From the NCBI GenBank assembly GCA_031292515.1, contig JARLGZ010000066.1, positions 1 through 64,000 on the forward strand: a DNA stretch of 64,000 nt, written 5' to 3'. The number at the start of each line of letters is the position of its first letter. The first letter of the stretch is position 1. The translations under genes were made by a program, and so were the position numbers. This document shows, one piece after another, positions 1 to 64,000 of the stretch. The notes beneath the pieces were generated by a model. That model was not told where the DNA came from. It worked only from the letters and a program-made list of their open reading frames with translations, and did no database searches. This DNA comes from Puia sp. (GTDB taxonomy: Bacteria; Bacteroidota; Bacteroidia; Chitinophagales; Chitinophagaceae).

Positions 1-130
1 ATCCTATTCCTACACGGTTGCATCCCTGCAGAGCCGCTTCTGCTTTGGATCGACGCTGAATGTAGGTTGGTTTCTTATATTTGTAAAATCTATTTCTTAA
101 CTATGCAAGTCGACTGTCCGGCAAAACTGA

Positions 131-1447
131 TACACCTCAATTCATTCGGTTCGCGACGTTAAACGGTTTATCAATATTTTCTGCCTAAACTATGACAGAA
201 TCAAGCGAAATGTATATTTGCCCGATTACATTGGTATTTGTCTGTTGCGTTTAAGATATCCTGAGCTTTGCCAACTTCTCTACTATCAACGGCATACATT
301 TTTGTTAGATGGGGATGCGGAAATTCGCGTTGTGAATCCCCAGCTTGTTTATGCGTTAAGGCTATTGAAGAAGGACGGTGACCGTAATATCAAAAACACT
401 TATTTATACGATTCGCTCTCTGAGAACCCGCGTAGGTTCGGCGTTACAGAAAATGAAATTGAGCTGGCAGTCGAATTGGTCAATACTATTTTTCCGATGG
501 ATATCCAGCAACAGATCCTTAAAAAGAGGCGGACCTTTTCTAAAAACTACTTGTCTGTCATACAACCCGACTATTTTGACCGGTATTTTGACTTTGAGAT
601 GGAAGGCAGGCTGGACGAGGCTGAATTCCGTACCGTCATGGATCTTCCTTTAGAAAATATTAAAGAAGCGATTCTTAATTGGAACGATAGACGATATATT
701 ACGAGTGATTTGAAAATAAAGTTAGAGAACCTGCCACCCTTTGCTAAGAAAGAGGACTTCGAAAAGGCCATGCAGGCGATCGTTTATTTCGCAAACCTAC
801 CAATACAGAATAGTCCGTATTTTTTTAACAACTTTAATTTTGAGAATTTCTATGGAAAGTTGGGAGGCGATAACGACAAATTTAATACAGTGTTACATTT
901 GCTCTACCAGGAGGACATTGAGTGTTTCAGAAGTTTTTTTAAGGAGCTTTATAGGAGTGCTGGAGATTGGCGGTTTATGCTGTACTTTGTAAATTTCCTG
1001 ATCACACAAGGCTATCATGCCTTCGCCCTTTCGGTGGAAGAATTGAAAGATCTGATAAAAGACCATTTTATCGATTGGGTTAATAGAGCGTCCTCGATTG
1101 ACCCTCTATTGCTTCAATTCTATGGCCGGGCACTTGAAAACTTTAGTGAGCCTGGCACCATTATATTGGTGCCTATAGGTCGCGGAATTCAAATGACCGA
1201 TGCTATGCGCCTATTGATTGAAAAGGACGTGATACCATTCTTAAGCCTAAACATTTACAAGGACGGACGAACCGGGGCGTATATGATTGGAAATTGGGAT
1301 ATGGTAATTTTTGGCTCGAAAGAGGCGTTTATGGAATTCCTTGATAGACAGGTGACAAACCCAGCTATCGAAGAATACAAACGATTTTGCGCCGTATTGA
1401 AAAGTGACGATCCGGGCTTCCGGTTTTTGACGTTGGATGTCAAATAA
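131..1447 (+). pseudogene. C-terminal remnant of a KAP-family P-loop NTPase (5'-truncated)
   Basis: The ORF frame stays open upstream of the listed TTG (218) back to a TGA at 128-130 and reads YTSIHSVRDVKRFINIFCLNYDRIKRNVYLPDYIGICLLRLRYPELCQLLYYQ. This resembles the KAP NTPase 'RDVKRFIN...L+YPELY.LL' region. No ATG and no Walker A region upstream. Confidence 0.6.
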
Positions 1448-1489
1448 CAATAACTTATCGACTGAACTACAAAAAATGATTGTTTGGGT

Positions 1490-1627
1490 TTATTTTTGTC
1501 TTATTCCAGTATATTCAATTGAGATGTAACTTTGAACTCTCATATTACTCTTCTTCGTTAAAACCGGAACAGGGTCTTTGCTATAAAGACTACTAGCAGC
1601 AATTATTATTGTGAGTAATACTTTCAT
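1490..1627 (-). pseudogene. Truncated N-terminal fragment (45 aa) of a secreted protein paralogous to the 1702-2205 gene
   Basis: Hand translation MKVLLTIIIAASSLYSKDPVPVLTKKSNMRVQSYISIEYTGIRQK* matches the N-terminus of the neighbour (MKTALLLLACSIFSVKGEMPVPQSFIAIEYTGV...). Confidence 0.55.
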
Positions 1628-1701
1628 AGTTCATTGCTGATGCGGCTGCCGTGGAACGGCAGCATGGAAAAATGCAATCAAAGTAGGACTTCCCTTGAAT
1701 A

Positions 1702-2205
1702 TTACTTTTTATAGTATTCCACATACCAATTCATTTCTTTAACGACACTGGAATCGCAATTGTTTTTTTTGAGATAATTGGCCAAATCAGCAAATATCCT
1801 CATAGTCGGATCATAAGCAACTTTATATCTCTTCCCATTGACAACGACACGATAAATTGTGGCTTTGGGTCCATCCAAATTGGTAAAATACCTTGTATTG
1901 CTTTCGATGAACTTTTCCATAGTAGCAAATGACCGATCAGTGATTTGCATTGTATGATAACTGGCATTCCAAATAGATTCCAGCTGAGTGTTTGAAAACG
2001 ATTTCATAGACTCTTGTTTCAAGACATAATTCTTCATGTAGTACATTTTAGTGTCCCGCTTTATCTTGCCGACGACAAAAAATGTCTGATGCTGTAAACT
2101 ACTTGCAACGCCAGTGTATTCAATTGCAATAAAAGATTGAGGCACTGGCATCTCCCCTTTCACCGAAAATATGCTGCAAGCCAAAAGAAGCAATGCTGTT
2201 TTCAT
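1702..2205 (-). CDS. Hypothetical secreted protein
   Basis: 167-aa ORF with an N-terminal hydrophobic signal peptide. Confidence 0.65.
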   Translation of the reverse strand: MKTALLLLACSIFSVKGEMPVPQSFIAIEYTGVASSLQHQTFFVVGKIKRDTKMYYMKNYVLKQESMKSFSNTQLESIWNASYHTMQITDRSFATMEKFIESNTRYFTNLDGPKATIYRVVVNGKRYKVAYDPTMRIFADLANYLKKNNCDSSVVKEMNWYVEYYKK

Positions 2206-2275
2206 TTTTACACTTTTAAACGATTAATAGAACATGAAGCTCGTATTTACGTTCGAATACGTTTAAAATATCTAT

Positions 2276-2620
2276 TTATTGTGAATAGAAATTAAAATTG
2301 AATAAATAAGGGTAATTGTAATTGTCAATAACGCTTTGGGTGTACGAAGAGGGGGCCACTGAAAATGTTGGTTTTATCGGAAGATATCCGGCATCTGGAG
2401 TTCGAGTATATCCCCAGTTAAAAGACCCCAGGGGTGTAATCGACCCGTATTGATCAAACCCAACCAACGTGACCTGGGCTGTAAAGGAATACTCGCCATG
2501 GGGATTGTCGTCAAACTCCGGCTTCGTTGCCAGATCATAAGCTTCACTGTATTCGACCGGGAAATAGAATGGGTAGTTAAACGTCGTGCTATTTTTCCAA
2601 TCCCAAACAGGGTCTCGCCT
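2276..2620 (-). pseudogene. C-terminal fragment of an unknown protein without a recognisable start
   Basis: The frame of the 63-aa ORF extends upstream (...DPVWDWKNSTTFNYPFYFPVEYSEAYDLATKPEFDDNPHGEYSFTAQVTLVGFDQYGSITPLG...) to an in-frame TAA near 2620 with no upstream ATG. Upper boundary approximate. Confidence 0.4.
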
Positions 2621-2956
2621 TACGCTTTATCAATTTAATCGGCTCTTTTTCTTAAAAGACAGTGCCGTCACTAAAAAGTTGGAAGGGACAGAGGAAGACG
2701 CTGACATCCGTGCGCCCTTCAAAGGAATTCTTAGAGGCTATGCTTTCTTTTACCGGCGCCCGGACTTGGAGGACGAGATAACCAAAGCATCTTACAATGC
2801 CCAAAGTATCAGCGAGATCGTGCAGCATCTAAATGGAAACGACCAGCAAAACACCTATACAATTACGCGCATCAACGTATGCATTCGGCTAACCACGCAT
2901 GGTCCGGGTGAGAATTGCCGATTTGAATGATTCTTTTGCGTTAGTAAAAGGATCAT

Positions 2957-3163
2957 TCAATAAATTTTGCCTGAACCTGTATAATTGGGATTTGGGATAA
3001 AATCACCGACAATAATTCCGTTGGCATCTACTTTCCAAGCTCCCCTAATTGCTTGCGGCGGTACATTTTCCTTGCCATTATACGACCCATCAATTTCATA
3101 GACCCATCCATTGGGATATTTCAATGCTTCTAAGATCGCTTCTTTTGTCGGTTGTTTCTTCAT
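2957..3163 (-). CDS. Hypothetical 68-aa protein (MKKQPTKEAILEALKYPNGWVYEIDGSY...)
   Basis: Internal ATG of the 88-aa ORF. Its start overlaps the tnpC stop (ATGA). Confidence 0.5.
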   Translation of the reverse strand: MKKQPTKEAILEALKYPNGWVYEIDGSYNGKENVPPQAIRGAWKVDANGIIVGDFIPNPNYTGSGKIY

Positions 3164-4713
3164 GACTTTGAACACGTGGTGTTGGCAGATTGATCTTTCT
3201 TGCGCTCTTCGATTGAGCCCCATCGATCAGGCAACAGATCTCTGAGCTGGCTAATCTTTGATCTCGGCATCCGCTCGAGGACGTCTCTGAGATATTCCCA
3301 GGGATTAACCTCCTGTTTCTTACAACTTGCCAATAAGGAGTAAAATAGTGCCAGGCGTTTCCCTCCTTCGTTGGAACCGGCGAACAAGAAGTTTTTGCGA
3401 CCCAGAGCAACTGGCCGCATGGCATTTTCAATGTTGTTGTTATCCAGTTGAAGCCTCCCGTCTGTGGTGTAGAGGGATAAACGATCCCATCGGGGTAGGC
3501 TATAGGCAATGGCTTTGCCGATCTTGCTTTTTGGCAATACCTGCATATAATTATCCTGCAGCCACTTTTTCAGGGCATCTAACAGTGGCAATGCTTCTTG
3601 CTGACGCAGGGCCAGGATTTCGCCGACAGATAAGTTTGCTTCTCTGGCCCGGCGTTCAATGGCATAGAGCTTTTGGACTTCTGTGAGGAAGTGTTCGGCT
3701 CGCTGTTTATCGTTGTCCAGCGCCTTCTCAAAATAGCGGCGTGCATGTGCCATGCAATGCATGAGCATGATATCGGTGCGACCACCAATAGCCGCATGTT
3801 CGTATACCCCGTATCCATCTGTTTGCAGATAACCGGTATAGTCTTTCAGTAAATGGATTGGCCCGTCCTTGCCTCTTCCCGGCTGGAAGTCATAAAAGAT
3901 GAGCTGATCGGGAGGACTGTGATAGGCCCAGAGATAGCCTGTGTGAACTGCTCCTTTGGTTTCTCCATTCAAAATAGGTAAGGGTGTCTCATCGGCCTGT
4001 ACGTAATCGCCGGAGAAAACCACTTTGATCAACTCTTGTCCTAATGGCTGCAGCAGATCGGCCGTGGCATCCAGCCAGCCGCTGATCGTGCTGGCCGATA
4101 ATTTAACCCCATCCCGCTGGTAGCGTTTTATCTGGCGATAGATCGGAAGATGATCAACGTGCTTGTCCACCAGGATCTGTGCCAGCAGGCCCGGAGCGGG
4201 GATGCCTTTGTCGATGGGAAAATCAGGTAATGGTGCAATAAGGACTTCCGTATAACCTGTTCCATCGGCAACCATTCGCGCATACTTGGGACGGATAAAC
4301 CGGCGCACCAGTAATTTACCAGGTGCATAATCCAACTGTTCGGTGATCTCTTCGCCGATCTTTTCCAGTCCGGAAGTATCCTCCAAAGGTTCCAGGACAA
4401 TATCCACTTTGGGTAAATGTGCCGGTAGTGCGTGACGACCCGTGGGTTTGATCTCGGCCGTCTGCTTTTTTACCACCTTCATCTCCTGGGTAATGGCCGC
4501 TGGCTGAGCCGTTTCAGACATAAACTGCAGCAAGTCAAGTTGAGCCGTAGGTGACTGCGGTAAGAACCTTTCCGATTTACGACCAAACAGCAGCCTTTTC
4601 ATGTCCCGCAACTCATAGGTAAGCAACGTCACCTGTTCGAGCAACAACTTGTTTTGGGCTTCCAGCTTTGTTATGTATTCGGATTGATTCACTCGGTGCA
4701 AATGTACTATCAA
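3160..4713 (-). CDS. tnpC: IS66 family transposase (TnpC)
   Basis: 517 aa. IS66 hallmarks: CxxC-less N-terminal helix, 'ISGWLDATADLLQPLGQELIKVVFSGDYVQADETPLPIL', 'QTDGYGVYEHA', 'LYTTDGRLQLDNNNIENAMRPVALGRKNFLFAGSNEGG'. Confidence 0.95.
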   Translation of the reverse strand: MIVHLHRVNQSEYITKLEAQNKLLLEQVTLLTYELRDMKRLLFGRKSERFLPQSPTAQLDLLQFMSETAQPAAITQEMKVVKKQTAEIKPTGRHALPAHLPKVDIVLEPLEDTSGLEKIGEEITEQLDYAPGKLLVRRFIRPKYARMVADGTGYTEVLIAPLPDFPIDKGIPAPGLLAQILVDKHVDHLPIYRQIKRYQRDGVKLSASTISGWLDATADLLQPLGQELIKVVFSGDYVQADETPLPILNGETKGAVHTGYLWAYHSPPDQLIFYDFQPGRGKDGPIHLLKDYTGYLQTDGYGVYEHAAIGGRTDIMLMHCMAHARRYFEKALDNDKQRAEHFLTEVQKLYAIERRAREANLSVGEILALRQQEALPLLDALKKWLQDNYMQVLPKSKIGKAIAYSLPRWDRLSLYTTDGRLQLDNNNIENAMRPVALGRKNFLFAGSNEGGKRLALFYSLLASCKKQEVNPWEYLRDVLERMPRSKISQLRDLLPDRWGSIEERKKDQSANTTCSKS

Positions 4714-4923
4714 CGCAAGGCTTAAACAAAAAGCGCCCCCAGCATGGCACAGCCAAAGTGTGCATAACTACCCTCGTTTTTTTGATCCTAAAAAACGAAT
4801 AGCTTATACGTCCATTTTCCCCGGCAGGATACCGGCCCGGACACCTATAGGTCATTGTCCAGCCTCTCCCACAACAATCTACAGCATTGCTCTTTATCAT
4901 CCGATGTGGAAAAATTCTCCTAA

Positions 4924-5275
4924 TCAAGCAGTAAGCCGGTAGCGGGTCCGGTGTTTTACCGATTGAAGCTGGATGCCGTCAAGGATCAACCTCAGTTGCA
5001 AAGCGGTCAAACACACCACCGGCGAAATGTCTGCGGCAGGCAACTCGAAGGTTCCTTTTTCAAGTCGTTTATGATAAACGGCCAGACCATCCTTTTCCCA
5101 ACATAAAAGCTTCAGTTGGTTGCGCCGCCTGTTAATGAAAATAAATACATCCCCACCCAATTACCTGCTGCTTCATCTCTTGATTTACTAATCCGCTGAG
5201 CCCATCAAAACTCTTTCTCATATCGGTGGCAGTCCGGTATAGAAAATATCGCCTGTTATCATATAAGGACAACAT
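4924..5275 (-). pseudogene. tnpB: IS66 Orf2/TnpB, single-nucleotide frameshift near 5155-5165
   Basis: N-terminal part MLSLYDNRRYFLYRTATDMRKSFDGLSGLVNQEMKQQV (start 5275) is in a different frame from GGDVFIFINRRRNQLKLLCWEKDGLAVYHKRLEKGTFELP. An in-frame TAA directly precedes the second part. Total length 352 nt is not a multiple of 3. Confidence 0.8.
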
Positions 5276-5278
5276 CGC

Positions 5279-5563
5279 TTACAACAATGCCTGGATATAA
5301 GAAAGTGCCTCCGGATGATAGAAGGTAATCAATGCCCCACCGGGAAGCTCAACAGTTGCGACTGGGCTCCCCTTAGCCATTTCTACCTCGATGGCATCAA
5401 ATCCTGCAACATCTTGTTCTGGATCTTGCTGTCTTTGCTTTTTCTGCCAGTAATAAAAAGTAGCCTGTGTAATTTGGTGCTCTGCGCAAAAATCCGAAAC
5501 ACTTTTCTCCGGAGACTTCGATCCTACCAAAGTGAGCATTCTTTCTTGTTTAGACAATTGCAT
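5279..5563 (-). CDS. tnpA: IS66 accessory protein TnpA (helix-turn-helix)
   Basis: 94 aa, 'SVSDFCAEHQITQATFYYWQKKQR' transposase-type HTH. Confidence 0.85.
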   Translation of the reverse strand: MQLSKQERMLTLVGSKSPEKSVSDFCAEHQITQATFYYWQKKQRQQDPEQDVAGFDAIEVEMAKGSPVATVELPGGALITFYHPEALSYIQALL

Positions 5564-5636
5564 AACGTTGTAGTTTATATCTCAAAACTACCACGTCCTT
5601 AATCAATGGGGAAGACGTGGTTGGGCGAATGCTTAC

Positions 5637-5828
5637 CCTGATACTAAGATCAAAGCAATGGCAAAGCGAGCCGTATGGCTTGGGAATGATGAAACTCACT
5701 ACGTCAGGATTTGGACTGAACATGATGTCAAATCTCTTAAAATGCTTATAGATCTTACAATTCATTGGATTGATGCGGATGCATTGTCAGATCAATTTGA
5801 ATTAATAATGCCAGCACCTGGAAAATGA
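5637..5828 (+). pseudogene. 3' fragment of a DUF4145-like gene abutting the IS66 right end
   Basis: Open frame PDTKIKAMAKRAVWLGNDETHYVRIWTEHDVKSLKMLIDLTIHWIDADALSDQFELIMPAPGK* begins exactly at the IS boundary. Confidence 0.6.
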
Positions 5829-6758
5829 GATAATGAAAATCATGGAAATGATTTTTGGCACTGTTGAAAATTTGGCTGGCTTGGGATGTGTTTGAGGTTG
5901 TAATTTGCCACAAAAGCTTAAAATAAGACTGTCGATATCTTTTTTGTATTGTTGCGTTTTATCTTTCTGTCTGGCTAGGCGTATATAATAGCAAGAGCTG
6001 TCTGATTTGTTCATTTTGTTAAACAATAGGCTCATGTTTCGATAGGCCCAGGCGTTATTTGAATCTAAATTTAATGATGTGCGAATATCTTGTTTTGCCT
6101 TCTGAATTTCACCAAGCATTAATTCTGCAAGACCTCTGTTATTATATGGATAGGCAGGATATTGATATCCAGAATTTGGAAGTCTCGCAATTATGGTGTC
6201 TGTAGCTTTAAGTAGGTTTGGATAATCATTAAAATAGAGATACGCATTCATGGCAGCTAAATAGGGCATGAGGGTTTTTGAGGAAATGTGGCAAGTATGA
6301 TCAGCATAGTGCAGCGCACTATCTCGTAGAGGTTCTATTGAAGAATAATATTGCGCCAAAAGACCGGTTATAAGGCCGTAATCGGGACGGATCTCGTTTC
6401 CCGTTTTTAGATCTTTAAGCGCCTGTTTAGGATCGTTATTAAGCTCTACGATTGCTTTTGAAATAAAGGCTTCGGGAGTTGGATGGATTTTTATAGATTT
6501 TGCTAAATCAGCCATTCCAGAAACCGTATCACCAACTTCGATTTTTGCTCTGCCTCTATTCACTAGGGAAATATAGTTATCGGGATCTTCTTGAAGAATG
6601 CTGTCATAGATCTTTAAGGAAGAGCTATCGTCCTCTCTTGCATCGCTTTGAAATCCTTGTTGAAGTAATCGTTCTATACGGGTGGATTTATCCTTGTGCA
6701 CTGGCCCTCGGCAGGCTACCAAGAATACTATTATAATACAGAGGCAATTATAATTCAT
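5802..6758 (-). CDS. TPR-repeat lipoprotein
   Basis: 318 aa; lipobox (VFLVAC), repeated TPR-like motifs (DSILQEDPDNYISLVNRGRAKIEVGD; NNRGLAELMLGEIQKAKQDIRTSLNLDSNNAWAYRNMSLLFNKM). Confidence 0.75.
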   Translation of the reverse strand: MNYNCLCIIIVFLVACRGPVHKDKSTRIERLLQQGFQSDAREDDSSSLKIYDSILQEDPDNYISLVNRGRAKIEVGDTVSGMADLAKSIKIHPTPEAFISKAIVELNNDPKQALKDLKTGNEIRPDYGLITGLLAQYYSSIEPLRDSALHYADHTCHISSKTLMPYLAAMNAYLYFNDYPNLLKATDTIIARLPNSGYQYPAYPYNNRGLAELMLGEIQKAKQDIRTSLNLDSNNAWAYRNMSLLFNKMNKSDSSCYYIRLARQKDKTQQYKKDIDSLILSFCGKLQPQTHPKPAKFSTVPKIISMIFIISFSRCWHY

Positions 6759-6810
6759 GAATTATTCAATTTATGGAATTTAAAAACATGTATCAAATCA
6801 TGTATCAAAT

Positions 6811-6846
6811 AAAAAAGCACCTAGAAATTTGACTTCCTAAGTGCTT
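6811..6846 (-). terminator. Rho-independent terminator downstream of tRNA-Lys
   Basis: Minus strand AAGCACTTAG...CTAGGTGCTTTTTTATT: 10-bp stem with one mismatch followed by a T-tract. Confidence 0.7.
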
Positions 6847-6855
6847 GATTTTCAG

Positions 6856-6928
<73 letters not shown>

Positions 6929-7010
6929 AATTTCCGGATTATAAAGATACCCGCTTTTCAGCCAAATGAAAAAGCCCCTGTCGGGAGCTCTTCTTAGGAG
7001 GTGATCTTGG

Positions 7011-7085
7011 TGGGAGTTGACGGGTTCGAACCGCCGACCCTCTGCTTGTAAGGCAGATGCTCTGAACCAGCTGAGCTAAACTCCC
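7011..7085 (-). tRNA. tRNA-Val (anticodon TAC)
   Basis: GGGAGTT acceptor, anticodon stem TCTGC/GCAGA with loop CTTACAA, GTTCGAACC T-loop. Confidence 0.95.
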
Positions 7086-7295
7086 TTGGTTTTTGGTATG
7101 TGTATCTGACTGTATTTCAGATATTTATATTCAATTCTTTATCCTATTTTCCTTGTTTTTCTCCTATTTTGCCTGAAACCCGCTACCAGCAAGGGTTCTC
7201 ATTATTTGACATACCTTAACTCATGTGCAAACTCCCAAAAAAGGAGTATGTGTTAGGCAATTTGTTAGGCACTAATCTAACAAAACGCGTAAAGT

Positions 7296-9332
7296 ATGTC
7301 AGTCACAACAAAAATTATCCTCGATCTGCGCGGGATGAACAAGGAAACAAAGAGCTATCCCGGGGCTATCCGGGTTACTTTTCTTCGGCAATCCAGAACC
7401 TACCGGGTGGGTGTCTCTCTAACAAAAAAAGAGTTCAAAAGCCTCTTTTCCCCGAAAGCCGTTCCGTACCTGAGTGAAAAGCTGCGCAAAACTAAGGAAA
7501 AATTGGAAAATGAAGAGCAGCGAGCGATAAATATTATTAATAAAATTAACAATTTCTCCTTCGACGCATTTTATCTCCAATTTAATGCCTTTCGTTTTGA
7601 CGCCAAGCCCAAAAGCAAACCCCAAACCAAACCCGGAATTGAAACCCCATTGACCGACCTGGCCGTGAACGTATGTAAGGAAAGTGGCGGCAGTACTGTC
7701 GACTATTTACGGACCTTCCACGGCAACCAATTCGGGAAGGAGCGGAAATGGCCCCGCAATAAAAGTGAAATTGACTTTGTCTCCATGGGCGAAGTGGCAT
7801 TTCATTACGGGGAGTACATCAAAGAACTGGAGGCGATGGGCTGCACTGGCACCCTTTCCAGTTATCTTTGCAGCCTTAACAGTTTGCTGGCATATAAACC
7901 GAAACTGCGGTTTGCAGATATGACGAAACTGGAACTATCGCTGTATGAAAAATGGATGGAAGAGGATGGTGCTACGGCAAGCACTATTAGCATGTATCTC
8001 CGGAATTTTCGGAAAATTTATCGGGATGCTATTCGCAAGCATGTGATACCCAAAGACAAATATCCGTTTGGTCTCGATGGTTATGTGATACCCTCTTCAC
8101 TCAATGTCAAAAAGGCGCGGTCCGTTGAGCAAATACAGTTATTGTACGACTTTCGTAGTGATAATCCTAAGCTGCAAATGGCAAGGGATTTCTGGATTCT
8201 TAGTTACCTGGGCAACGGTATGAACCCAAAGGACATCGCGTTGCTAAAAGGCAAGCGGATTCATGATGATTTTATTCGTTTCAAACGGGCCAAGACCATC
8301 CGGACGACCAAATCCAATCCCCAGGAGATTGCGGTATACCTGCTCGATGAGATCAAGGCCATCATCGGACGGCAAGGCAACCTACAGGCCGCTCCCAATG
8401 AATACGTCTTTCCAATTATCACCGATGAAATGGACGCATATGAACGGGATTATCAACTTGAACTCTTTTGCAAGCTGGTGAACGACCGGTTGGAGGGTGT
8501 CTGCGAAGACTTGAACATCGACCCGCCTGTAAAGTTTGAAGACGCCCGCCATTGCACCGCCACGCAACTGAAAAGGAGCGGCGCCGATATGGAATACATC
8601 CGGGAATTGATGGGGCATAAAAACCTGCGGACGACCATGAACTACCTGGGCAGCTTTTTGGACGAGACGCTAAAGGAACAAGCCAAGAAATTGATTCCGG
8701 GCAAAAAGGTTGAAGAAAAGGTTTCTGAGCCTGTCCGGGTGGAGGAACCACAAAAGGAAATCTTGCATGATAATGAAAAATGGAAAGCGGTGCAACAGGT
8801 CGGTGATTCGGTAGGTTCATACCTGATCGCGGCGGAGTTCAACCAAATCGCTGCTTTTGCAAGTTCTGACCTGGTGTGTTTTCATCCGGGCGAGTTGGAA
8901 GTATGGGTCCAATTGGGGGTTGAGTTGCTGCCCGATGCGATGCAGGAAGACGGCTATTTGCGGCTGATCCAAAGCCGGTTGCCAGCAGGTTGGCGTCGCC
9001 GTCTCAATACCCAGGGGGATTGGAAGACGAATATTTTCGACAATCATGGACGGCTTCGGGTACAAATAGAGTATAAACCGGGGGAAAGAATTACCACCCA
9101 GTTCAAAACGCGCTACATCATCTGTCCTGATCCGGCTTATAAAGTCAAGAAGACGGAAGTGAAGGCCGTTATTTGGGATAATGCAAACGGGAAGGCTTTT
9201 GTAGAAGGCGAAATAATCGACACTGGTGATTATGCAGATAGCTATATCGCAGGATGGAAGAAGTTGAAGACAGTTGTCCTTGATTGTCTGTTTCCGGATT
9301 GGCAATCACCGGTTTCTTACTGGTCAAAATAA
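7296..9332 (+). CDS. Tyrosine recombinase / site-specific integrase with about 180-aa C-terminal extension
   Basis: 678 aa. Catalytic-type segments YLGNGMNPKDIALLKG and ARHCTATQLKRSGADMEYIRELMGHKNLRTTMNYLGSF, followed by a long extra domain (GWRRRLNTQGDWKTNIFDNHGRLRVQIEYKPGERITTQFKTRY). Confidence 0.9.
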   Translation: MSVTTKIILDLRGMNKETKSYPGAIRVTFLRQSRTYRVGVSLTKKEFKSLFSPKAVPYLSEKLRKTKEKLENEEQRAINIINKINNFSFDAFYLQFNAFRFDAKPKSKPQTKPGIETPLTDLAVNVCKESGGSTVDYLRTFHGNQFGKERKWPRNKSEIDFVSMGEVAFHYGEYIKELEAMGCTGTLSSYLCSLNSLLAYKPKLRFADMTKLELSLYEKWMEEDGATASTISMYLRNFRKIYRDAIRKHVIPKDKYPFGLDGYVIPSSLNVKKARSVEQIQLLYDFRSDNPKLQMARDFWILSYLGNGMNPKDIALLKGKRIHDDFIRFKRAKTIRTTKSNPQEIAVYLLDEIKAIIGRQGNLQAAPNEYVFPIITDEMDAYERDYQLELFCKLVNDRLEGVCEDLNIDPPVKFEDARHCTATQLKRSGADMEYIRELMGHKNLRTTMNYLGSFLDETLKEQAKKLIPGKKVEEKVSEPVRVEEPQKEILHDNEKWKAVQQVGDSVGSYLIAAEFNQIAAFASSDLVCFHPGELEVWVQLGVELLPDAMQEDGYLRLIQSRLPAGWRRRLNTQGDWKTNIFDNHGRLRVQIEYKPGERITTQFKTRYIICPDPAYKVKKTEVKAVIWDNANGKAFVEGEIIDTGDYADSYIAGWKKLKTVVLDCLFPDWQSPVSYWSK

Positions 9333-9336
9333 TCGT

Positions 9337-10248
9337 CTATTTTCCACTGGAATTCAATCCCTCCGTCAAAAGCCAAGTACCTGCTAAGACAATCCCTATT
9401 GTCAACAAGACACGGACGGGATTGCTATTAGAATGCTGGATGGGCTCCAATGATCTGTGGCGGTAGCGCGGGGGAAATCTATCTTTGCCGTACAAAGGCC
9501 AGGGAGTATTCAGGGCAAATGGTACACACATATCCCCATCCTGAATCAAGATTTCGGGGTATTGGGGATAGTATGCTCTCTTTAGCTGATCTGCCACCTT
9601 ACGGAACAGTTCAGCCAAGCTGGCCGTTTTGTCCGAAGCGGTTGTCTGCCAGTTTAGCGCATTTTCCAACAGAGCGATTGTGAACTGCCCGCCTTTGTCT
9701 GAATCCCTAGCAGGTTCTCCATCTGCCGTTGAATGGAAGAGGGTGATACCGTTGGGTGAGTTTGCGATGTGCTGGTCGAAAATCCGTCGTGCCAGCCAAA
9801 ACTCTTCTTCTGAGAAAGGCACTTCTTCAATCGTTTCGGGAATGCCGCTTATCCGGTCGCGTGGGCGGGTGCGGCAACAATCACATATTATTTCCTGGCG
9901 TGGAACCTTCTTATTGATTAGTTCCAGGTCACATACGAACTCATCACCCGGAAGACACGGCCATCTGGTATCCGTGAGACCGCCAAACCCGTCGTGGGTA
10001 AATTCAGCCATTCCATGACCACAGAAATAGACACGCAGGAAGTCGGCGTCAACGCCCGCAATCATATTTAGTACCCGCTGCCGGCTGGGATCGATCAGTA
10101 GAGTAATTTCATCTTTATGCCAGCTCCCGCCTTTGGGTGTCTGAAAATACGAAGACAGACTCCTGACATCAGGCAGTACTCCCGGAAGCCTGTCACCGAA
10201 GGGGCCAGGGCTGGCTATGAGTATTGTTCTCCTTACGGGTTGTTGCAT
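9337..10248 (-). CDS. Caspase-like (peptidase C14) protein with C-terminal TM segment
   Basis: 303 aa. His motif VYFCGHGM and Cys motif IICDCCR (caspase dyad); C-terminal hydrophobic stretch VRVLLTIGIVLAGTWLL. Confidence 0.85.
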   Translation of the reverse strand: MQQPVRRTILIASPGPFGDRLPGVLPDVRSLSSYFQTPKGGSWHKDEITLLIDPSRQRVLNMIAGVDADFLRVYFCGHGMAEFTHDGFGGLTDTRWPCLPGDEFVCDLELINKKVPRQEIICDCCRTRPRDRISGIPETIEEVPFSEEEFWLARRIFDQHIANSPNGITLFHSTADGEPARDSDKGGQFTIALLENALNWQTTASDKTASLAELFRKVADQLKRAYYPQYPEILIQDGDMCVPFALNTPWPLYGKDRFPPRYRHRSLEPIQHSNSNPVRVLLTIGIVLAGTWLLTEGLNSSGK

Positions 10249-10272
10249 ATTAAAAATTATAATGGTATTCTG

Positions 10273-19418: not shown

Positions 19419-20354
19419 TCAGCTTTCGGCTTGTAAAGAGACAAGGACCGGCGAATTCTTAGCCGCGTCGAGGTTATAGCCTTCTTTGGTGAATTGATTT
19501 ATCCAGATTAGTTTTCGGAACTGAAAACAGGGACCCCATCTCTGAAGTCGGTAATGGCCAACGACATTGAATTCCCCTACGTGAAGGATGCGATTCCAGT
19601 TCCTGGTGACACTGACGATGGTGATTGAATACGGGGATTTGTTCATCAGACCGTTTTCCGATTTCCGGGTGCCATGTTTGCGGCCGGCGGGCAAAAAGAC
19701 TTCTTCGACGGGCGCCAATTCCATGAAGGTAATCAGTCGGAAAAAAGTTCTTCGAGCGTTCGCGTCGTACGCCAGGTCATATTCATTTATCGGCTCATCG
19801 TCATCGATAAAATCTCTATAATCGGATTGAGTCTTGGTGTCCAGGTCCAATTTGAAAAAAGAATAATTGATATGAGTTTTTTTATCTTTCGGGGTGCGCG
19901 TCACAGACAATACGAAGATGCTGCAACCTGTTTTTTGAAAGCGAAGAAGCGTATTGCCAAAATTTAATTGCCTTTTTCCATCCTCCATCGGCTGAAGCCA
20001 TTCCAGGTCGAACGGTTCTTTGGCCTTTAGTCGCTGACAATCCTCCAATACGGACTGGGTAATATAATACTGTCTGCAACCAGCTTCCTGCAGCAACCCT
20101 TGAATTTCGTGCAAACTTGAATAATCTATTTCACCTGAACAACCCGTGTCCTGGGGATCTTCGATCCCAAGACGCGCTATGGCCTCTTCCCGCGTAATCC
20201 CGATTGTCCCTCCAAGGCCAATGACCGCATCTGAGAGCTTTCGATTCAGTGCCAGCTTCAGCTCTTGTTTGTTGCTTGTAAAATGAGCAATAATGCTTGC
20301 CTTTAGGCTCCTGTTCCCCGAGAACTCGATGCCGAACAATGAATTTGCTTTCAT
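19419..20354 (-). CDS. Hypothetical protein, paralog of 18440-19321
   Basis: 311 aa. Strong full-length similarity by eye to its downstream neighbour. Confidence 0.75.
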   Translation of the reverse strand: MKANSLFGIEFSGNRSLKASIIAHFTSNKQELKLALNRKLSDAVIGLGGTIGITREEAIARLGIEDPQDTGCSGEIDYSSLHEIQGLLQEAGCRQYYITQSVLEDCQRLKAKEPFDLEWLQPMEDGKRQLNFGNTLLRFQKTGCSIFVLSVTRTPKDKKTHINYSFFKLDLDTKTQSDYRDFIDDDEPINEYDLAYDANARRTFFRLITFMELAPVEEVFLPAGRKHGTRKSENGLMNKSPYSITIVSVTRNWNRILHVGEFNVVGHYRLQRWGPCFQFRKLIWINQFTKEGYNLDAAKNSPVLVSLQAES

Positions 20355-20375
20355 ATCGGCAACAAATATATAAAA

Positions 20376-20392
20376 TCACTGTTTAACAGTGA
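20376..20392. promoter_or_regulatory. Operator-like palindrome TCACTGTTTAACAGTGA
   Basis: Perfect 8-bp arms around one central base. 22 nt upstream of the 20354 start (minus), in the divergent intergenic region with the XRE gene. Confidence 0.6.
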
Positions 20393-20493
20393 CTATAATC
20401 ACCTAAAAACGGATATTATATTGATTGTCAATCTGTTGTAAAATTAAAGTACACTTCGTTGAGTACATTTGGTTGTATAAACGCTTTCGGCGA

Positions 20494-20715
20494 ATGAAAA
20501 AACTGGTATTGAATCGAATCGCGGAGGTATTAAAAGAGGAGGGGAGGACCAACCAGTGGCTGGCCGCCGAAATGAAAGTGCATGAAAATACCGTTTCCAA
20601 ATGGGCAACGAATCGTCAGCAGCCGCGTCTAAGCCAATTCTATGAGATGTCCATATTACTCCGATGCGATATGCGGGAGTTGTTTGTATCGCCGACCCCT
20701 GGCGCAAAACATTGA
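20494..20715 (+). CDS. XRE-family helix-turn-helix transcriptional regulator
   Basis: MKKLVLNRIAEVLKEEGRTNQWLAAEMKVHENTVSKWATNRQQPRLSQFYEMSILLRCDMRELF, a canonical HTH_3 pattern. Confidence 0.85.
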   Translation: MKKLVLNRIAEVLKEEGRTNQWLAAEMKVHENTVSKWATNRQQPRLSQFYEMSILLRCDMRELFVSPTPGAKH

Positions 20716-20783
20716 TGAAACAAATACAAGACATTCACGATTTTAATAATCTATTCCCCAAAAATTAGCAGCAAAACCCGTTA

Positions 20784-21125
20784 TCATGCCCTGCCTGGGT
20801 ACCGATGACCGTGTCTGTCTTTCTGTATGGATTTCCAATCGATGCGTTGGCGGGTGAGGCCCCTTCTCTCAGCCTGCGCCCGTACATACTGGATATAAAG
20901 AGAAGAATGCCGGGAGATCATCCGGCAGTCGAAATCCAGCAGTTTGTCCCCCCATTTGTCCCGGCATTTTGCAGAGCAGACTAAGTATATCCTGTCCAAG
21001 TCGGTGGATGCCCAATTCCGTATCACCCGGATCTCTTTGATCTCGTCCTGGCCGGTGCTTCTTCCCGGGGAGCTTACGCTGAGGCGGATGATCAGTTGAT
21101 AGAAAGGCATGGTCAAAAATACCAA
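20784..21125 (-). CDS. Hypothetical protein
   Basis: ORF of 113 aa, no family recognised. Confidence 0.4.
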   Translation of the reverse strand: MVFLTMPFYQLIIRLSVSSPGRSTGQDEIKEIRVIRNWASTDLDRIYLVCSAKCRDKWGDKLLDFDCRMISRHSSLYIQYVRAQAERRGLTRQRIDWKSIQKDRHGHRYPGRA

Positions 21126-21304
21126 AAAAATTAGTAATTGGAACAGCCTCGCTTATTTTGTCCAAACAGTCGTTTCCGTGGACTAATCGCGATAAAAGTA
21201 TTTATATACACGTTAAATTGATTATCAGCCGAATGTAGTTTTGCAAAGTTTAGCCAAATCGAATACTAAAAATATTAGTAATTTTCCGGTTCAAACAATT
21301 AGCT

Positions 21305-21433
21305 ATGGGGTTCCCGTCACCGGCCGCGGATTACGCAGAGGAAAGAATCAGTTTGGACAAAGAGATTATTAAACATCCGGCCGCCACCGACTTCTTTCGG
21401 GTAGAGAAGATCCAACCAACTATATTGTGTTAA
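21305..21433 (+). pseudogene. umuD: Truncated UmuD/S24-peptidase remnant
   Basis: MGFPSPAADYAEERISLDKEIIKHPAATDFFRVEKIQPTILC*. GFPSPAADYxEERI...HPAATxFxRV is the UmuD N-terminal signature; the GDSM catalytic part is missing. Confidence 0.75.
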
Positions 21434-21465
21434 TTTATTATATTTAATGGCATTGCTTTACAAAT

Positions 21466-22008
21466 ATGAAAAACGCTACTCTCATTTGCTTGCTTTTCCT
21501 CTGCAAGATTGCCCAATCCCAGACCATCACGAACAATATAGAGGAAGTGAAAAAGGGGGAGTTTAAGGGCAATACCATCATTTACAAAGCTGATAATGTC
21601 ACCGTAATCATAAATGAAAAAAGGAATGACTCCATTTTCTTTATTGGTGCGGACACTGTTTACGATACGGCATCCAAGTATTACACAACCATGTATAGAT
21701 TTATTCCGGCCAAGAACGGGATCTCTTTTGACGTAGACGTAGTGATTTCCTTTGACAAGCCATTTACACCCTGGTGGGAGACATTGACGCCTCCCCCTAA
21801 CACATTTATTCTAGGCAGGAAACGGGATGTTATCAGAGTGAACGCGCTAAATGGTGAATCGAAAACCAGCGACCTTTTTGCCCAGGATTATAAAACCATT
21901 CGGATAAGAGGTTCCGTTGTAGGTGACGCGCTTGATATAAACCTAAAGAGTCGAGAAAAACTAAATGCAACTATACAAAGCATTTATGGCGCAATTGGAA
22001 GTAAGTAG
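21466..22008 (+). CDS. Hypothetical secreted protein
   Basis: 180 aa with signal peptide. Confidence 0.6.
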   Translation: MKNATLICLLFLCKIAQSQTITNNIEEVKKGEFKGNTIIYKADNVTVIINEKRNDSIFFIGADTVYDTASKYYTTMYRFIPAKNGISFDVDVVISFDKPFTPWWETLTPPPNTFILGRKRDVIRVNALNGESKTSDLFAQDYKTIRIRGSVVGDALDINLKSREKLNATIQSIYGAIGSK

Positions 22009-22036
22009 TCTTCCTGGCGACAAGGCGATACGCGGG

Positions 22037-22441
22037 CTAAAATTGCTTGAGGTAATCTACTTTTTTAATGTAATTGACAATGGTTTGTTTAACGGGTGTG
22101 CCAGAAGAATCTTTAATCCCAAACTTCTTATCCAGTATTTGCAAAAACCGATTCGTGCTGTCGGCTTTCTTTTCTATTCTGGCATTGGCCTCGGATAGTT
22201 CCCGACTCAATGAATCAGCTCTCTTACTTAATGAGTCGTTTTTAGCAGTGGCAATAGTATTTTGGGTATTTACGATGCTCCTGTTCCAGATGGCAACAGT
22301 CCAGAATAATCCAAGAATAATGATAAGAACAATTCTAACGGCAAGCTTTTGTCCGCGTTTAAATAATTGAATCACCGGATAGATAGTCAGTCCTGCAATC
22401 ATAAAATAATACAGACCCGGAATATAAGTCTCCATATACAA
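22037..22441 (-). CDS. Hypothetical membrane protein with coiled coil
   Basis: 134 aa; two TM segments, then a Ser/Glu/Lys-rich helical tail. Confidence 0.6.
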   Translation of the reverse strand: MYMETYIPGLYYFMIAGLTIYPVIQLFKRGQKLAVRIVLIIILGLFWTVAIWNRSIVNTQNTIATAKNDSLSKRADSLSRELSEANARIEKKADSTNRFLQILDKKFGIKDSSGTPVKQTIVNYIKKVDYLKQF

Positions 22442-22826
22442 GTCGTTTTGTATGACAATGTATGGAAATTACAGAATAGCAGCAATTTACGAGGCTCCTT
22501 TCCTCTTCGAACAGGACTCGGGCCTCCTTTTTCTCTCCCTAACACCAATCCCCGCACGCTCATTCATCCAAGACAATCTTAAAATACAATCCTTCTCCGG
22601 AAAACTCAAGGTCTTCACTCTCTCCGTTCGCTCGCAGGTTTCAAAAAAAATCTCCACTCCCTGACCACTTCGTTTTAACGTGTCCTCCTTCCTCGGACGA
22701 CTCTGCCGGGGTTGTATTTTTTTCTTCAACCTTGACTTTCCCTCCGCCGGATAGTAGGGCTGGCCGCCTAAGATTGAATGAATGAGGCGATATGCCGAAT
22801 GATTTTTTAAAATAAAATTACTATTT

Positions 22827-23318
22827 ATGCCCATTTACAACGTGATTTTTGAGCAAGACGTACAGGATTCCCATTCGCCGTTGGAAGCGGCTAAGGCTGG
22901 ATTGAAACGCCTGCTGGAGAGCAAGCCCACGTGTTGCATGGTCACCGATCAATCCACCGGTGAAAAGCATCCAATCTCCTTTAACCGTTTTGAGAACGGC
23001 ATGGCGAATATTGCAGTAGGGGACCAGGTATATTTTTCCACCCCCGGTGACGGGCGCTCTTCGGGGATTTACCAGGTGGAAGAAATCAACGACGATACCT
23101 TGAATCTGAGCAACGGATTGGCAGGGGTAGAAGCGTCGAAGTCGGAATGTGTAAACCTGTTGGGTGTTTTACGGTCCTCGACAGCTAGGATGTTCGATGT
23201 ACTGGCGGCAACCCGCGATGCATTGTGCGGCGCCGGCTTGTGGACCGGCGAGGAGCCGTTCATGATTTTAATCGACAATACACTCGACCTTGCGAGTAGG
23301 AGCCAATCCGGTGAATAA
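22827..23318 (+). CDS. Hypothetical protein
   Basis: 163 aa ORF starting MPIYNVIFEQDVQDSHSPLEAAKAGLKRLLE. Confidence 0.6.
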   Translation: MPIYNVIFEQDVQDSHSPLEAAKAGLKRLLESKPTCCMVTDQSTGEKHPISFNRFENGMANIAVGDQVYFSTPGDGRSSGIYQVEEINDDTLNLSNGLAGVEASKSECVNLLGVLRSSTARMFDVLAATRDALCGAGLWTGEEPFMILIDNTLDLASRSQSGE

Positions 23319-23365
23319 GACGGGCGAAATCGAAAGAAGACCTGGTACCTGTTCGCCGGGTCTTT

Positions 23366-23418
23366 TTGCCCCTTTATTGCCCCTTTGAAGCTTATTTTGC
23401 CCCTTTGTTGCCCCTTTG
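23366..23418. repeat. Four copies of TTGCCCCTTT
   Basis: ttgccccttta ttgcccctttg aagcttatt ttgcccctttg ttgcccctttg at the 3' end of the AlbA_2 gene and just past its stop. Confidence 0.8.
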
Positions 23419-24738
23419 CCGAAGGGTATAGGATGTGCCCTTCCCGGTGGTCCCGATCTTGGTAATCAAATCCTTTTCCACCAATAATTGAAGATCATTA
23501 GTGGCCGTCCGTTTAGAGACACCGAATAATTCCTGATATTTGTTATTCGTTATGCTTCCGGATTGTTTCATATATAACAAGGCTTTGACGTTTCGATCTT
23601 CCAGGCCAAAATCTTTCAAATATTCCTCCGTATAAATATCCTTTAAAAAGGAAACTGAAACGCCATCCTGTTCTTCCACTATCAATGGCTCAGGCATGCC
23701 ATATTCCCGGCAACCTTCCAACATAATATCTATTCCACGCCCCCAGGCTTCTATATAACCGGCCATAAAGAATACATCAGCTATAAGTCTATTACGGGGT
23801 ATTGAATTGTGCTTACTTTTTAACAGATCAACGGTCAACGAGTCCGGTAACTTTCCTGGGTTCCATATCTCAAGTTGACTATCATAAATGCGAAGGAAAA
23901 TAGTTGTGCTGTGATAATCCTTATGAATTATGCTATTAAGTATTGCCTCTTTCAGGGCCTTTTCAGGATACTCCAATGGCTCTTTTCGCAACAATCCTTC
24001 ATAGGAAATTGGCCGAATTAAATATTTCCTGTTCAGGATCTCTACTACTGAATCAGCCATATCCAAAATGTTGCCTTCCACAATATCTTGAAAAAGGAGA
24101 TCACTATGCGACCGGCCGAAACGACCTATTTTAAAATAAGCCGCTGGCGCATATTTTTTAGGCCGCTTTCCAAATAACAGTAACGCCGCCAGTAAAAATT
24201 CTCCCTTATCATTTAAAAGTTCAAGGTTTTTCAATAAAGTAAGTGTGTCAGAAGAAGCGGCATGTTCTGAAATACGATTGTTGCTGATCGCCTTCTGAAG
24301 AAACCGTTTTACTACATCTTCATCTATATCGTCCAGTGTAGCGGTCGGTACAACCTGTTGCTCCCACGAAAGGCCTATTTTCTGTAATAAAAATTTATGA
24401 AGGACGGAGCCTTTCAATTCCTGCTTGGTACTTCCACTCCGATAGTGATAAGCACCATGATAAGGAATGGGCACCGTGCTCACGGGTACGTTGATCTCTA
24501 TATAATGCTTGTTCCCCTTTTTATGCAAGTTGACATCCACTACCAATCCCAAATGATTCACCGCTTTATTGGGAATCTCGTCCATTAGTTTCTTATAATC
24601 TTCTACCCCGCTCACTTCTCCATTATCATCCATACCGATAAATATCTTCCCGCCCTGGGCATTCGCGAACCCGGATATCCATTTCAGGTACTCATCCCTC
24701 CAGGTCTCTTTATATTCTATGTTTTGATTTTCTGCCAT
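23392..24738 (-). CDS. AlbA_2/Schlafen-like ATP-binding transcriptional regulator
   Basis: 448 aa. IEYKETWRDEYLKWISGFANAQGGKIFIGMDDNGEVSG; EYPEKALKEAILNSIIHKDY; C-terminal wHTH. Confidence 0.85.
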   Translation of the reverse strand: MAENQNIEYKETWRDEYLKWISGFANAQGGKIFIGMDDNGEVSGVEDYKKLMDEIPNKAVNHLGLVVDVNLHKKGNKHYIEINVPVSTVPIPYHGAYHYRSGSTKQELKGSVLHKFLLQKIGLSWEQQVVPTATLDDIDEDVVKRFLQKAISNNRISEHAASSDTLTLLKNLELLNDKGEFLLAALLLFGKRPKKYAPAAYFKIGRFGRSHSDLLFQDIVEGNILDMADSVVEILNRKYLIRPISYEGLLRKEPLEYPEKALKEAILNSIIHKDYHSTTIFLRIYDSQLEIWNPGKLPDSLTVDLLKSKHNSIPRNRLIADVFFMAGYIEAWGRGIDIMLEGCREYGMPEPLIVEEQDGVSVSFLKDIYTEEYLKDFGLEDRNVKALLYMKQSGSITNNKYQELFGVSKRTATNDLQLLVEKDLITKIGTTGKGTSYTLRQRGNKGAK

Positions 24739-24894
24739 TGCAATTGAATATTGCTTAATGAAATATCAATAAAGGTATACATCTCGGAGAAATCCTCCGA
24801 AATTTCAGCTTATTCCCTCCCGAGAATTTATGCCCATTCGTTAGGGCTTTCAATGTAAGGAAAACCCTAACAGTTGTATCAATCTAAGAATAGG

Positions 24895-25029
24895 CTACCC
24901 ATGGTCAGCCGTATTTTTGGCCAAGTGGGAGTGTTCCAGGTTGCAATAAATCATCGCCTCCTCCGGCTTCCGAAAGGGCTTATAACCGATTGCGACGGCT
25001 TTCATCATTTGAATATCCTCGGGCTTCAT
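24895..25029 (-). CDS. Small hypothetical ORF (44 aa)
   Basis: Hand translation MKPEDIQMMKAVAIGYKPFRKPEEAMIYCNLEHSHLAKNTADHG*; below the 60-aa ORF cutoff. Confidence 0.35.
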   Translation of the reverse strand: MKPEDIQMMKAVAIGYKPFRKPEEAMIYCNLEHSHLAKNTADHG

Positions 25030-25047
25030 GGTTCCTTCCTACAAACG

Positions 25048-25926
25048 TTATTCAAATACAATGGCCGGGAAATAAAAGAACTCTTCATCCAGGTGCGTGG
25101 TTATCGGTCCCGGCCAGATCTTCCGAAGCAAACCGTCGTAGAAATCGAGCCGGATTGTTTTGGTGGAAAACCGGGCGAAAAGGACCTGGTCAATCAATAC
25201 CGGGGAGGTGATGTCATTGATGATCGCTGTTTTGTAGGAAGGCGAAGATCCGGCAACGTCCCCAACCTGGTGGATTTCATAAAATGATACGCCAACCGTC
25301 TTGTCCTTGAAGTCGATGCCGGTGATATCCCCCGACTCCGCGAAAGTTCCGTACAGCAATATTTTCTCGTATTTACCTGTTTTCATCAACTTTCCGGCCT
25401 GCCGGAGTTCAAGCAGGATGTCCATTATCCACTCGGAGGCGGCAAGGAGACGATGGCCCTTCCAGAGGCTGTCGCCTTTGGGGATGGCAAGGATATAGAA
25501 TTTTTCGATATGGGTCAACGGGTCGATCAGGGTGTTCCAGTGGACGGGGAAAAAATCGCCGTTACGGATATACGTTACAAAGTCCTCATCCTTTCCGCTG
25601 AAGGAAATCGGGTATCGGTTAAAAGACCGCAATAGCAGTTCGATGACGGTTGCGGAGACTTTTTCCGGGGGATATCCATTCAACCGTTTTAAAACCAGCG
25701 AGATGGATTTTATCCGAAACTTTCTTTCGCGAAGTTCCTGGTCTTTGCAAAAGGCGGCTGCGGTAGGGTAGTCATAGAAGCAGGACAGGTCATGCGGGTC
25801 TAATTTATCCGACAAAACATCGAAGCAAAACCACCTGGCTCCCCGCCAAAATGAATCCGACAGCAGCTTTCTTACTGCCCGATAATTTTCCGGATGAATC
25901 CTCATCGTTAATTTTTTATTCTTCAA
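25048..25926 (-). CDS. Hypothetical protein
   Basis: 292 aa ORF, no family recognised. Confidence 0.65.
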   Translation of the reverse strand: MKNKKLTMRIHPENYRAVRKLLSDSFWRGARWFCFDVLSDKLDPHDLSCFYDYPTAAAFCKDQELRERKFRIKSISLVLKRLNGYPPEKVSATVIELLLRSFNRYPISFSGKDEDFVTYIRNGDFFPVHWNTLIDPLTHIEKFYILAIPKGDSLWKGHRLLAASEWIMDILLELRQAGKLMKTGKYEKILLYGTFAESGDITGIDFKDKTVGVSFYEIHQVGDVAGSSPSYKTAIINDITSPVLIDQVLFARFSTKTIRLDFYDGLLRKIWPGPITTHLDEEFFYFPAIVFE

Positions 25927-25988
25927 ACAAAGAATCTCCCTACCCGGGGCGGCAGGGAGATATGTGTGTACAATAAAATATCGGAAAT

Positions 25989-26157
25989 CACTCCCGCACC
26001 ACTGGCTCCAGTCTTCCCGTATCGAAAGCCTCAGTACCCCGGCTTCCGTACACGGGCACTCTCTGCCGCACTGTTGCCGCTGGCCTTCCCGTGTCGAAAA
26101 CCTTAATCCCTGGGCTTCCGTACATTGGCACTCCCTGCCGCACTATTGCCGGCTGCT
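25989..26157. repeat. Imperfect tandem repeat of about 73 bp (about 2.3 copies) at the 3' end of a lipoprotein gene
   Basis: cttcccgtatcgaaagcctcagtaccccggcttccgtacacgggcactctctgccgcactgttgccgctgg versus cttcccgtgtcgaaaaccttaatccctgggcttccgtacattggcactccctgccgcactattgccggctg, plus a partial copy. Confidence 0.75.
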
Positions 26158-26882
26158 CGCCGAGCCGGCGCCGTTCCGGGTATGACTCCGTAGCCAGTAG
26201 CCGTATAAAACTTATTTTGCGTTAGGCCATCGACCAGGCGATCGAGGTCGAAGAGAAGGGTCGTGTCGCAGGATTCAGAGTCCGGAGCGATGACCACGTT
26301 ACCATCGGTGCCGGCCACCCGCTTCGTATCCCCGATGGGCTCTGGGTTGTCGTTCCTCATTGCGATAATGGCTGGCGGATGCCCACCGGAAAGGCCTCCG
26401 GCCAGGCCGCCTGTCGGGGGTACCGAAAGAAAGGGCTGGCGGGATAATCCGCTTGCATTGTATGCCGTCGTCGTCCGCGCCCTATCCAGCTCCCCAGTGG
26501 CCCATACGCCCAGCTTATTGCCGACGATGATGACGGACGCTTTCAGGGGTAGGAAATCCGGATCGGTTTCCACCACAAAAAACCGGAAGGGCAGCGGATT
26601 GCCTGCCACCGGCAGGCGGAGGAAAAAATTTCCGGTTGGGGAGGGATCCAATGCTGCCCGGGAAAAATCCAGACTATCGTATTGCCCGATGGTCAGACAG
26701 TTCTTCAAATAGTGCATTACGGAATCCAGTTGCTCGCCGGGCCGATGAAAATAAACAGCCAGCTCCGTATTGAGTCCCTGGCTATTCTTGCTGCAAGCAA
26801 TCATCGCTGTCTGAAACAAGGCCGCTGTCAATATCACCGCTAGCCACCCCCTTTTATTTCCGTGTTTCAAAAAATGTTTCAT
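26103..26882 (-). CDS. Lipoprotein, N-terminal-domain-only member of the tandem family
   Basis: 259 aa. Lipobox MIACSKNSQ and LDSVMHYLKNCLTIGQYDSLDFS...GNFFLRLPVAGNPLPFRFFVVETD; lacks the C-terminal domain. Confidence 0.75.
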   Translation of the reverse strand: MKHFLKHGNKRGWLAVILTAALFQTAMIACSKNSQGLNTELAVYFHRPGEQLDSVMHYLKNCLTIGQYDSLDFSRAALDPSPTGNFFLRLPVAGNPLPFRFFVVETDPDFLPLKASVIIVGNKLGVWATGELDRARTTTAYNASGLSRQPFLSVPPTGGLAGGLSGGHPPAIIAMRNDNPEPIGDTKRVAGTDGNVVIAPDSESCDTTLLFDLDRLVDGLTQNKFYTATGYGVIPGTAPARRAAGNSAAGSANVRKPRD

Positions 26883-26938
26883 GTGGAAACTTGTTGGAAA
26901 AATTCTGCTGTTATAAAAAATTATCGCTTATCGAACAC

Positions 26939-28354
26939 TCAGGGCGCCGTAGTCAGCCCTGCCGTGCCTCCGCCGGTTACGGCACTGCAATTGCCGCTGC
27001 CCTTCCCGACACTGGAAGTCCCCGCTGGATTGGCAGTTATACCGGCTGCGCCCATTTTATTGAGTGTATTCATCATCGTGTAGAGGCCATTTGACGTATT
27101 TGGATTAAGCGGGCCATTATTCAATAAGTCAAAAGCAGGATCGAGATTCGGTTGTCCCGTTGTCTGATAAAAAAAGTCGTAGGCGAATGAATTCCCATTG
27201 AACGTGTTGAAGTTGTAGGCCGTTTGGCTCAATGTTTGGAGCAGGGCTTCCGCTTGTGCAAAAGAGGCCGCGGAAATTTGAACGGTATAGCTGGCGCAAT
27301 AGGATGCATACTGCATATCCACCAGCATCCCCGGAGTCGAATACCCCTGGAGCGCCACAGCCGCGCTCGCAGGTGCAAAACCAATATATTGACTATCGCC
27401 GGATCCTCCGGAAGCCACACGTAGTCCAATAAAGCTCTGACCGATGTACCCATTGGAAGCCGTAACGGTGTTTGGATCGCTGGTAGGCAATGCGGTATAG
27501 AGCGTAATAAAATAGGTGTTATTCGCAAGCTGTGTTGCATACTGATCCAGGCAACCGAGATACCCTTTTATATTGATTGCGGGTTTTTCCGCCTGCGGGA
27601 GCACGGCGTAGGGGTTGACCGTGCCACCGGGTCCGCCCGATGATGAGTAGCTTCCCGATGAACCTCCATCCATAAGAGCCCCAAGATCCATGTAATAAGT
27701 GCCCTCTTCGGCGGTTGTCATGGGTGCTTCAATGAGAATGTCGGGAAGGGTCTCACCCGTTCCGTCAAAATCGCTGTCGGTGGTCTTATCACTGGCGTCT
27801 GACGCAATCGTTCTATCCGGGTGCAAAGCCGTTACAAAGCCACTGATTACCGGAGAAACGTACACCGTGCTCCCATTCAACCAGGTCTTCGTGATTATTC
27901 CGTTAGCGGCGGGAAGAGAACCGGATACGGCGTTTGCCGGGGTGATGGTTAGCTGGATCAGAAAGCCGGCGGCCTTTAAAGGCATCAATCCCTGTGTCGT
28001 CTCCACCAGGAAAAAGCGTCGGGAGACCGGATCGCCGAGGCTGGGCAACCGCAGGAAGAGGTTACCGGAACTCGCGGTGTCAACGATGATATCCGGGAAC
28101 TCCAGGCTATCATAGGCGGATGGGGACAGGCTGTCCCGGAGATAGGCTTTTACCGTATTCAAGGCGCTGCTCTGCGCCAGGGTCGGGTAGATCGGGCGTG
28201 CTGCCAGATTTTGTTGTGTTTTGGAACAAGAAATCGCGACAATCAACAGAGATATCGTCGAAATCAAAAAATATAAAATACGTGGCTTACGAATAGTATG
28301 ATAAAGGGAATGTTTCATGGCTATACTTTTTAAAATATTTGTACTTGCTTTCAC
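26939..28354 (-). CDS. Tandem-family lipoprotein 1
   Basis: 471 aa. Lipobox, DSDFDGTGETLPDILIEAP, IGQSFIGL, FNGNSFAYDFF. Confidence 0.85.
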   Translation of the reverse strand: MKASTNILKSIAMKHSLYHTIRKPRILYFLISTISLLIVAISCSKTQQNLAARPIYPTLAQSSALNTVKAYLRDSLSPSAYDSLEFPDIIVDTASSGNLFLRLPSLGDPVSRRFFLVETTQGLMPLKAAGFLIQLTITPANAVSGSLPAANGIITKTWLNGSTVYVSPVISGFVTALHPDRTIASDASDKTTDSDFDGTGETLPDILIEAPMTTAEEGTYYMDLGALMDGGSSGSYSSSGGPGGTVNPYAVLPQAEKPAINIKGYLGCLDQYATQLANNTYFITLYTALPTSDPNTVTASNGYIGQSFIGLRVASGGSGDSQYIGFAPASAAVALQGYSTPGMLVDMQYASYCASYTVQISAASFAQAEALLQTLSQTAYNFNTFNGNSFAYDFFYQTTGQPNLDPAFDLLNNGPLNPNTSNGLYTMMNTLNKMGAAGITANPAGTSSVGKGSGNCSAVTGGGTAGLTTAP

Positions 28355-28391
28355 TAAAAAGGAATCATTTGTTTGGCCGTAAAGGCCCTGT

Positions 28392-29813
28392 TTACAATGT
28401 CAATGTGCTCTGCCCCGAAGTCGGCCCTCCGCCGCAATTTCCGTGGCTGGTACCGACCTGTCCCTGGGAGGATGGGTTGGCGGAAGCACCGGGGGTGGCT
28501 TTGGCTGCCAGGTTTGCGATGGCCATGTACAAGCCGTTGGGGGAGGAGATCGTCGACCCCGATATGTCTTCCATCGGAACCACGTTTAGCCCCCCGGCTC
28601 CGATCTGCGGGTTGTTAAAAATCTGGCTTATGAAATCGGTGCTGTTGAATTCATAAGGCGAATACTGTAAACTCGCGTCGTTGAGCATGGTATTTTCCAG
28701 GACCGCGAACTGGGCGGCCGTGATATTCTTGCTATAGCTGGCGTTGTAGGCGGAACCGCTCATATCTGCAAATTCCGAGGGCGTTTGGCCGGTTCCCTGC
28801 ACGCAGGAGGGGCATCCCGAATAGAAGCAGATATATTGCGTGGTCGTTTGACCGCCGGCTGTCTTCGACAATCCCAAAAAGGCATTTCCCAGGGGCGCCT
28901 GACCGACCGTCTTGTATAACATGGCGTTTGGGTCGCTTGTCGGAATAGAGGCATAGGCTGTCAGCGTGTAGGTGACGCCGGCAGTCGTCAACGCTCCAAA
29001 ACACCCAAAATAGCCCCGGAGGTTGATCGCCGGTCTTACCGTCGCCAGGTCAACGGGGAAGCCCAACAGGGACACCCCTCCGCTGTTACTCGATGTGTAA
29101 GCGCTTGTCCCGCCCCCGCCTTCTATCCATTCACCCAGGTCCATGTAGTACATCATTTGTTCATCGTCGGCGTAGGGTGCCTGGATCAGGATATCGGGCA
29201 GTGTTTCCCCCGTGCCGTCGAAATCGCTGTCGGTCGTCTTGTCCGTTGCATCTGCACCTACTGTTTTCGTCGGATGGAGGGCAGTCGTATACCCGTTCAC
29301 TACGGCGGAAGAATACACCTGGCCACCGTTCAGCCAGGTTTTTGTGACGGTCCCATTGAAGGCGGGTGAACTCCCCAGGAATAAGGCTTTTACCGCGGAA
29401 GATCCAGTCGACGGAAGAGCCGGAAAGACAGCTGTCTGTGCGACCAAAAATCTCGCTGCTTTTAACGGCGTCAGTTCCGGGGTGGTTTCTACGACAATAA
29501 ACCGCCTGGTGACCGGATCGCCCAGGCTTGGAAACCGCAGGAAAAGATTCCCCGTGGCCGTGCTATCAACCAGCATGTCGGAAAACTCCAGGCTGTCATA
29601 GGCGCCCGGAGAGAGGCTGTCTTGCAGGAACAGTCTTACCTGGGCAAGCGCCGGGGATTGAATCAGGTTGCTGTCGCCTGTTCCCGCCGCGGGGAAGTGC
29701 GCATTCTTACTACAAGAGAGGACCGCCAAAGTTAGCAAGACAATCGTCAAAAAAAATGGAAAAATGGGAAGGGTTGCTATTTTTAAATTCAGAAACCTGT
29801 TAATTTGTCTCAT
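28392..29813 (-). CDS. Tandem-family lipoprotein 2
   Basis: 473 aa. DSDFDGTGETLPDILIQAP, LGNAFLGLSKTAGGQTTTQYI, VGTSHGNCGG. Confidence 0.85.
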   Translation of the reverse strand: MRQINRFLNLKIATLPIFPFFLTIVLLTLAVLSCSKNAHFPAAGTGDSNLIQSPALAQVRLFLQDSLSPGAYDSLEFSDMLVDSTATGNLFLRFPSLGDPVTRRFIVVETTPELTPLKAARFLVAQTAVFPALPSTGSSAVKALFLGSSPAFNGTVTKTWLNGGQVYSSAVVNGYTTALHPTKTVGADATDKTTDSDFDGTGETLPDILIQAPYADDEQMMYYMDLGEWIEGGGGTSAYTSSNSGGVSLLGFPVDLATVRPAINLRGYFGCFGALTTAGVTYTLTAYASIPTSDPNAMLYKTVGQAPLGNAFLGLSKTAGGQTTTQYICFYSGCPSCVQGTGQTPSEFADMSGSAYNASYSKNITAAQFAVLENTMLNDASLQYSPYEFNSTDFISQIFNNPQIGAGGLNVVPMEDISGSTISSPNGLYMAIANLAAKATPGASANPSSQGQVGTSHGNCGGGPTSGQSTLTL

Positions 29814-29871
29814 GTCAATTGGTGTTTATGGATTGTTGTTGAAAAATTTCTGTTTGCTGGTCAGGTCCTTA

Positions 29872-31263
29872 TCAGGGAGCCAGAGAGAGGCCTGCACCCG
29901 TTCCGGTCGAGCCGCCACAATTCCCGTGACTGGCCCCCACGCTACTCCGGCTATTTGTATTGGCAAAGGCTCCCGGAACTTTTTGCGCCTGCAGGCTTTG
30001 TATATAGAGAAAGAGTCCATTGGGGGTTTCTATGGGACCTAAAGTGGGATCGGTAAGCTCCGGAGGGAAAAAATCCGATACCGCCGACCCGAAAGCGCTA
30101 TAAGCAAAATCACTGCTATTGGCATTCCAGGAGTTGAAATAGATGCCACTGTACATCGTTATATCGTCGGCGGCAAACTGAAATTGTTGCGCCGTTACCG
30201 AAACGGAATAGCTCGCATTGTAGGCGGACCCTCCCATATCCAGTATGGCGCCGGGTACCGGTGGGCTGCCGGCTCCATAAGCGACCGCCGGTGCGAAGCC
30301 AAAATATTGCGTGAACGTTTGCCCGCCGGAAGACTTTGTCAACCCGATAAAACTTTCACCCGTCGCGCCGTTTGTACCGGTCAGCACCGATGGGTTGGTG
30401 GTGGGGATCGACGCATAAATGGAGAGGGAATAGGTGGCCCCGGTGTTTGATATGAGACCGAAACAGCCGAGGTATCCTTTCAGGTTGATGGCGGGTCTGG
30501 CGGACAGGGCCGGATTCCCCAACATAGCGATAGAGGCGCCGCCTGATGCCGGTTCATAGAGGCCCGTACTCCCTCCCTCATCAATCATTTCACCCAATTC
30601 CATATAGTAGATCACCTCGTCGCCCGCCAGGGGCGCTTCGATGAGAATATCGGGCAATGTTTCCCCCGTCCCATCGAAATCACTGTCAATGGATTTATTA
30701 CTCTCTGCCGCCGCTGCCGACTTGTCAGGGTGCAGCGCCAGGATATAACCGTTTGCTACCGGAGATGTATAGGCTACCCTTCCATTCAACCAGGTTTTCG
30801 TCACCAACCCATTGAAACTGGCTGCCGAACTAGAACCTGCCATTGCCGCGGTGGTGTCCCAGCGGATGAAAAAGCAGGCGGCCTTTAGCGGTACTCCTCC
30901 CGGCGTCGTCTCTACCAGCACAAAGCGCCTGGAGACCGGATCACCCAGGTTGGGGAATCGCAGAAAGAGGTTCCCGTTTGTAGCCGTATCGACGATCACC
31001 TGGGAAAACGCCAGGCTATCATAAGCGCCCGGTGAAAGGCTGTCCTTGAGAAATAGGTTCACCCTGGTCAATGCAATTGCTTTGACCGTACTTTGATCGG
31101 CGGATGCCCCCGAACGCGGCTTTCCGTCTTTCGTACAGGATAGCAGGGCTATATTTAAAAAGGCCGTCGTCAGCAGGAGAATGCCGATCGATAGGAAAGT
31201 CAAAAACTTACGAAATGGTCTCATATCTTTTACATTTAACATGAATGAATTACTCGGTCTCAA
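29872..31263 (-). CDS. Tandem-family lipoprotein 3
   Basis: 463 aa. Same architecture; VGASHGNCGG C-terminus. Confidence 0.85.
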   Translation of the reverse strand: MRPSNSFMLNVKDMRPFRKFLTFLSIGILLLTTAFLNIALLSCTKDGKPRSGASADQSTVKAIALTRVNLFLKDSLSPGAYDSLAFSQVIVDTATNGNLFLRFPNLGDPVSRRFVLVETTPGGVPLKAACFFIRWDTTAAMAGSSSAASFNGLVTKTWLNGRVAYTSPVANGYILALHPDKSAAAAESNKSIDSDFDGTGETLPDILIEAPLAGDEVIYYMELGEMIDEGGSTGLYEPASGGASIAMLGNPALSARPAINLKGYLGCFGLISNTGATYSLSIYASIPTTNPSVLTGTNGATGESFIGLTKSSGGQTFTQYFGFAPAVAYGAGSPPVPGAILDMGGSAYNASYSVSVTAQQFQFAADDITMYSGIYFNSWNANSSDFAYSAFGSAVSDFFPPELTDPTLGPIETPNGLFLYIQSLQAQKVPGAFANTNSRSSVGASHGNCGGSTGTGAGLSLAP

Positions 31264-31286
31264 AAGCTCCTCTGCGCCGGCCGGGA

Positions 31287-32651
31287 TCAGGGCGCAGTCG
31301 TCAGTCCCACAGCTCCTCCGGTGGATCCCCCGCAGTTTCCATGACTTGCCCCTACACTGGACTGGGAAGTCGCGTTGGCATATGCCCCCGTCGCTCCCGT
31401 GGCTGCTTTTTGTTCAATAGCCAGAAAGATTCCGTTTGGCGTCAGGGCGGTACCTGCCCCTGGGACGAGATAAGCACCCAGCCCGGTTGCATCCACGTCG
31501 TTGAAACTGTCAAATGCGAAATCGCTACTATTGGACAAACTCTGTTGATAAGGTCCGGTAGAAGATGTTCCGAGATAACTTATCAGATCGTTAAACTGGG
31601 CTTGGCTGATCTGTATAGTATAGCTCGCGTTATAGGCCGCCCCGCTCATATCTACCATCTTCGAGGCTATCGCCTGTCCATTGGAGGCGCAGGCGTCGCA
31701 GACGGGGAAAAATCCGAAATATTGGTTTGTTTGCTGGGATCCCGACGTCATTGAGAGTCCGATAAACGCCTGGCCGGGAACACCGGCGCCATTTGTCAAT
31801 ACAGTAGGGTTACTGGTCGGGATAGAGGCATAAATGGTTACCGAATAACGTGCACCGGAGGTCGGCAACAGACCGAAACAGCCGAGGTATCCTTTCAGGT
31901 TGATGGCGGGTCTTGCGGACAGGGCCGGATTCCCCAACATAGCGATAGAGGCGCCGCCTGATGCCGGTTCATAGAGGCCCGTACCCCCTCCTTCTTCAAT
32001 CATTTCACCCAATTCCAAATAGTAGATCACTTCGTCGCCCGCCAGGGGCGCTTCGATGAGAATATCGGGCAATGTTTCCCCCGTCCCATCGAAATCGCTG
32101 TCAGTGGATTTATTACTCTCCGCGGCCGCCACCGATTTGTCAGGGTGTAACGCCAGGATATAACAGTTTGCTACCGGAGATGTGTAGGCTACACTTCCAT
32201 TCAACCAGGTTTTTGACACAAACCCATTGAACATCGGCATCGACGGGGAGCTTGTCGTGGCAGCGGCCGTGTCCCGGTGGATGAGAAAGCAGGCGGCTTT
32301 TAACGGTATCCCTCCTGTGGTCGTCTCCACCAGCACGAAGCGCCTGGAGACCGGATCACCCAGGCTGGGGAATCGCAGAAAGAGATTCCCGTTTGTAGCC
32401 GTATCGACGATCACCTGGGAAAACTCCAGGCTATCATAGGCGCCGGGAGAAAGGCTGTCCTTGAGAAAGGGGTTCACCGCGCCCAGTGCCTTTGTCTTAT
32501 TTATACCGCCGTTGGCGGATTCCGCAGAGAAAGTCTTCCCTTGTTTGTTGCAGGATACTAACGCCGCGACGATCAGGAAAACTACCGGAAAAAAAATAGC
32601 AAAATTGACAACGGATGAGATCGAATGAAAGAATCTATTGAAGGGTGTCAT
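31287..32651 (-). CDS. Tandem-family lipoprotein 4
   Basis: 454 aa. Central region nearly identical at DNA level to lipoprotein 3. Confidence 0.85.
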   Translation of the reverse strand: MTPFNRFFHSISSVVNFAIFFPVVFLIVAALVSCNKQGKTFSAESANGGINKTKALGAVNPFLKDSLSPGAYDSLEFSQVIVDTATNGNLFLRFPSLGDPVSRRFVLVETTTGGIPLKAACFLIHRDTAAATTSSPSMPMFNGFVSKTWLNGSVAYTSPVANCYILALHPDKSVAAAESNKSTDSDFDGTGETLPDILIEAPLAGDEVIYYLELGEMIEEGGGTGLYEPASGGASIAMLGNPALSARPAINLKGYLGCFGLLPTSGARYSVTIYASIPTSNPTVLTNGAGVPGQAFIGLSMTSGSQQTNQYFGFFPVCDACASNGQAIASKMVDMSGAAYNASYTIQISQAQFNDLISYLGTSSTGPYQQSLSNSSDFAFDSFNDVDATGLGAYLVPGAGTALTPNGIFLAIEQKAATGATGAYANATSQSSVGASHGNCGGSTGGAVGLTTAP

Positions 32652-32719
32652 ATTATTTTTCTTTTAGCAGAAATGGAGTGATTATTTTAAAAGCGAGTCT
32701 TATTCAACACAGCGTTACC

Positions 32720-34096
32720 CTAGGGCGCTGGCGTCAACCCTGGGTACCCGGCAACTGTTCCTCCGCAGTTACCGTGGCTGGAGCCGACGACGGATTGTAC
32801 ATTCGCATTGGTCGTCGCTCCCGGAGCTTTTGATGTGGCTGCATTCTGTATCTCGAAAAAGACGGCATTCGGGGTGCCGGCATATTGGCTGGGTGAATTG
32901 ACGGGTAGCGAAGGCATTGTCAAGTATCCCGGATCAACGCTATTAATGGCGTTAACGGCAAAAGTGCTGCCTGTCGACATGCCCGCCGCATAAGGAGTTC
33001 CCACACTGATCTGGATTTGAAAAAGCAGGGTAGCAAACTGGCCCGCGTTTAGACTCAGGGTATAACTGGCATTGTACGCGCTGCCTCCCATGTCCACTAT
33101 TTTAGACGGTGTGGACGGCAAGCCGGCATCGCAGGGGCAGTCCGGAAAGAAACCGATGTATTGAGTGGTAGTCCTATTCCCTGCTGTCTTGGACAATCCC
33201 AGGAAAGTTTGACCGGTGCCTCCGGAAGCATTTGATAGGACGAGGGGGTTGCTGGTCGGAATCGAGGCATAAATCGTCACCGAATAGGTAGCCCCTGTGT
33301 TCGGTAAGAGACTGAAGCAACCCAGGTAGCCGGCGACATTGATAGCAGGTTGTTCGTTTTGAAAGCTGGATGGAAAGACCCCGAGGGATGATCCCGAACC
33401 GTTTGCGGATACATAGGTATTCACGGCCCCCTCTCCGCTATCGAATATTTCCTCCAGATCCAGGAAATAGGCGTCTCCTTCTTCACCCGTAGGAGCGGTG
33501 ATGACGATCTCCGCCAGTTCCTCGCCGGTACCATCGAAATCGCTATCGGTGTTTTTTTGCGCCAATGCCTCGGTAGAAATACTTCTGGAGGCATTCAGTA
33601 CCGTGATTAAACCATTGACCACTGGAGACGAGTAGACAGTATCTCCCCCCAGAGTCGACCGGGTGATGCTGCCATTAAAGCCCATTACCCTGTTTGTCGA
33701 ATCCGAAGTCTGCAGGTTTATCCCGGGTGTGATCCGAAGCCACGCTGCTTTCAAAGGAACCAGCCCTGGTGTAGTTTCTATGGCGATAAATTGCCTCGAA
33801 ACAGGCACGCCGAGGCTTGGGACCCGAAAGAAAAGATTGCCCGTACTGGCTGTATCTAAGATTATCCTGGAAAACTCCAGGCTGTCATAGGCGCCAGGCG
33901 TGAGGCTGTCCTTTAAAAAGGCTTGAATGGGTTTCAGGACGATCGCGGAGATTCCCGCGCCCGCGGAGCCGGAAGGTTCGTTTTGCGGCGTCTTGCTGCA
34001 GGAGAATAGGATCGCCAGCATCGCCACGGCGATCAGGAGCAAGGCTATCCGCCAGGCTTTGATGGAATGGGTCGTTTCGGTTGAATATCTTTTCAT
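32720..34096 (-). CDS. Tandem-family lipoprotein 5
   Basis: 458 aa. DSDFDGTGEELAEIVITAP, TGQTFLGLSKTAGNRTTTQYIGF, VGSSHGNCGG. Confidence 0.85.
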   Translation of the reverse strand: MKRYSTETTHSIKAWRIALLLIAVAMLAILFSCSKTPQNEPSGSAGAGISAIVLKPIQAFLKDSLTPGAYDSLEFSRIILDTASTGNLFFRVPSLGVPVSRQFIAIETTPGLVPLKAAWLRITPGINLQTSDSTNRVMGFNGSITRSTLGGDTVYSSPVVNGLITVLNASRSISTEALAQKNTDSDFDGTGEELAEIVITAPTGEEGDAYFLDLEEIFDSGEGAVNTYVSANGSGSSLGVFPSSFQNEQPAINVAGYLGCFSLLPNTGATYSVTIYASIPTSNPLVLSNASGGTGQTFLGLSKTAGNRTTTQYIGFFPDCPCDAGLPSTPSKIVDMGGSAYNASYTLSLNAGQFATLLFQIQISVGTPYAAGMSTGSTFAVNAINSVDPGYLTMPSLPVNSPSQYAGTPNAVFFEIQNAATSKAPGATTNANVQSVVGSSHGNCGGTVAGYPGLTPAP

Positions 34097-34193
34097 GTCG
34101 TTGTAATTGGAATGTTTTTAAAAATGAATGCTGCTTTAAAATCTTCCTGCCTCACCGAGACAGGAAGACTCTATCAAACCTCGCGGCTGGATT

Positions 34194-35579
34194 TTAAGGC
34201 GTCAGCCCTGATTGTGTTCCTACGCTTATCGTTCCTCCACAGTTCCCATAGCTTTGGCCCGCGGCGCTCTGTACCGGGGAGGCGGTCGCCCCATCTACGC
34301 CGTCCCATACCAGTTTCGCGATCGCGATATACACTCCGTTGGGAGTAATGCCGGGTGGTGCGATCGGGGTAAGGCTCATATCCGGCACCTCCAGGACACC
34401 GGGCGCCACCAGGTCGAAGACGTCCAGCGCATAAGAGGCGCAGTTATAGTCGTAGAGAGAATAATCCAGATCAGCGTCACTCTCCATTCGGGTCTGGACC
34501 GCGGCAAACTGGTCGGCGGTGACGTTTACCGTATAGCTTGCGTTATAGGGATGTCCTTCGTTATCCACCAGTTTGGAGGTCGTAAAGTTGCCGGTAACGG
34601 CGCACCAACCGCAGGACGCATAAAACCCGATGTATTGAGTGGCCGATTGTCCCCCCGCCGTTTTCGTCAATCCAAGAAAAGTGTGTCCGACGTGCAAGGT
34701 GGATGGGTTGAACATGATATTCGGGTTGCTGGAAGGAATGGCCGAATAAATGGTTACCGAATAAGTTGGATCCTTCCCAGTGAAGGCGTCCAGGCAGGCC
34801 AGGTAGGCCTTGACATTGATTCCGGGTTTCTCGGCCTGCACATCGACCGCATAGACACTTACCGAACTCGACGAACTGCTACCGCCACCGCTGAGGAGCT
34901 GATAGCTCCCCGACCCGCCACCTCCTTCTATGAACACACCTAGGTCGGCATAGAACATCATATTTTCATCATCCTCAAAAGGAGCTTCGATCAGGATATC
35001 GGGTAGTGTTTCCCCCGTGCCGTCGAAATCACTGTCATTCGACTTATCGGCCGCATCGGTGGAAACTGTTTTTGCCGGGTGGAGGACGGTGGCAAAACCG
35101 CTTACGACCGGGGAGGTATAGGCCACGCTACCCTTCAACCAGGTCTTCACGATGGTTCCGTTGAAGCTCCCTGAACTGCGGGTGGACGCCGTGTCCTGGC
35201 CGGTCTGGATGATGCGGATACCGACCGCTTTCAAGGGAATAAAACCCGGCGAAGTCTCTACAAGGAGGAATCGTTTGGAAATCGGATCGCCCAGGCTGGG
35301 AAAACGCAGGTAGAGATTCCCGCTGGCAGCGGTATCGAGCACCCCCTGGGAGAACTGGAGGCTGTCATAGGCAGAAGCCGGGAGACTATCCTGTAAAAAA
35401 TGTTTCACGGAATCCAACTGGCTGGCCTGAATTCCCGGGTAGGATGGACGGGCTACCGCATTCTGCGGTGACTTGTTACACGAAATGGCTGCCGTCAGCA
35501 GCATGATACTCACGAATACGGCGCCCCGTAGGCGAAAACCCCTATGCCTTTTGGGGGTGGATGTTAAAAACTGTCTCAT
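34194..35579 (-). CDS. Tandem-family lipoprotein 6 with candidate intact His/Cys active site
   Basis: 461 aa. VGHTFLGLTKTAGG ... YDYNCASYALDVF, unlike its paralogs. Confidence 0.85.
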   Translation of the reverse strand: MRQFLTSTPKRHRGFRLRGAVFVSIMLLTAAISCNKSPQNAVARPSYPGIQASQLDSVKHFLQDSLPASAYDSLQFSQGVLDTAASGNLYLRFPSLGDPISKRFLLVETSPGFIPLKAVGIRIIQTGQDTASTRSSGSFNGTIVKTWLKGSVAYTSPVVSGFATVLHPAKTVSTDAADKSNDSDFDGTGETLPDILIEAPFEDDENMMFYADLGVFIEGGGGSGSYQLLSGGGSSSSSSVSVYAVDVQAEKPGINVKAYLACLDAFTGKDPTYSVTIYSAIPSSNPNIMFNPSTLHVGHTFLGLTKTAGGQSATQYIGFYASCGWCAVTGNFTTSKLVDNEGHPYNASYTVNVTADQFAAVQTRMESDADLDYSLYDYNCASYALDVFDLVAPGVLEVPDMSLTPIAPPGITPNGVYIAIAKLVWDGVDGATASPVQSAAGQSYGNCGGTISVGTQSGLTP

Positions 35580-35648
35580 GTCTTTTTTTTAAAATGGTTG
35601 AAAAATTTATGGGGAAGGCAGATCCCGGTGCTGATAGTCCGTAGAACA

Positions 35649-37085
35649 TTATTCGGATAGCCCATTTCCGTATTCAGGAGGGGTGCAAGGGCCGTGGCTT
35701 TGGCCTGCCAGCATTTGCGCATTTTGATCCGTATAAATGCTGGTGTTGGCGTTCCCGCTCATTCCCTTGATGGAAGAATAAATGCCGTTCGGCGTTGCTT
35801 CGTCTTCTCCCGGGAGATTCGGGGTAAGCCCCGTGGCCGGCACTCCACTCGAAGTAAAGAGGCCGTACGCCAGGAGAGACTGGTTAAAATCGCTGGCTGT
35901 GTAGTTGTAGCCGCTATAGGAGTTGAGGGCGCCTTGTAAGGCGGTAAAGACGCCTGGACTTATCGTGACCGTAAGTCTTGCATTGTAGGGGGCGCCACTC
36001 ATGTCTACCACTTTGGTCGTCGTTTGCTGGTTGTTTTCCGCACAACTCGCGCAAACCGGTTCAAACCCAAAATACTGGGTGACGGTTTCCCCATACTCTG
36101 TTTTTGATAAACTGAAAAACGTCTCGCCTGTATTCCCATACGGGTCGGTCAATAGGTTGGGGTCACTGGTCGGGATGGATGCAAAAATGCTTATCGCGTA
36201 GGTGGCGTTCAACTCATCAATCAGGTTGAAGCAGGCGAAGTAATTTTTTAACGTAATAGCAGGTAAATCCACCGCACCATTGGAAGGGTTGACCAACAAA
36301 GAAGTGCCCGAACCGTTCGCGGGTGCATAGGTCGTTAGCGACGCGACGCCACCTGTTCCGAGCAGATCCGCTAGATCGATATAAGTGACTTCATCGTCAA
36401 AGACATTGGGAGCCGTAATAATGACCTCGGTGAGTTCTTCTCCCGTTCCGTCAAAATCACTGTCTGTGGATTTACCCGAAACGGCATCCGCTGAAACGGT
36501 CCTGGACTTAGCCAACACCGAGACCACCCCGTTGACCACCGGTGAGGAATAGGCGGTCGATCCATTCAAGGCCAGGCGAGTGACTGTGCCATTAAATCCG
36601 CTGATCGTTCGCGTAGCATTTCCCCCGGATTGAACCGATGCAGTCTGCGCCTGCTCTATCAGGAATTTGGCGGCCTGTAAAGGCAGTATTCCCGGCGTTG
36701 TCAGCACCAGTACAAACCGATGCGCCACCGGGTCTCCGATGCTGGGAATTCGCAGGAATAAGCCGCCTGTGCTGGCGGAATCAACGATCAGGTTTGAAAA
36801 ATCCAGGCTGTCATAAGCCGGTTCGGATAAACTGTCCCTCAGATAGTGTTTCACGGAATCAAGCCGGTTGCCTTGTAAAGTTGGGTACGAGGGACGGGCC
36901 GTCGCATTGGGCTGCGACTTGTTACACGAGATGGCTGCCGTCAGCAGCATGAGACTGAAAAAAAAGAACGCTGTCCAACCGAAGAACTTGCTTGTCCTCC
37001 AGCTTTTCTTTGAGAGATGTTTCATGTTGTTGTATTTTTTAAAATGAAAAAGAAAATGGTTCCCCGGCCCACACCAGGCGGGCAT
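35649..37085 (-). CDS. Tandem-family lipoprotein 7
   Basis: 478 aa. DSDFDGTGEELTEVIITAP, TGETFFSLSKTEYGETVTQYFGF; C-terminus AGQSHGPC. Confidence 0.8.
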   Translation of the reverse strand: MPAWCGPGNHFLFHFKKYNNMKHLSKKSWRTSKFFGWTAFFFFSLMLLTAAISCNKSQPNATARPSYPTLQGNRLDSVKHYLRDSLSEPAYDSLDFSNLIVDSASTGGLFLRIPSIGDPVAHRFVLVLTTPGILPLQAAKFLIEQAQTASVQSGGNATRTISGFNGTVTRLALNGSTAYSSPVVNGVVSVLAKSRTVSADAVSGKSTDSDFDGTGEELTEVIITAPNVFDDEVTYIDLADLLGTGGVASLTTYAPANGSGTSLLVNPSNGAVDLPAITLKNYFACFNLIDELNATYAISIFASIPTSDPNLLTDPYGNTGETFFSLSKTEYGETVTQYFGFEPVCASCAENNQQTTTKVVDMSGAPYNARLTVTISPGVFTALQGALNSYSGYNYTASDFNQSLLAYGLFTSSGVPATGLTPNLPGEDEATPNGIYSSIKGMSGNANTSIYTDQNAQMLAGQSHGPCTPPEYGNGLSE

Positions 37086-37147
37086 TTTTTGGGGTTTTCG
37101 AATTTTCAGGATGCAACAGCCGTATCAAACGGCTTCGATTTAAGTGT

Positions 37148-37444
37148 TCAGGCGCCGATCACCTTGTTTAACTCCACCCGCATCTCGTTGTCGAGCAGAT
37201 AGGCATGGAGCAACTTGTACAAGTCAAATTTTCCTTCGACAACGGCAGAGGTCAGGTTGAACAGATCGACCAGGACATCTGCAGCCCGTTTTATTTGTAA
37301 GAAGGTGAACTCCTCGGGCCTGTAGCCTCGCACATACCTTTTCCGGGCTTGAAAAACCGGTTTGTCATCCAGGTCCTTGTAGGCAGAAAATTGGCTCAGA
37401 AAATACACCAGCAGTACATGGCGGTCAATTACCTCGTATCCCAT
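37148..37444 (-). CDS. Hypothetical protein
   Basis: 98 aa ORF in the same orientation as the downstream ICE genes. Confidence 0.5.
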   Translation of the reverse strand: MGYEVIDRHVLLVYFLSQFSAYKDLDDKPVFQARKRYVRGYRPEEFTFLQIKRAADVLVDLFNLTSAVVEGKFDLYKLLHAYLLDNEMRVELNKVIGA

Positions 37445-37732
37445 AACCTTTGTTTATGTCATTGTTTATCCTAAGAGATCTGTGACCCGGCTGAGCCGCC
37501 CTCTAATGGATCCCTGCGATCGACGTTGAAGCACCCAGCAACGATCCCGGCTATCGGTGTCGAAACATCCTGCACCGATGGCACAAATGCCGCTCTCAAA
37601 ACTTTGGCGGCCTGGTTTTGGCCGGTATTCCTTCTTCCAAAAAAACCGGCGCGTACTTCTTCTCCGCCCGATAAACACTTTTCGGAAGCAATCCCACATG
37701 GGAAGACGTTTCACAAGCCTATAATTCATAAC

Positions 37733-38038
37733 CTACTCTTTTAAGATGAAAACCTGGCTGGGTTTTGCCGGGTTATTGGATGGCTCATACCGGATATACC
37801 CGAACTCATGCAACTGTTTCATACAACGATAGAAATGCTGCGGTCCCGAAATCTTTGCCAGGGGCATCAACAGTTTTGCGCTAACCGTCAGCGGGTTGCT
37901 ATACCCCTCTGCTCTCCACCGGTAGAGGATAGCCATGAAAATGCTGATATGCAGCGGACCAATCCTGGCATCGGTCTTCACCTTCTCCATGAATAAGGTT
38001 AATTCGTTGTTGCTTTCCATCGTTGTTGTTTTATCCAT
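37733..38038 (-). CDS. Winged-helix-like ICE-associated protein
   Basis: 101 aa. IGPLHISIFMAILYRWRAEGYSNPLTVSAKLLMPLAKISGPQHFYRCMKQLHEFGYIRYEPS. Confidence 0.6.
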   Translation of the reverse strand: MDKTTTMESNNELTLFMEKVKTDARIGPLHISIFMAILYRWRAEGYSNPLTVSAKLLMPLAKISGPQHFYRCMKQLHEFGYIRYEPSNNPAKPSQVFILKE

Positions 38039-38041
38039 CTG

Positions 38042-38698
38042 TCAATGGTCGATTCGTATCGATTCCACCGGATAATCTCCTTGCAGGACGGTGTCTTGTG
38101 TCAGCACGCTTGTTTGCAGAGGGCTTGTCGCCCAGCATTCACCGGGCAGTCCCAGGGCATCGATGACCTCTGCGGGTATATTATCGTTCAGGATTTTTTG
38201 TCCTTCCTTCAGCAGTGGCACCACCTTCGTATGAATATCTTTCTTTAAGATCTCAATCCCTTTCTGATGATGACAGAGGATCGCGAGGGGGATCGTATAT
38301 TTCAGACGCAGGTAAGACTTATCCGGAAAACCGAAAAGGATACTGCTGCGCATATGCTTTTCCATTTTAGCCCGGAACTGCAAAAGGTCCTGCTGTGTCT
38401 GGTATTCAAAAATGATCCCGTCAATCATCGTTTCCAGGGACATCGGAATGGTCAGCGGGGTTTTCGCCGGCCACATGGCAGGATAGGTCTTTGGCGGAAG
38501 GGTACTGCACCAGGCATCCGCTTTCTTCATCAGTTCCCGGACAGCATCATTAAAAAAAATATAGTAATGGGGGCCGGCTTGTCCATAGTTGCCCACCTTG
38601 GCGACCTTCACTCCGTCGATCCACAACACAGCCTCAAAGGCGGTGCTCGATCGGCTTAGTCGCTCACTGATCCTGATAGCATTTAATTTGATATTCAT
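38042..38698 (-). CDS. Hypothetical ICE-associated protein
   Basis: 218 aa ORF, 3-nt gap to its neighbour. Confidence 0.65.
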   Translation of the reverse strand: MNIKLNAIRISERLSRSSTAFEAVLWIDGVKVAKVGNYGQAGPHYYIFFNDAVRELMKKADAWCSTLPPKTYPAMWPAKTPLTIPMSLETMIDGIIFEYQTQQDLLQFRAKMEKHMRSSILFGFPDKSYLRLKYTIPLAILCHHQKGIEILKKDIHTKVVPLLKEGQKILNDNIPAEVIDALGLPGECWATSPLQTSVLTQDTVLQGDYPVESIRIDH

Positions 38699-38738
38699 TT
38701 TAGTAGAATTTTAATTAACCATTTATTGATACTAACTT

Positions 38739-39518
38739 TCAGTCCGTATTGCAGATACAGTCTATATCGGGGTCTTCATAGTCGAACAGGGTAGGCGATC
38801 GTCTGATCAAATCCACTAACTCCCGTATCGAGTATCGTTTATTGAACGTTGATCCTATCATTTCCTCCTGTCGTATCCACCACTCCGCTTTTTCCGGATT
38901 TTCGGTGATCAGGCGTTTCATTTTATTCCGACCTTTTAAAAAACAGAGGTCGCAATTTCCCTGATAATGCTCCAGCCGGAGATCGAAGGGCATTGTTTTC
39001 CAGAAATCCAGCACCATTGGCTTAGTCACCTTCCAGTCTACCATCGGCAGCCAGATCTCCCAACGTTCTTTTTCAGCAATGCCATTTGTTTTCGACCATC
39101 TGGCGGGTTCGTCATAACGAATACCTACCACATTTGTCCAATAGCGAAAACCCAGGTTCAACATGAACCATTTGATCGGCCGTATCTTCAGGTCCTGTGT
39201 ACAGAAGCGCGCAACCACATTGGGCAGATACCCTCTTTTTCGGATCAGCGCCTCAAAAGGTTGTCCTTCACGCGATGCAGTCGCATAATCGACCAATCTG
39301 TATTTCTTTTCGGCATCATACTCCAGCCAGTTCACCACGCCGCCCCAGAGTCGGTCACACCTGTCCACAAAATCAAGGGTCTCCCGTTTTTCTTTTCCGG
39401 TATTGGAGAAGCAGACGATCCGCTGGTCTTCCGGCAGCTCCCGTAGAAGCCGATCCGTCATATAAGCGGAAGACCTGCCCCCGCTGAAGCTAATCATATA
39501 CACCTCTCCGTCTTTCAT
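38739..39518 (-). CDS. PAPS-reductase-like (PP-loop) family protein
   Basis: 259 aa. PP-loop ISFSGGRSSAYM; IRPIKWFMLNLGFRYWTNVVGIRYDEPARWSK. Confidence 0.8.
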   Translation of the reverse strand: MKDGEVYMISFSGGRSSAYMTDRLLRELPEDQRIVCFSNTGKEKRETLDFVDRCDRLWGGVVNWLEYDAEKKYRLVDYATASREGQPFEALIRKRGYLPNVVARFCTQDLKIRPIKWFMLNLGFRYWTNVVGIRYDEPARWSKTNGIAEKERWEIWLPMVDWKVTKPMVLDFWKTMPFDLRLEHYQGNCDLCFLKGRNKMKRLITENPEKAEWWIRQEEMIGSTFNKRYSIRELVDLIRRSPTLFDYEDPDIDCICNTD

Positions 39519-39596
39519 ATTCCACCTATATTACCTGAGCCCATTCATAAATCAATCGTAGTTTCCCTATGGTCGGTCTTCCCCCCTTCTTCCCTT

Positions 39597-40196
39597 TCAC
39601 GGCACCTGGTCGGTGAGACGGCCCACGAGGATCGAAAAGTCGGTTGTCATTCCATAGCGGTCCCAACGGCGACGGGTGTGCGAAGCTTCTTTCGGAAGCC
39701 GTTCCCCGCTGAGAAGTTCCGCTTTGGGCTCCTCGCCGAATAGCCGGTCGATCCGCTCTCGCACTTCCAGGGGTTTGCCCCCCTCTCTCGGGCTTACCGT
39801 CATAACGATTTGACCGACCTCTTTGCCGGAGGGCATCAAGGGTTCCCCTTTGGTAAAAAGCAAGACCGGTTCCGCATTCGAGCGGGTATAGTAACCTGTC
39901 CCGTTTATAAAATGCCCGGTTTGGTTCCGCTTCACCCAGACAAAGGCCACTGTCTTATACTGAAAACCCCATTGTAGCCCGAGCGACAGGGCTTGTGTAA
40001 ACAGCGGGAATCTTGCCCACATGAACAGCACCCCATCCTCCGCTGTAATTTCCCCGGGGGAGACCCGACGCCAAAGGGATTCATCCGGGTGCCGAGATTG
40101 AGCCGGGTCGTCAACCGCCGTATGTCCATCCACCCGGAGGTTATCCCAGGGCGGATCTGCATAGAGGATTTTGTAGGGAGGAAAGTCTTTATCCAT
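39597..40196 (-). CDS. MT-A70 family adenine methyltransferase
   Basis: 199 aa. KILYADPPWDN (DPPW), GVLFMWARFPLFTQALSLGLQWGFQYKTVAFVWVKRNQTG. Confidence 0.85.
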   Translation of the reverse strand: MDKDFPPYKILYADPPWDNLRVDGHTAVDDPAQSRHPDESLWRRVSPGEITAEDGVLFMWARFPLFTQALSLGLQWGFQYKTVAFVWVKRNQTGHFINGTGYYTRSNAEPVLLFTKGEPLMPSGKEVGQIVMTVSPREGGKPLEVRERIDRLFGEEPKAELLSGERLPKEASHTRRRWDRYGMTTDFSILVGRLTDQVP

Positions 40197-40203
40197 TGTT
40201 GAG

Positions 40204-41429
40204 TCATTTAAAAAGTCCCAATTCTTTCTTCAGCCTTTTCTCCGCCATACCCGCGATGGCAGGGTCCTTTTCAAAGGCGATGAAGTGGATGCCCAGTTTC
40301 CGGGCCACCAGGCAAGTCGTTCCGCTCCCCGCGAAGGGCTCCAGCACGATCCTTTCCGGCTCGATGGGGCATATCATTTTTAGCAGGTAATGGATCAGCG
40401 CGGTCGGCTTTACCGTTGGGTGGTCGTTTTCATGTCCCCTGTCTTCCGGATCTGCCTTTGCGACATAAAAGAGCCTCGATGCCCCGCCGCTGTCGCCATA
40501 ACCCGTCACCGGCATACCCGGTCCATACTGGCCATATACTTTTTTTGTTGCCTTTTTGATGCCTACCGGTTTCCCGCTCGTCAACAATCCGCTCTGTGCG
40601 TCGAGCTCAGCGGCCATCCGTTCGTCGAGGATCATGTTAGCCGGGAATCGTCCCACAACCGTCTTATCGCCGTTCGATACCTGTTTAGCGCCTGTTCCAT
40701 ATGCCCCCAATCCTTTGGCCTCGTCACTATCATTGCCTCCTTCCCTGGAGCGCTTGTTCAGGTTCTCACCGGTTTTCAAATCATAGGTCCTCTCCTCGTC
40801 ACCGATCCGGCTGCCATCGATATTGAGTCTCCCGGTACCGTATTTCAAGACATTGGCCGCCACTGTTTTTTCTGACAGGGGCTTTCTTGCCAATGTCCAG
40901 AACTCCGTGGCTGGCTTCAACGCGGTTCCCCAGCCTTCCCATTTCTTCGCATCCGCTGTCTGTGGAGCTGTTTTATCCTGTTGGTCCTGGACAACACCGA
41001 ATTTTGTCTGCCGTTTTTCTTTATACCGCTCACTGGTATAACGTGCTGCATTGGGTCCCGAGGATGTGCCGATGATATCTCTGCTGGCTCCAGCCTGCTG
41101 ATCGATGGCTTTGCTGATATCGAGACTCTTCGGAAATCCCTGTCCATAATGCCAGCAGATTACATCGCGGATGGTAAATTCCGCATCCTCTATGTTCACG
41201 GCCATTCGATGCTGTGTCCGCGTTCCACAGGAAACAAGCATATGGGCTCCCGGCTTCAGAACCCGCAACACTTCTTTCCAGACTTCCACGCGCGGAATGT
41301 CATAATCCCAGGTCTTCCCATGAAGCGAATGCCATAAGGGGGATCGGTCAGACAGGCATCGATACTGTTATCCGGTAGCTCCCGCAGCCCTTCCAGGCAA
41401 TCACAAACATGTATCGTATTCAGATTCAT
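40204..41429 (-). pseudogene. DNA N6/N4 methyltransferase (DPPY), interrupted by a one-base frameshift near 41313-41316
   Basis: MNLNTIHVCDCLEGLRELPDNSIDACLTDPPYGIRFMG is in one frame; VEVWKEVLRVLKPGAHMLVSC...VLEPFAGSGTTCLVARKLG is in another. Adding one A (ATGGGAAAGACCTGGGATTATGAC) restores GKTWDYDIPRVEVW. Confidence 0.85.
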
Positions 41430-41482
41430 CGTGGCCTTTATAAATTCCGGTAATTCAATAACAGGGCTCCGGTTTCCCATTT

Positions 41483-42340
41483 TCACCTTGCCTTCAACAA
41501 CACCTTCGGTTTCACCCTCAGCAGCAGGGTCCGGCCTCCTTGCGGTTCCGCCACTTCCACTACCAGCACCTTGTCCTGCGCGATCGTAAACGGCTCATAG
41601 CCGATGGCAAAAGTCCGTTGCCGGCGCCCCGGGACGGGGAGAGGCTCCCCGAAAACGGGTAGCAAGTCGATTTGCTGCCGGGTCGTCCGCTTAATCAGCT
41701 TGCGGTCCTCGTAATATAACCGGAAGTGGTCGGGGTCATAACTCAGCTTGGAGCGGTTTGAGAGCGTAAAGACCATCCATTGCAGACTATCTTTGAGATA
41801 GATACCCTCAAGGGACAGCCGCATTTTTTCGTTGCGCTTCGAAATATGGAGAAAATGCTTTTTCCCGATGATTTCGTTTGCATCCCCGGCCAGGGTTACC
41901 CGGTCTGTTGGAATCCCTGACAGCATCACCAGATTGGTATCGGTCTTAGGGGACGCCTGGTGATCGGGGAAGGCGAGGGGCGAGCCCTTGCCGGCGGGCC
42001 AGACAACCCGGTAGTTCAACACGCTTGAATCCTCCGAGTAGTGAATCACGAAAGAGTATAGTTTTCCGTCCCAGCCGTATACTGAGAAATTCGTCGGAGG
42101 AAAATTCCGCCAGTTGGCCTTTAGTTCAATGATATTTTCGACGCCCCTGACCTTTTGGGCCATCAGGGCCTTACTGACGCGGATGCCTGATCGAACCGCT
42201 ACGGGGAAAATCAGGTTCGTCATCTTCTCCATCGTCACGGGGATGGAGTGGGAGGGGATGCCCTCCAGGATAAAGTCGGGTTGCTGGGCCTTGACTTCCA
42301 CATAAAAGCCGACAAAACATAGCAAAATCAAAAATCTCAT
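41483..42340 (-). CDS. traN: Conjugative transposon protein TraN
   Basis: 285 aa. TraN/DUF4138 pattern, KMTNLIFPVAVRSG...NIIELKA. Confidence 0.8.
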   Translation of the reverse strand: MRFLILLCFVGFYVEVKAQQPDFILEGIPSHSIPVTMEKMTNLIFPVAVRSGIRVSKALMAQKVRGVENIIELKANWRNFPPTNFSVYGWDGKLYSFVIHYSEDSSVLNYRVVWPAGKGSPLAFPDHQASPKTDTNLVMLSGIPTDRVTLAGDANEIIGKKHFLHISKRNEKMRLSLEGIYLKDSLQWMVFTLSNRSKLSYDPDHFRLYYEDRKLIKRTTRQQIDLLPVFGEPLPVPGRRQRTFAIGYEPFTIAQDKVLVVEVAEPQGGRTLLLRVKPKVLLKAR

Positions 42341-42351
42341 ATAGGTATTTT

Positions 42352-43746
42352 TTAACGTTTATTGATTCGGGTATTTTTCAGCAGCACCTGCTGACCGGCT
42401 TTTACGCTGACCTTTATCAGCTTCACCTTCCGGCTGACCAGGGTCTTTAGCCCCTGGATGCCCGCCGTCGCCATCTGGGCGCCGAAATTGGGATCGAGAC
42501 TTGCCAGGCCCATTCCGTTGATCGCCTGGTCGGCGGTTTCTTTCGAAACGTCCCGGGAGATGGCGCCGGGCACCCACAGGCCTTCCAGGCCATCGAGGTC
42601 ATAAGCGGACAAGCCGACGGGAAACACATTGTTGCCGACCCGGATTGAGCTAACGGAAATATTCATTCGCTCCCCGTTCACGGTCACTTTACCCGATACG
42701 ATATTGTTCCGGGGAATCTTCACGCCGTTCACCACCGCCTCCTGCAGCAGCCGGAGTTCGCAGATGGCGCCGCTCATCAGGGTGCCGTCCTGGTCGATCA
42801 CCGCCCGGATGGTATTGTCCATCGCAGAATCCGGTTCGTCTTCATCTCCCAGGTCCATGAAACCTCCGCTGGCGGGGTCTGCCGCCGTGGATCTGCCGAA
42901 AGCCTGATCCGGTCGGTCATATGCGTCCTTTCCCGGCCCGTTTTCCCCCAGGGTGTGGATAGCAGTGGCTGCTGCCGGCCTTGATACCAGGGCTGTCTCC
43001 GCACTGACTGGCGCACCCGCTGTATCGCCGCGGGATTCTTCCGGATGCTGAATACGGAGGATCTTGTCGAGGATGGTATTGTATTTTTCCATTTCGGGGT
43101 CGCGGGCGCTGGTATCTTTCCCCGTCTTCGGAGCCAGGGCTTTTTCTAAATAGGCGAGGGGGCTCACCCCGGAAAGCCCACCCGGCGGCGGAGCCCCCGT
43201 GAAACCCTGTGAGCCAGGTCCACCAGCATAACCACCCGGTAGTCCTCCGGGTCCCTTCATGGTATTACCAGGCTGGTTGATTACTTTTTTCAACTGCTCC
43301 AGTTTCTCCAGCACCTTCTCCGCCTGTTTGGAGCCGGGATTTTCTTCCGGAGAAGGGTTGAGATCCTCCTCGGCGTTCGATCCGTGCTTCCTTTCTCCGA
43401 ACCCAAACAAATGGGTAGCCGTATCTTTTTTTCCATTCATCCCGGGAATACGGCCTGTGTAATACGGGTCTGTCCGCATCCGGTCCCGGATATGCATGGA
43501 ATCGATATTGGCCTTGTTGTAAAAACCCAATTTGTCGAGGGATTTTGTGCGTGGGTCGAAGTGCGCAGCCGGCAGCGACAAATTCAGACCTTTGGCGTCG
43601 GAAGAACCGGCAGGATCTTTTTTCTCTCCCTTGCCACCGCCCAGGCCATAAAAGGTGATGCTCATGAAAACGATCATCAGTAATGGCGCGAAGAGGAAGA
43701 ACTTTCGCTGCCGGTAAAATTTTTCGTCCCGTTGTTTCGGTATCAT
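42352..43746 (-). CDS. traM: Conjugative transposon protein TraM
   Basis: 464 aa. FFLFAPLLMIVFMSITFYGLGGG; C-terminal IRAVIDQDGTLMSGAICELRLLQEAVVNGVKIPRNNIVSG. Confidence 0.85.
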   Translation of the reverse strand: MIPKQRDEKFYRQRKFFLFAPLLMIVFMSITFYGLGGGKGEKKDPAGSSDAKGLNLSLPAAHFDPRTKSLDKLGFYNKANIDSMHIRDRMRTDPYYTGRIPGMNGKKDTATHLFGFGERKHGSNAEEDLNPSPEENPGSKQAEKVLEKLEQLKKVINQPGNTMKGPGGLPGGYAGGPGSQGFTGAPPPGGLSGVSPLAYLEKALAPKTGKDTSARDPEMEKYNTILDKILRIQHPEESRGDTAGAPVSAETALVSRPAAATAIHTLGENGPGKDAYDRPDQAFGRSTAADPASGGFMDLGDEDEPDSAMDNTIRAVIDQDGTLMSGAICELRLLQEAVVNGVKIPRNNIVSGKVTVNGERMNISVSSIRVGNNVFPVGLSAYDLDGLEGLWVPGAISRDVSKETADQAINGMGLASLDPNFGAQMATAGIQGLKTLVSRKVKLIKVSVKAGQQVLLKNTRINKR

Positions 43747-43803
43747 GCTGTTACTTTTTGAATTTTAATTTGTATTTGTACTGCTCGGCTTGACAAAAAA
43801 TGA

Positions 43804-44229
43804 TTACGGATTCAATTGATAGAGCTGATGAAGCGTATCCGACAGTCCAGGCCGTACACGTAACAGGCTATCCCACTTTCTCATCAACGAAGTGTCCCGG
43901 TGGATACTGTCCATCATCTCGTAAAAAGATCTACCTCTTCCCCGGGGAGCAGGCATGCGCTGGGTTCTCATTACGGGAGAAGGTGACCATGGGATAGAAG
44001 AGATGGATGCCGGATGGGCGATCGCATGCCAGATCAACAGCCCATTCACCAGGGCAAGTATCGAAATGGTGAGAATGATATACACTTTAAAAGCCATCGG
44101 TGGGATCCTGGCGGATCGCCGCTGTAGCCAGTCACTGATTTTTACCCGCACCATTCTTTCCCGCTCCAAAAAGGTCTTATACCAGTGCGGGAGTTCTTTG
44201 GGGGTTTTCTGCTTTCTCTTAAAAAACAT
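43804..44229 (-). CDS. Conjugative transfer membrane protein at the TraL position
   Basis: 141 aa, one TM, lies between traK and traM. Confidence 0.55.
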   Translation of the reverse strand: MFFKRKQKTPKELPHWYKTFLERERMVRVKISDWLQRRSARIPPMAFKVYIILTISILALVNGLLIWHAIAHPASISSIPWSPSPVMRTQRMPAPRGRGRSFYEMMDSIHRDTSLMRKWDSLLRVRPGLSDTLHQLYQLNP

Positions 44230-44262
44230 GACAAAACGATTTAACTTTTAAAAGAATAGTGC

Positions 44263-44913
44263 TTATTGGCCCTGTCGCGACTCTACTTTAACATCTTTGT
44301 TTTCCAGGATCGACCAACGCTCGATCAAAAAACCGTGGGGGTCATTGTCCGATCGGTTGACATCCCGTAGCCAGCCTTCCGTCACCAGGTCGCGGGTGAC
44401 GGTGCTGGTAGCCCGGGTAATCGTCTCCGTGGCATAGCAGCGGAAATAAAAAGGGTAATTCGTCAGGTTCAGGGAAATGCTGTCGATCGATACCCGCTGG
44501 CTGATATTGGCGCTGACCACGCCACTGTAATAGCCGGATTCCTTTAGGTTGTCATAGATCCTCTTCACGCTGCCGTCAGCCAGGTACATGGCTTTTTTGA
44601 TATTCTCATAGATCATTTTCTCGTCAGGGTCGAGCGTAAAGAAATCCTGCATAAAACTTGTGACGTGCGCGCGGGCTTCGACGGGAATATTCGAGGCCCG
44701 GTCACTGGCGAACGCCTCAAAGGCTTTGCCCGCGGAAAGGATATATACCTTTGCCTCGGACTTCAGGACCATATCGTTTGCCTTGATCACAATGAATACG
44801 CCGAAGCACAGGCTACCCAGGATGGAGACAATGCTCACCATCCTCATTTGTCGAAAAGAAGTCTCGATATTTTTTGCTTTTGGAAACATATCCGTCATTT
44901 TTTCATAAGTCAT
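44263..44913 (-). CDS. traK: Conjugative transposon protein TraK
   Basis: 216 aa from the internal ATG at 44913. MFPKAKNIETSFRQMRMVSIVSILGSLCFGVFIVIKA... RVSIDSISLNLTNYPFYFRCYATETITR. Confidence 0.85.
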   Translation of the reverse strand: MTYEKMTDMFPKAKNIETSFRQMRMVSIVSILGSLCFGVFIVIKANDMVLKSEAKVYILSAGKAFEAFASDRASNIPVEARAHVTSFMQDFFTLDPDEKMIYENIKKAMYLADGSVKRIYDNLKESGYYSGVVSANISQRVSIDSISLNLTNYPFYFRCYATETITRATSTVTRDLVTEGWLRDVNRSDNDPHGFLIERWSILENKDVKVESRQGQ

Positions 44914-44969
44914 GTAAAGAAACCCGCCGGGGTATTGTCCTTCCTCCCTGGCCGTTGCGGTCCGTGCCA

Positions 44970-46064
44970 TCATAACACCGTTGCTGCCATTGCGGCCGAT
45001 TTTATGCTTGTAGAAGCTACCGTGCCGGCTGATTGAGAGGCCGCATTCGTGACCTTTTGCAAATGGGCGCCGCCTGCCGGGAATACGGTGATGATGTGTT
45101 GGGTAATGCTGGGCACCGAGCAGTATCCCACCAGCCCCATACAAAGGAAAACCAGGTAGGCAAGGTCTGTAGCACCGAAGGTGGTCTGCCCGCTGGCTTG
45201 CAATTGCTGGATATCGATCTTTAACATCTGAACCTCCACCTGCCCGATGATGGACCCAAAAATGTTGCAGACCGGCAGCCAAAGGAAAATATGGACGTAC
45301 TTGGCAAACCAGGCGACAACCAGGTGGTGCAACCCATCGAAGACGCTGAGACCCAGGACAAGCGGCCCGACGATGGCGAGCACCACGAGATAGAAGATCC
45401 GGACTGTATTCACGCAAAGGGAAGCCGCCTCAAAGAGGGTTTCTAAAATCTGGGAGAGTACCAGTTTGAAAGAGTTCTTGATATTGTACTCGGCCTTCGA
45501 CATCTCAAACTTCACCCAGTTGCCAAGCCCCGAGAAAACCCCGTTGTCCGTGTTGCCTGTATATTCCGCCCATTTCTCCATGCTGCCATTTCCATCCGGA
45601 CCTACATAGGCCTGCCATTCCTGCCCCTGCTCCAGCAACTGTTGTTTTTGAGCCAGCAGGTTGGCAATGGCCTGGTTGGAATTTTTCACCAGGGCATTCG
45701 TCGCCGTATTGGTAGGCTCCAGGATATCATTCATGACATCGATCAGGGTGGTATAGAAAACCAGGACCACGCCGATCGCGAAGGGTCTTAGCAAGGGCAT
45801 GAAATCGATGGGTTCGGCCCTGCCCAAATGCCCCCAAATCTTGTTGGAGCAGTAGAGCAAAGCCCCAAAGGCAGCGATTCCCCTGGCCACGCCGGTCAGT
45901 TCCCCGCAAGAGGCCAGCATGGTCTTAAAAACGGTAAACAAGCTCTTCTGGACGGTGGTGATATCGCTGGTAAAAGACGAGGTGGTATCCTGGCAGAAGG
46001 CACAGAAGGGTAAAAGGAGGACTATACCCGCCAGCAGGCTGGCGCAGGCAAATGATTTTTTCAT
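44970..46064 (-). CDS. traJ: Conjugative transposon protein TraJ (multi-TM)
   Basis: ORF trimmed to the ATG at 46064 (MKKSFACASLLAG signal peptide); several TM helices, TraJ-type FMPLLRPFAIGVVLVFYTTLIDVMNDI. Confidence 0.8.
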   Translation of the reverse strand: MKKSFACASLLAGIVLLLPFCAFCQDTTSSFTSDITTVQKSLFTVFKTMLASCGELTGVARGIAAFGALLYCSNKIWGHLGRAEPIDFMPLLRPFAIGVVLVFYTTLIDVMNDILEPTNTATNALVKNSNQAIANLLAQKQQLLEQGQEWQAYVGPDGNGSMEKWAEYTGNTDNGVFSGLGNWVKFEMSKAEYNIKNSFKLVLSQILETLFEAASLCVNTVRIFYLVVLAIVGPLVLGLSVFDGLHHLVVAWFAKYVHIFLWLPVCNIFGSIIGQVEVQMLKIDIQQLQASGQTTFGATDLAYLVFLCMGLVGYCSVPSITQHIITVFPAGGAHLQKVTNAASQSAGTVASTSIKSAAMAATVL

Positions 46065-46101
46065 AAAAAAAATTAAAGGAGGATGCGAATCGATCCTCTG
46101 G

Positions 46102-46842
46102 TTATTGAAGCCCGTATTCGGTTTTAAAAAAATTGATATCGTTTTGTTCAACGCCGCGCTGACCGCCCTGGATCACTCCGTTGTTATTAAACGTTCGCAG
46201 GAAGCTGAGTTTATCGGTCATATCCTTGTCCACCCGGTCGATGGCGGCCAGCCTCTCGGCATCGCTCATGCGCAACTGACCGGCTGTAATCACCATCGTC
46301 AACTCCTCGATGTCCCGGAGGCTGCCGTTGAACAGGTTTGTATACACCGTGCTCAGATAATTCAGTTCGGCGGACGAGAAGTACCCGTTTTTCTGGAAAT
46401 AACTATTGGCGGATTGGTATTCCTTCACTAGGGTAGCCTCGTTGTTGATGATATTGGCGATTTTATAGTAGTTGCTTACCGCCGGCGAGACGGCCAGCAG
46501 GGCGTCCAGAAAGGCTTTGTGCAGGTTGAAATTTCCCTGGCTGATGCTTTTCACGTCCTCATACCCCTTGTAGATGATCGTGTAGGCGTTGTACATATCC
46601 GTCAGAATCTGCTTCATCTGGGCCAGTTTCTCGTAATCCAGGGTCAGTTGGGTGATATCGTCGGCAAGCGACTGGGCGCGTAGGGGAGCGTAACCCGACA
46701 ATAGGATCAGCGCCAGGAGGACGACCGTTCTCCGACAGCCAGTCAGGCGACGGCTACCCGGAACCCTCATCGGATGGTCCGGCGAAACCGTTGATTGAAC
46801 CGGCAACCACCTGCTTTGCTTACTCTGTGGAATGGTTTTCAT
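46102..46842 (-). CDS. TraI/TrbJ-like conjugation protein, copy 1
   Basis: 246 aa. IEELTMVITAGQLRMSDAERLAAIDRVDKDMTDKLSFLRTFNN. Confidence 0.65.
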   Translation of the reverse strand: MKTIPQSKQSRWLPVQSTVSPDHPMRVPGSRRLTGCRRTVVLLALILLSGYAPLRAQSLADDITQLTLDYEKLAQMKQILTDMYNAYTIIYKGYEDVKSISQGNFNLHKAFLDALLAVSPAVSNYYKIANIINNEATLVKEYQSANSYFQKNGYFSSAELNYLSTVYTNLFNGSLRDIEELTMVITAGQLRMSDAERLAAIDRVDKDMTDKLSFLRTFNNNGVIQGGQRGVEQNDINFFKTEYGLQ

Positions 46843-46876
46843 TTTTTTTATTTTATAGGTGTTCTTGTCGTTACTG

Positions 46877-47557
46877 TCAGGGCAGGCCGTACCAGGTCTT
46901 CAGATTTCCCAGGTCCGCTTGACCGGATAATCGTTGCTGGCTCAGCAATTCCGTTCGGTTGGTGAAATTCTCCACAAAAGCGTACTGGTCTTTGACACGG
47001 GCATCGAGGGCCTGGATCGAACGCATGCGCTGGTCGTCCGACATGCTGTAGGAGTTCGCCGTCAGCAGCGTGATCAGGGCGCCTACATCGGCTTCGGAGG
47101 CCGAGGTGATATTCGAAAAAACCTTGCCCACATAGGCGAGGTCCCCGGCACTCAGTGATTTACTGTTTGTCCAACTGCTGATCGCGGTGGAAAACTTCTC
47201 GATGATGACGATCTGGAGCGCAATGATCTCTGCTACTTCCGCCATGCTGGCCACAGCGGGGTTGATCTGTTCGAGCGAGGAGATAAAAGCGCTGTGAATA
47301 TTGAAATCGCCGTTTTTGATGGTTTTTATCTCCTGCCATCCGCTCTCGATTACCTGGTAGCCCTTCTCCAGTTTGCTGATGTACAATTTCATGGCGGCAA
47401 TTTGCTCGCCATAGTATTCCAGCATAGAGCTGCTTTGCGAGAAGATATTGCTCAGACCCTGGGCGCGGGCGCCGGCTCCCCCGATCAATAGGACAAATGC
47501 TAAACCCACCATTTTTTTCATCATTGTAATTTTTAAACGATTCATACTTCCATCCAA
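46877..47557 (-). CDS. TraI/TrbJ-like conjugation protein, copy 2
   Basis: 226 aa. Paralog: LITLLTANSYSMSDDQRMRSIQALDARVKDQYAFVENFTNR. Confidence 0.65.
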   Translation of the reverse strand: MDGSMNRLKITMMKKMVGLAFVLLIGGAGARAQGLSNIFSQSSSMLEYYGEQIAAMKLYISKLEKGYQVIESGWQEIKTIKNGDFNIHSAFISSLEQINPAVASMAEVAEIIALQIVIIEKFSTAISSWTNSKSLSAGDLAYVGKVFSNITSASEADVGALITLLTANSYSMSDDQRMRSIQALDARVKDQYAFVENFTNRTELLSQQRLSGQADLGNLKTWYGLP

Positions 47558-47582
47558 TCACTGCTCAACAAAGCCCGGTTGC

Positions 47583-48263
47583 TCAGGGAATCCCATACAG
47601 CGCTTTTGTCGCCAGGATATCATTACTATCCTGGGCCCGTTCCAGGCTCAGCATGGTATTTCGTTGGGAAAATGTCTGGAGATCGGAATAGTTCTTGTCG
47701 ATCCGGCTTCCTGCCTCATCAATGATCCGGAGCCGGTCGGCATCCGCCATTTGCGTGAGCAGGGCCGTGATGACCAGGTCGATCTGGCTGAGGTTGTTGA
47801 CGCTTTGCTGCATGATTCCGTTCAGGACCCGGTACATGCCGGCGACTTCATCGGCCGTAAAGTGGCTGTCTTTTTGAACGGCCGCGTAGGACTGCTGGTA
47901 GCCCGATACGACCGCCGCTTCTTTGGCGATCAGGTCTTTCACCCGGTCGTAGGCATTGATAGCGTTTTTGATCTCCCACAATTCTTGAAAATAATTGGCG
48001 TAGAGGTCTTTGGTTTGTTGTACCCAGCTGGTGATATCGCCCAGCTCGGATTGCTGCATGGAATTGTCGAGGTCCTTTTCGGTGTTCTGTAGACCGAGTG
48101 TTTCCACTTCGGCCTTCTGAACCGCCAGGTCCAACGCGACTACCACCTTCTTCGCTGCAGCATTGATGATCGAGATGATGTCCAGGACCTGCGCGTCGGA
48201 TCTCGCCGGCGTCATCATCGCCAGCAATACTATCGGTATCGCATATATTAGATTATTTTTCAT
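47583..48263 (-). CDS. TraI/TrbJ-like conjugation protein, copy 3
   Basis: 226 aa. Paralog: IDLVITALLTQMADADRLRIIDEAGSRIDKNYSDLQTFSQRN. Confidence 0.65.
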   Translation of the reverse strand: MKNNLIYAIPIVLLAMMTPARSDAQVLDIISIINAAAKKVVVALDLAVQKAEVETLGLQNTEKDLDNSMQQSELGDITSWVQQTKDLYANYFQELWEIKNAINAYDRVKDLIAKEAAVVSGYQQSYAAVQKDSHFTADEVAGMYRVLNGIMQQSVNNLSQIDLVITALLTQMADADRLRIIDEAGSRIDKNYSDLQTFSQRNTMLSLERAQDSNDILATKALYGIP

Positions 48264-48373
48264 TTTATTGCGTTTTTGTGTCGATCGACTGTCATTGTTC
48301 TATCGCTTAGTCCAGGGTGGCTTATTTGATTCTCGTCGGGTAACGTATTCCGCTTAGACTTCGTTTCCCGATC

Positions 48374-48553
48374 CTACGGCAGGTCTTCCAGGCATTCCAA
48401 CCGGTCCGTATAATGAGCCAGCGTCATAGGGTCCTTTAGGGAAGCAATTTCCTTCTCCACCGTCTGGCGCTCTTCCTCCGTCAGTGGCCGGCTTTGCTCG
48501 TTATCCAGGTTATACACCGCCCAGCAATCGGCGAATTTTCGGATACAATACAT
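48374..48553 (-). CDS. Small hypothetical ICE protein (59 aa)
   Basis: Hand translation MYCIRKFADCWAVYNLDNEQSRPLTEEERQTVEKEIASLKDPMTLAHYTDRLECLEDLP*, just under the ORF-track cutoff. Confidence 0.65.
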   Translation of the reverse strand: MYCIRKFADCWAVYNLDNEQSRPLTEEERQTVEKEIASLKDPMTLAHYTDRLECLEDLP

Positions 48554-48645
48554 GGTCCTCTATTTTTTGCGTTACTCATTCCGTTTCTGTAAATCAGCCT
48601 TTCTCTTATTTGTTCAGCATGCGATCTCCCTCTTTGTGACCCATC

Positions 48646-51111
48646 TCACACTTTCCCTGCCCGCATATCCCTTGCCAGCATCTCAATCCCTTTGGGAAAA
48701 CTGCCGTACTGTTTTGCGTACTTTTCTACCTTTAGCTTGTCCCCCTGGTCCGAGGTATACGTCAGGTATTCTTCCAGGCTGGTCTCCAGCCGGTAAACCT
48801 TACTGTAGGAACCGAGGGATATCCAGCAGTCCTTATACACCCTGCCGGGGTCATGCCCCTTGTTGATGCTGAGGATCTCGGCCTTTTGTTTTTCGGAGAC
48901 CCCCAACAACTCCTGGATGAAATCAAACTTGTTTTGAAACTTGCTTTGGTCGAGCAGGATCCGGCAATCGGAATTATTGATGATTGCCTGCTTGATGACC
49001 GGGGAGCTGATGATGTCTTCGATCTCCTGGGTCACCAGGGTGAGTTTGCCCATGAACTTCCGGAGTGTCTTCACCCAATACCGGATATTCTCCGCCATGC
49101 CGCTCGACGCAATGGCCTTCCAGGCCTCCTCAATAACGATCATTTTCCGGACGCCTCTTAGCTTGCGGACCTTTGACATGAAGACGTCCATGATCACCGC
49201 GGTGGTCACTCCAAACAAAATTTTTGAGTCCTTAATTGCGTCCAGTTCGAAGACGATAAAGGGCTGGTCCAGCAGGTCGAGTTGCTCGGTGGCGTTGAGC
49301 AGGAAGTCGAATTCACCACCTTTGTAATAGGGACGGAGGACGTACAGGAAATTCTCCAGGTCGAACTCTTTCTCCTTCACATGCTCCTGCGTAAGCTTCT
49401 CCGCGTAGATGTCCCGGATATATTCATAAAAAGTGTCAAAACATAGAAAGACGTCCGGATGCAGCTTCTGCCATTCGTAGTAGCCCTGCAGCGCGTTCGA
49501 GAGCGCCACATACTCGGAGCGGTTATGCCCCTGTTCCTGGTTTTTCCAGATCGAAAGCAACAGGGATTTCTGGCTTTCCTTTTTCTCCGTATCGAACACG
49601 TCGCCTTCCGCAAGGAAAAAGGGGTTGAACTTTATCGGGTCCTCCTCCGTATATGTGAAATAATATCCCTTTAACGAATTGCACAGCACCTGGTAACTGT
49701 GCCCGACATCCACCACCACGATATGCATGCCTTGTTCGTAGTAACTCCGACAAAGGTGGTTTGTCAGAAAAGATTTCCCACCCCCACTACCGGACAGGAT
49801 GAACATATTCCCGTTTTGTGTCAGCCCCGTGCGACGGGGTTCATCATCGATGTCGACATGAAGGGGTCTACCGGTCAGGCGATCTCCGAAGCGTAACCCA
49901 AAGGGACTATCCGAATTGCGGTAGTTCGTTTCCGCGATCAGGAAGCAACAGGCTTGTTCCAGGAAAGTGTCGAAGCACTCGTTCGTCGGGATGTCTGCGG
50001 CATTGCCGGGAATACCGGCCCACCAGATCTGTGGAGAACCCAGAATCTCCTGGTGGGCAACGGCATCAATCCCCGACATGGCCGAACTGACCTTGTTGCG
50101 TATTTCGGGCAGCTCCGCCGGGTTGTCCGTCCACGCGATGACGTTAAAATGAGCCGTAACCGGAACCCGCTGTTCAGAAACAAATTCATTGAGAAATTCA
50201 TTGGTAGAGTCATGGCCAATGGCGTTTTCCCGGCTGTTTTTTGAAAGGGATTGAAAGCGGAGACGTTTTCGTTCCATCCTTTTCAGCACCTCCACACTGT
50301 CTTCGATCACGATATACTGGTTATAGATGTGGTTGAAGGGAAGCAAAAGGCCCAGGCCGGAAGCAAAACCAATGGCAAACTTTGTCCGGTCGGTGCTATA
50401 GCGCTCATAATTGAGGCGCGGACTGCACATGGCCGGAAGATGTTCGGCGTCTGCCAGGGTAAACAGCAGGCAATGCTGATCGCCTACCCGGATGGAATCT
50501 GAAAAATCAATGTCGCGCAACAGCAGCTCGTCGTCTTCCTGTGACAGGTGACAATACTGCTCGATGATCCCCGCCTTTTTTGCGCTGCTCACCAGCTCCT
50601 GTGTACCGATCCTCCGAAGTTTTATTCCGGCGGCCTCTGCCAGGATATGAGCAAACTGGCTGGCGCAGTCTTCAAACTCCTGGATCATCACCTGGTTCAG
50701 CGTATCGGCAGGCACCAGCGTCCCCCGTAGTAAGGCCGAACTGGCGGATGTCACCGATCGCCTGCCCGCGGGCTTGCGGGTGAGATAGATCCTGCTAACA
50801 TGCCGCATGTAGGGACGCCCGTCGAAGAACTCCTCACTCGCGGCGCTGAGAAAGCTTTTTGCGGCCTTCCGCGGGTCCGCACGATATTGGTCGTGGGTAT
50901 AGATATCCTGCATATGAAATACCGTCCCTGCCGGCAGGGCCTTCAATGCTTTCACAAAGGACTGCTGGTAGTTCTCGTACTCTTCTCCTGAAAGGGTAAA
51001 AATTTCCTGCTTTGTCACCTCGAAGGCGATGGTGATATCCCCCATCTTGCTGAGGATCTTATTGTCGTAGACCTCCAGGATGGGTAATTTGTCAATGAGT
51101 TCTGCCTGCAT
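48646..51111 (-). CDS. traG: TraG family conjugation ATPase (VirB4-like)
   Basis: 821 aa. Walker A GSGGGKSFLTNHL; MIVIEEAWKAIASSGMAENIRYWVKTLRKFMGKLTLVTQEIEDI. Confidence 0.95.
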   Translation of the reverse strand: MQAELIDKLPILEVYDNKILSKMGDITIAFEVTKQEIFTLSGEEYENYQQSFVKALKALPAGTVFHMQDIYTHDQYRADPRKAAKSFLSAASEEFFDGRPYMRHVSRIYLTRKPAGRRSVTSASSALLRGTLVPADTLNQVMIQEFEDCASQFAHILAEAAGIKLRRIGTQELVSSAKKAGIIEQYCHLSQEDDELLLRDIDFSDSIRVGDQHCLLFTLADAEHLPAMCSPRLNYERYSTDRTKFAIGFASGLGLLLPFNHIYNQYIVIEDSVEVLKRMERKRLRFQSLSKNSRENAIGHDSTNEFLNEFVSEQRVPVTAHFNVIAWTDNPAELPEIRNKVSSAMSGIDAVAHQEILGSPQIWWAGIPGNAADIPTNECFDTFLEQACCFLIAETNYRNSDSPFGLRFGDRLTGRPLHVDIDDEPRRTGLTQNGNMFILSGSGGGKSFLTNHLCRSYYEQGMHIVVVDVGHSYQVLCNSLKGYYFTYTEEDPIKFNPFFLAEGDVFDTEKKESQKSLLLSIWKNQEQGHNRSEYVALSNALQGYYEWQKLHPDVFLCFDTFYEYIRDIYAEKLTQEHVKEKEFDLENFLYVLRPYYKGGEFDFLLNATEQLDLLDQPFIVFELDAIKDSKILFGVTTAVIMDVFMSKVRKLRGVRKMIVIEEAWKAIASSGMAENIRYWVKTLRKFMGKLTLVTQEIEDIISSPVIKQAIINNSDCRILLDQSKFQNKFDFIQELLGVSEKQKAEILSINKGHDPGRVYKDCWISLGSYSKVYRLETSLEEYLTYTSDQGDKLKVEKYAKQYGSFPKGIEMLARDMRAGKV

Positions 51112-51433
51112 AGCTTGTGAATAGTTTTATGTATACTTTCCTCGATTTTGAAATGATGGCTTTTGGAACCGCTTTTCTCGCCGATTTTTTCATGAGGCCA
51201 TACTGGCCATACTTCTTGCTCATGGCGTAGATGAGACGGATCAACCAGGCCCCCACGGCCAATACCAGCACCAGGCAGATAACCGGGTTGATTCCGCACA
51301 CATACATGATGGCAAAGGACACCAGCAAGCCAATCACGGCGCCCGCCAGGAGCCAGATATACTGTGCCTTCAGACCCTTAAAGACAATCGGTCTGTTGAT
51401 GCCCTTGTTGACTTTATATGCTTTACTCATCAT
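51092..51433 (-). CDS. traF: Conjugative protein TraF (DUF4133)
   Basis: 113 aa. YKVNKGINRPIVFKGLKAQYIWLLAGAVIGLLVSFAIMYVCGI. Confidence 0.85.
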   Translation of the reverse strand: MMSKAYKVNKGINRPIVFKGLKAQYIWLLAGAVIGLLVSFAIMYVCGINPVICLVLVLAVGAWLIRLIYAMSKKYGQYGLMKKSARKAVPKAIISKSRKVYIKLFTSYAGRTH

Positions 51434-51472
51434 TTTATTTTTTAAAGAACCGTAAAGAGTGATTTTCCAACG

Positions 51473-51607
51473 CTATACATGGATCATGACCAGCAGGGCG
51501 ATTAAACCCGCGGCTGCAATAGCCAGTAGCCAGACATAGCGGGACAGTAATTTTTTGGGGGCAATAGGTCCTTCGGACACGCTGCCTGGTTTAAAGGACT
51601 TTCTCAT
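51473..51607 (-). CDS. Small single-TM protein (44 aa)
   Basis: Hand translation MRKSFKPGSVSEGPIAPKKLLSRYVWLLAIAAAGLIALLVMIHV*, between traF and traE. Confidence 0.55.
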   Translation of the reverse strand: MRKSFKPGSVSEGPIAPKKLLSRYVWLLAIAAAGLIALLVMIHV

Positions 51608-51714
51608 AGCTTTTTTTAAGATGATTAAGAATGAAATTTCAAAACACGATCCGGACAGGGCGGTCTTTCTTAATCCCCTTACCCGCTTTATCCGCCGACC
51701 GCCGTCTCGAATTT

Positions 51715-52047
51715 TTAGGTGACTCCAAAGAAAGATTTCAACACGCTTGCGACAACGACCAGGAAGATGCAGGCCGAGAACCAGGCCGCGGCTACCTTTC
51801 CGGTATCATGGTCGCCGTGGCTCCACTTGAGGTAAACCCGGATGGCCCCGATCAGTCCGACGATCGCTCCGACGATATACATCAGGCTGATCGCGTCGTC
51901 GAAATACGTTTGAAGCATGGAGGTGGCTTTCGTGATCCCCGTGGCGCCGTCGCCGTTGTCGGTTTGTGCATCCGCAGCCAACCCAATCAGCAACCCCGCT
52001 TCGATCATCGCCCCATAGACGAACACTTTGATTTTTTTGCTTTTCAT
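51715..52047 (-). CDS. traE: Conjugative protein TraE (DUF4134)
   Basis: 110 aa. SMLQTYFDDAISLMYIVGAIVGLIGAIRVYLKWSHGDHDTGKVAAAWFSACIFLVVV. Confidence 0.85.
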   Translation of the reverse strand: MKSKKIKVFVYGAMIEAGLLIGLAADAQTDNGDGATGITKATSMLQTYFDDAISLMYIVGAIVGLIGAIRVYLKWSHGDHDTGKVAAAWFSACIFLVVVASVLKSFFGVT

Positions 52048-52135
52048 TGGCTCTTGTTTTTGATTTTGATGAAATATTTGGGCAATACGATACCAGCCGG
52101 CTTTTTGGCCGTTTTAAGAAGCACCTGGGATTGGT

Positions 52136-52696
52136 CTATCCCCAGAGACTTTTCAACTCTTCCTCCGTCAACTGCATGGCGAAATTGGTAGAACAGGCAC
52201 GGATGAGGTAGTTATTGATCGCTACCTCGTAAGGGGTTTTTTTCAGGTGGTGAAATCCGTTGATCGTTTGGTAAAACCTGTCGAGCAGCTCCTCACGTCC
52301 CAGTTCATTCTCCGTAGCCTCCTGTACGATGCTTTTCAGCAGGTCCAGTAGTTTCTCCATCACCTTAAACAACTCCGGGGTGTCAGCAGCAGACACGGAT
52401 TTCTCTGTGGCCGCGGGAATCTGCCTGCCCGGGGCGGCGCCGGCCAGGGTGTTACCGGCCTCTCCGGCTGCCGCCTGCCCGGTGGATGAAGGACCTACCA
52501 CTTCAGCCGCCCGGTCCTGGACAGACATATCCTTCACAATCGCCCCGCGGGAAGACCCTTCCTGATCCGGTCGCCTTCCCTTCACCCAATTTTGCAATTC
52601 CTGACCGTAAAATTTGAGAAAATACCAGCAATAGTAAATGGCGGTTCCTATCAGTACGAATTCCAGAAAGTGTAACCAGGAGATTGACTTCAACAT
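52136..52696 (-). CDS. Hypothetical conjugative-transposon membrane protein
   Basis: 186 aa. N-terminal TM, immediately upstream of traE. Confidence 0.6.
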   Translation of the reverse strand: MLKSISWLHFLEFVLIGTAIYYCWYFLKFYGQELQNWVKGRRPDQEGSSRGAIVKDMSVQDRAAEVVGPSSTGQAAAGEAGNTLAGAAPGRQIPAATEKSVSAADTPELFKVMEKLLDLLKSIVQEATENELGREELLDRFYQTINGFHHLKKTPYEVAINNYLIRACSTNFAMQLTEEELKSLWG

Positions 52697-53238
52697 TTTG
52701 TTTGCGTTTGTTTGGAAGACAAAAGTGAAAATAAAAAGTAAGGCATCCTATAGAGTATATAATCAGGTTTATTAAGAAACCTACGAGATGCAGGAGGAAT
52801 AAGCATCTCAAAAGAAGGAATTTTTAAGCCGGTTATTTTGCCTATTATCAAGCGTTGAATCCGGATGCCGCGGACGATGAGAAGGATTGGCCAAAAACAA
52901 TGCCCATGATCGGCCTTCGACAAGGAGAATGGCTGAAATGTCTTGGCTATGGTTGCGCTTGTTACGATCTGCCGCAACACCAGCGGCAGCCCTTTTGTAC
53001 CCATAAGATAAAGTATCCTATCCTGAGAAGCACGGATCAATTATTCGTAAGACACGAAGGGCAGGCTGGTAGCCCATCGGGAAGGTTAAAAATAAATCAT
53101 CCATATAGGTGGTTATAAAGGCAGCCTCTGTTGTTATAATTAGAAATAGCAAAGCAGCGATAAATCTCCCGCATATATATGATATATGAAAGAAAAATAT
53201 GAAGTGAGTTTTGCGTCGCCTAAACGCGCCCATTCTTA

Positions 53239-53322
53239 CGCCATCAGCCCCCAAAAATATGTCCAAAAGAAATATTGGTATCTCTTTGATTTGGAGTCGT
53301 CTCTCAACCAATACAACAAATG
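53239..53322 (+). pseudogene. C-terminal relic of the 93-aa small-protein family
   Basis: Frame AISPQKYVQKKYWYLFDLESSLNQYNK* matches the C-terminus of the following gene (WEYVQEKYWYLL*). Boundaries approximate. Confidence 0.45.
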
Positions 53323-53601
53323 AATAACACAGAAGCAGTCAGGGCAAAGACATTCCTCTATTTCCAGCCTTATGAAATAAGTCAATGGCTTCAGCTGCTC
53401 AAGACCGATGATGGATTCCAGGATAGGGCTATTTTTAACTGGCGTACTCAAGGGGAGAAAAGATACTCGATCGTTGGATTTCGCAATGCCTTAAGTGCTG
53501 CTTTTGATTGGTATCAAACAAATGAAGGATATGATTTCTGGGCTGCCGTATCTGGTTACCCCTGGGAGTATGTTCAGGAGAAATATTGGTATTTGCTTTA
53601 A
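53320..53601 (+). CDS. Small hypothetical protein, family copy A
   Basis: 93 aa. EISQWLQLLKTDDGFQDRAIFNWRTQGEKR...FNALS-like AFDW, ending KYWYLL. Confidence 0.65.
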   Translation: MNNTEAVRAKTFLYFQPYEISQWLQLLKTDDGFQDRAIFNWRTQGEKRYSIVGFRNALSAAFDWYQTNEGYDFWAAVSGYPWEYVQEKYWYLL

Positions 53602-53793
53602 TTCCGGTTTCGCCCGACAAGGGCTGTTTGTGATACTTCGTTCACGAAATGGATAATTCGCGATAGCCTTTGGCACTGGCTCGACCCGATTTTGAAAAAA
53701 GCCGGGGACGGACGCAGCGATTTGCTCAAGATGACGATATATGATCCGAAAGGCCATTCATCGCACAATAATTCAATGGAGATTCCATCGTAA

Positions 53794-54075
53794 ATGCACA
53801 GTAACGTACATCCGAACTTAATGCCAGGCGAAGAGCCCGAACTTTATGATGTCAGCCAATGGCTTCAAATGCTCATCACCTATGATGGGACGCGGGAAAA
53901 AGCCATCTCAAATTGGACGGCACAGGGAAAGAGGCGGGAGCAGGTAGCTGATTTTAACACCGCCATGAACCGGGCCTTCGACTGGTCGGACACCCCGGAA
54001 GGTTATAGATATTGGTCCTTGGTTGCGATTCATCCAGGGACATTTGTAGAAGAAGGCTATCACTATTTGCTTTAA
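53794..54075 (+). CDS. Small hypothetical protein, family copy B
   Basis: 93 aa. DVSQWLQMLITYDGTREKAISNWTAQGKRREQVADFNTAMNRAFDWSDTPEGYRYWSLVAIHPGTFVEEGYHYLL; paralog of copy A. Confidence 0.65.
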   Translation: MHSNVHPNLMPGEEPELYDVSQWLQMLITYDGTREKAISNWTAQGKRREQVADFNTAMNRAFDWSDTPEGYRYWSLVAIHPGTFVEEGYHYLL

Positions 54076-54549
54076 GGCAAGGAGCGAGTTAGCTGACTCC
54101 AACCGGAAATGATCTGCGTGGCCATCCCCGTGACCGGTGCGGGCCTTTTTCCTGGGATTGGTTTTTTAAAAATGTTCCTGAAAGTCCGGGCGGGTGAGCA
54201 ATTTACACCCGATATTCACTGCCCGGCTATCATCGAGGTGACATACCCCGATAGTGTTGGGAGTGATTGTTGGTCCTATAACGTCGGCGTGGTCCCCGGG
54301 AAATCTTTTTCATGTCTCAGTGGCAATCGCCATGCTTAAGGAAAAAGCCTGGCATTGTCCCGTCCTGGTTGTTTCTTCACCAGGGCAATTTTTTAGAAAA
54401 TGGTATCTGACACGGTCACCAACAGGCGTTTACGGATTTATTAAGCAGGACGCAAGGACCGGGCGCTTCAAAATGTGTTCATTTTCTCATGTATAGAGTT
54501 TCTTTTGTATAAAGGCGACGGCATACGCGATAGTTATCCCGTCTGCAAT

Positions 54550-54573
54550 CCCCCTGCGAATCTTCGCGGGGGG
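54550..54573 (-). terminator. Strong hairpin downstream of the RteC-like gene
   Basis: CCCCCTGCGAA-TC-TTCGCGGGGGG: 11-bp stem, no strong T-tract. Confidence 0.45.
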
Positions 54574-54576
54574 TAA

Positions 54577-55395
54577 TTATCGTTTCAATCTTCTCCTTCT
54601 CTCTTTCATCACGTTGATAAGCTTTGTCAGGAAGGGAGTAGACTGGCGTTTCCGGCCGTCTGCCTGGTAAAGAAGCAGGCTGAAGTCTTTTAGGTCTTCC
54701 TGGAAGTGGTCTTCGAAGTCTTCTTTTAGCGCCGTTGCGGTAGCGGGCTTGCCATCGATTTCTATCGAATGCGATTCAGCCAGCGCCTGAATCCACTCGA
54801 CGGCCGCCGTTTTACCCGCCTTCCAGCGGAGTCTCTTTTTTGATACGATCTCAGGGTTTTGTAGAGCCCTGCTCTCACCCAGCAGAAAAAGCCTGTAATT
54901 ACTATAGGCCAGGCACCAGGCTGCGCGGTAGCTGGCCACCGTGGTCTGATCCGGATCGATTACCAGGGACAACTCTTCAAAGGTTCTTTGCAGGCTATGG
55001 ACCCGGGTGAAGTCATCGTCGATGGCTGGGGAGCCGCTCAGATAGTAGCGGGCAAATTCATAATTCCCCTTAAAAAAGTGGTCGATCCACTGTTCCTCCT
55101 GGCTAATCAGTTTCTCCAGGTCCCGGGGGGACCTGGTTGTCCGTTCCATCTCGAAATTATGCAGCTTCAGGAAATAAAAAAGCCTGCCGTAGAAGGCAGG
55201 CCATTCATCCCGGAAGAATTCAATCTCTTCCTCCCGTGTATTTAGCATGTTGCCGGAGAGAGGCTTTAGCTGGAGGATCTTTTCTCTGATGTTGTCCAGT
55301 ACTTTGACATAGCCTGGTATTCCAGGATTTTCGGACAAAATATCATTTGTCCGGGTCTCCATCTCTTGATAGAGCGCGATGAATTTTTTCCTCAT
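54577..55395 (-). CDS. RteC family protein
   Basis: 272 aa. EIEFFRDEWPAFYGRLFYFLKLHNFEMERTTRS...YYLSGSPAIDDDFTRVHSLQRTF, typical RteC layout at an ICE. Confidence 0.75.
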   Translation of the reverse strand: MRKKFIALYQEMETRTNDILSENPGIPGYVKVLDNIREKILQLKPLSGNMLNTREEEIEFFRDEWPAFYGRLFYFLKLHNFEMERTTRSPRDLEKLISQEEQWIDHFFKGNYEFARYYLSGSPAIDDDFTRVHSLQRTFEELSLVIDPDQTTVASYRAAWCLAYSNYRLFLLGESRALQNPEIVSKKRLRWKAGKTAAVEWIQALAESHSIEIDGKPATATALKEDFEDHFQEDLKDFSLLLYQADGRKRQSTPFLTKLINVMKERRRRLKR

Positions 55396-55636
55396 AGGAG
55401 TAATTTTGGTTAGTAAATGAGGTTTAACAATGTAAACCTACTCCAACCTCCTATGGAAAAAAATCATACGACGGCTATCAGAAAAAATACTTCCCAAAAT
55501 AGTGGTAAAGCCTACCAAAAAATACTATCAAGACCGCAGTTGGGAACTACGTAAAACACGTAGGCGGATGTCATAAAATGGATAAGCAATGTTATTTACC
55601 TCCCCGGCATGGCGACTCATGCCATAACTCTACTCC

Positions 55637-57754
55637 CTATTTCTTTTCAACGATTCTGTCAAAAACAATAACCCTTCCCAGGGCGTCAATGCCCTCGACA
55701 TGTATCCGAAACCGGGTTGTAAAATTGTTATTCATAAAACGGATGGTGATCCGGTTGCGCTCTACCGGTGACCAGTAAAGTGTCCACCGGTTGTCCCCAT
55801 AGGGGTGAAACGTTTTTATACTCGCAAAACCGGTGAGGGGTATTTGCCGAAGGCGGGAGGGAAGATATTTCCAATCGTCCGGATGCCGGGTGTAAATCAT
55901 AATAGCCGGGACCCCTCCAATTTCAGGTCCGTTGGAAGCCATCAGTTGCGGGATCGGAGGGGTGGGGGGAGGATTTTTTGGATGCGGTGGTGGAATTCCT
56001 TTGTCATCCCCGTACAGTAATTTCTCCGCCGTATCGTCTTCATAATACTGTCTTTCGGCGAAGGGGTCTACAATCCTCATACTTTTGAGGTCCACGAAAA
56101 TTGTGGCGACCGACGAAAGCGTCAGCATTGACAAATCGGTGTAGTTGATAGGGACGTCATCGACAAATACCACGCAACGTTTTCCGTTCAGTCGGGGAAC
56201 CGGTTTTGGGTTTAGCATCGAATATCCAAAACCCGGGATACTGTCTTTTAGGCATTGCACGACATTGATGGCCGTCGTATCGGGACGCTCAACCAGGTCG
56301 ACCACCCACATGGGAGGAACGTCTCCGGGATCATACCGTTGCACCAGTTCATCCCGCCATTTGACCCATTCCTGGTTCTTATTGACCTTTATTTTGATGC
56401 CTTTTATCTCCTTCGGGGCGAAGAATCCGCCGGGGCCACGCTGTGCCGCCGGTAGCTCGCTAAAAATAATGGATGTATCGTTCCGATACCCCGCCACAGA
56501 ATCCGGCTGAAGCCAGGCAGGCAAATGAAAGGGGGGTACTTTTCTCGGAAAAAGCGTAACCTGAATATCGTCGGCGTTCCATTTGTGATTGTTCCGCTGC
56601 AGATCCAGCCTCGCCGTTTCATCGAAATAGAGGTTCTCCAGGTGGAACCGGCCCAGGCCATCGAGGGGAAGGACCATCAGCATATTCCTTACGGGGTCCC
56701 GCCAAAGGTCCCCGACCAATTCTCTCACCGGTAAGGTCTTCCCCTTCCCGGTCGTGGCCCTGCCCTCAAATTCCAGGTATTTCGAATCGATCCGGAGGAC
56801 ACTATCCTCCTGCTGATTGGGAAGAGACCCTATACTTAGGGCGTCCGCCAGACTGAAGGGCGGGGCCGGTTCTTTGTCGGCATCCGTGACGCTTACCGTG
56901 ACATTGCACAGCAGGGTATCTGCAAGCGTAATTTGCCAGACATTGATCCCGTTTGGTTGGGTACTCACCGTGTCCAGTCTGCAATAAATAGAATCCCGTT
57001 GAACAGGGTCCAGGTAGATCCTGTCGGTTTTAAGAATTTTTGCACTATCAAGCAGGTTGAGCAGCAGGTACCCCCGAACATTCATCAGGTGCATTTTTAT
57101 TCGTATCCAGGGTTTATCGGTCGTGAGTACCAACCGGGTGGAATCGGCCGGCAGGCTACTCCCTTTGATGCGAAGTGTCAACGGGCGCCCCCAACCGGTG
57201 AACAGACTGTTCCCCCGGATCAGGCAGGTCACGCTATCCTTCATCACGGAGCTTCGTAGAGAGATCCCCGGTTCATTCCCGAAAACAGTGTCACGGGGCG
57301 GTAAGACAGCGGCATAATCCCGTTGCGTCGAGTACTTTCCAGGGTTATATACGGTGACAGGGTAGTAGAGGCAGGTTCCTGAATCCCGGGAATATTGGTA
57401 GCTTGTCATCGGTCGGATGAAGAGCTTTTGGGTGGCGAGCGTATCGGGGAGGACGATCTGGCCGATCCCAAAGGAGCCGGGAACGTGTTGCCGATCACTC
57501 ACCAACATGCTTTTTTGAGAAACCACCAATTGGCCGGTCGTATCGAAGACATCGATATAAAGAACAGTCGACGGGGAATGGGGGAGTAGGTCGTCCGTCA
57601 CCTGGGATCTGTACCAAAGGGTATCTCCCGCGCGGCATTGTGTTTTATCGAGTGAAAGGTAGGCGCGTTCCTGGTTTTCCAGCAAGGTTCTGATAAACGG
57701 ATGCAATAGGGGGAGTAGAAAATAAAACCAGCATTGAAGAACGAAAGAGTCCAT
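55637..57754 (-). CDS. Large envelope protein, MG2-like N-terminus and TonB-plug-like C-terminal segment
   Basis: 705 aa. AYLSLDKTQCRAGDTLWYRSQV...; KRCVVFVDDVPINYTDLSMLTLSSVATIFVDLKSMRIVDPF. Confidence 0.6.
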   Translation of the reverse strand: MDSFVLQCWFYFLLPLLHPFIRTLLENQERAYLSLDKTQCRAGDTLWYRSQVTDDLLPHSPSTVLYIDVFDTTGQLVVSQKSMLVSDRQHVPGSFGIGQIVLPDTLATQKLFIRPMTSYQYSRDSGTCLYYPVTVYNPGKYSTQRDYAAVLPPRDTVFGNEPGISLRSSVMKDSVTCLIRGNSLFTGWGRPLTLRIKGSSLPADSTRLVLTTDKPWIRIKMHLMNVRGYLLLNLLDSAKILKTDRIYLDPVQRDSIYCRLDTVSTQPNGINVWQITLADTLLCNVTVSVTDADKEPAPPFSLADALSIGSLPNQQEDSVLRIDSKYLEFEGRATTGKGKTLPVRELVGDLWRDPVRNMLMVLPLDGLGRFHLENLYFDETARLDLQRNNHKWNADDIQVTLFPRKVPPFHLPAWLQPDSVAGYRNDTSIIFSELPAAQRGPGGFFAPKEIKGIKIKVNKNQEWVKWRDELVQRYDPGDVPPMWVVDLVERPDTTAINVVQCLKDSIPGFGYSMLNPKPVPRLNGKRCVVFVDDVPINYTDLSMLTLSSVATIFVDLKSMRIVDPFAERQYYEDDTAEKLLYGDDKGIPPPHPKNPPPTPPIPQLMASNGPEIGGVPAIMIYTRHPDDWKYLPSRLRQIPLTGFASIKTFHPYGDNRWTLYWSPVERNRITIRFMNNNFTTRFRIHVEGIDALGRVIVFDRIVEKK

Positions 57755-58081
57755 AAATCTTGTATTGGCAAAACCTATATAACAACTTTGCGGTCTTTTC
57801 TAACCCATTCCCGCACCGTGAAATAATTGTTGCCAGGAGGTGGCTTAGCGCTAGTAGCGGAGCAAGCTACCAATGGGGAATAGGAGCTTATATTGAACGC
57901 TCGAATCCGGGAATGGGGTCTATCGGGGATATTTCTGGAAAATCCGGTAAAACAATTTTGCTACCCAAAGTAACCAATGCAATCCGGAATATTTTTTCCG
58001 GATGGTTTTTTAGACTCACAAACAGAAAATTCCAAAAATGAATTCCTAATTTGTAGGTGTTGTAACCAATTCAAACACACC

Positions 58082-58660
58082 ATGCCAGACCACGAAATAG
58101 GCCTTCCGTTGATGGAACGGTTCCATAAAGGAGATATGAAAGCTGTCGAAGAGATATTTTTCGAATACCATTCGCGCTTTTGCTGGTTCGCCTATAATAT
58201 CCTCGATGATGAAATTATGGCTAAGCAGGTGGTCGCTGACGCTTTTATGGAGGCTGTTAATACCCGGGAGCGATTTGCGAATACTGCCGATCTTCGTATA
58301 TTTTGTTATCGACACATTTTTAAGAATTGCGTCCAAGCGCTAATGCGACGAAAGCCGGATCAGCTGAATCGCCGCCAGCAATGGCTTATCAAAGAGACGC
58401 ATCAGGAGGACGAAGAGTCCCGGCGGGCGGAATTATTGGCGTACAAAAAAGACGTTGCATTTTATGCCGAATATTTTGGAATACTATCTGCTGAAATCAA
58501 TCGACGACCCAAGAAATACCAGGCAATCATTCGCAACCAGCTTGGCGGCGTTCCCATTGAACAAACCAGTCAGGAATTGGGAATTAGTACTGCCGAGGTC
58601 AGTCTGATCAAAAAACGTATCGCTGACGATTTACGAAATATGCAGCTTTTGCCGAGCTGA
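58082..58660 (+). CDS. ECF-type RNA polymerase sigma factor
   Basis: MERFHKGDMKAVEEIFFEYHSRFCWFAYNILDDEIMAKQVVADAFMEA...QAIIRNQLGGVPIEQTSQELGISTAEVSLIKKRIADDLR. Start trimmed to the ATG at 58082. Confidence 0.8.
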   Translation: MPDHEIGLPLMERFHKGDMKAVEEIFFEYHSRFCWFAYNILDDEIMAKQVVADAFMEAVNTRERFANTADLRIFCYRHIFKNCVQALMRRKPDQLNRRQQWLIKETHQEDEESRRAELLAYKKDVAFYAEYFGILSAEINRRPKKYQAIIRNQLGGVPIEQTSQELGISTAEVSLIKKRIADDLRNMQLLPS

Positions 58661-58923
58661 TAATTTTCAAGAGAAATATCAATTGCCCGGTCGGCGTCCC
58701 TTTCAATTTCCTTTCAGTCTCTCAGCATTCGGCGATATCGGGGTGAATAATCCGAAAACACTCCGGGCTCTTCAGAACCCCTTTATTTCAAAAACGTTTT
58801 CAGCGAGCAAGGGAGGCCGTTTAAAATACAAACGGCCTCCGCTCGAAAATCGCCATCAACAAAACATTCAATCCCAGAGACTGGGCAATCCATTATTCCA
58901 CTCATCCGACCGGTGCGCCCGGA

Positions 58924-64000: not shown

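Follow-up and report, generated by a model that had tools for sequence, protein, structure and literature searches.

A conjugative-element region in the window (the whole 64,000-nt stretch of Puia sp. DNA analysed here) carries a tandem array of lipoprotein genes in which one copy keeps the putative catalytic residues of its C-terminal domain, while six other full-length copies have lost them and retain most other conserved positions. The explanation that we consider probable is that a conjugation-linked envelope hydrolase or acyltransferase was amplified and then re-used as a set of non-catalytic binding lipoproteins; its activity, its substrate and its roles in conjugation and binding are those that we infer from the comparisons below.

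The lipoprotein array

Eight consecutive ORFs run head to tail along the minus strand between 26103 and 37085, seven of them full-length (454–478 aa) and one encoding an N-terminal part only (259 aa). All eight encode a lipobox, bearing out the tandem array of related secreted lipoproteins that the sequence-only reading had described. The residues given below are those at positions 299, 340 and 380 of the 461-aa copy.

25934..25961, minus strand: terminator-like hairpin with an 11 bp stem, just 3' of the array (terminator scan)
26103..26882, minus strand: diverged N-terminal-only copy, 259 aa, without the C-terminal domain
26939..28354, minus strand: pseudoenzyme copy, ORF of 471 aa, likely start MKHSLY; His to Gln, Asn to Met, Cys to Gly
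28392..29813, minus strand: pseudoenzyme copy, 473 aa; His to Asn, Asn340 to Met, Cys to Ser
29872..31263, minus strand: pseudoenzyme copy, ORF of 463 aa, likely start MRPFRK; His to Glu, Asn to Met, Cys to Ser
31287..32651, minus strand: pseudoenzyme copy, 454 aa; His to Gln, Asn to Met, Cys to Ser; predicted structure m80551d31f52c
32720..34096, minus strand: pseudoenzyme copy, 458 aa; His to Gln, Asn to Met, Cys to Gly
34194..35579, minus strand: lipoprotein copy with intact residues, 461 aa; His299 (34683-34685), Asn340 (34560-34562), Cys380 (34440-34442)
35649..37085, minus strand: pseudoenzyme copy, ORF of 478 aa, likely start ~37025; His to Glu, Asn to Met, Cys to Gln

The other full copies are 41–47% identical to the 461-aa copy and the 259-aa copy 28%; the closest pair of neighbours reaches 63%. 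In a whole-genome search the full copies match each other with E-values of 1e-94 to 1e-112, a likeness far beyond chance, and their shared blocks recur every ~1.4–1.5 kb, start to start, along the array. The likely starts of two copies (MRPFRK... and MKHSLY...) lie 3' of the listed TTG/GTG, and that of a third (MKHLSKK...) lies 3' of its first ATG. The 259-aa protein, possibly a decaying remnant, shares the N-terminal domain common to all eight but lacks three motifs that had been ascribed to the whole family, DSDFDGTGE(T/E)L, ASIPTSNP and the C-terminal motif. The last of these, given as GxSHGNCGG, reads GQSYGNC, GQSHGPC or GKGSGNC in three copies. DSDFDGTGE, found in 7/7 full copies (27721-36474), resembles a DxDxDG calcium-binding loop and did not turn up in the aligned relatives.

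The strict Bacteroidetes promoter pattern has no match within the array. Terminator-like sites such as that at 25934..25961 are no more frequent overall in the scan than in shuffled sequence. A further terminator-like hairpin (TCTTCCTG...CAGGAAGA followed by TTTT) lies at 34096-34194, shortly 3' of the intact copy, and is not among the sites of the scan.

Each protein has the signal peptide and lipobox cysteine expected of a Bacteroidota lipoprotein: a hydrophobic leader is followed by invariant Cys34 and Lys36 (8/8), with N, S or T between them. Their designation as surface proteins is one of two possibilities. No acidic export signal was seen by eye after the lipobox cysteine of the array proteins, and signals of that kind are not known to be established for this group; judged from the residues after the cysteine, a periplasm-facing location thus appears equally possible. 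A diversifying family of surface antigens or adhesins, the view implied by the sequence-only reading, would be in keeping with divergent lipoproteins that are encoded in an array and recombine with one another, but we consider it quite unlikely, since neither a surface-export signal nor switch elements were seen and the relatives, which often sit in tra operons, keep the catalytic residues.

Putative catalytic residues and the class of the C-terminal domain

Among relatives in which the region is covered, 55/55 have the His and 55/56 the Cys, neither of which varies across an alignment of 50 relatives; at position 340, 56/56 have Asn or Asp. Within the array, only the 34194-35579 copy has all three residues. 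His and Cys are each absent from the remaining full copies (0/6), all six of which carry Met at position 340. Of 15 positions at least 90% conserved among the relatives, only His and Cys are gone from all six copies; the other 13 are retained in 71/78 cases, and Cys262, Cys447, the lipobox and most conserved positions persist in 6/6. Loss of the predicted catalytic pair with retention of structural positions argues that the array comprises one putative enzyme and six pseudoenzymes. Two further relatives are encoded in the same genome, a full-length one on contig C211 and a short one on C85, and both have His and Cys.

Six copies without catalytic residues and one reduced to an N-terminal piece might also reflect neutral or decaying duplication, in which function was lost and the copies persist by chance. 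We regard this as very unlikely, because six long ORFs remain free of stops despite mostly saturated synonymous divergence and because the lipobox, Cys262, Cys447 and most of the conserved positions are kept in every pseudoenzyme. Wherever dS could be computed, dN/dS is 0.09–0.44; as dS is saturated between most copies, ORF integrity and the retained structural residues carry most of the case for purifying selection.

Convergent but weak matches point to a circularly permuted NlpC/P60 (papain-like) domain as the probable class of the C-terminal part. The conserved His299 precedes the conserved Cys380, an order that fits the permuted form. Scans against Pfam, NCBIfam, PHROGs and PADLOC placed the array proteins in no family above cut-off. 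Among 50 scanned relatives, 12 match PPPDE/Peptidase_C97 (best E 1.6e-5), 13 Lnb_N/DUF4105 (best 7.7e-4, E up to 0.1), nine DUF4796_C and three LRAT (best 1.1e-4); where its position was given, the matched stretch lies around the Cys motif, and all bit scores given are under the curated cut-offs. For PPPDE/Peptidase_C97 the score was 22.5 bits against a gathering cut-off of 29.2 (relative L009), and for Lnb_N/DUF4105, with members scanned singly, 12.1–16.4 bits against 22.2.

The profile search with the aligned family that had been proposed was run against all PDB sequences and returned only weak matches, to TseH (6v98, E 0.3) and PPPDE1 (3ebq, E 1.9), both of which align at the Y...NC motif on the catalytic Cys. 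A profile of the array proteins alone matched only antibody fragments in the PDB (E 0.05 or worse), which we judge to be chance. TseH is also the top PDB match, again weak (probability 0.66, E 0.13), of the predicted structure of a dead copy; that of the intact copy gave no usable fold match among PDB entries and viral models. Both predictions are of modest confidence (mean pLDDT 61–62), with much of the C-terminal domain above 75. One permuted NlpC/P60 group, some members of which act on lipids, includes TseH, LRAT, YiiX and DUF4105 as clades (PMC12994826), and the permuted part of the NlpC/P60 cluster takes in C97, C92 and LRAT (PMC10318531). The function, which had been called unknown, is thus narrowed to a domain probably of permuted NlpC/P60 type, intact in one copy and, by its residues, catalytically dead in six.

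Each of the closest known systems shares part of this picture. The Bacteroides lipoprotein N-acyltransferase Lnb (Lnb_N/DUF4105) has a permuted NlpC/P60 domain that the 13 relatives match, the scores given lying below the Pfam cut-off, whereas the array family is lipid-anchored, has another N-terminal domain, is tra-linked and, within the array, has mostly lost its catalytic residues. TseH and the permuted NlpC/P60 phospholipase/acyltransferase effectors are likened to the family by the motif alignment and the fold match, both with weak E-values; the array family differs in its lipid anchor and in its frequent place in tra operons. PPPDE/Peptidase_C97 (DeSI) has the same permuted order of His and Cys and gave E-values down to 1.6e-5, yet its known members are deubiquitinases and desumolyases (PMC10318531), and the family scores given lie below cut-off.

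Linkage to conjugation genes

The array is inside the conjugative-element region, as its position between the tra genes (41.5–54.6 kb) and a tyrosine integrase (17.4–18.3 kb) indicates, and not next to an ICE as had been proposed.

17366..18349, minus strand: tyrosine integrase (PF13102, PF00589), on the far side of the array
41483..51433, minus strand: tra operon with TraN (DUF4138), TraM, TraJ, TraG/VirB4 and TraF/VirB3-like genes
48646-51111, minus strand: TraG/VirB4, in the tra operon
51092-51433, minus strand: TraF/VirB3-like DUF4133, in the tra operon
51715-52047: TraE-like ORF, upstream of the tra operon
54577-55395: RteC, upstream of the tra operon

Neither flanking genes in the genus nor direct repeats revealed the ends of the element. 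Several other genes of the region stand out. The adjacent minus-strand genes 18440-19321 and 19419-20354 have in common a 197-nt repeat (72% identity) and a like start region (46 nt, 83%) and appear to be a tandem duplication; no Pfam match was obtained for the first. A Schlafen/AlbA_2 protein with a RecG-like C-terminal domain (23392-24738) shows similarity to the pAgo and Aga models of PADLOC. A PAPS-reductase-like gene in the element (38739-39518) matches the SspD defence model (E 4.6e-17) and adjoins two DNA methyltransferase-like genes.

Linkage of the family to conjugation genes extends to other genomes. A TraG/VirB4 gene stands within 20 kb of 27 of 79 family loci, where 0.84 were expected and the maximum in 20000 simulations was 6. 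Elsewhere the family gene is often a single gene of a tra operon, in the recurrent order TraE > gene > TraF > TraG in several elements of the same genus and gene > (g52) > TraE > TraF > TraG, on the same strand, in many other genomes. In the window's own tra operon no family member was found at the corresponding position. At one locus (L072, G023:C104, 9276-10979) the frame of the family gene runs on into the VirB3-like TraF, through either a natural fusion or a lost stop codon. For most family loci no TraG gene stands within 20 kb, in part owing to short contigs, and the role of the family may therefore not be confined to conjugation.

An element-encoded envelope enzyme would have a parallel, in the way it works only, in the CwlT/VirB1-type cell-wall hydrolases of conjugation, which are canonical, not permuted, NlpC/P60 enzymes. 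An envelope enzyme of the CwlT/VirB1 type is needed for conjugation, as PMC11753425 reports in citing DeWitt and Grossman (2014).

The family occurs mainly in Chitinophagaceae and only seldom in the rest of the class. No clustered array like this one was found in ~500 other genomes sampled, with the best four candidates per genome scored at family level and the best eight at class level; the idea of an expanded lipoprotein family gains support from this, none of the 32 genomes of the same genus or the sampled genomes of the family having a comparable array. Viral contigs, plasmids and phages yielded no relatives.

Divergence and possible use of the inactive copies

The seven full copies form one clade (support 100/100). 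In the free tree the neighbour of the intact copy is the 26939 copy; a tree holding the pseudoenzymes together as a single clade is slightly likelier and is not rejected by the AU test (p 0.64). Together with the common Met340, this fits one ancestral catalytic loss followed by duplication.

The 31287-32651 copy resembles the 29872-31263 copy over residues ~57–265, a tract that covers the N-terminal half and stops at the domain border. Within it nucleotide identity is 83–100% in most windows, dipping to 65–77% around residues 115–135, whereas ~40–60% is usual in the signal region and in the C-terminal domain. The tract is supported by a permutation p of 0.0005, the floor of the test, and dS is 0.20–0.39 inside it against 2.35 in the C-terminal domain, a difference in dS that stronger selection on the N-terminal half would not by itself explain and that argues for exchange between copies. 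A leader block, residues 24–60, is common to the 34194 and 35649 copies, with its permutation p also at the floor.

We favour the following course. The family protein would be a conjugation-linked, lipid-anchored protein of the envelope, encoded by a single tra-operon gene in many conjugative elements, with a signal peptide and lipobox in front of an N-terminal domain that a linker joins to the permuted NlpC/P60 domain; it may cut or transfer an acyl or amide bond in the envelope (of lipid, lipoprotein or peptidoglycan) at the site of the mating pore. In the present element the gene would have multiplied at the cargo end to give the array, in which one copy (34194-35579) stayed a potential enzyme, and the ancestor of the other six probably lost its catalytic residues before duplicating further. 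Those six would have been kept as folded, non-catalytic, probably ligand-binding lipoproteins, their N-terminal parts recombining between copies while the C-terminal domains diverge. Retention for binding is the most likely reason for the persistence of the dead copies.

A possible use is exclusion or immunity: dead copies in the envelope would bind a partner, substrate or product, either that of the intact enzyme or one belonging to enzymes of other elements, and thereby shield the host cell or keep related elements out. The link to mating-pore genes, the structural residues kept in the dead domains, the exchange of N-terminal halves alongside diverging C-terminal domains and the presence of antibacterial effectors among related permuted enzymes (PMC12994826) all speak for such a repertoire. 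We nevertheless hold it to be rather unlikely, as no partner or cognate was identified, no likeness to a known exclusion protein was found and catalytic death does not by itself imply immunity. That the element turned its own mating-pore-linked enzyme into recombining dead lipoproteins directed against related elements seems unlikely.

A literature search found no published description or name for the family to which the array belongs; on the favoured reading, this points to an unremarked envelope enzyme in the tra operons of Bacteroidota conjugative elements. With one intact and six dead copies side by side, their structural residues retained and N-terminal halves exchanged, the array offers a natural series on which to test the re-use of dead enzymes by mobile elements as binding or exclusion proteins of the envelope.

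What the first reader, a model, noticed from the sequence alone, without database searches (positions are those of the whole stretch)
34194..35579. One member of the array keeps a putative His/Cys active site; the other six look like pseudoenzymes
Lipoprotein 6 has VGHTFLGL ... YDYNCASYALDVF, which resembles the His...Asn-Cys arrangement of permuted papain-like (NlpC/P60-LRAT-type) enzymes. At the aligned positions the paralogs have Q/N/E/E/Q/Q instead of His and G/S/S/S/G/A instead of Cys (IGQSF/NGNSFA, LGNAF/NSTDFI, TGESF/NSSDFA, PGQAF/NSSDFA, TGQTF/TGSTFA, TGETF/TASDFN). Fold assignment is inference; the residue differences are directly visible.
Basis: partly seen in the sequence, partly recalled or inferred. 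Interest (0 to 1): 0.75.

Follow-up and report, generated by a model that had tools for sequence, protein, structure and literature searches.

The report
Six inactive papain-like lipoproteins, one intact
A mobile DNA element in a Chitinophagaceae-type bacterium carries a row of seven related envelope lipoproteins whose tail is a papain-like enzyme domain; only one copy keeps the two catalytic residues that nearly every single-copy relative keeps, so the other six look like preserved but inactive enzymes.

Summary
Of seven tandem lipoprotein genes (minus strand, 26942-37085), only 34194-35579 keeps His299 and Cys380. The other six have Q/N/E/Q/Q/E and G/S/S/S/G/Q there. Among about 84 homologous domains elsewhere, 82 keep both.

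The fold inference is supported. Copy 6's C-terminal domain models well (Cys at a helix start, His at a strand start). Profiles align to LRAT and to Lnb_N/DUF4105, and the best solved-structure match, weak, is TseH, a permuted NlpC/P60 enzyme. No Pfam or NCBIfam model covers the family. The six copies are intact, keep two invariant non-catalytic cysteines, and show dN/dS of about 0.1-0.4 (dS near saturation).

Solitary members are usually followed at once by a small membrane or secreted protein (62/82, against 16/107 control genes), an effector-immunity-like layout that the array lacks. Inside the array the enzyme domain is less conserved than the N-terminal domain, the reverse of the pattern elsewhere. 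The proposed role, a lipid-acyl enzyme with six non-catalytic binding or blocking paralogues, is inference. Whether activity was lost once or several times is unresolved.

The parts
34194..35579 (-). Copy 6: 461-aa lipoprotein with His299/Asn379-Cys380; the only array member that keeps the putative active site
34683..34685 (-). Codon of His299 (VGHTF), first residue of a predicted strand
34440..34442 (-). Codon of Cys380 (YNCAS), first residue of a predicted helix
34551..34553 (-). Codon of His343 (DNEGHPYNAS); His in most relatives, Ala or Ser in the six other copies
34197..34829 (-). C-terminal permuted papain-like domain of copy 6 (residues 251-461)
34794..34796 (-). Codon of Cys262, invariant in all 30 aligned members including the inactive copies; possible disulfide with Cys447 (inference)
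34239..34241 (-). Codon of Cys447, invariant in all 30 aligned members
35649..37085 (-). Copy 7, inactive paralogue (Glu/Gln at His/Cys); likely start at 37025
32720..34096 (-). Copy 5, inactive paralogue (Gln/Gly)
31287..32651 (-). Copy 4, inactive paralogue (Gln/Ser); AlphaFold model made
29872..31263 (-). Copy 3, inactive paralogue (Glu/Ser); likely start at 31224; parts of the N-terminal domain and the linker nearly identical to copy 4, C-terminal domain only 48% identical
28392..29813 (-). Copy 2, inactive paralogue (Asn/Ser)
26939..28354 (-). Copy 1, inactive paralogue (Gln/Gly); likely start at 28318
26103..26882 (-). Eighth, truncated member: homologous over the N-terminal part only, no papain-like domain
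41483..51111 (-). Conjugation genes of the same element: DUF4138 (TraN-type), TraM, TraJ, TraG
51092..52047 (-). TraF- and TraE-like genes (homologues of the DUF4133 and DUF4134 proteins in the relatives' operons)

Best explanation
The array is a lineage-specific expansion, carried by an integrative conjugative element, of a Bacteroidota family of lipid-anchored envelope proteins: lipobox, an N-terminal domain of about 160-200 aa, a Gly/Ser-rich linker, and a C-terminal circularly permuted papain-like (NlpC/P60; LRAT/DUF4105/TseH-like) domain. Copy 6 is most likely a working cysteine enzyme acting on a lipid-acyl substrate (phospholipid or lipoprotein), either at the cell envelope during conjugation or against neighbouring cells. 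The six other copies have lost the His-Cys pair but are kept as folded binding proteins, most likely to occupy the same target or block the enzyme, standing in for the small membrane or secreted partner that usually follows solitary family members. Shown by computation: the domain type, the loss of residues, intact frames with dN/dS below 1, the link to tra genes, and the partner gene elsewhere and its absence here. Inferred: the substrate, the role in conjugation or antagonism, and the blocking role of the inactive copies.
For: Fold and active site; the top viral-library hit is a picornavirus polyprotein with probability 0.99, which fits the H-NC (LRAT-like) 2A proteins of that group (own knowledge). 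Conservation of His/Cys in 82 of about 84 relatives but 1 of 7 array members. All copies intact, dN/dS about 0.1-0.4 where dS is not saturated. Two non-catalytic Cys invariant in all 30 aligned members. N-terminal domain more conserved than the enzyme domain in 20 of 21 array pairs, against 17 of 528 outside pairs. tra genes in the window. TraE, TraF or TraG near homologues: (25 of 97 loci, mostly with short flanks; in six same-genus genomes the gene lies directly before traF). Small downstream ORF within 35 nt in 62 of 82 homologues (58 without TraF) against 16 of 107 control genes, in several unrelated families. No partner homologue in the window (only TraF matched). Lipid-like substrates of permuted NlpC/P60 enzymes, and a toxin of this class with a membrane-associated immunity protein: PMC3142127, PMC12994826.
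Against: Matches to named families stay below curated cut-offs where scores were seen, and Foldseek E-values are only about 0.01. The inactive-copy model found no papain-like structure, so its fold rests on homology to copy 6 (41-48% identity). No activity, expression or localisation data. In the same genus, partner-less members with intact His/Cys sit in the tra operon, so absence of the small partner need not mean that the inactive copies replace it. The control for the partner statistic is not matched for operon context.
Confidence: 0.45

Rival explanations
1. Conjugation accessory or exclusion module: the lipoproteins work in the donor or recipient envelope during transfer (local envelope remodelling or TraT/TraS-like exclusion), and the array is diversified for recognition rather than catalysis.
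For: Linkage to traE/traF/traG in many genomes; in six same-genus genomes the gene lies directly before traF with no small partner. Lipoprotein plus a roughly 140-aa polytopic membrane protein resembles the TraT/TraS layout (own knowledge). The array's enzyme domains are diversified.
Against: Many relatives lie outside any detected tra context (though mostly with short flanks) and have other small partners. Exclusion does not need a catalytic His-Cys pair, which relatives conserve.
Confidence: 0.3
2. Plain effector-immunity (polymorphic toxin) system: copy 6 is a lipid-anchored antibacterial toxin and the inactive copies are decaying or decoy leftovers.
For: Diverse small downstream partners; a relative of the N-terminal region joined to a different C-terminal domain, DUF3289 (L155); permuted NlpC/P60 toxins and lipoprotein toxins exist (PMC12994826, PMC5562445).
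Against: No immunity-like gene in the array. Six inactive copies with intact frames and dN/dS below 1 are not decaying. Only one alternative C-terminal domain was seen.
Confidence: 0.2
3. The six copies are not inactive but use another nucleophile or have a non-hydrolytic activity.
For: Three have Ser at the Cys position, and the conserved Tyr before it is kept in five of six.
Against: The His is lost too (Q/N/E); two copies have Gly and one has Gln at the Cys position.
Confidence: 0.05

Closest known systems
Lnb_N / DUF4105 (PF13387), permuted NlpC/P60 clade common in Bacteroidota
   Same: GH...NYG...YxYxFxxDNCT order; envelope location; 134-column profile alignment with His and Cys matched
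   Different: Below the Pfam cut-off (best E 0.013); different N-terminal part; not linked to conjugation as far as known
LRAT (PF04970) and PPPDE/Peptidase_C97 (PF05903)
   Same: His before an NC motif, Cys at a helix start; local matches around the NC motif
   Different: Below cut-offs where scores were seen; only the Cys half aligns; no lipobox domain
TseH and Tox-Act1 antibacterial effectors (PMC12994826)
   Same: TseH is the best structural match; permuted NlpC/P60 core; Tox-Act1 has a membrane-associated immunity protein
   Different: Delivered by type VI secretion, not lipid-anchored; TseH's own Pfam family (DUF6695) was not hit; no inactive paralogue array described in the passages read
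SitA lipoprotein toxins of myxobacteria (PMC5562445)
   Same: Lipid-anchored, C-terminal activity domain, downstream partner gene, carried on mobile-element-like units
   Different: Unrelated N-terminal domains; highly polymorphic C-termini; delivered by outer membrane exchange

Membership tests
[quoted passage not shown] Cys at the start of a helix, His on a strand | tested here: met
   (copy 6)
[quoted passage not shown]
   with reversed controls
[quoted passage not shown]
   Tyr373, 7 residues before Cys380; invariant in A2, nearly invariant in A3
[quoted passage not shown]
   No column settled; reported as possibly not essential in LRAT (PMC3142127)
[quoted passage not shown]
   Model coordinates are not released
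[quoted passage not shown]
   Needs assay
Pfam Lnb_N, LRAT or Peptidase_C97 | Score above the curated cut-off | tested here: not met
   copy 6 Lnb_N 14.3 bits against 22.2
Polymorphic toxin with immunity partner | Small partner gene directly downstream | tested here: not met
   Met for most solitary relatives (62/82), absent in this array
Polymorphic toxin with immunity partner | Same N-terminal part joined to different C-terminal domains | tested here: inconclusive
   One case, L155 with DUF3289

The most novel reading that the evidence does not exclude
Catalytically dead paralogues of a lipid-acting, element-encoded cysteine enzyme have taken over the role of its immunity or exclusion partner, so that one active copy and six inactive copies form a self-contained enzyme-plus-blockers module on a conjugative element.
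Probability: 0.2. Interest if true: 0.8.

Novelty: new variant of a known kind. Interest (0 to 1): 0.55.

Why it matters
It points to an unannotated Bacteroidota family of lipid-anchored permuted NlpC/P60 proteins tied to conjugation operons, and offers a natural set in which one enzyme and six preserved inactive relatives sit side by side. If the blocking idea holds, it would show pseudoenzymes acting as built-in partners of an envelope enzyme on a mobile element.

Tried and rejected
Plain Pfam and NCBIfam scans of the eight array proteins gave nothing usable, nor did sequence searches of the PDB, apart from a sub-threshold hit to 6v98. The Peptidase_C97 genome search rang nowhere, not even in its controls, so it says nothing. 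The inactive copy's model found no papain-like structure; the flexible two-domain model and loss of the motif probably lower the score. A single-loss history for the six copies looked supported (copy 6 sister to the six, 95/91) but did not survive masking of active-site columns: the masked full-length tree pairs copy 6 with copy 1 (98/94), and the masked C-domain tree keeps copy 6 outside only weakly (85/40). So one loss or several is open; recombination such as copies 3/4 may confuse the trees. Canonical Bacteroidota promoter pattern upstream of the copies: none found. Considered and rejected: pseudogene decay (frames intact, dN/dS below 1) and a chance motif (82 of about 84 relatives keep it).

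Full report
What is there. The minus strand between 26103 and 37085 carries seven full-length lipoprotein genes and one truncated member, all in one direction with gaps of 58-97 nt, preceded by a 707-nt gap. A lipobox-type Cys is present in all full copies (invariant SC in the alignment; copy 5's FSC missed my strict pattern). Copy 6 (34194-35579) has His299 and Asn379-Cys380; the six other full copies have neither. The truncated member lacks the domain.

Is it more than chance. Homologues were collected from 33 genomes of the genus, 200 of the family and 399 of the order (overlapping sets) and from named genomes. Of 92 distinct C-terminal domains, 83 including copy 6 have both residues; outside the array only L104 (Asp/Asn) and L080 (His/Arg, at a contig end) depart, and one is cut off before the His. 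The same genome also holds two solitary members that keep both residues (L008, L010). No comparable array was seen elsewhere in the sampled genomes.

What fold. AlphaFold gives the copy 6 C-terminal domain block confidences of 78-98, with Cys380 at a helix start and His299 at a strand start (residue number = model number + 33). Profile-profile comparison links the family to Lnb_N/DUF4105 and LRAT, with reversed controls negative. Pfam hits to Peptidase_C97, Lnb_N and LRAT among members are sub-threshold where bit scores were seen and centred on the NC motif. Foldseek's best solved structure is TseH; the best viral hit is a picornavirus polyprotein. PMC12994826 places TseH, LRAT, YiiX, DUF4105 and Tox-Act1 in the permuted NlpC/P60 group and reports phospholipase activity for Tox-Act1; PMC3142127 argues for lipid-like substrates for the group.

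What happened to the six. Frames are intact, dS is near saturation for most pairs, and dN/dS is mostly 0.1-0.4 in the two domains, so they are old and kept. The Tyr seven residues before the Cys is kept in five of six, and Cys262 and Cys447 are kept in all. In the array the N-terminal domain is more conserved than the enzyme domain in 20 of 21 pairs; outside, in only 17 of 528. An array-wide DSDFDGTGE stretch, resembling a DxDxDG calcium-binding loop, is absent from the relatives in the alignment. Copies 3 and 4 are near identical through part of the N-terminal domain and the linker but differ in the enzyme domain, a sign of recombination or gene conversion. Whether activity was lost once or repeatedly is unresolved.

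Setting. The window carries TraG, TraJ, TraM, DUF4138 (TraN-type), TraE/TraF-like and RteC genes. Homologues elsewhere are often in or beside tra operons; in six same-genus genomes the gene lies just before traF, and in four of them traE is seen just upstream. Solitary members are usually followed within 35 nt by a small protein: a 4-helix membrane protein (21 loci), a secreted-type protein of about 140 aa (13), a single-helix protein (11) and others, in 62 of 82 cases against 16 of 107 control genes. Four of the 62 are TraF itself, so the count of other partners is 58. A Crp-type regulator gene often lies nearby. The window array has no homologue of these partners.

Mechanism. Best reading: copy 6 is an envelope cysteine enzyme acting on acyl-lipid substrates; the inactive copies are binding proteins that occupy its target or block it. 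The substrate and the roles are inference. Rivals: a conjugation or exclusion role for the whole set, or a plain effector-immunity system.

Novelty. No Pfam or NCBIfam model names the family. It is a new variant within a known superfamily; the preserved inactive array is the unusual part.

Noticed in passing
window 29872-32651: Copies 3 and 4 are near identical in part of the N-terminal domain and in the linker but 48% identical in the enzyme domain: likely recombination or gene conversion.
   Followed up: partly
window 26939-37085: All seven copies carry DSDFDGTGE, resembling a DxDxDG calcium-binding loop, not seen in the aligned relatives.
   Followed up: no
window 38739-41289: PAPS-reductase-like, MT-A70 and N6/N4 DNA methylase genes between the tra genes and the array.
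   Followed up: no
window 7296-18349: Caspase-like, AAA (AbiEii-like) and PIN-domain genes between two tyrosine recombinase genes: possible defence cargo.
   Followed up: no
L155 1051-2550: A lipoprotein with a related N-terminal part but a DUF3289 C-terminal region.
   Followed up: partly
L104 1342-2319: A solitary relative that also lost both residues (Asp/Asn), the only one outside the array lacking both.
   Followed up: no
L065-L069, L072: In same-genus genomes an intact family member sits directly before traF (between traE and traF in four) with no small partner.
   Followed up: partly
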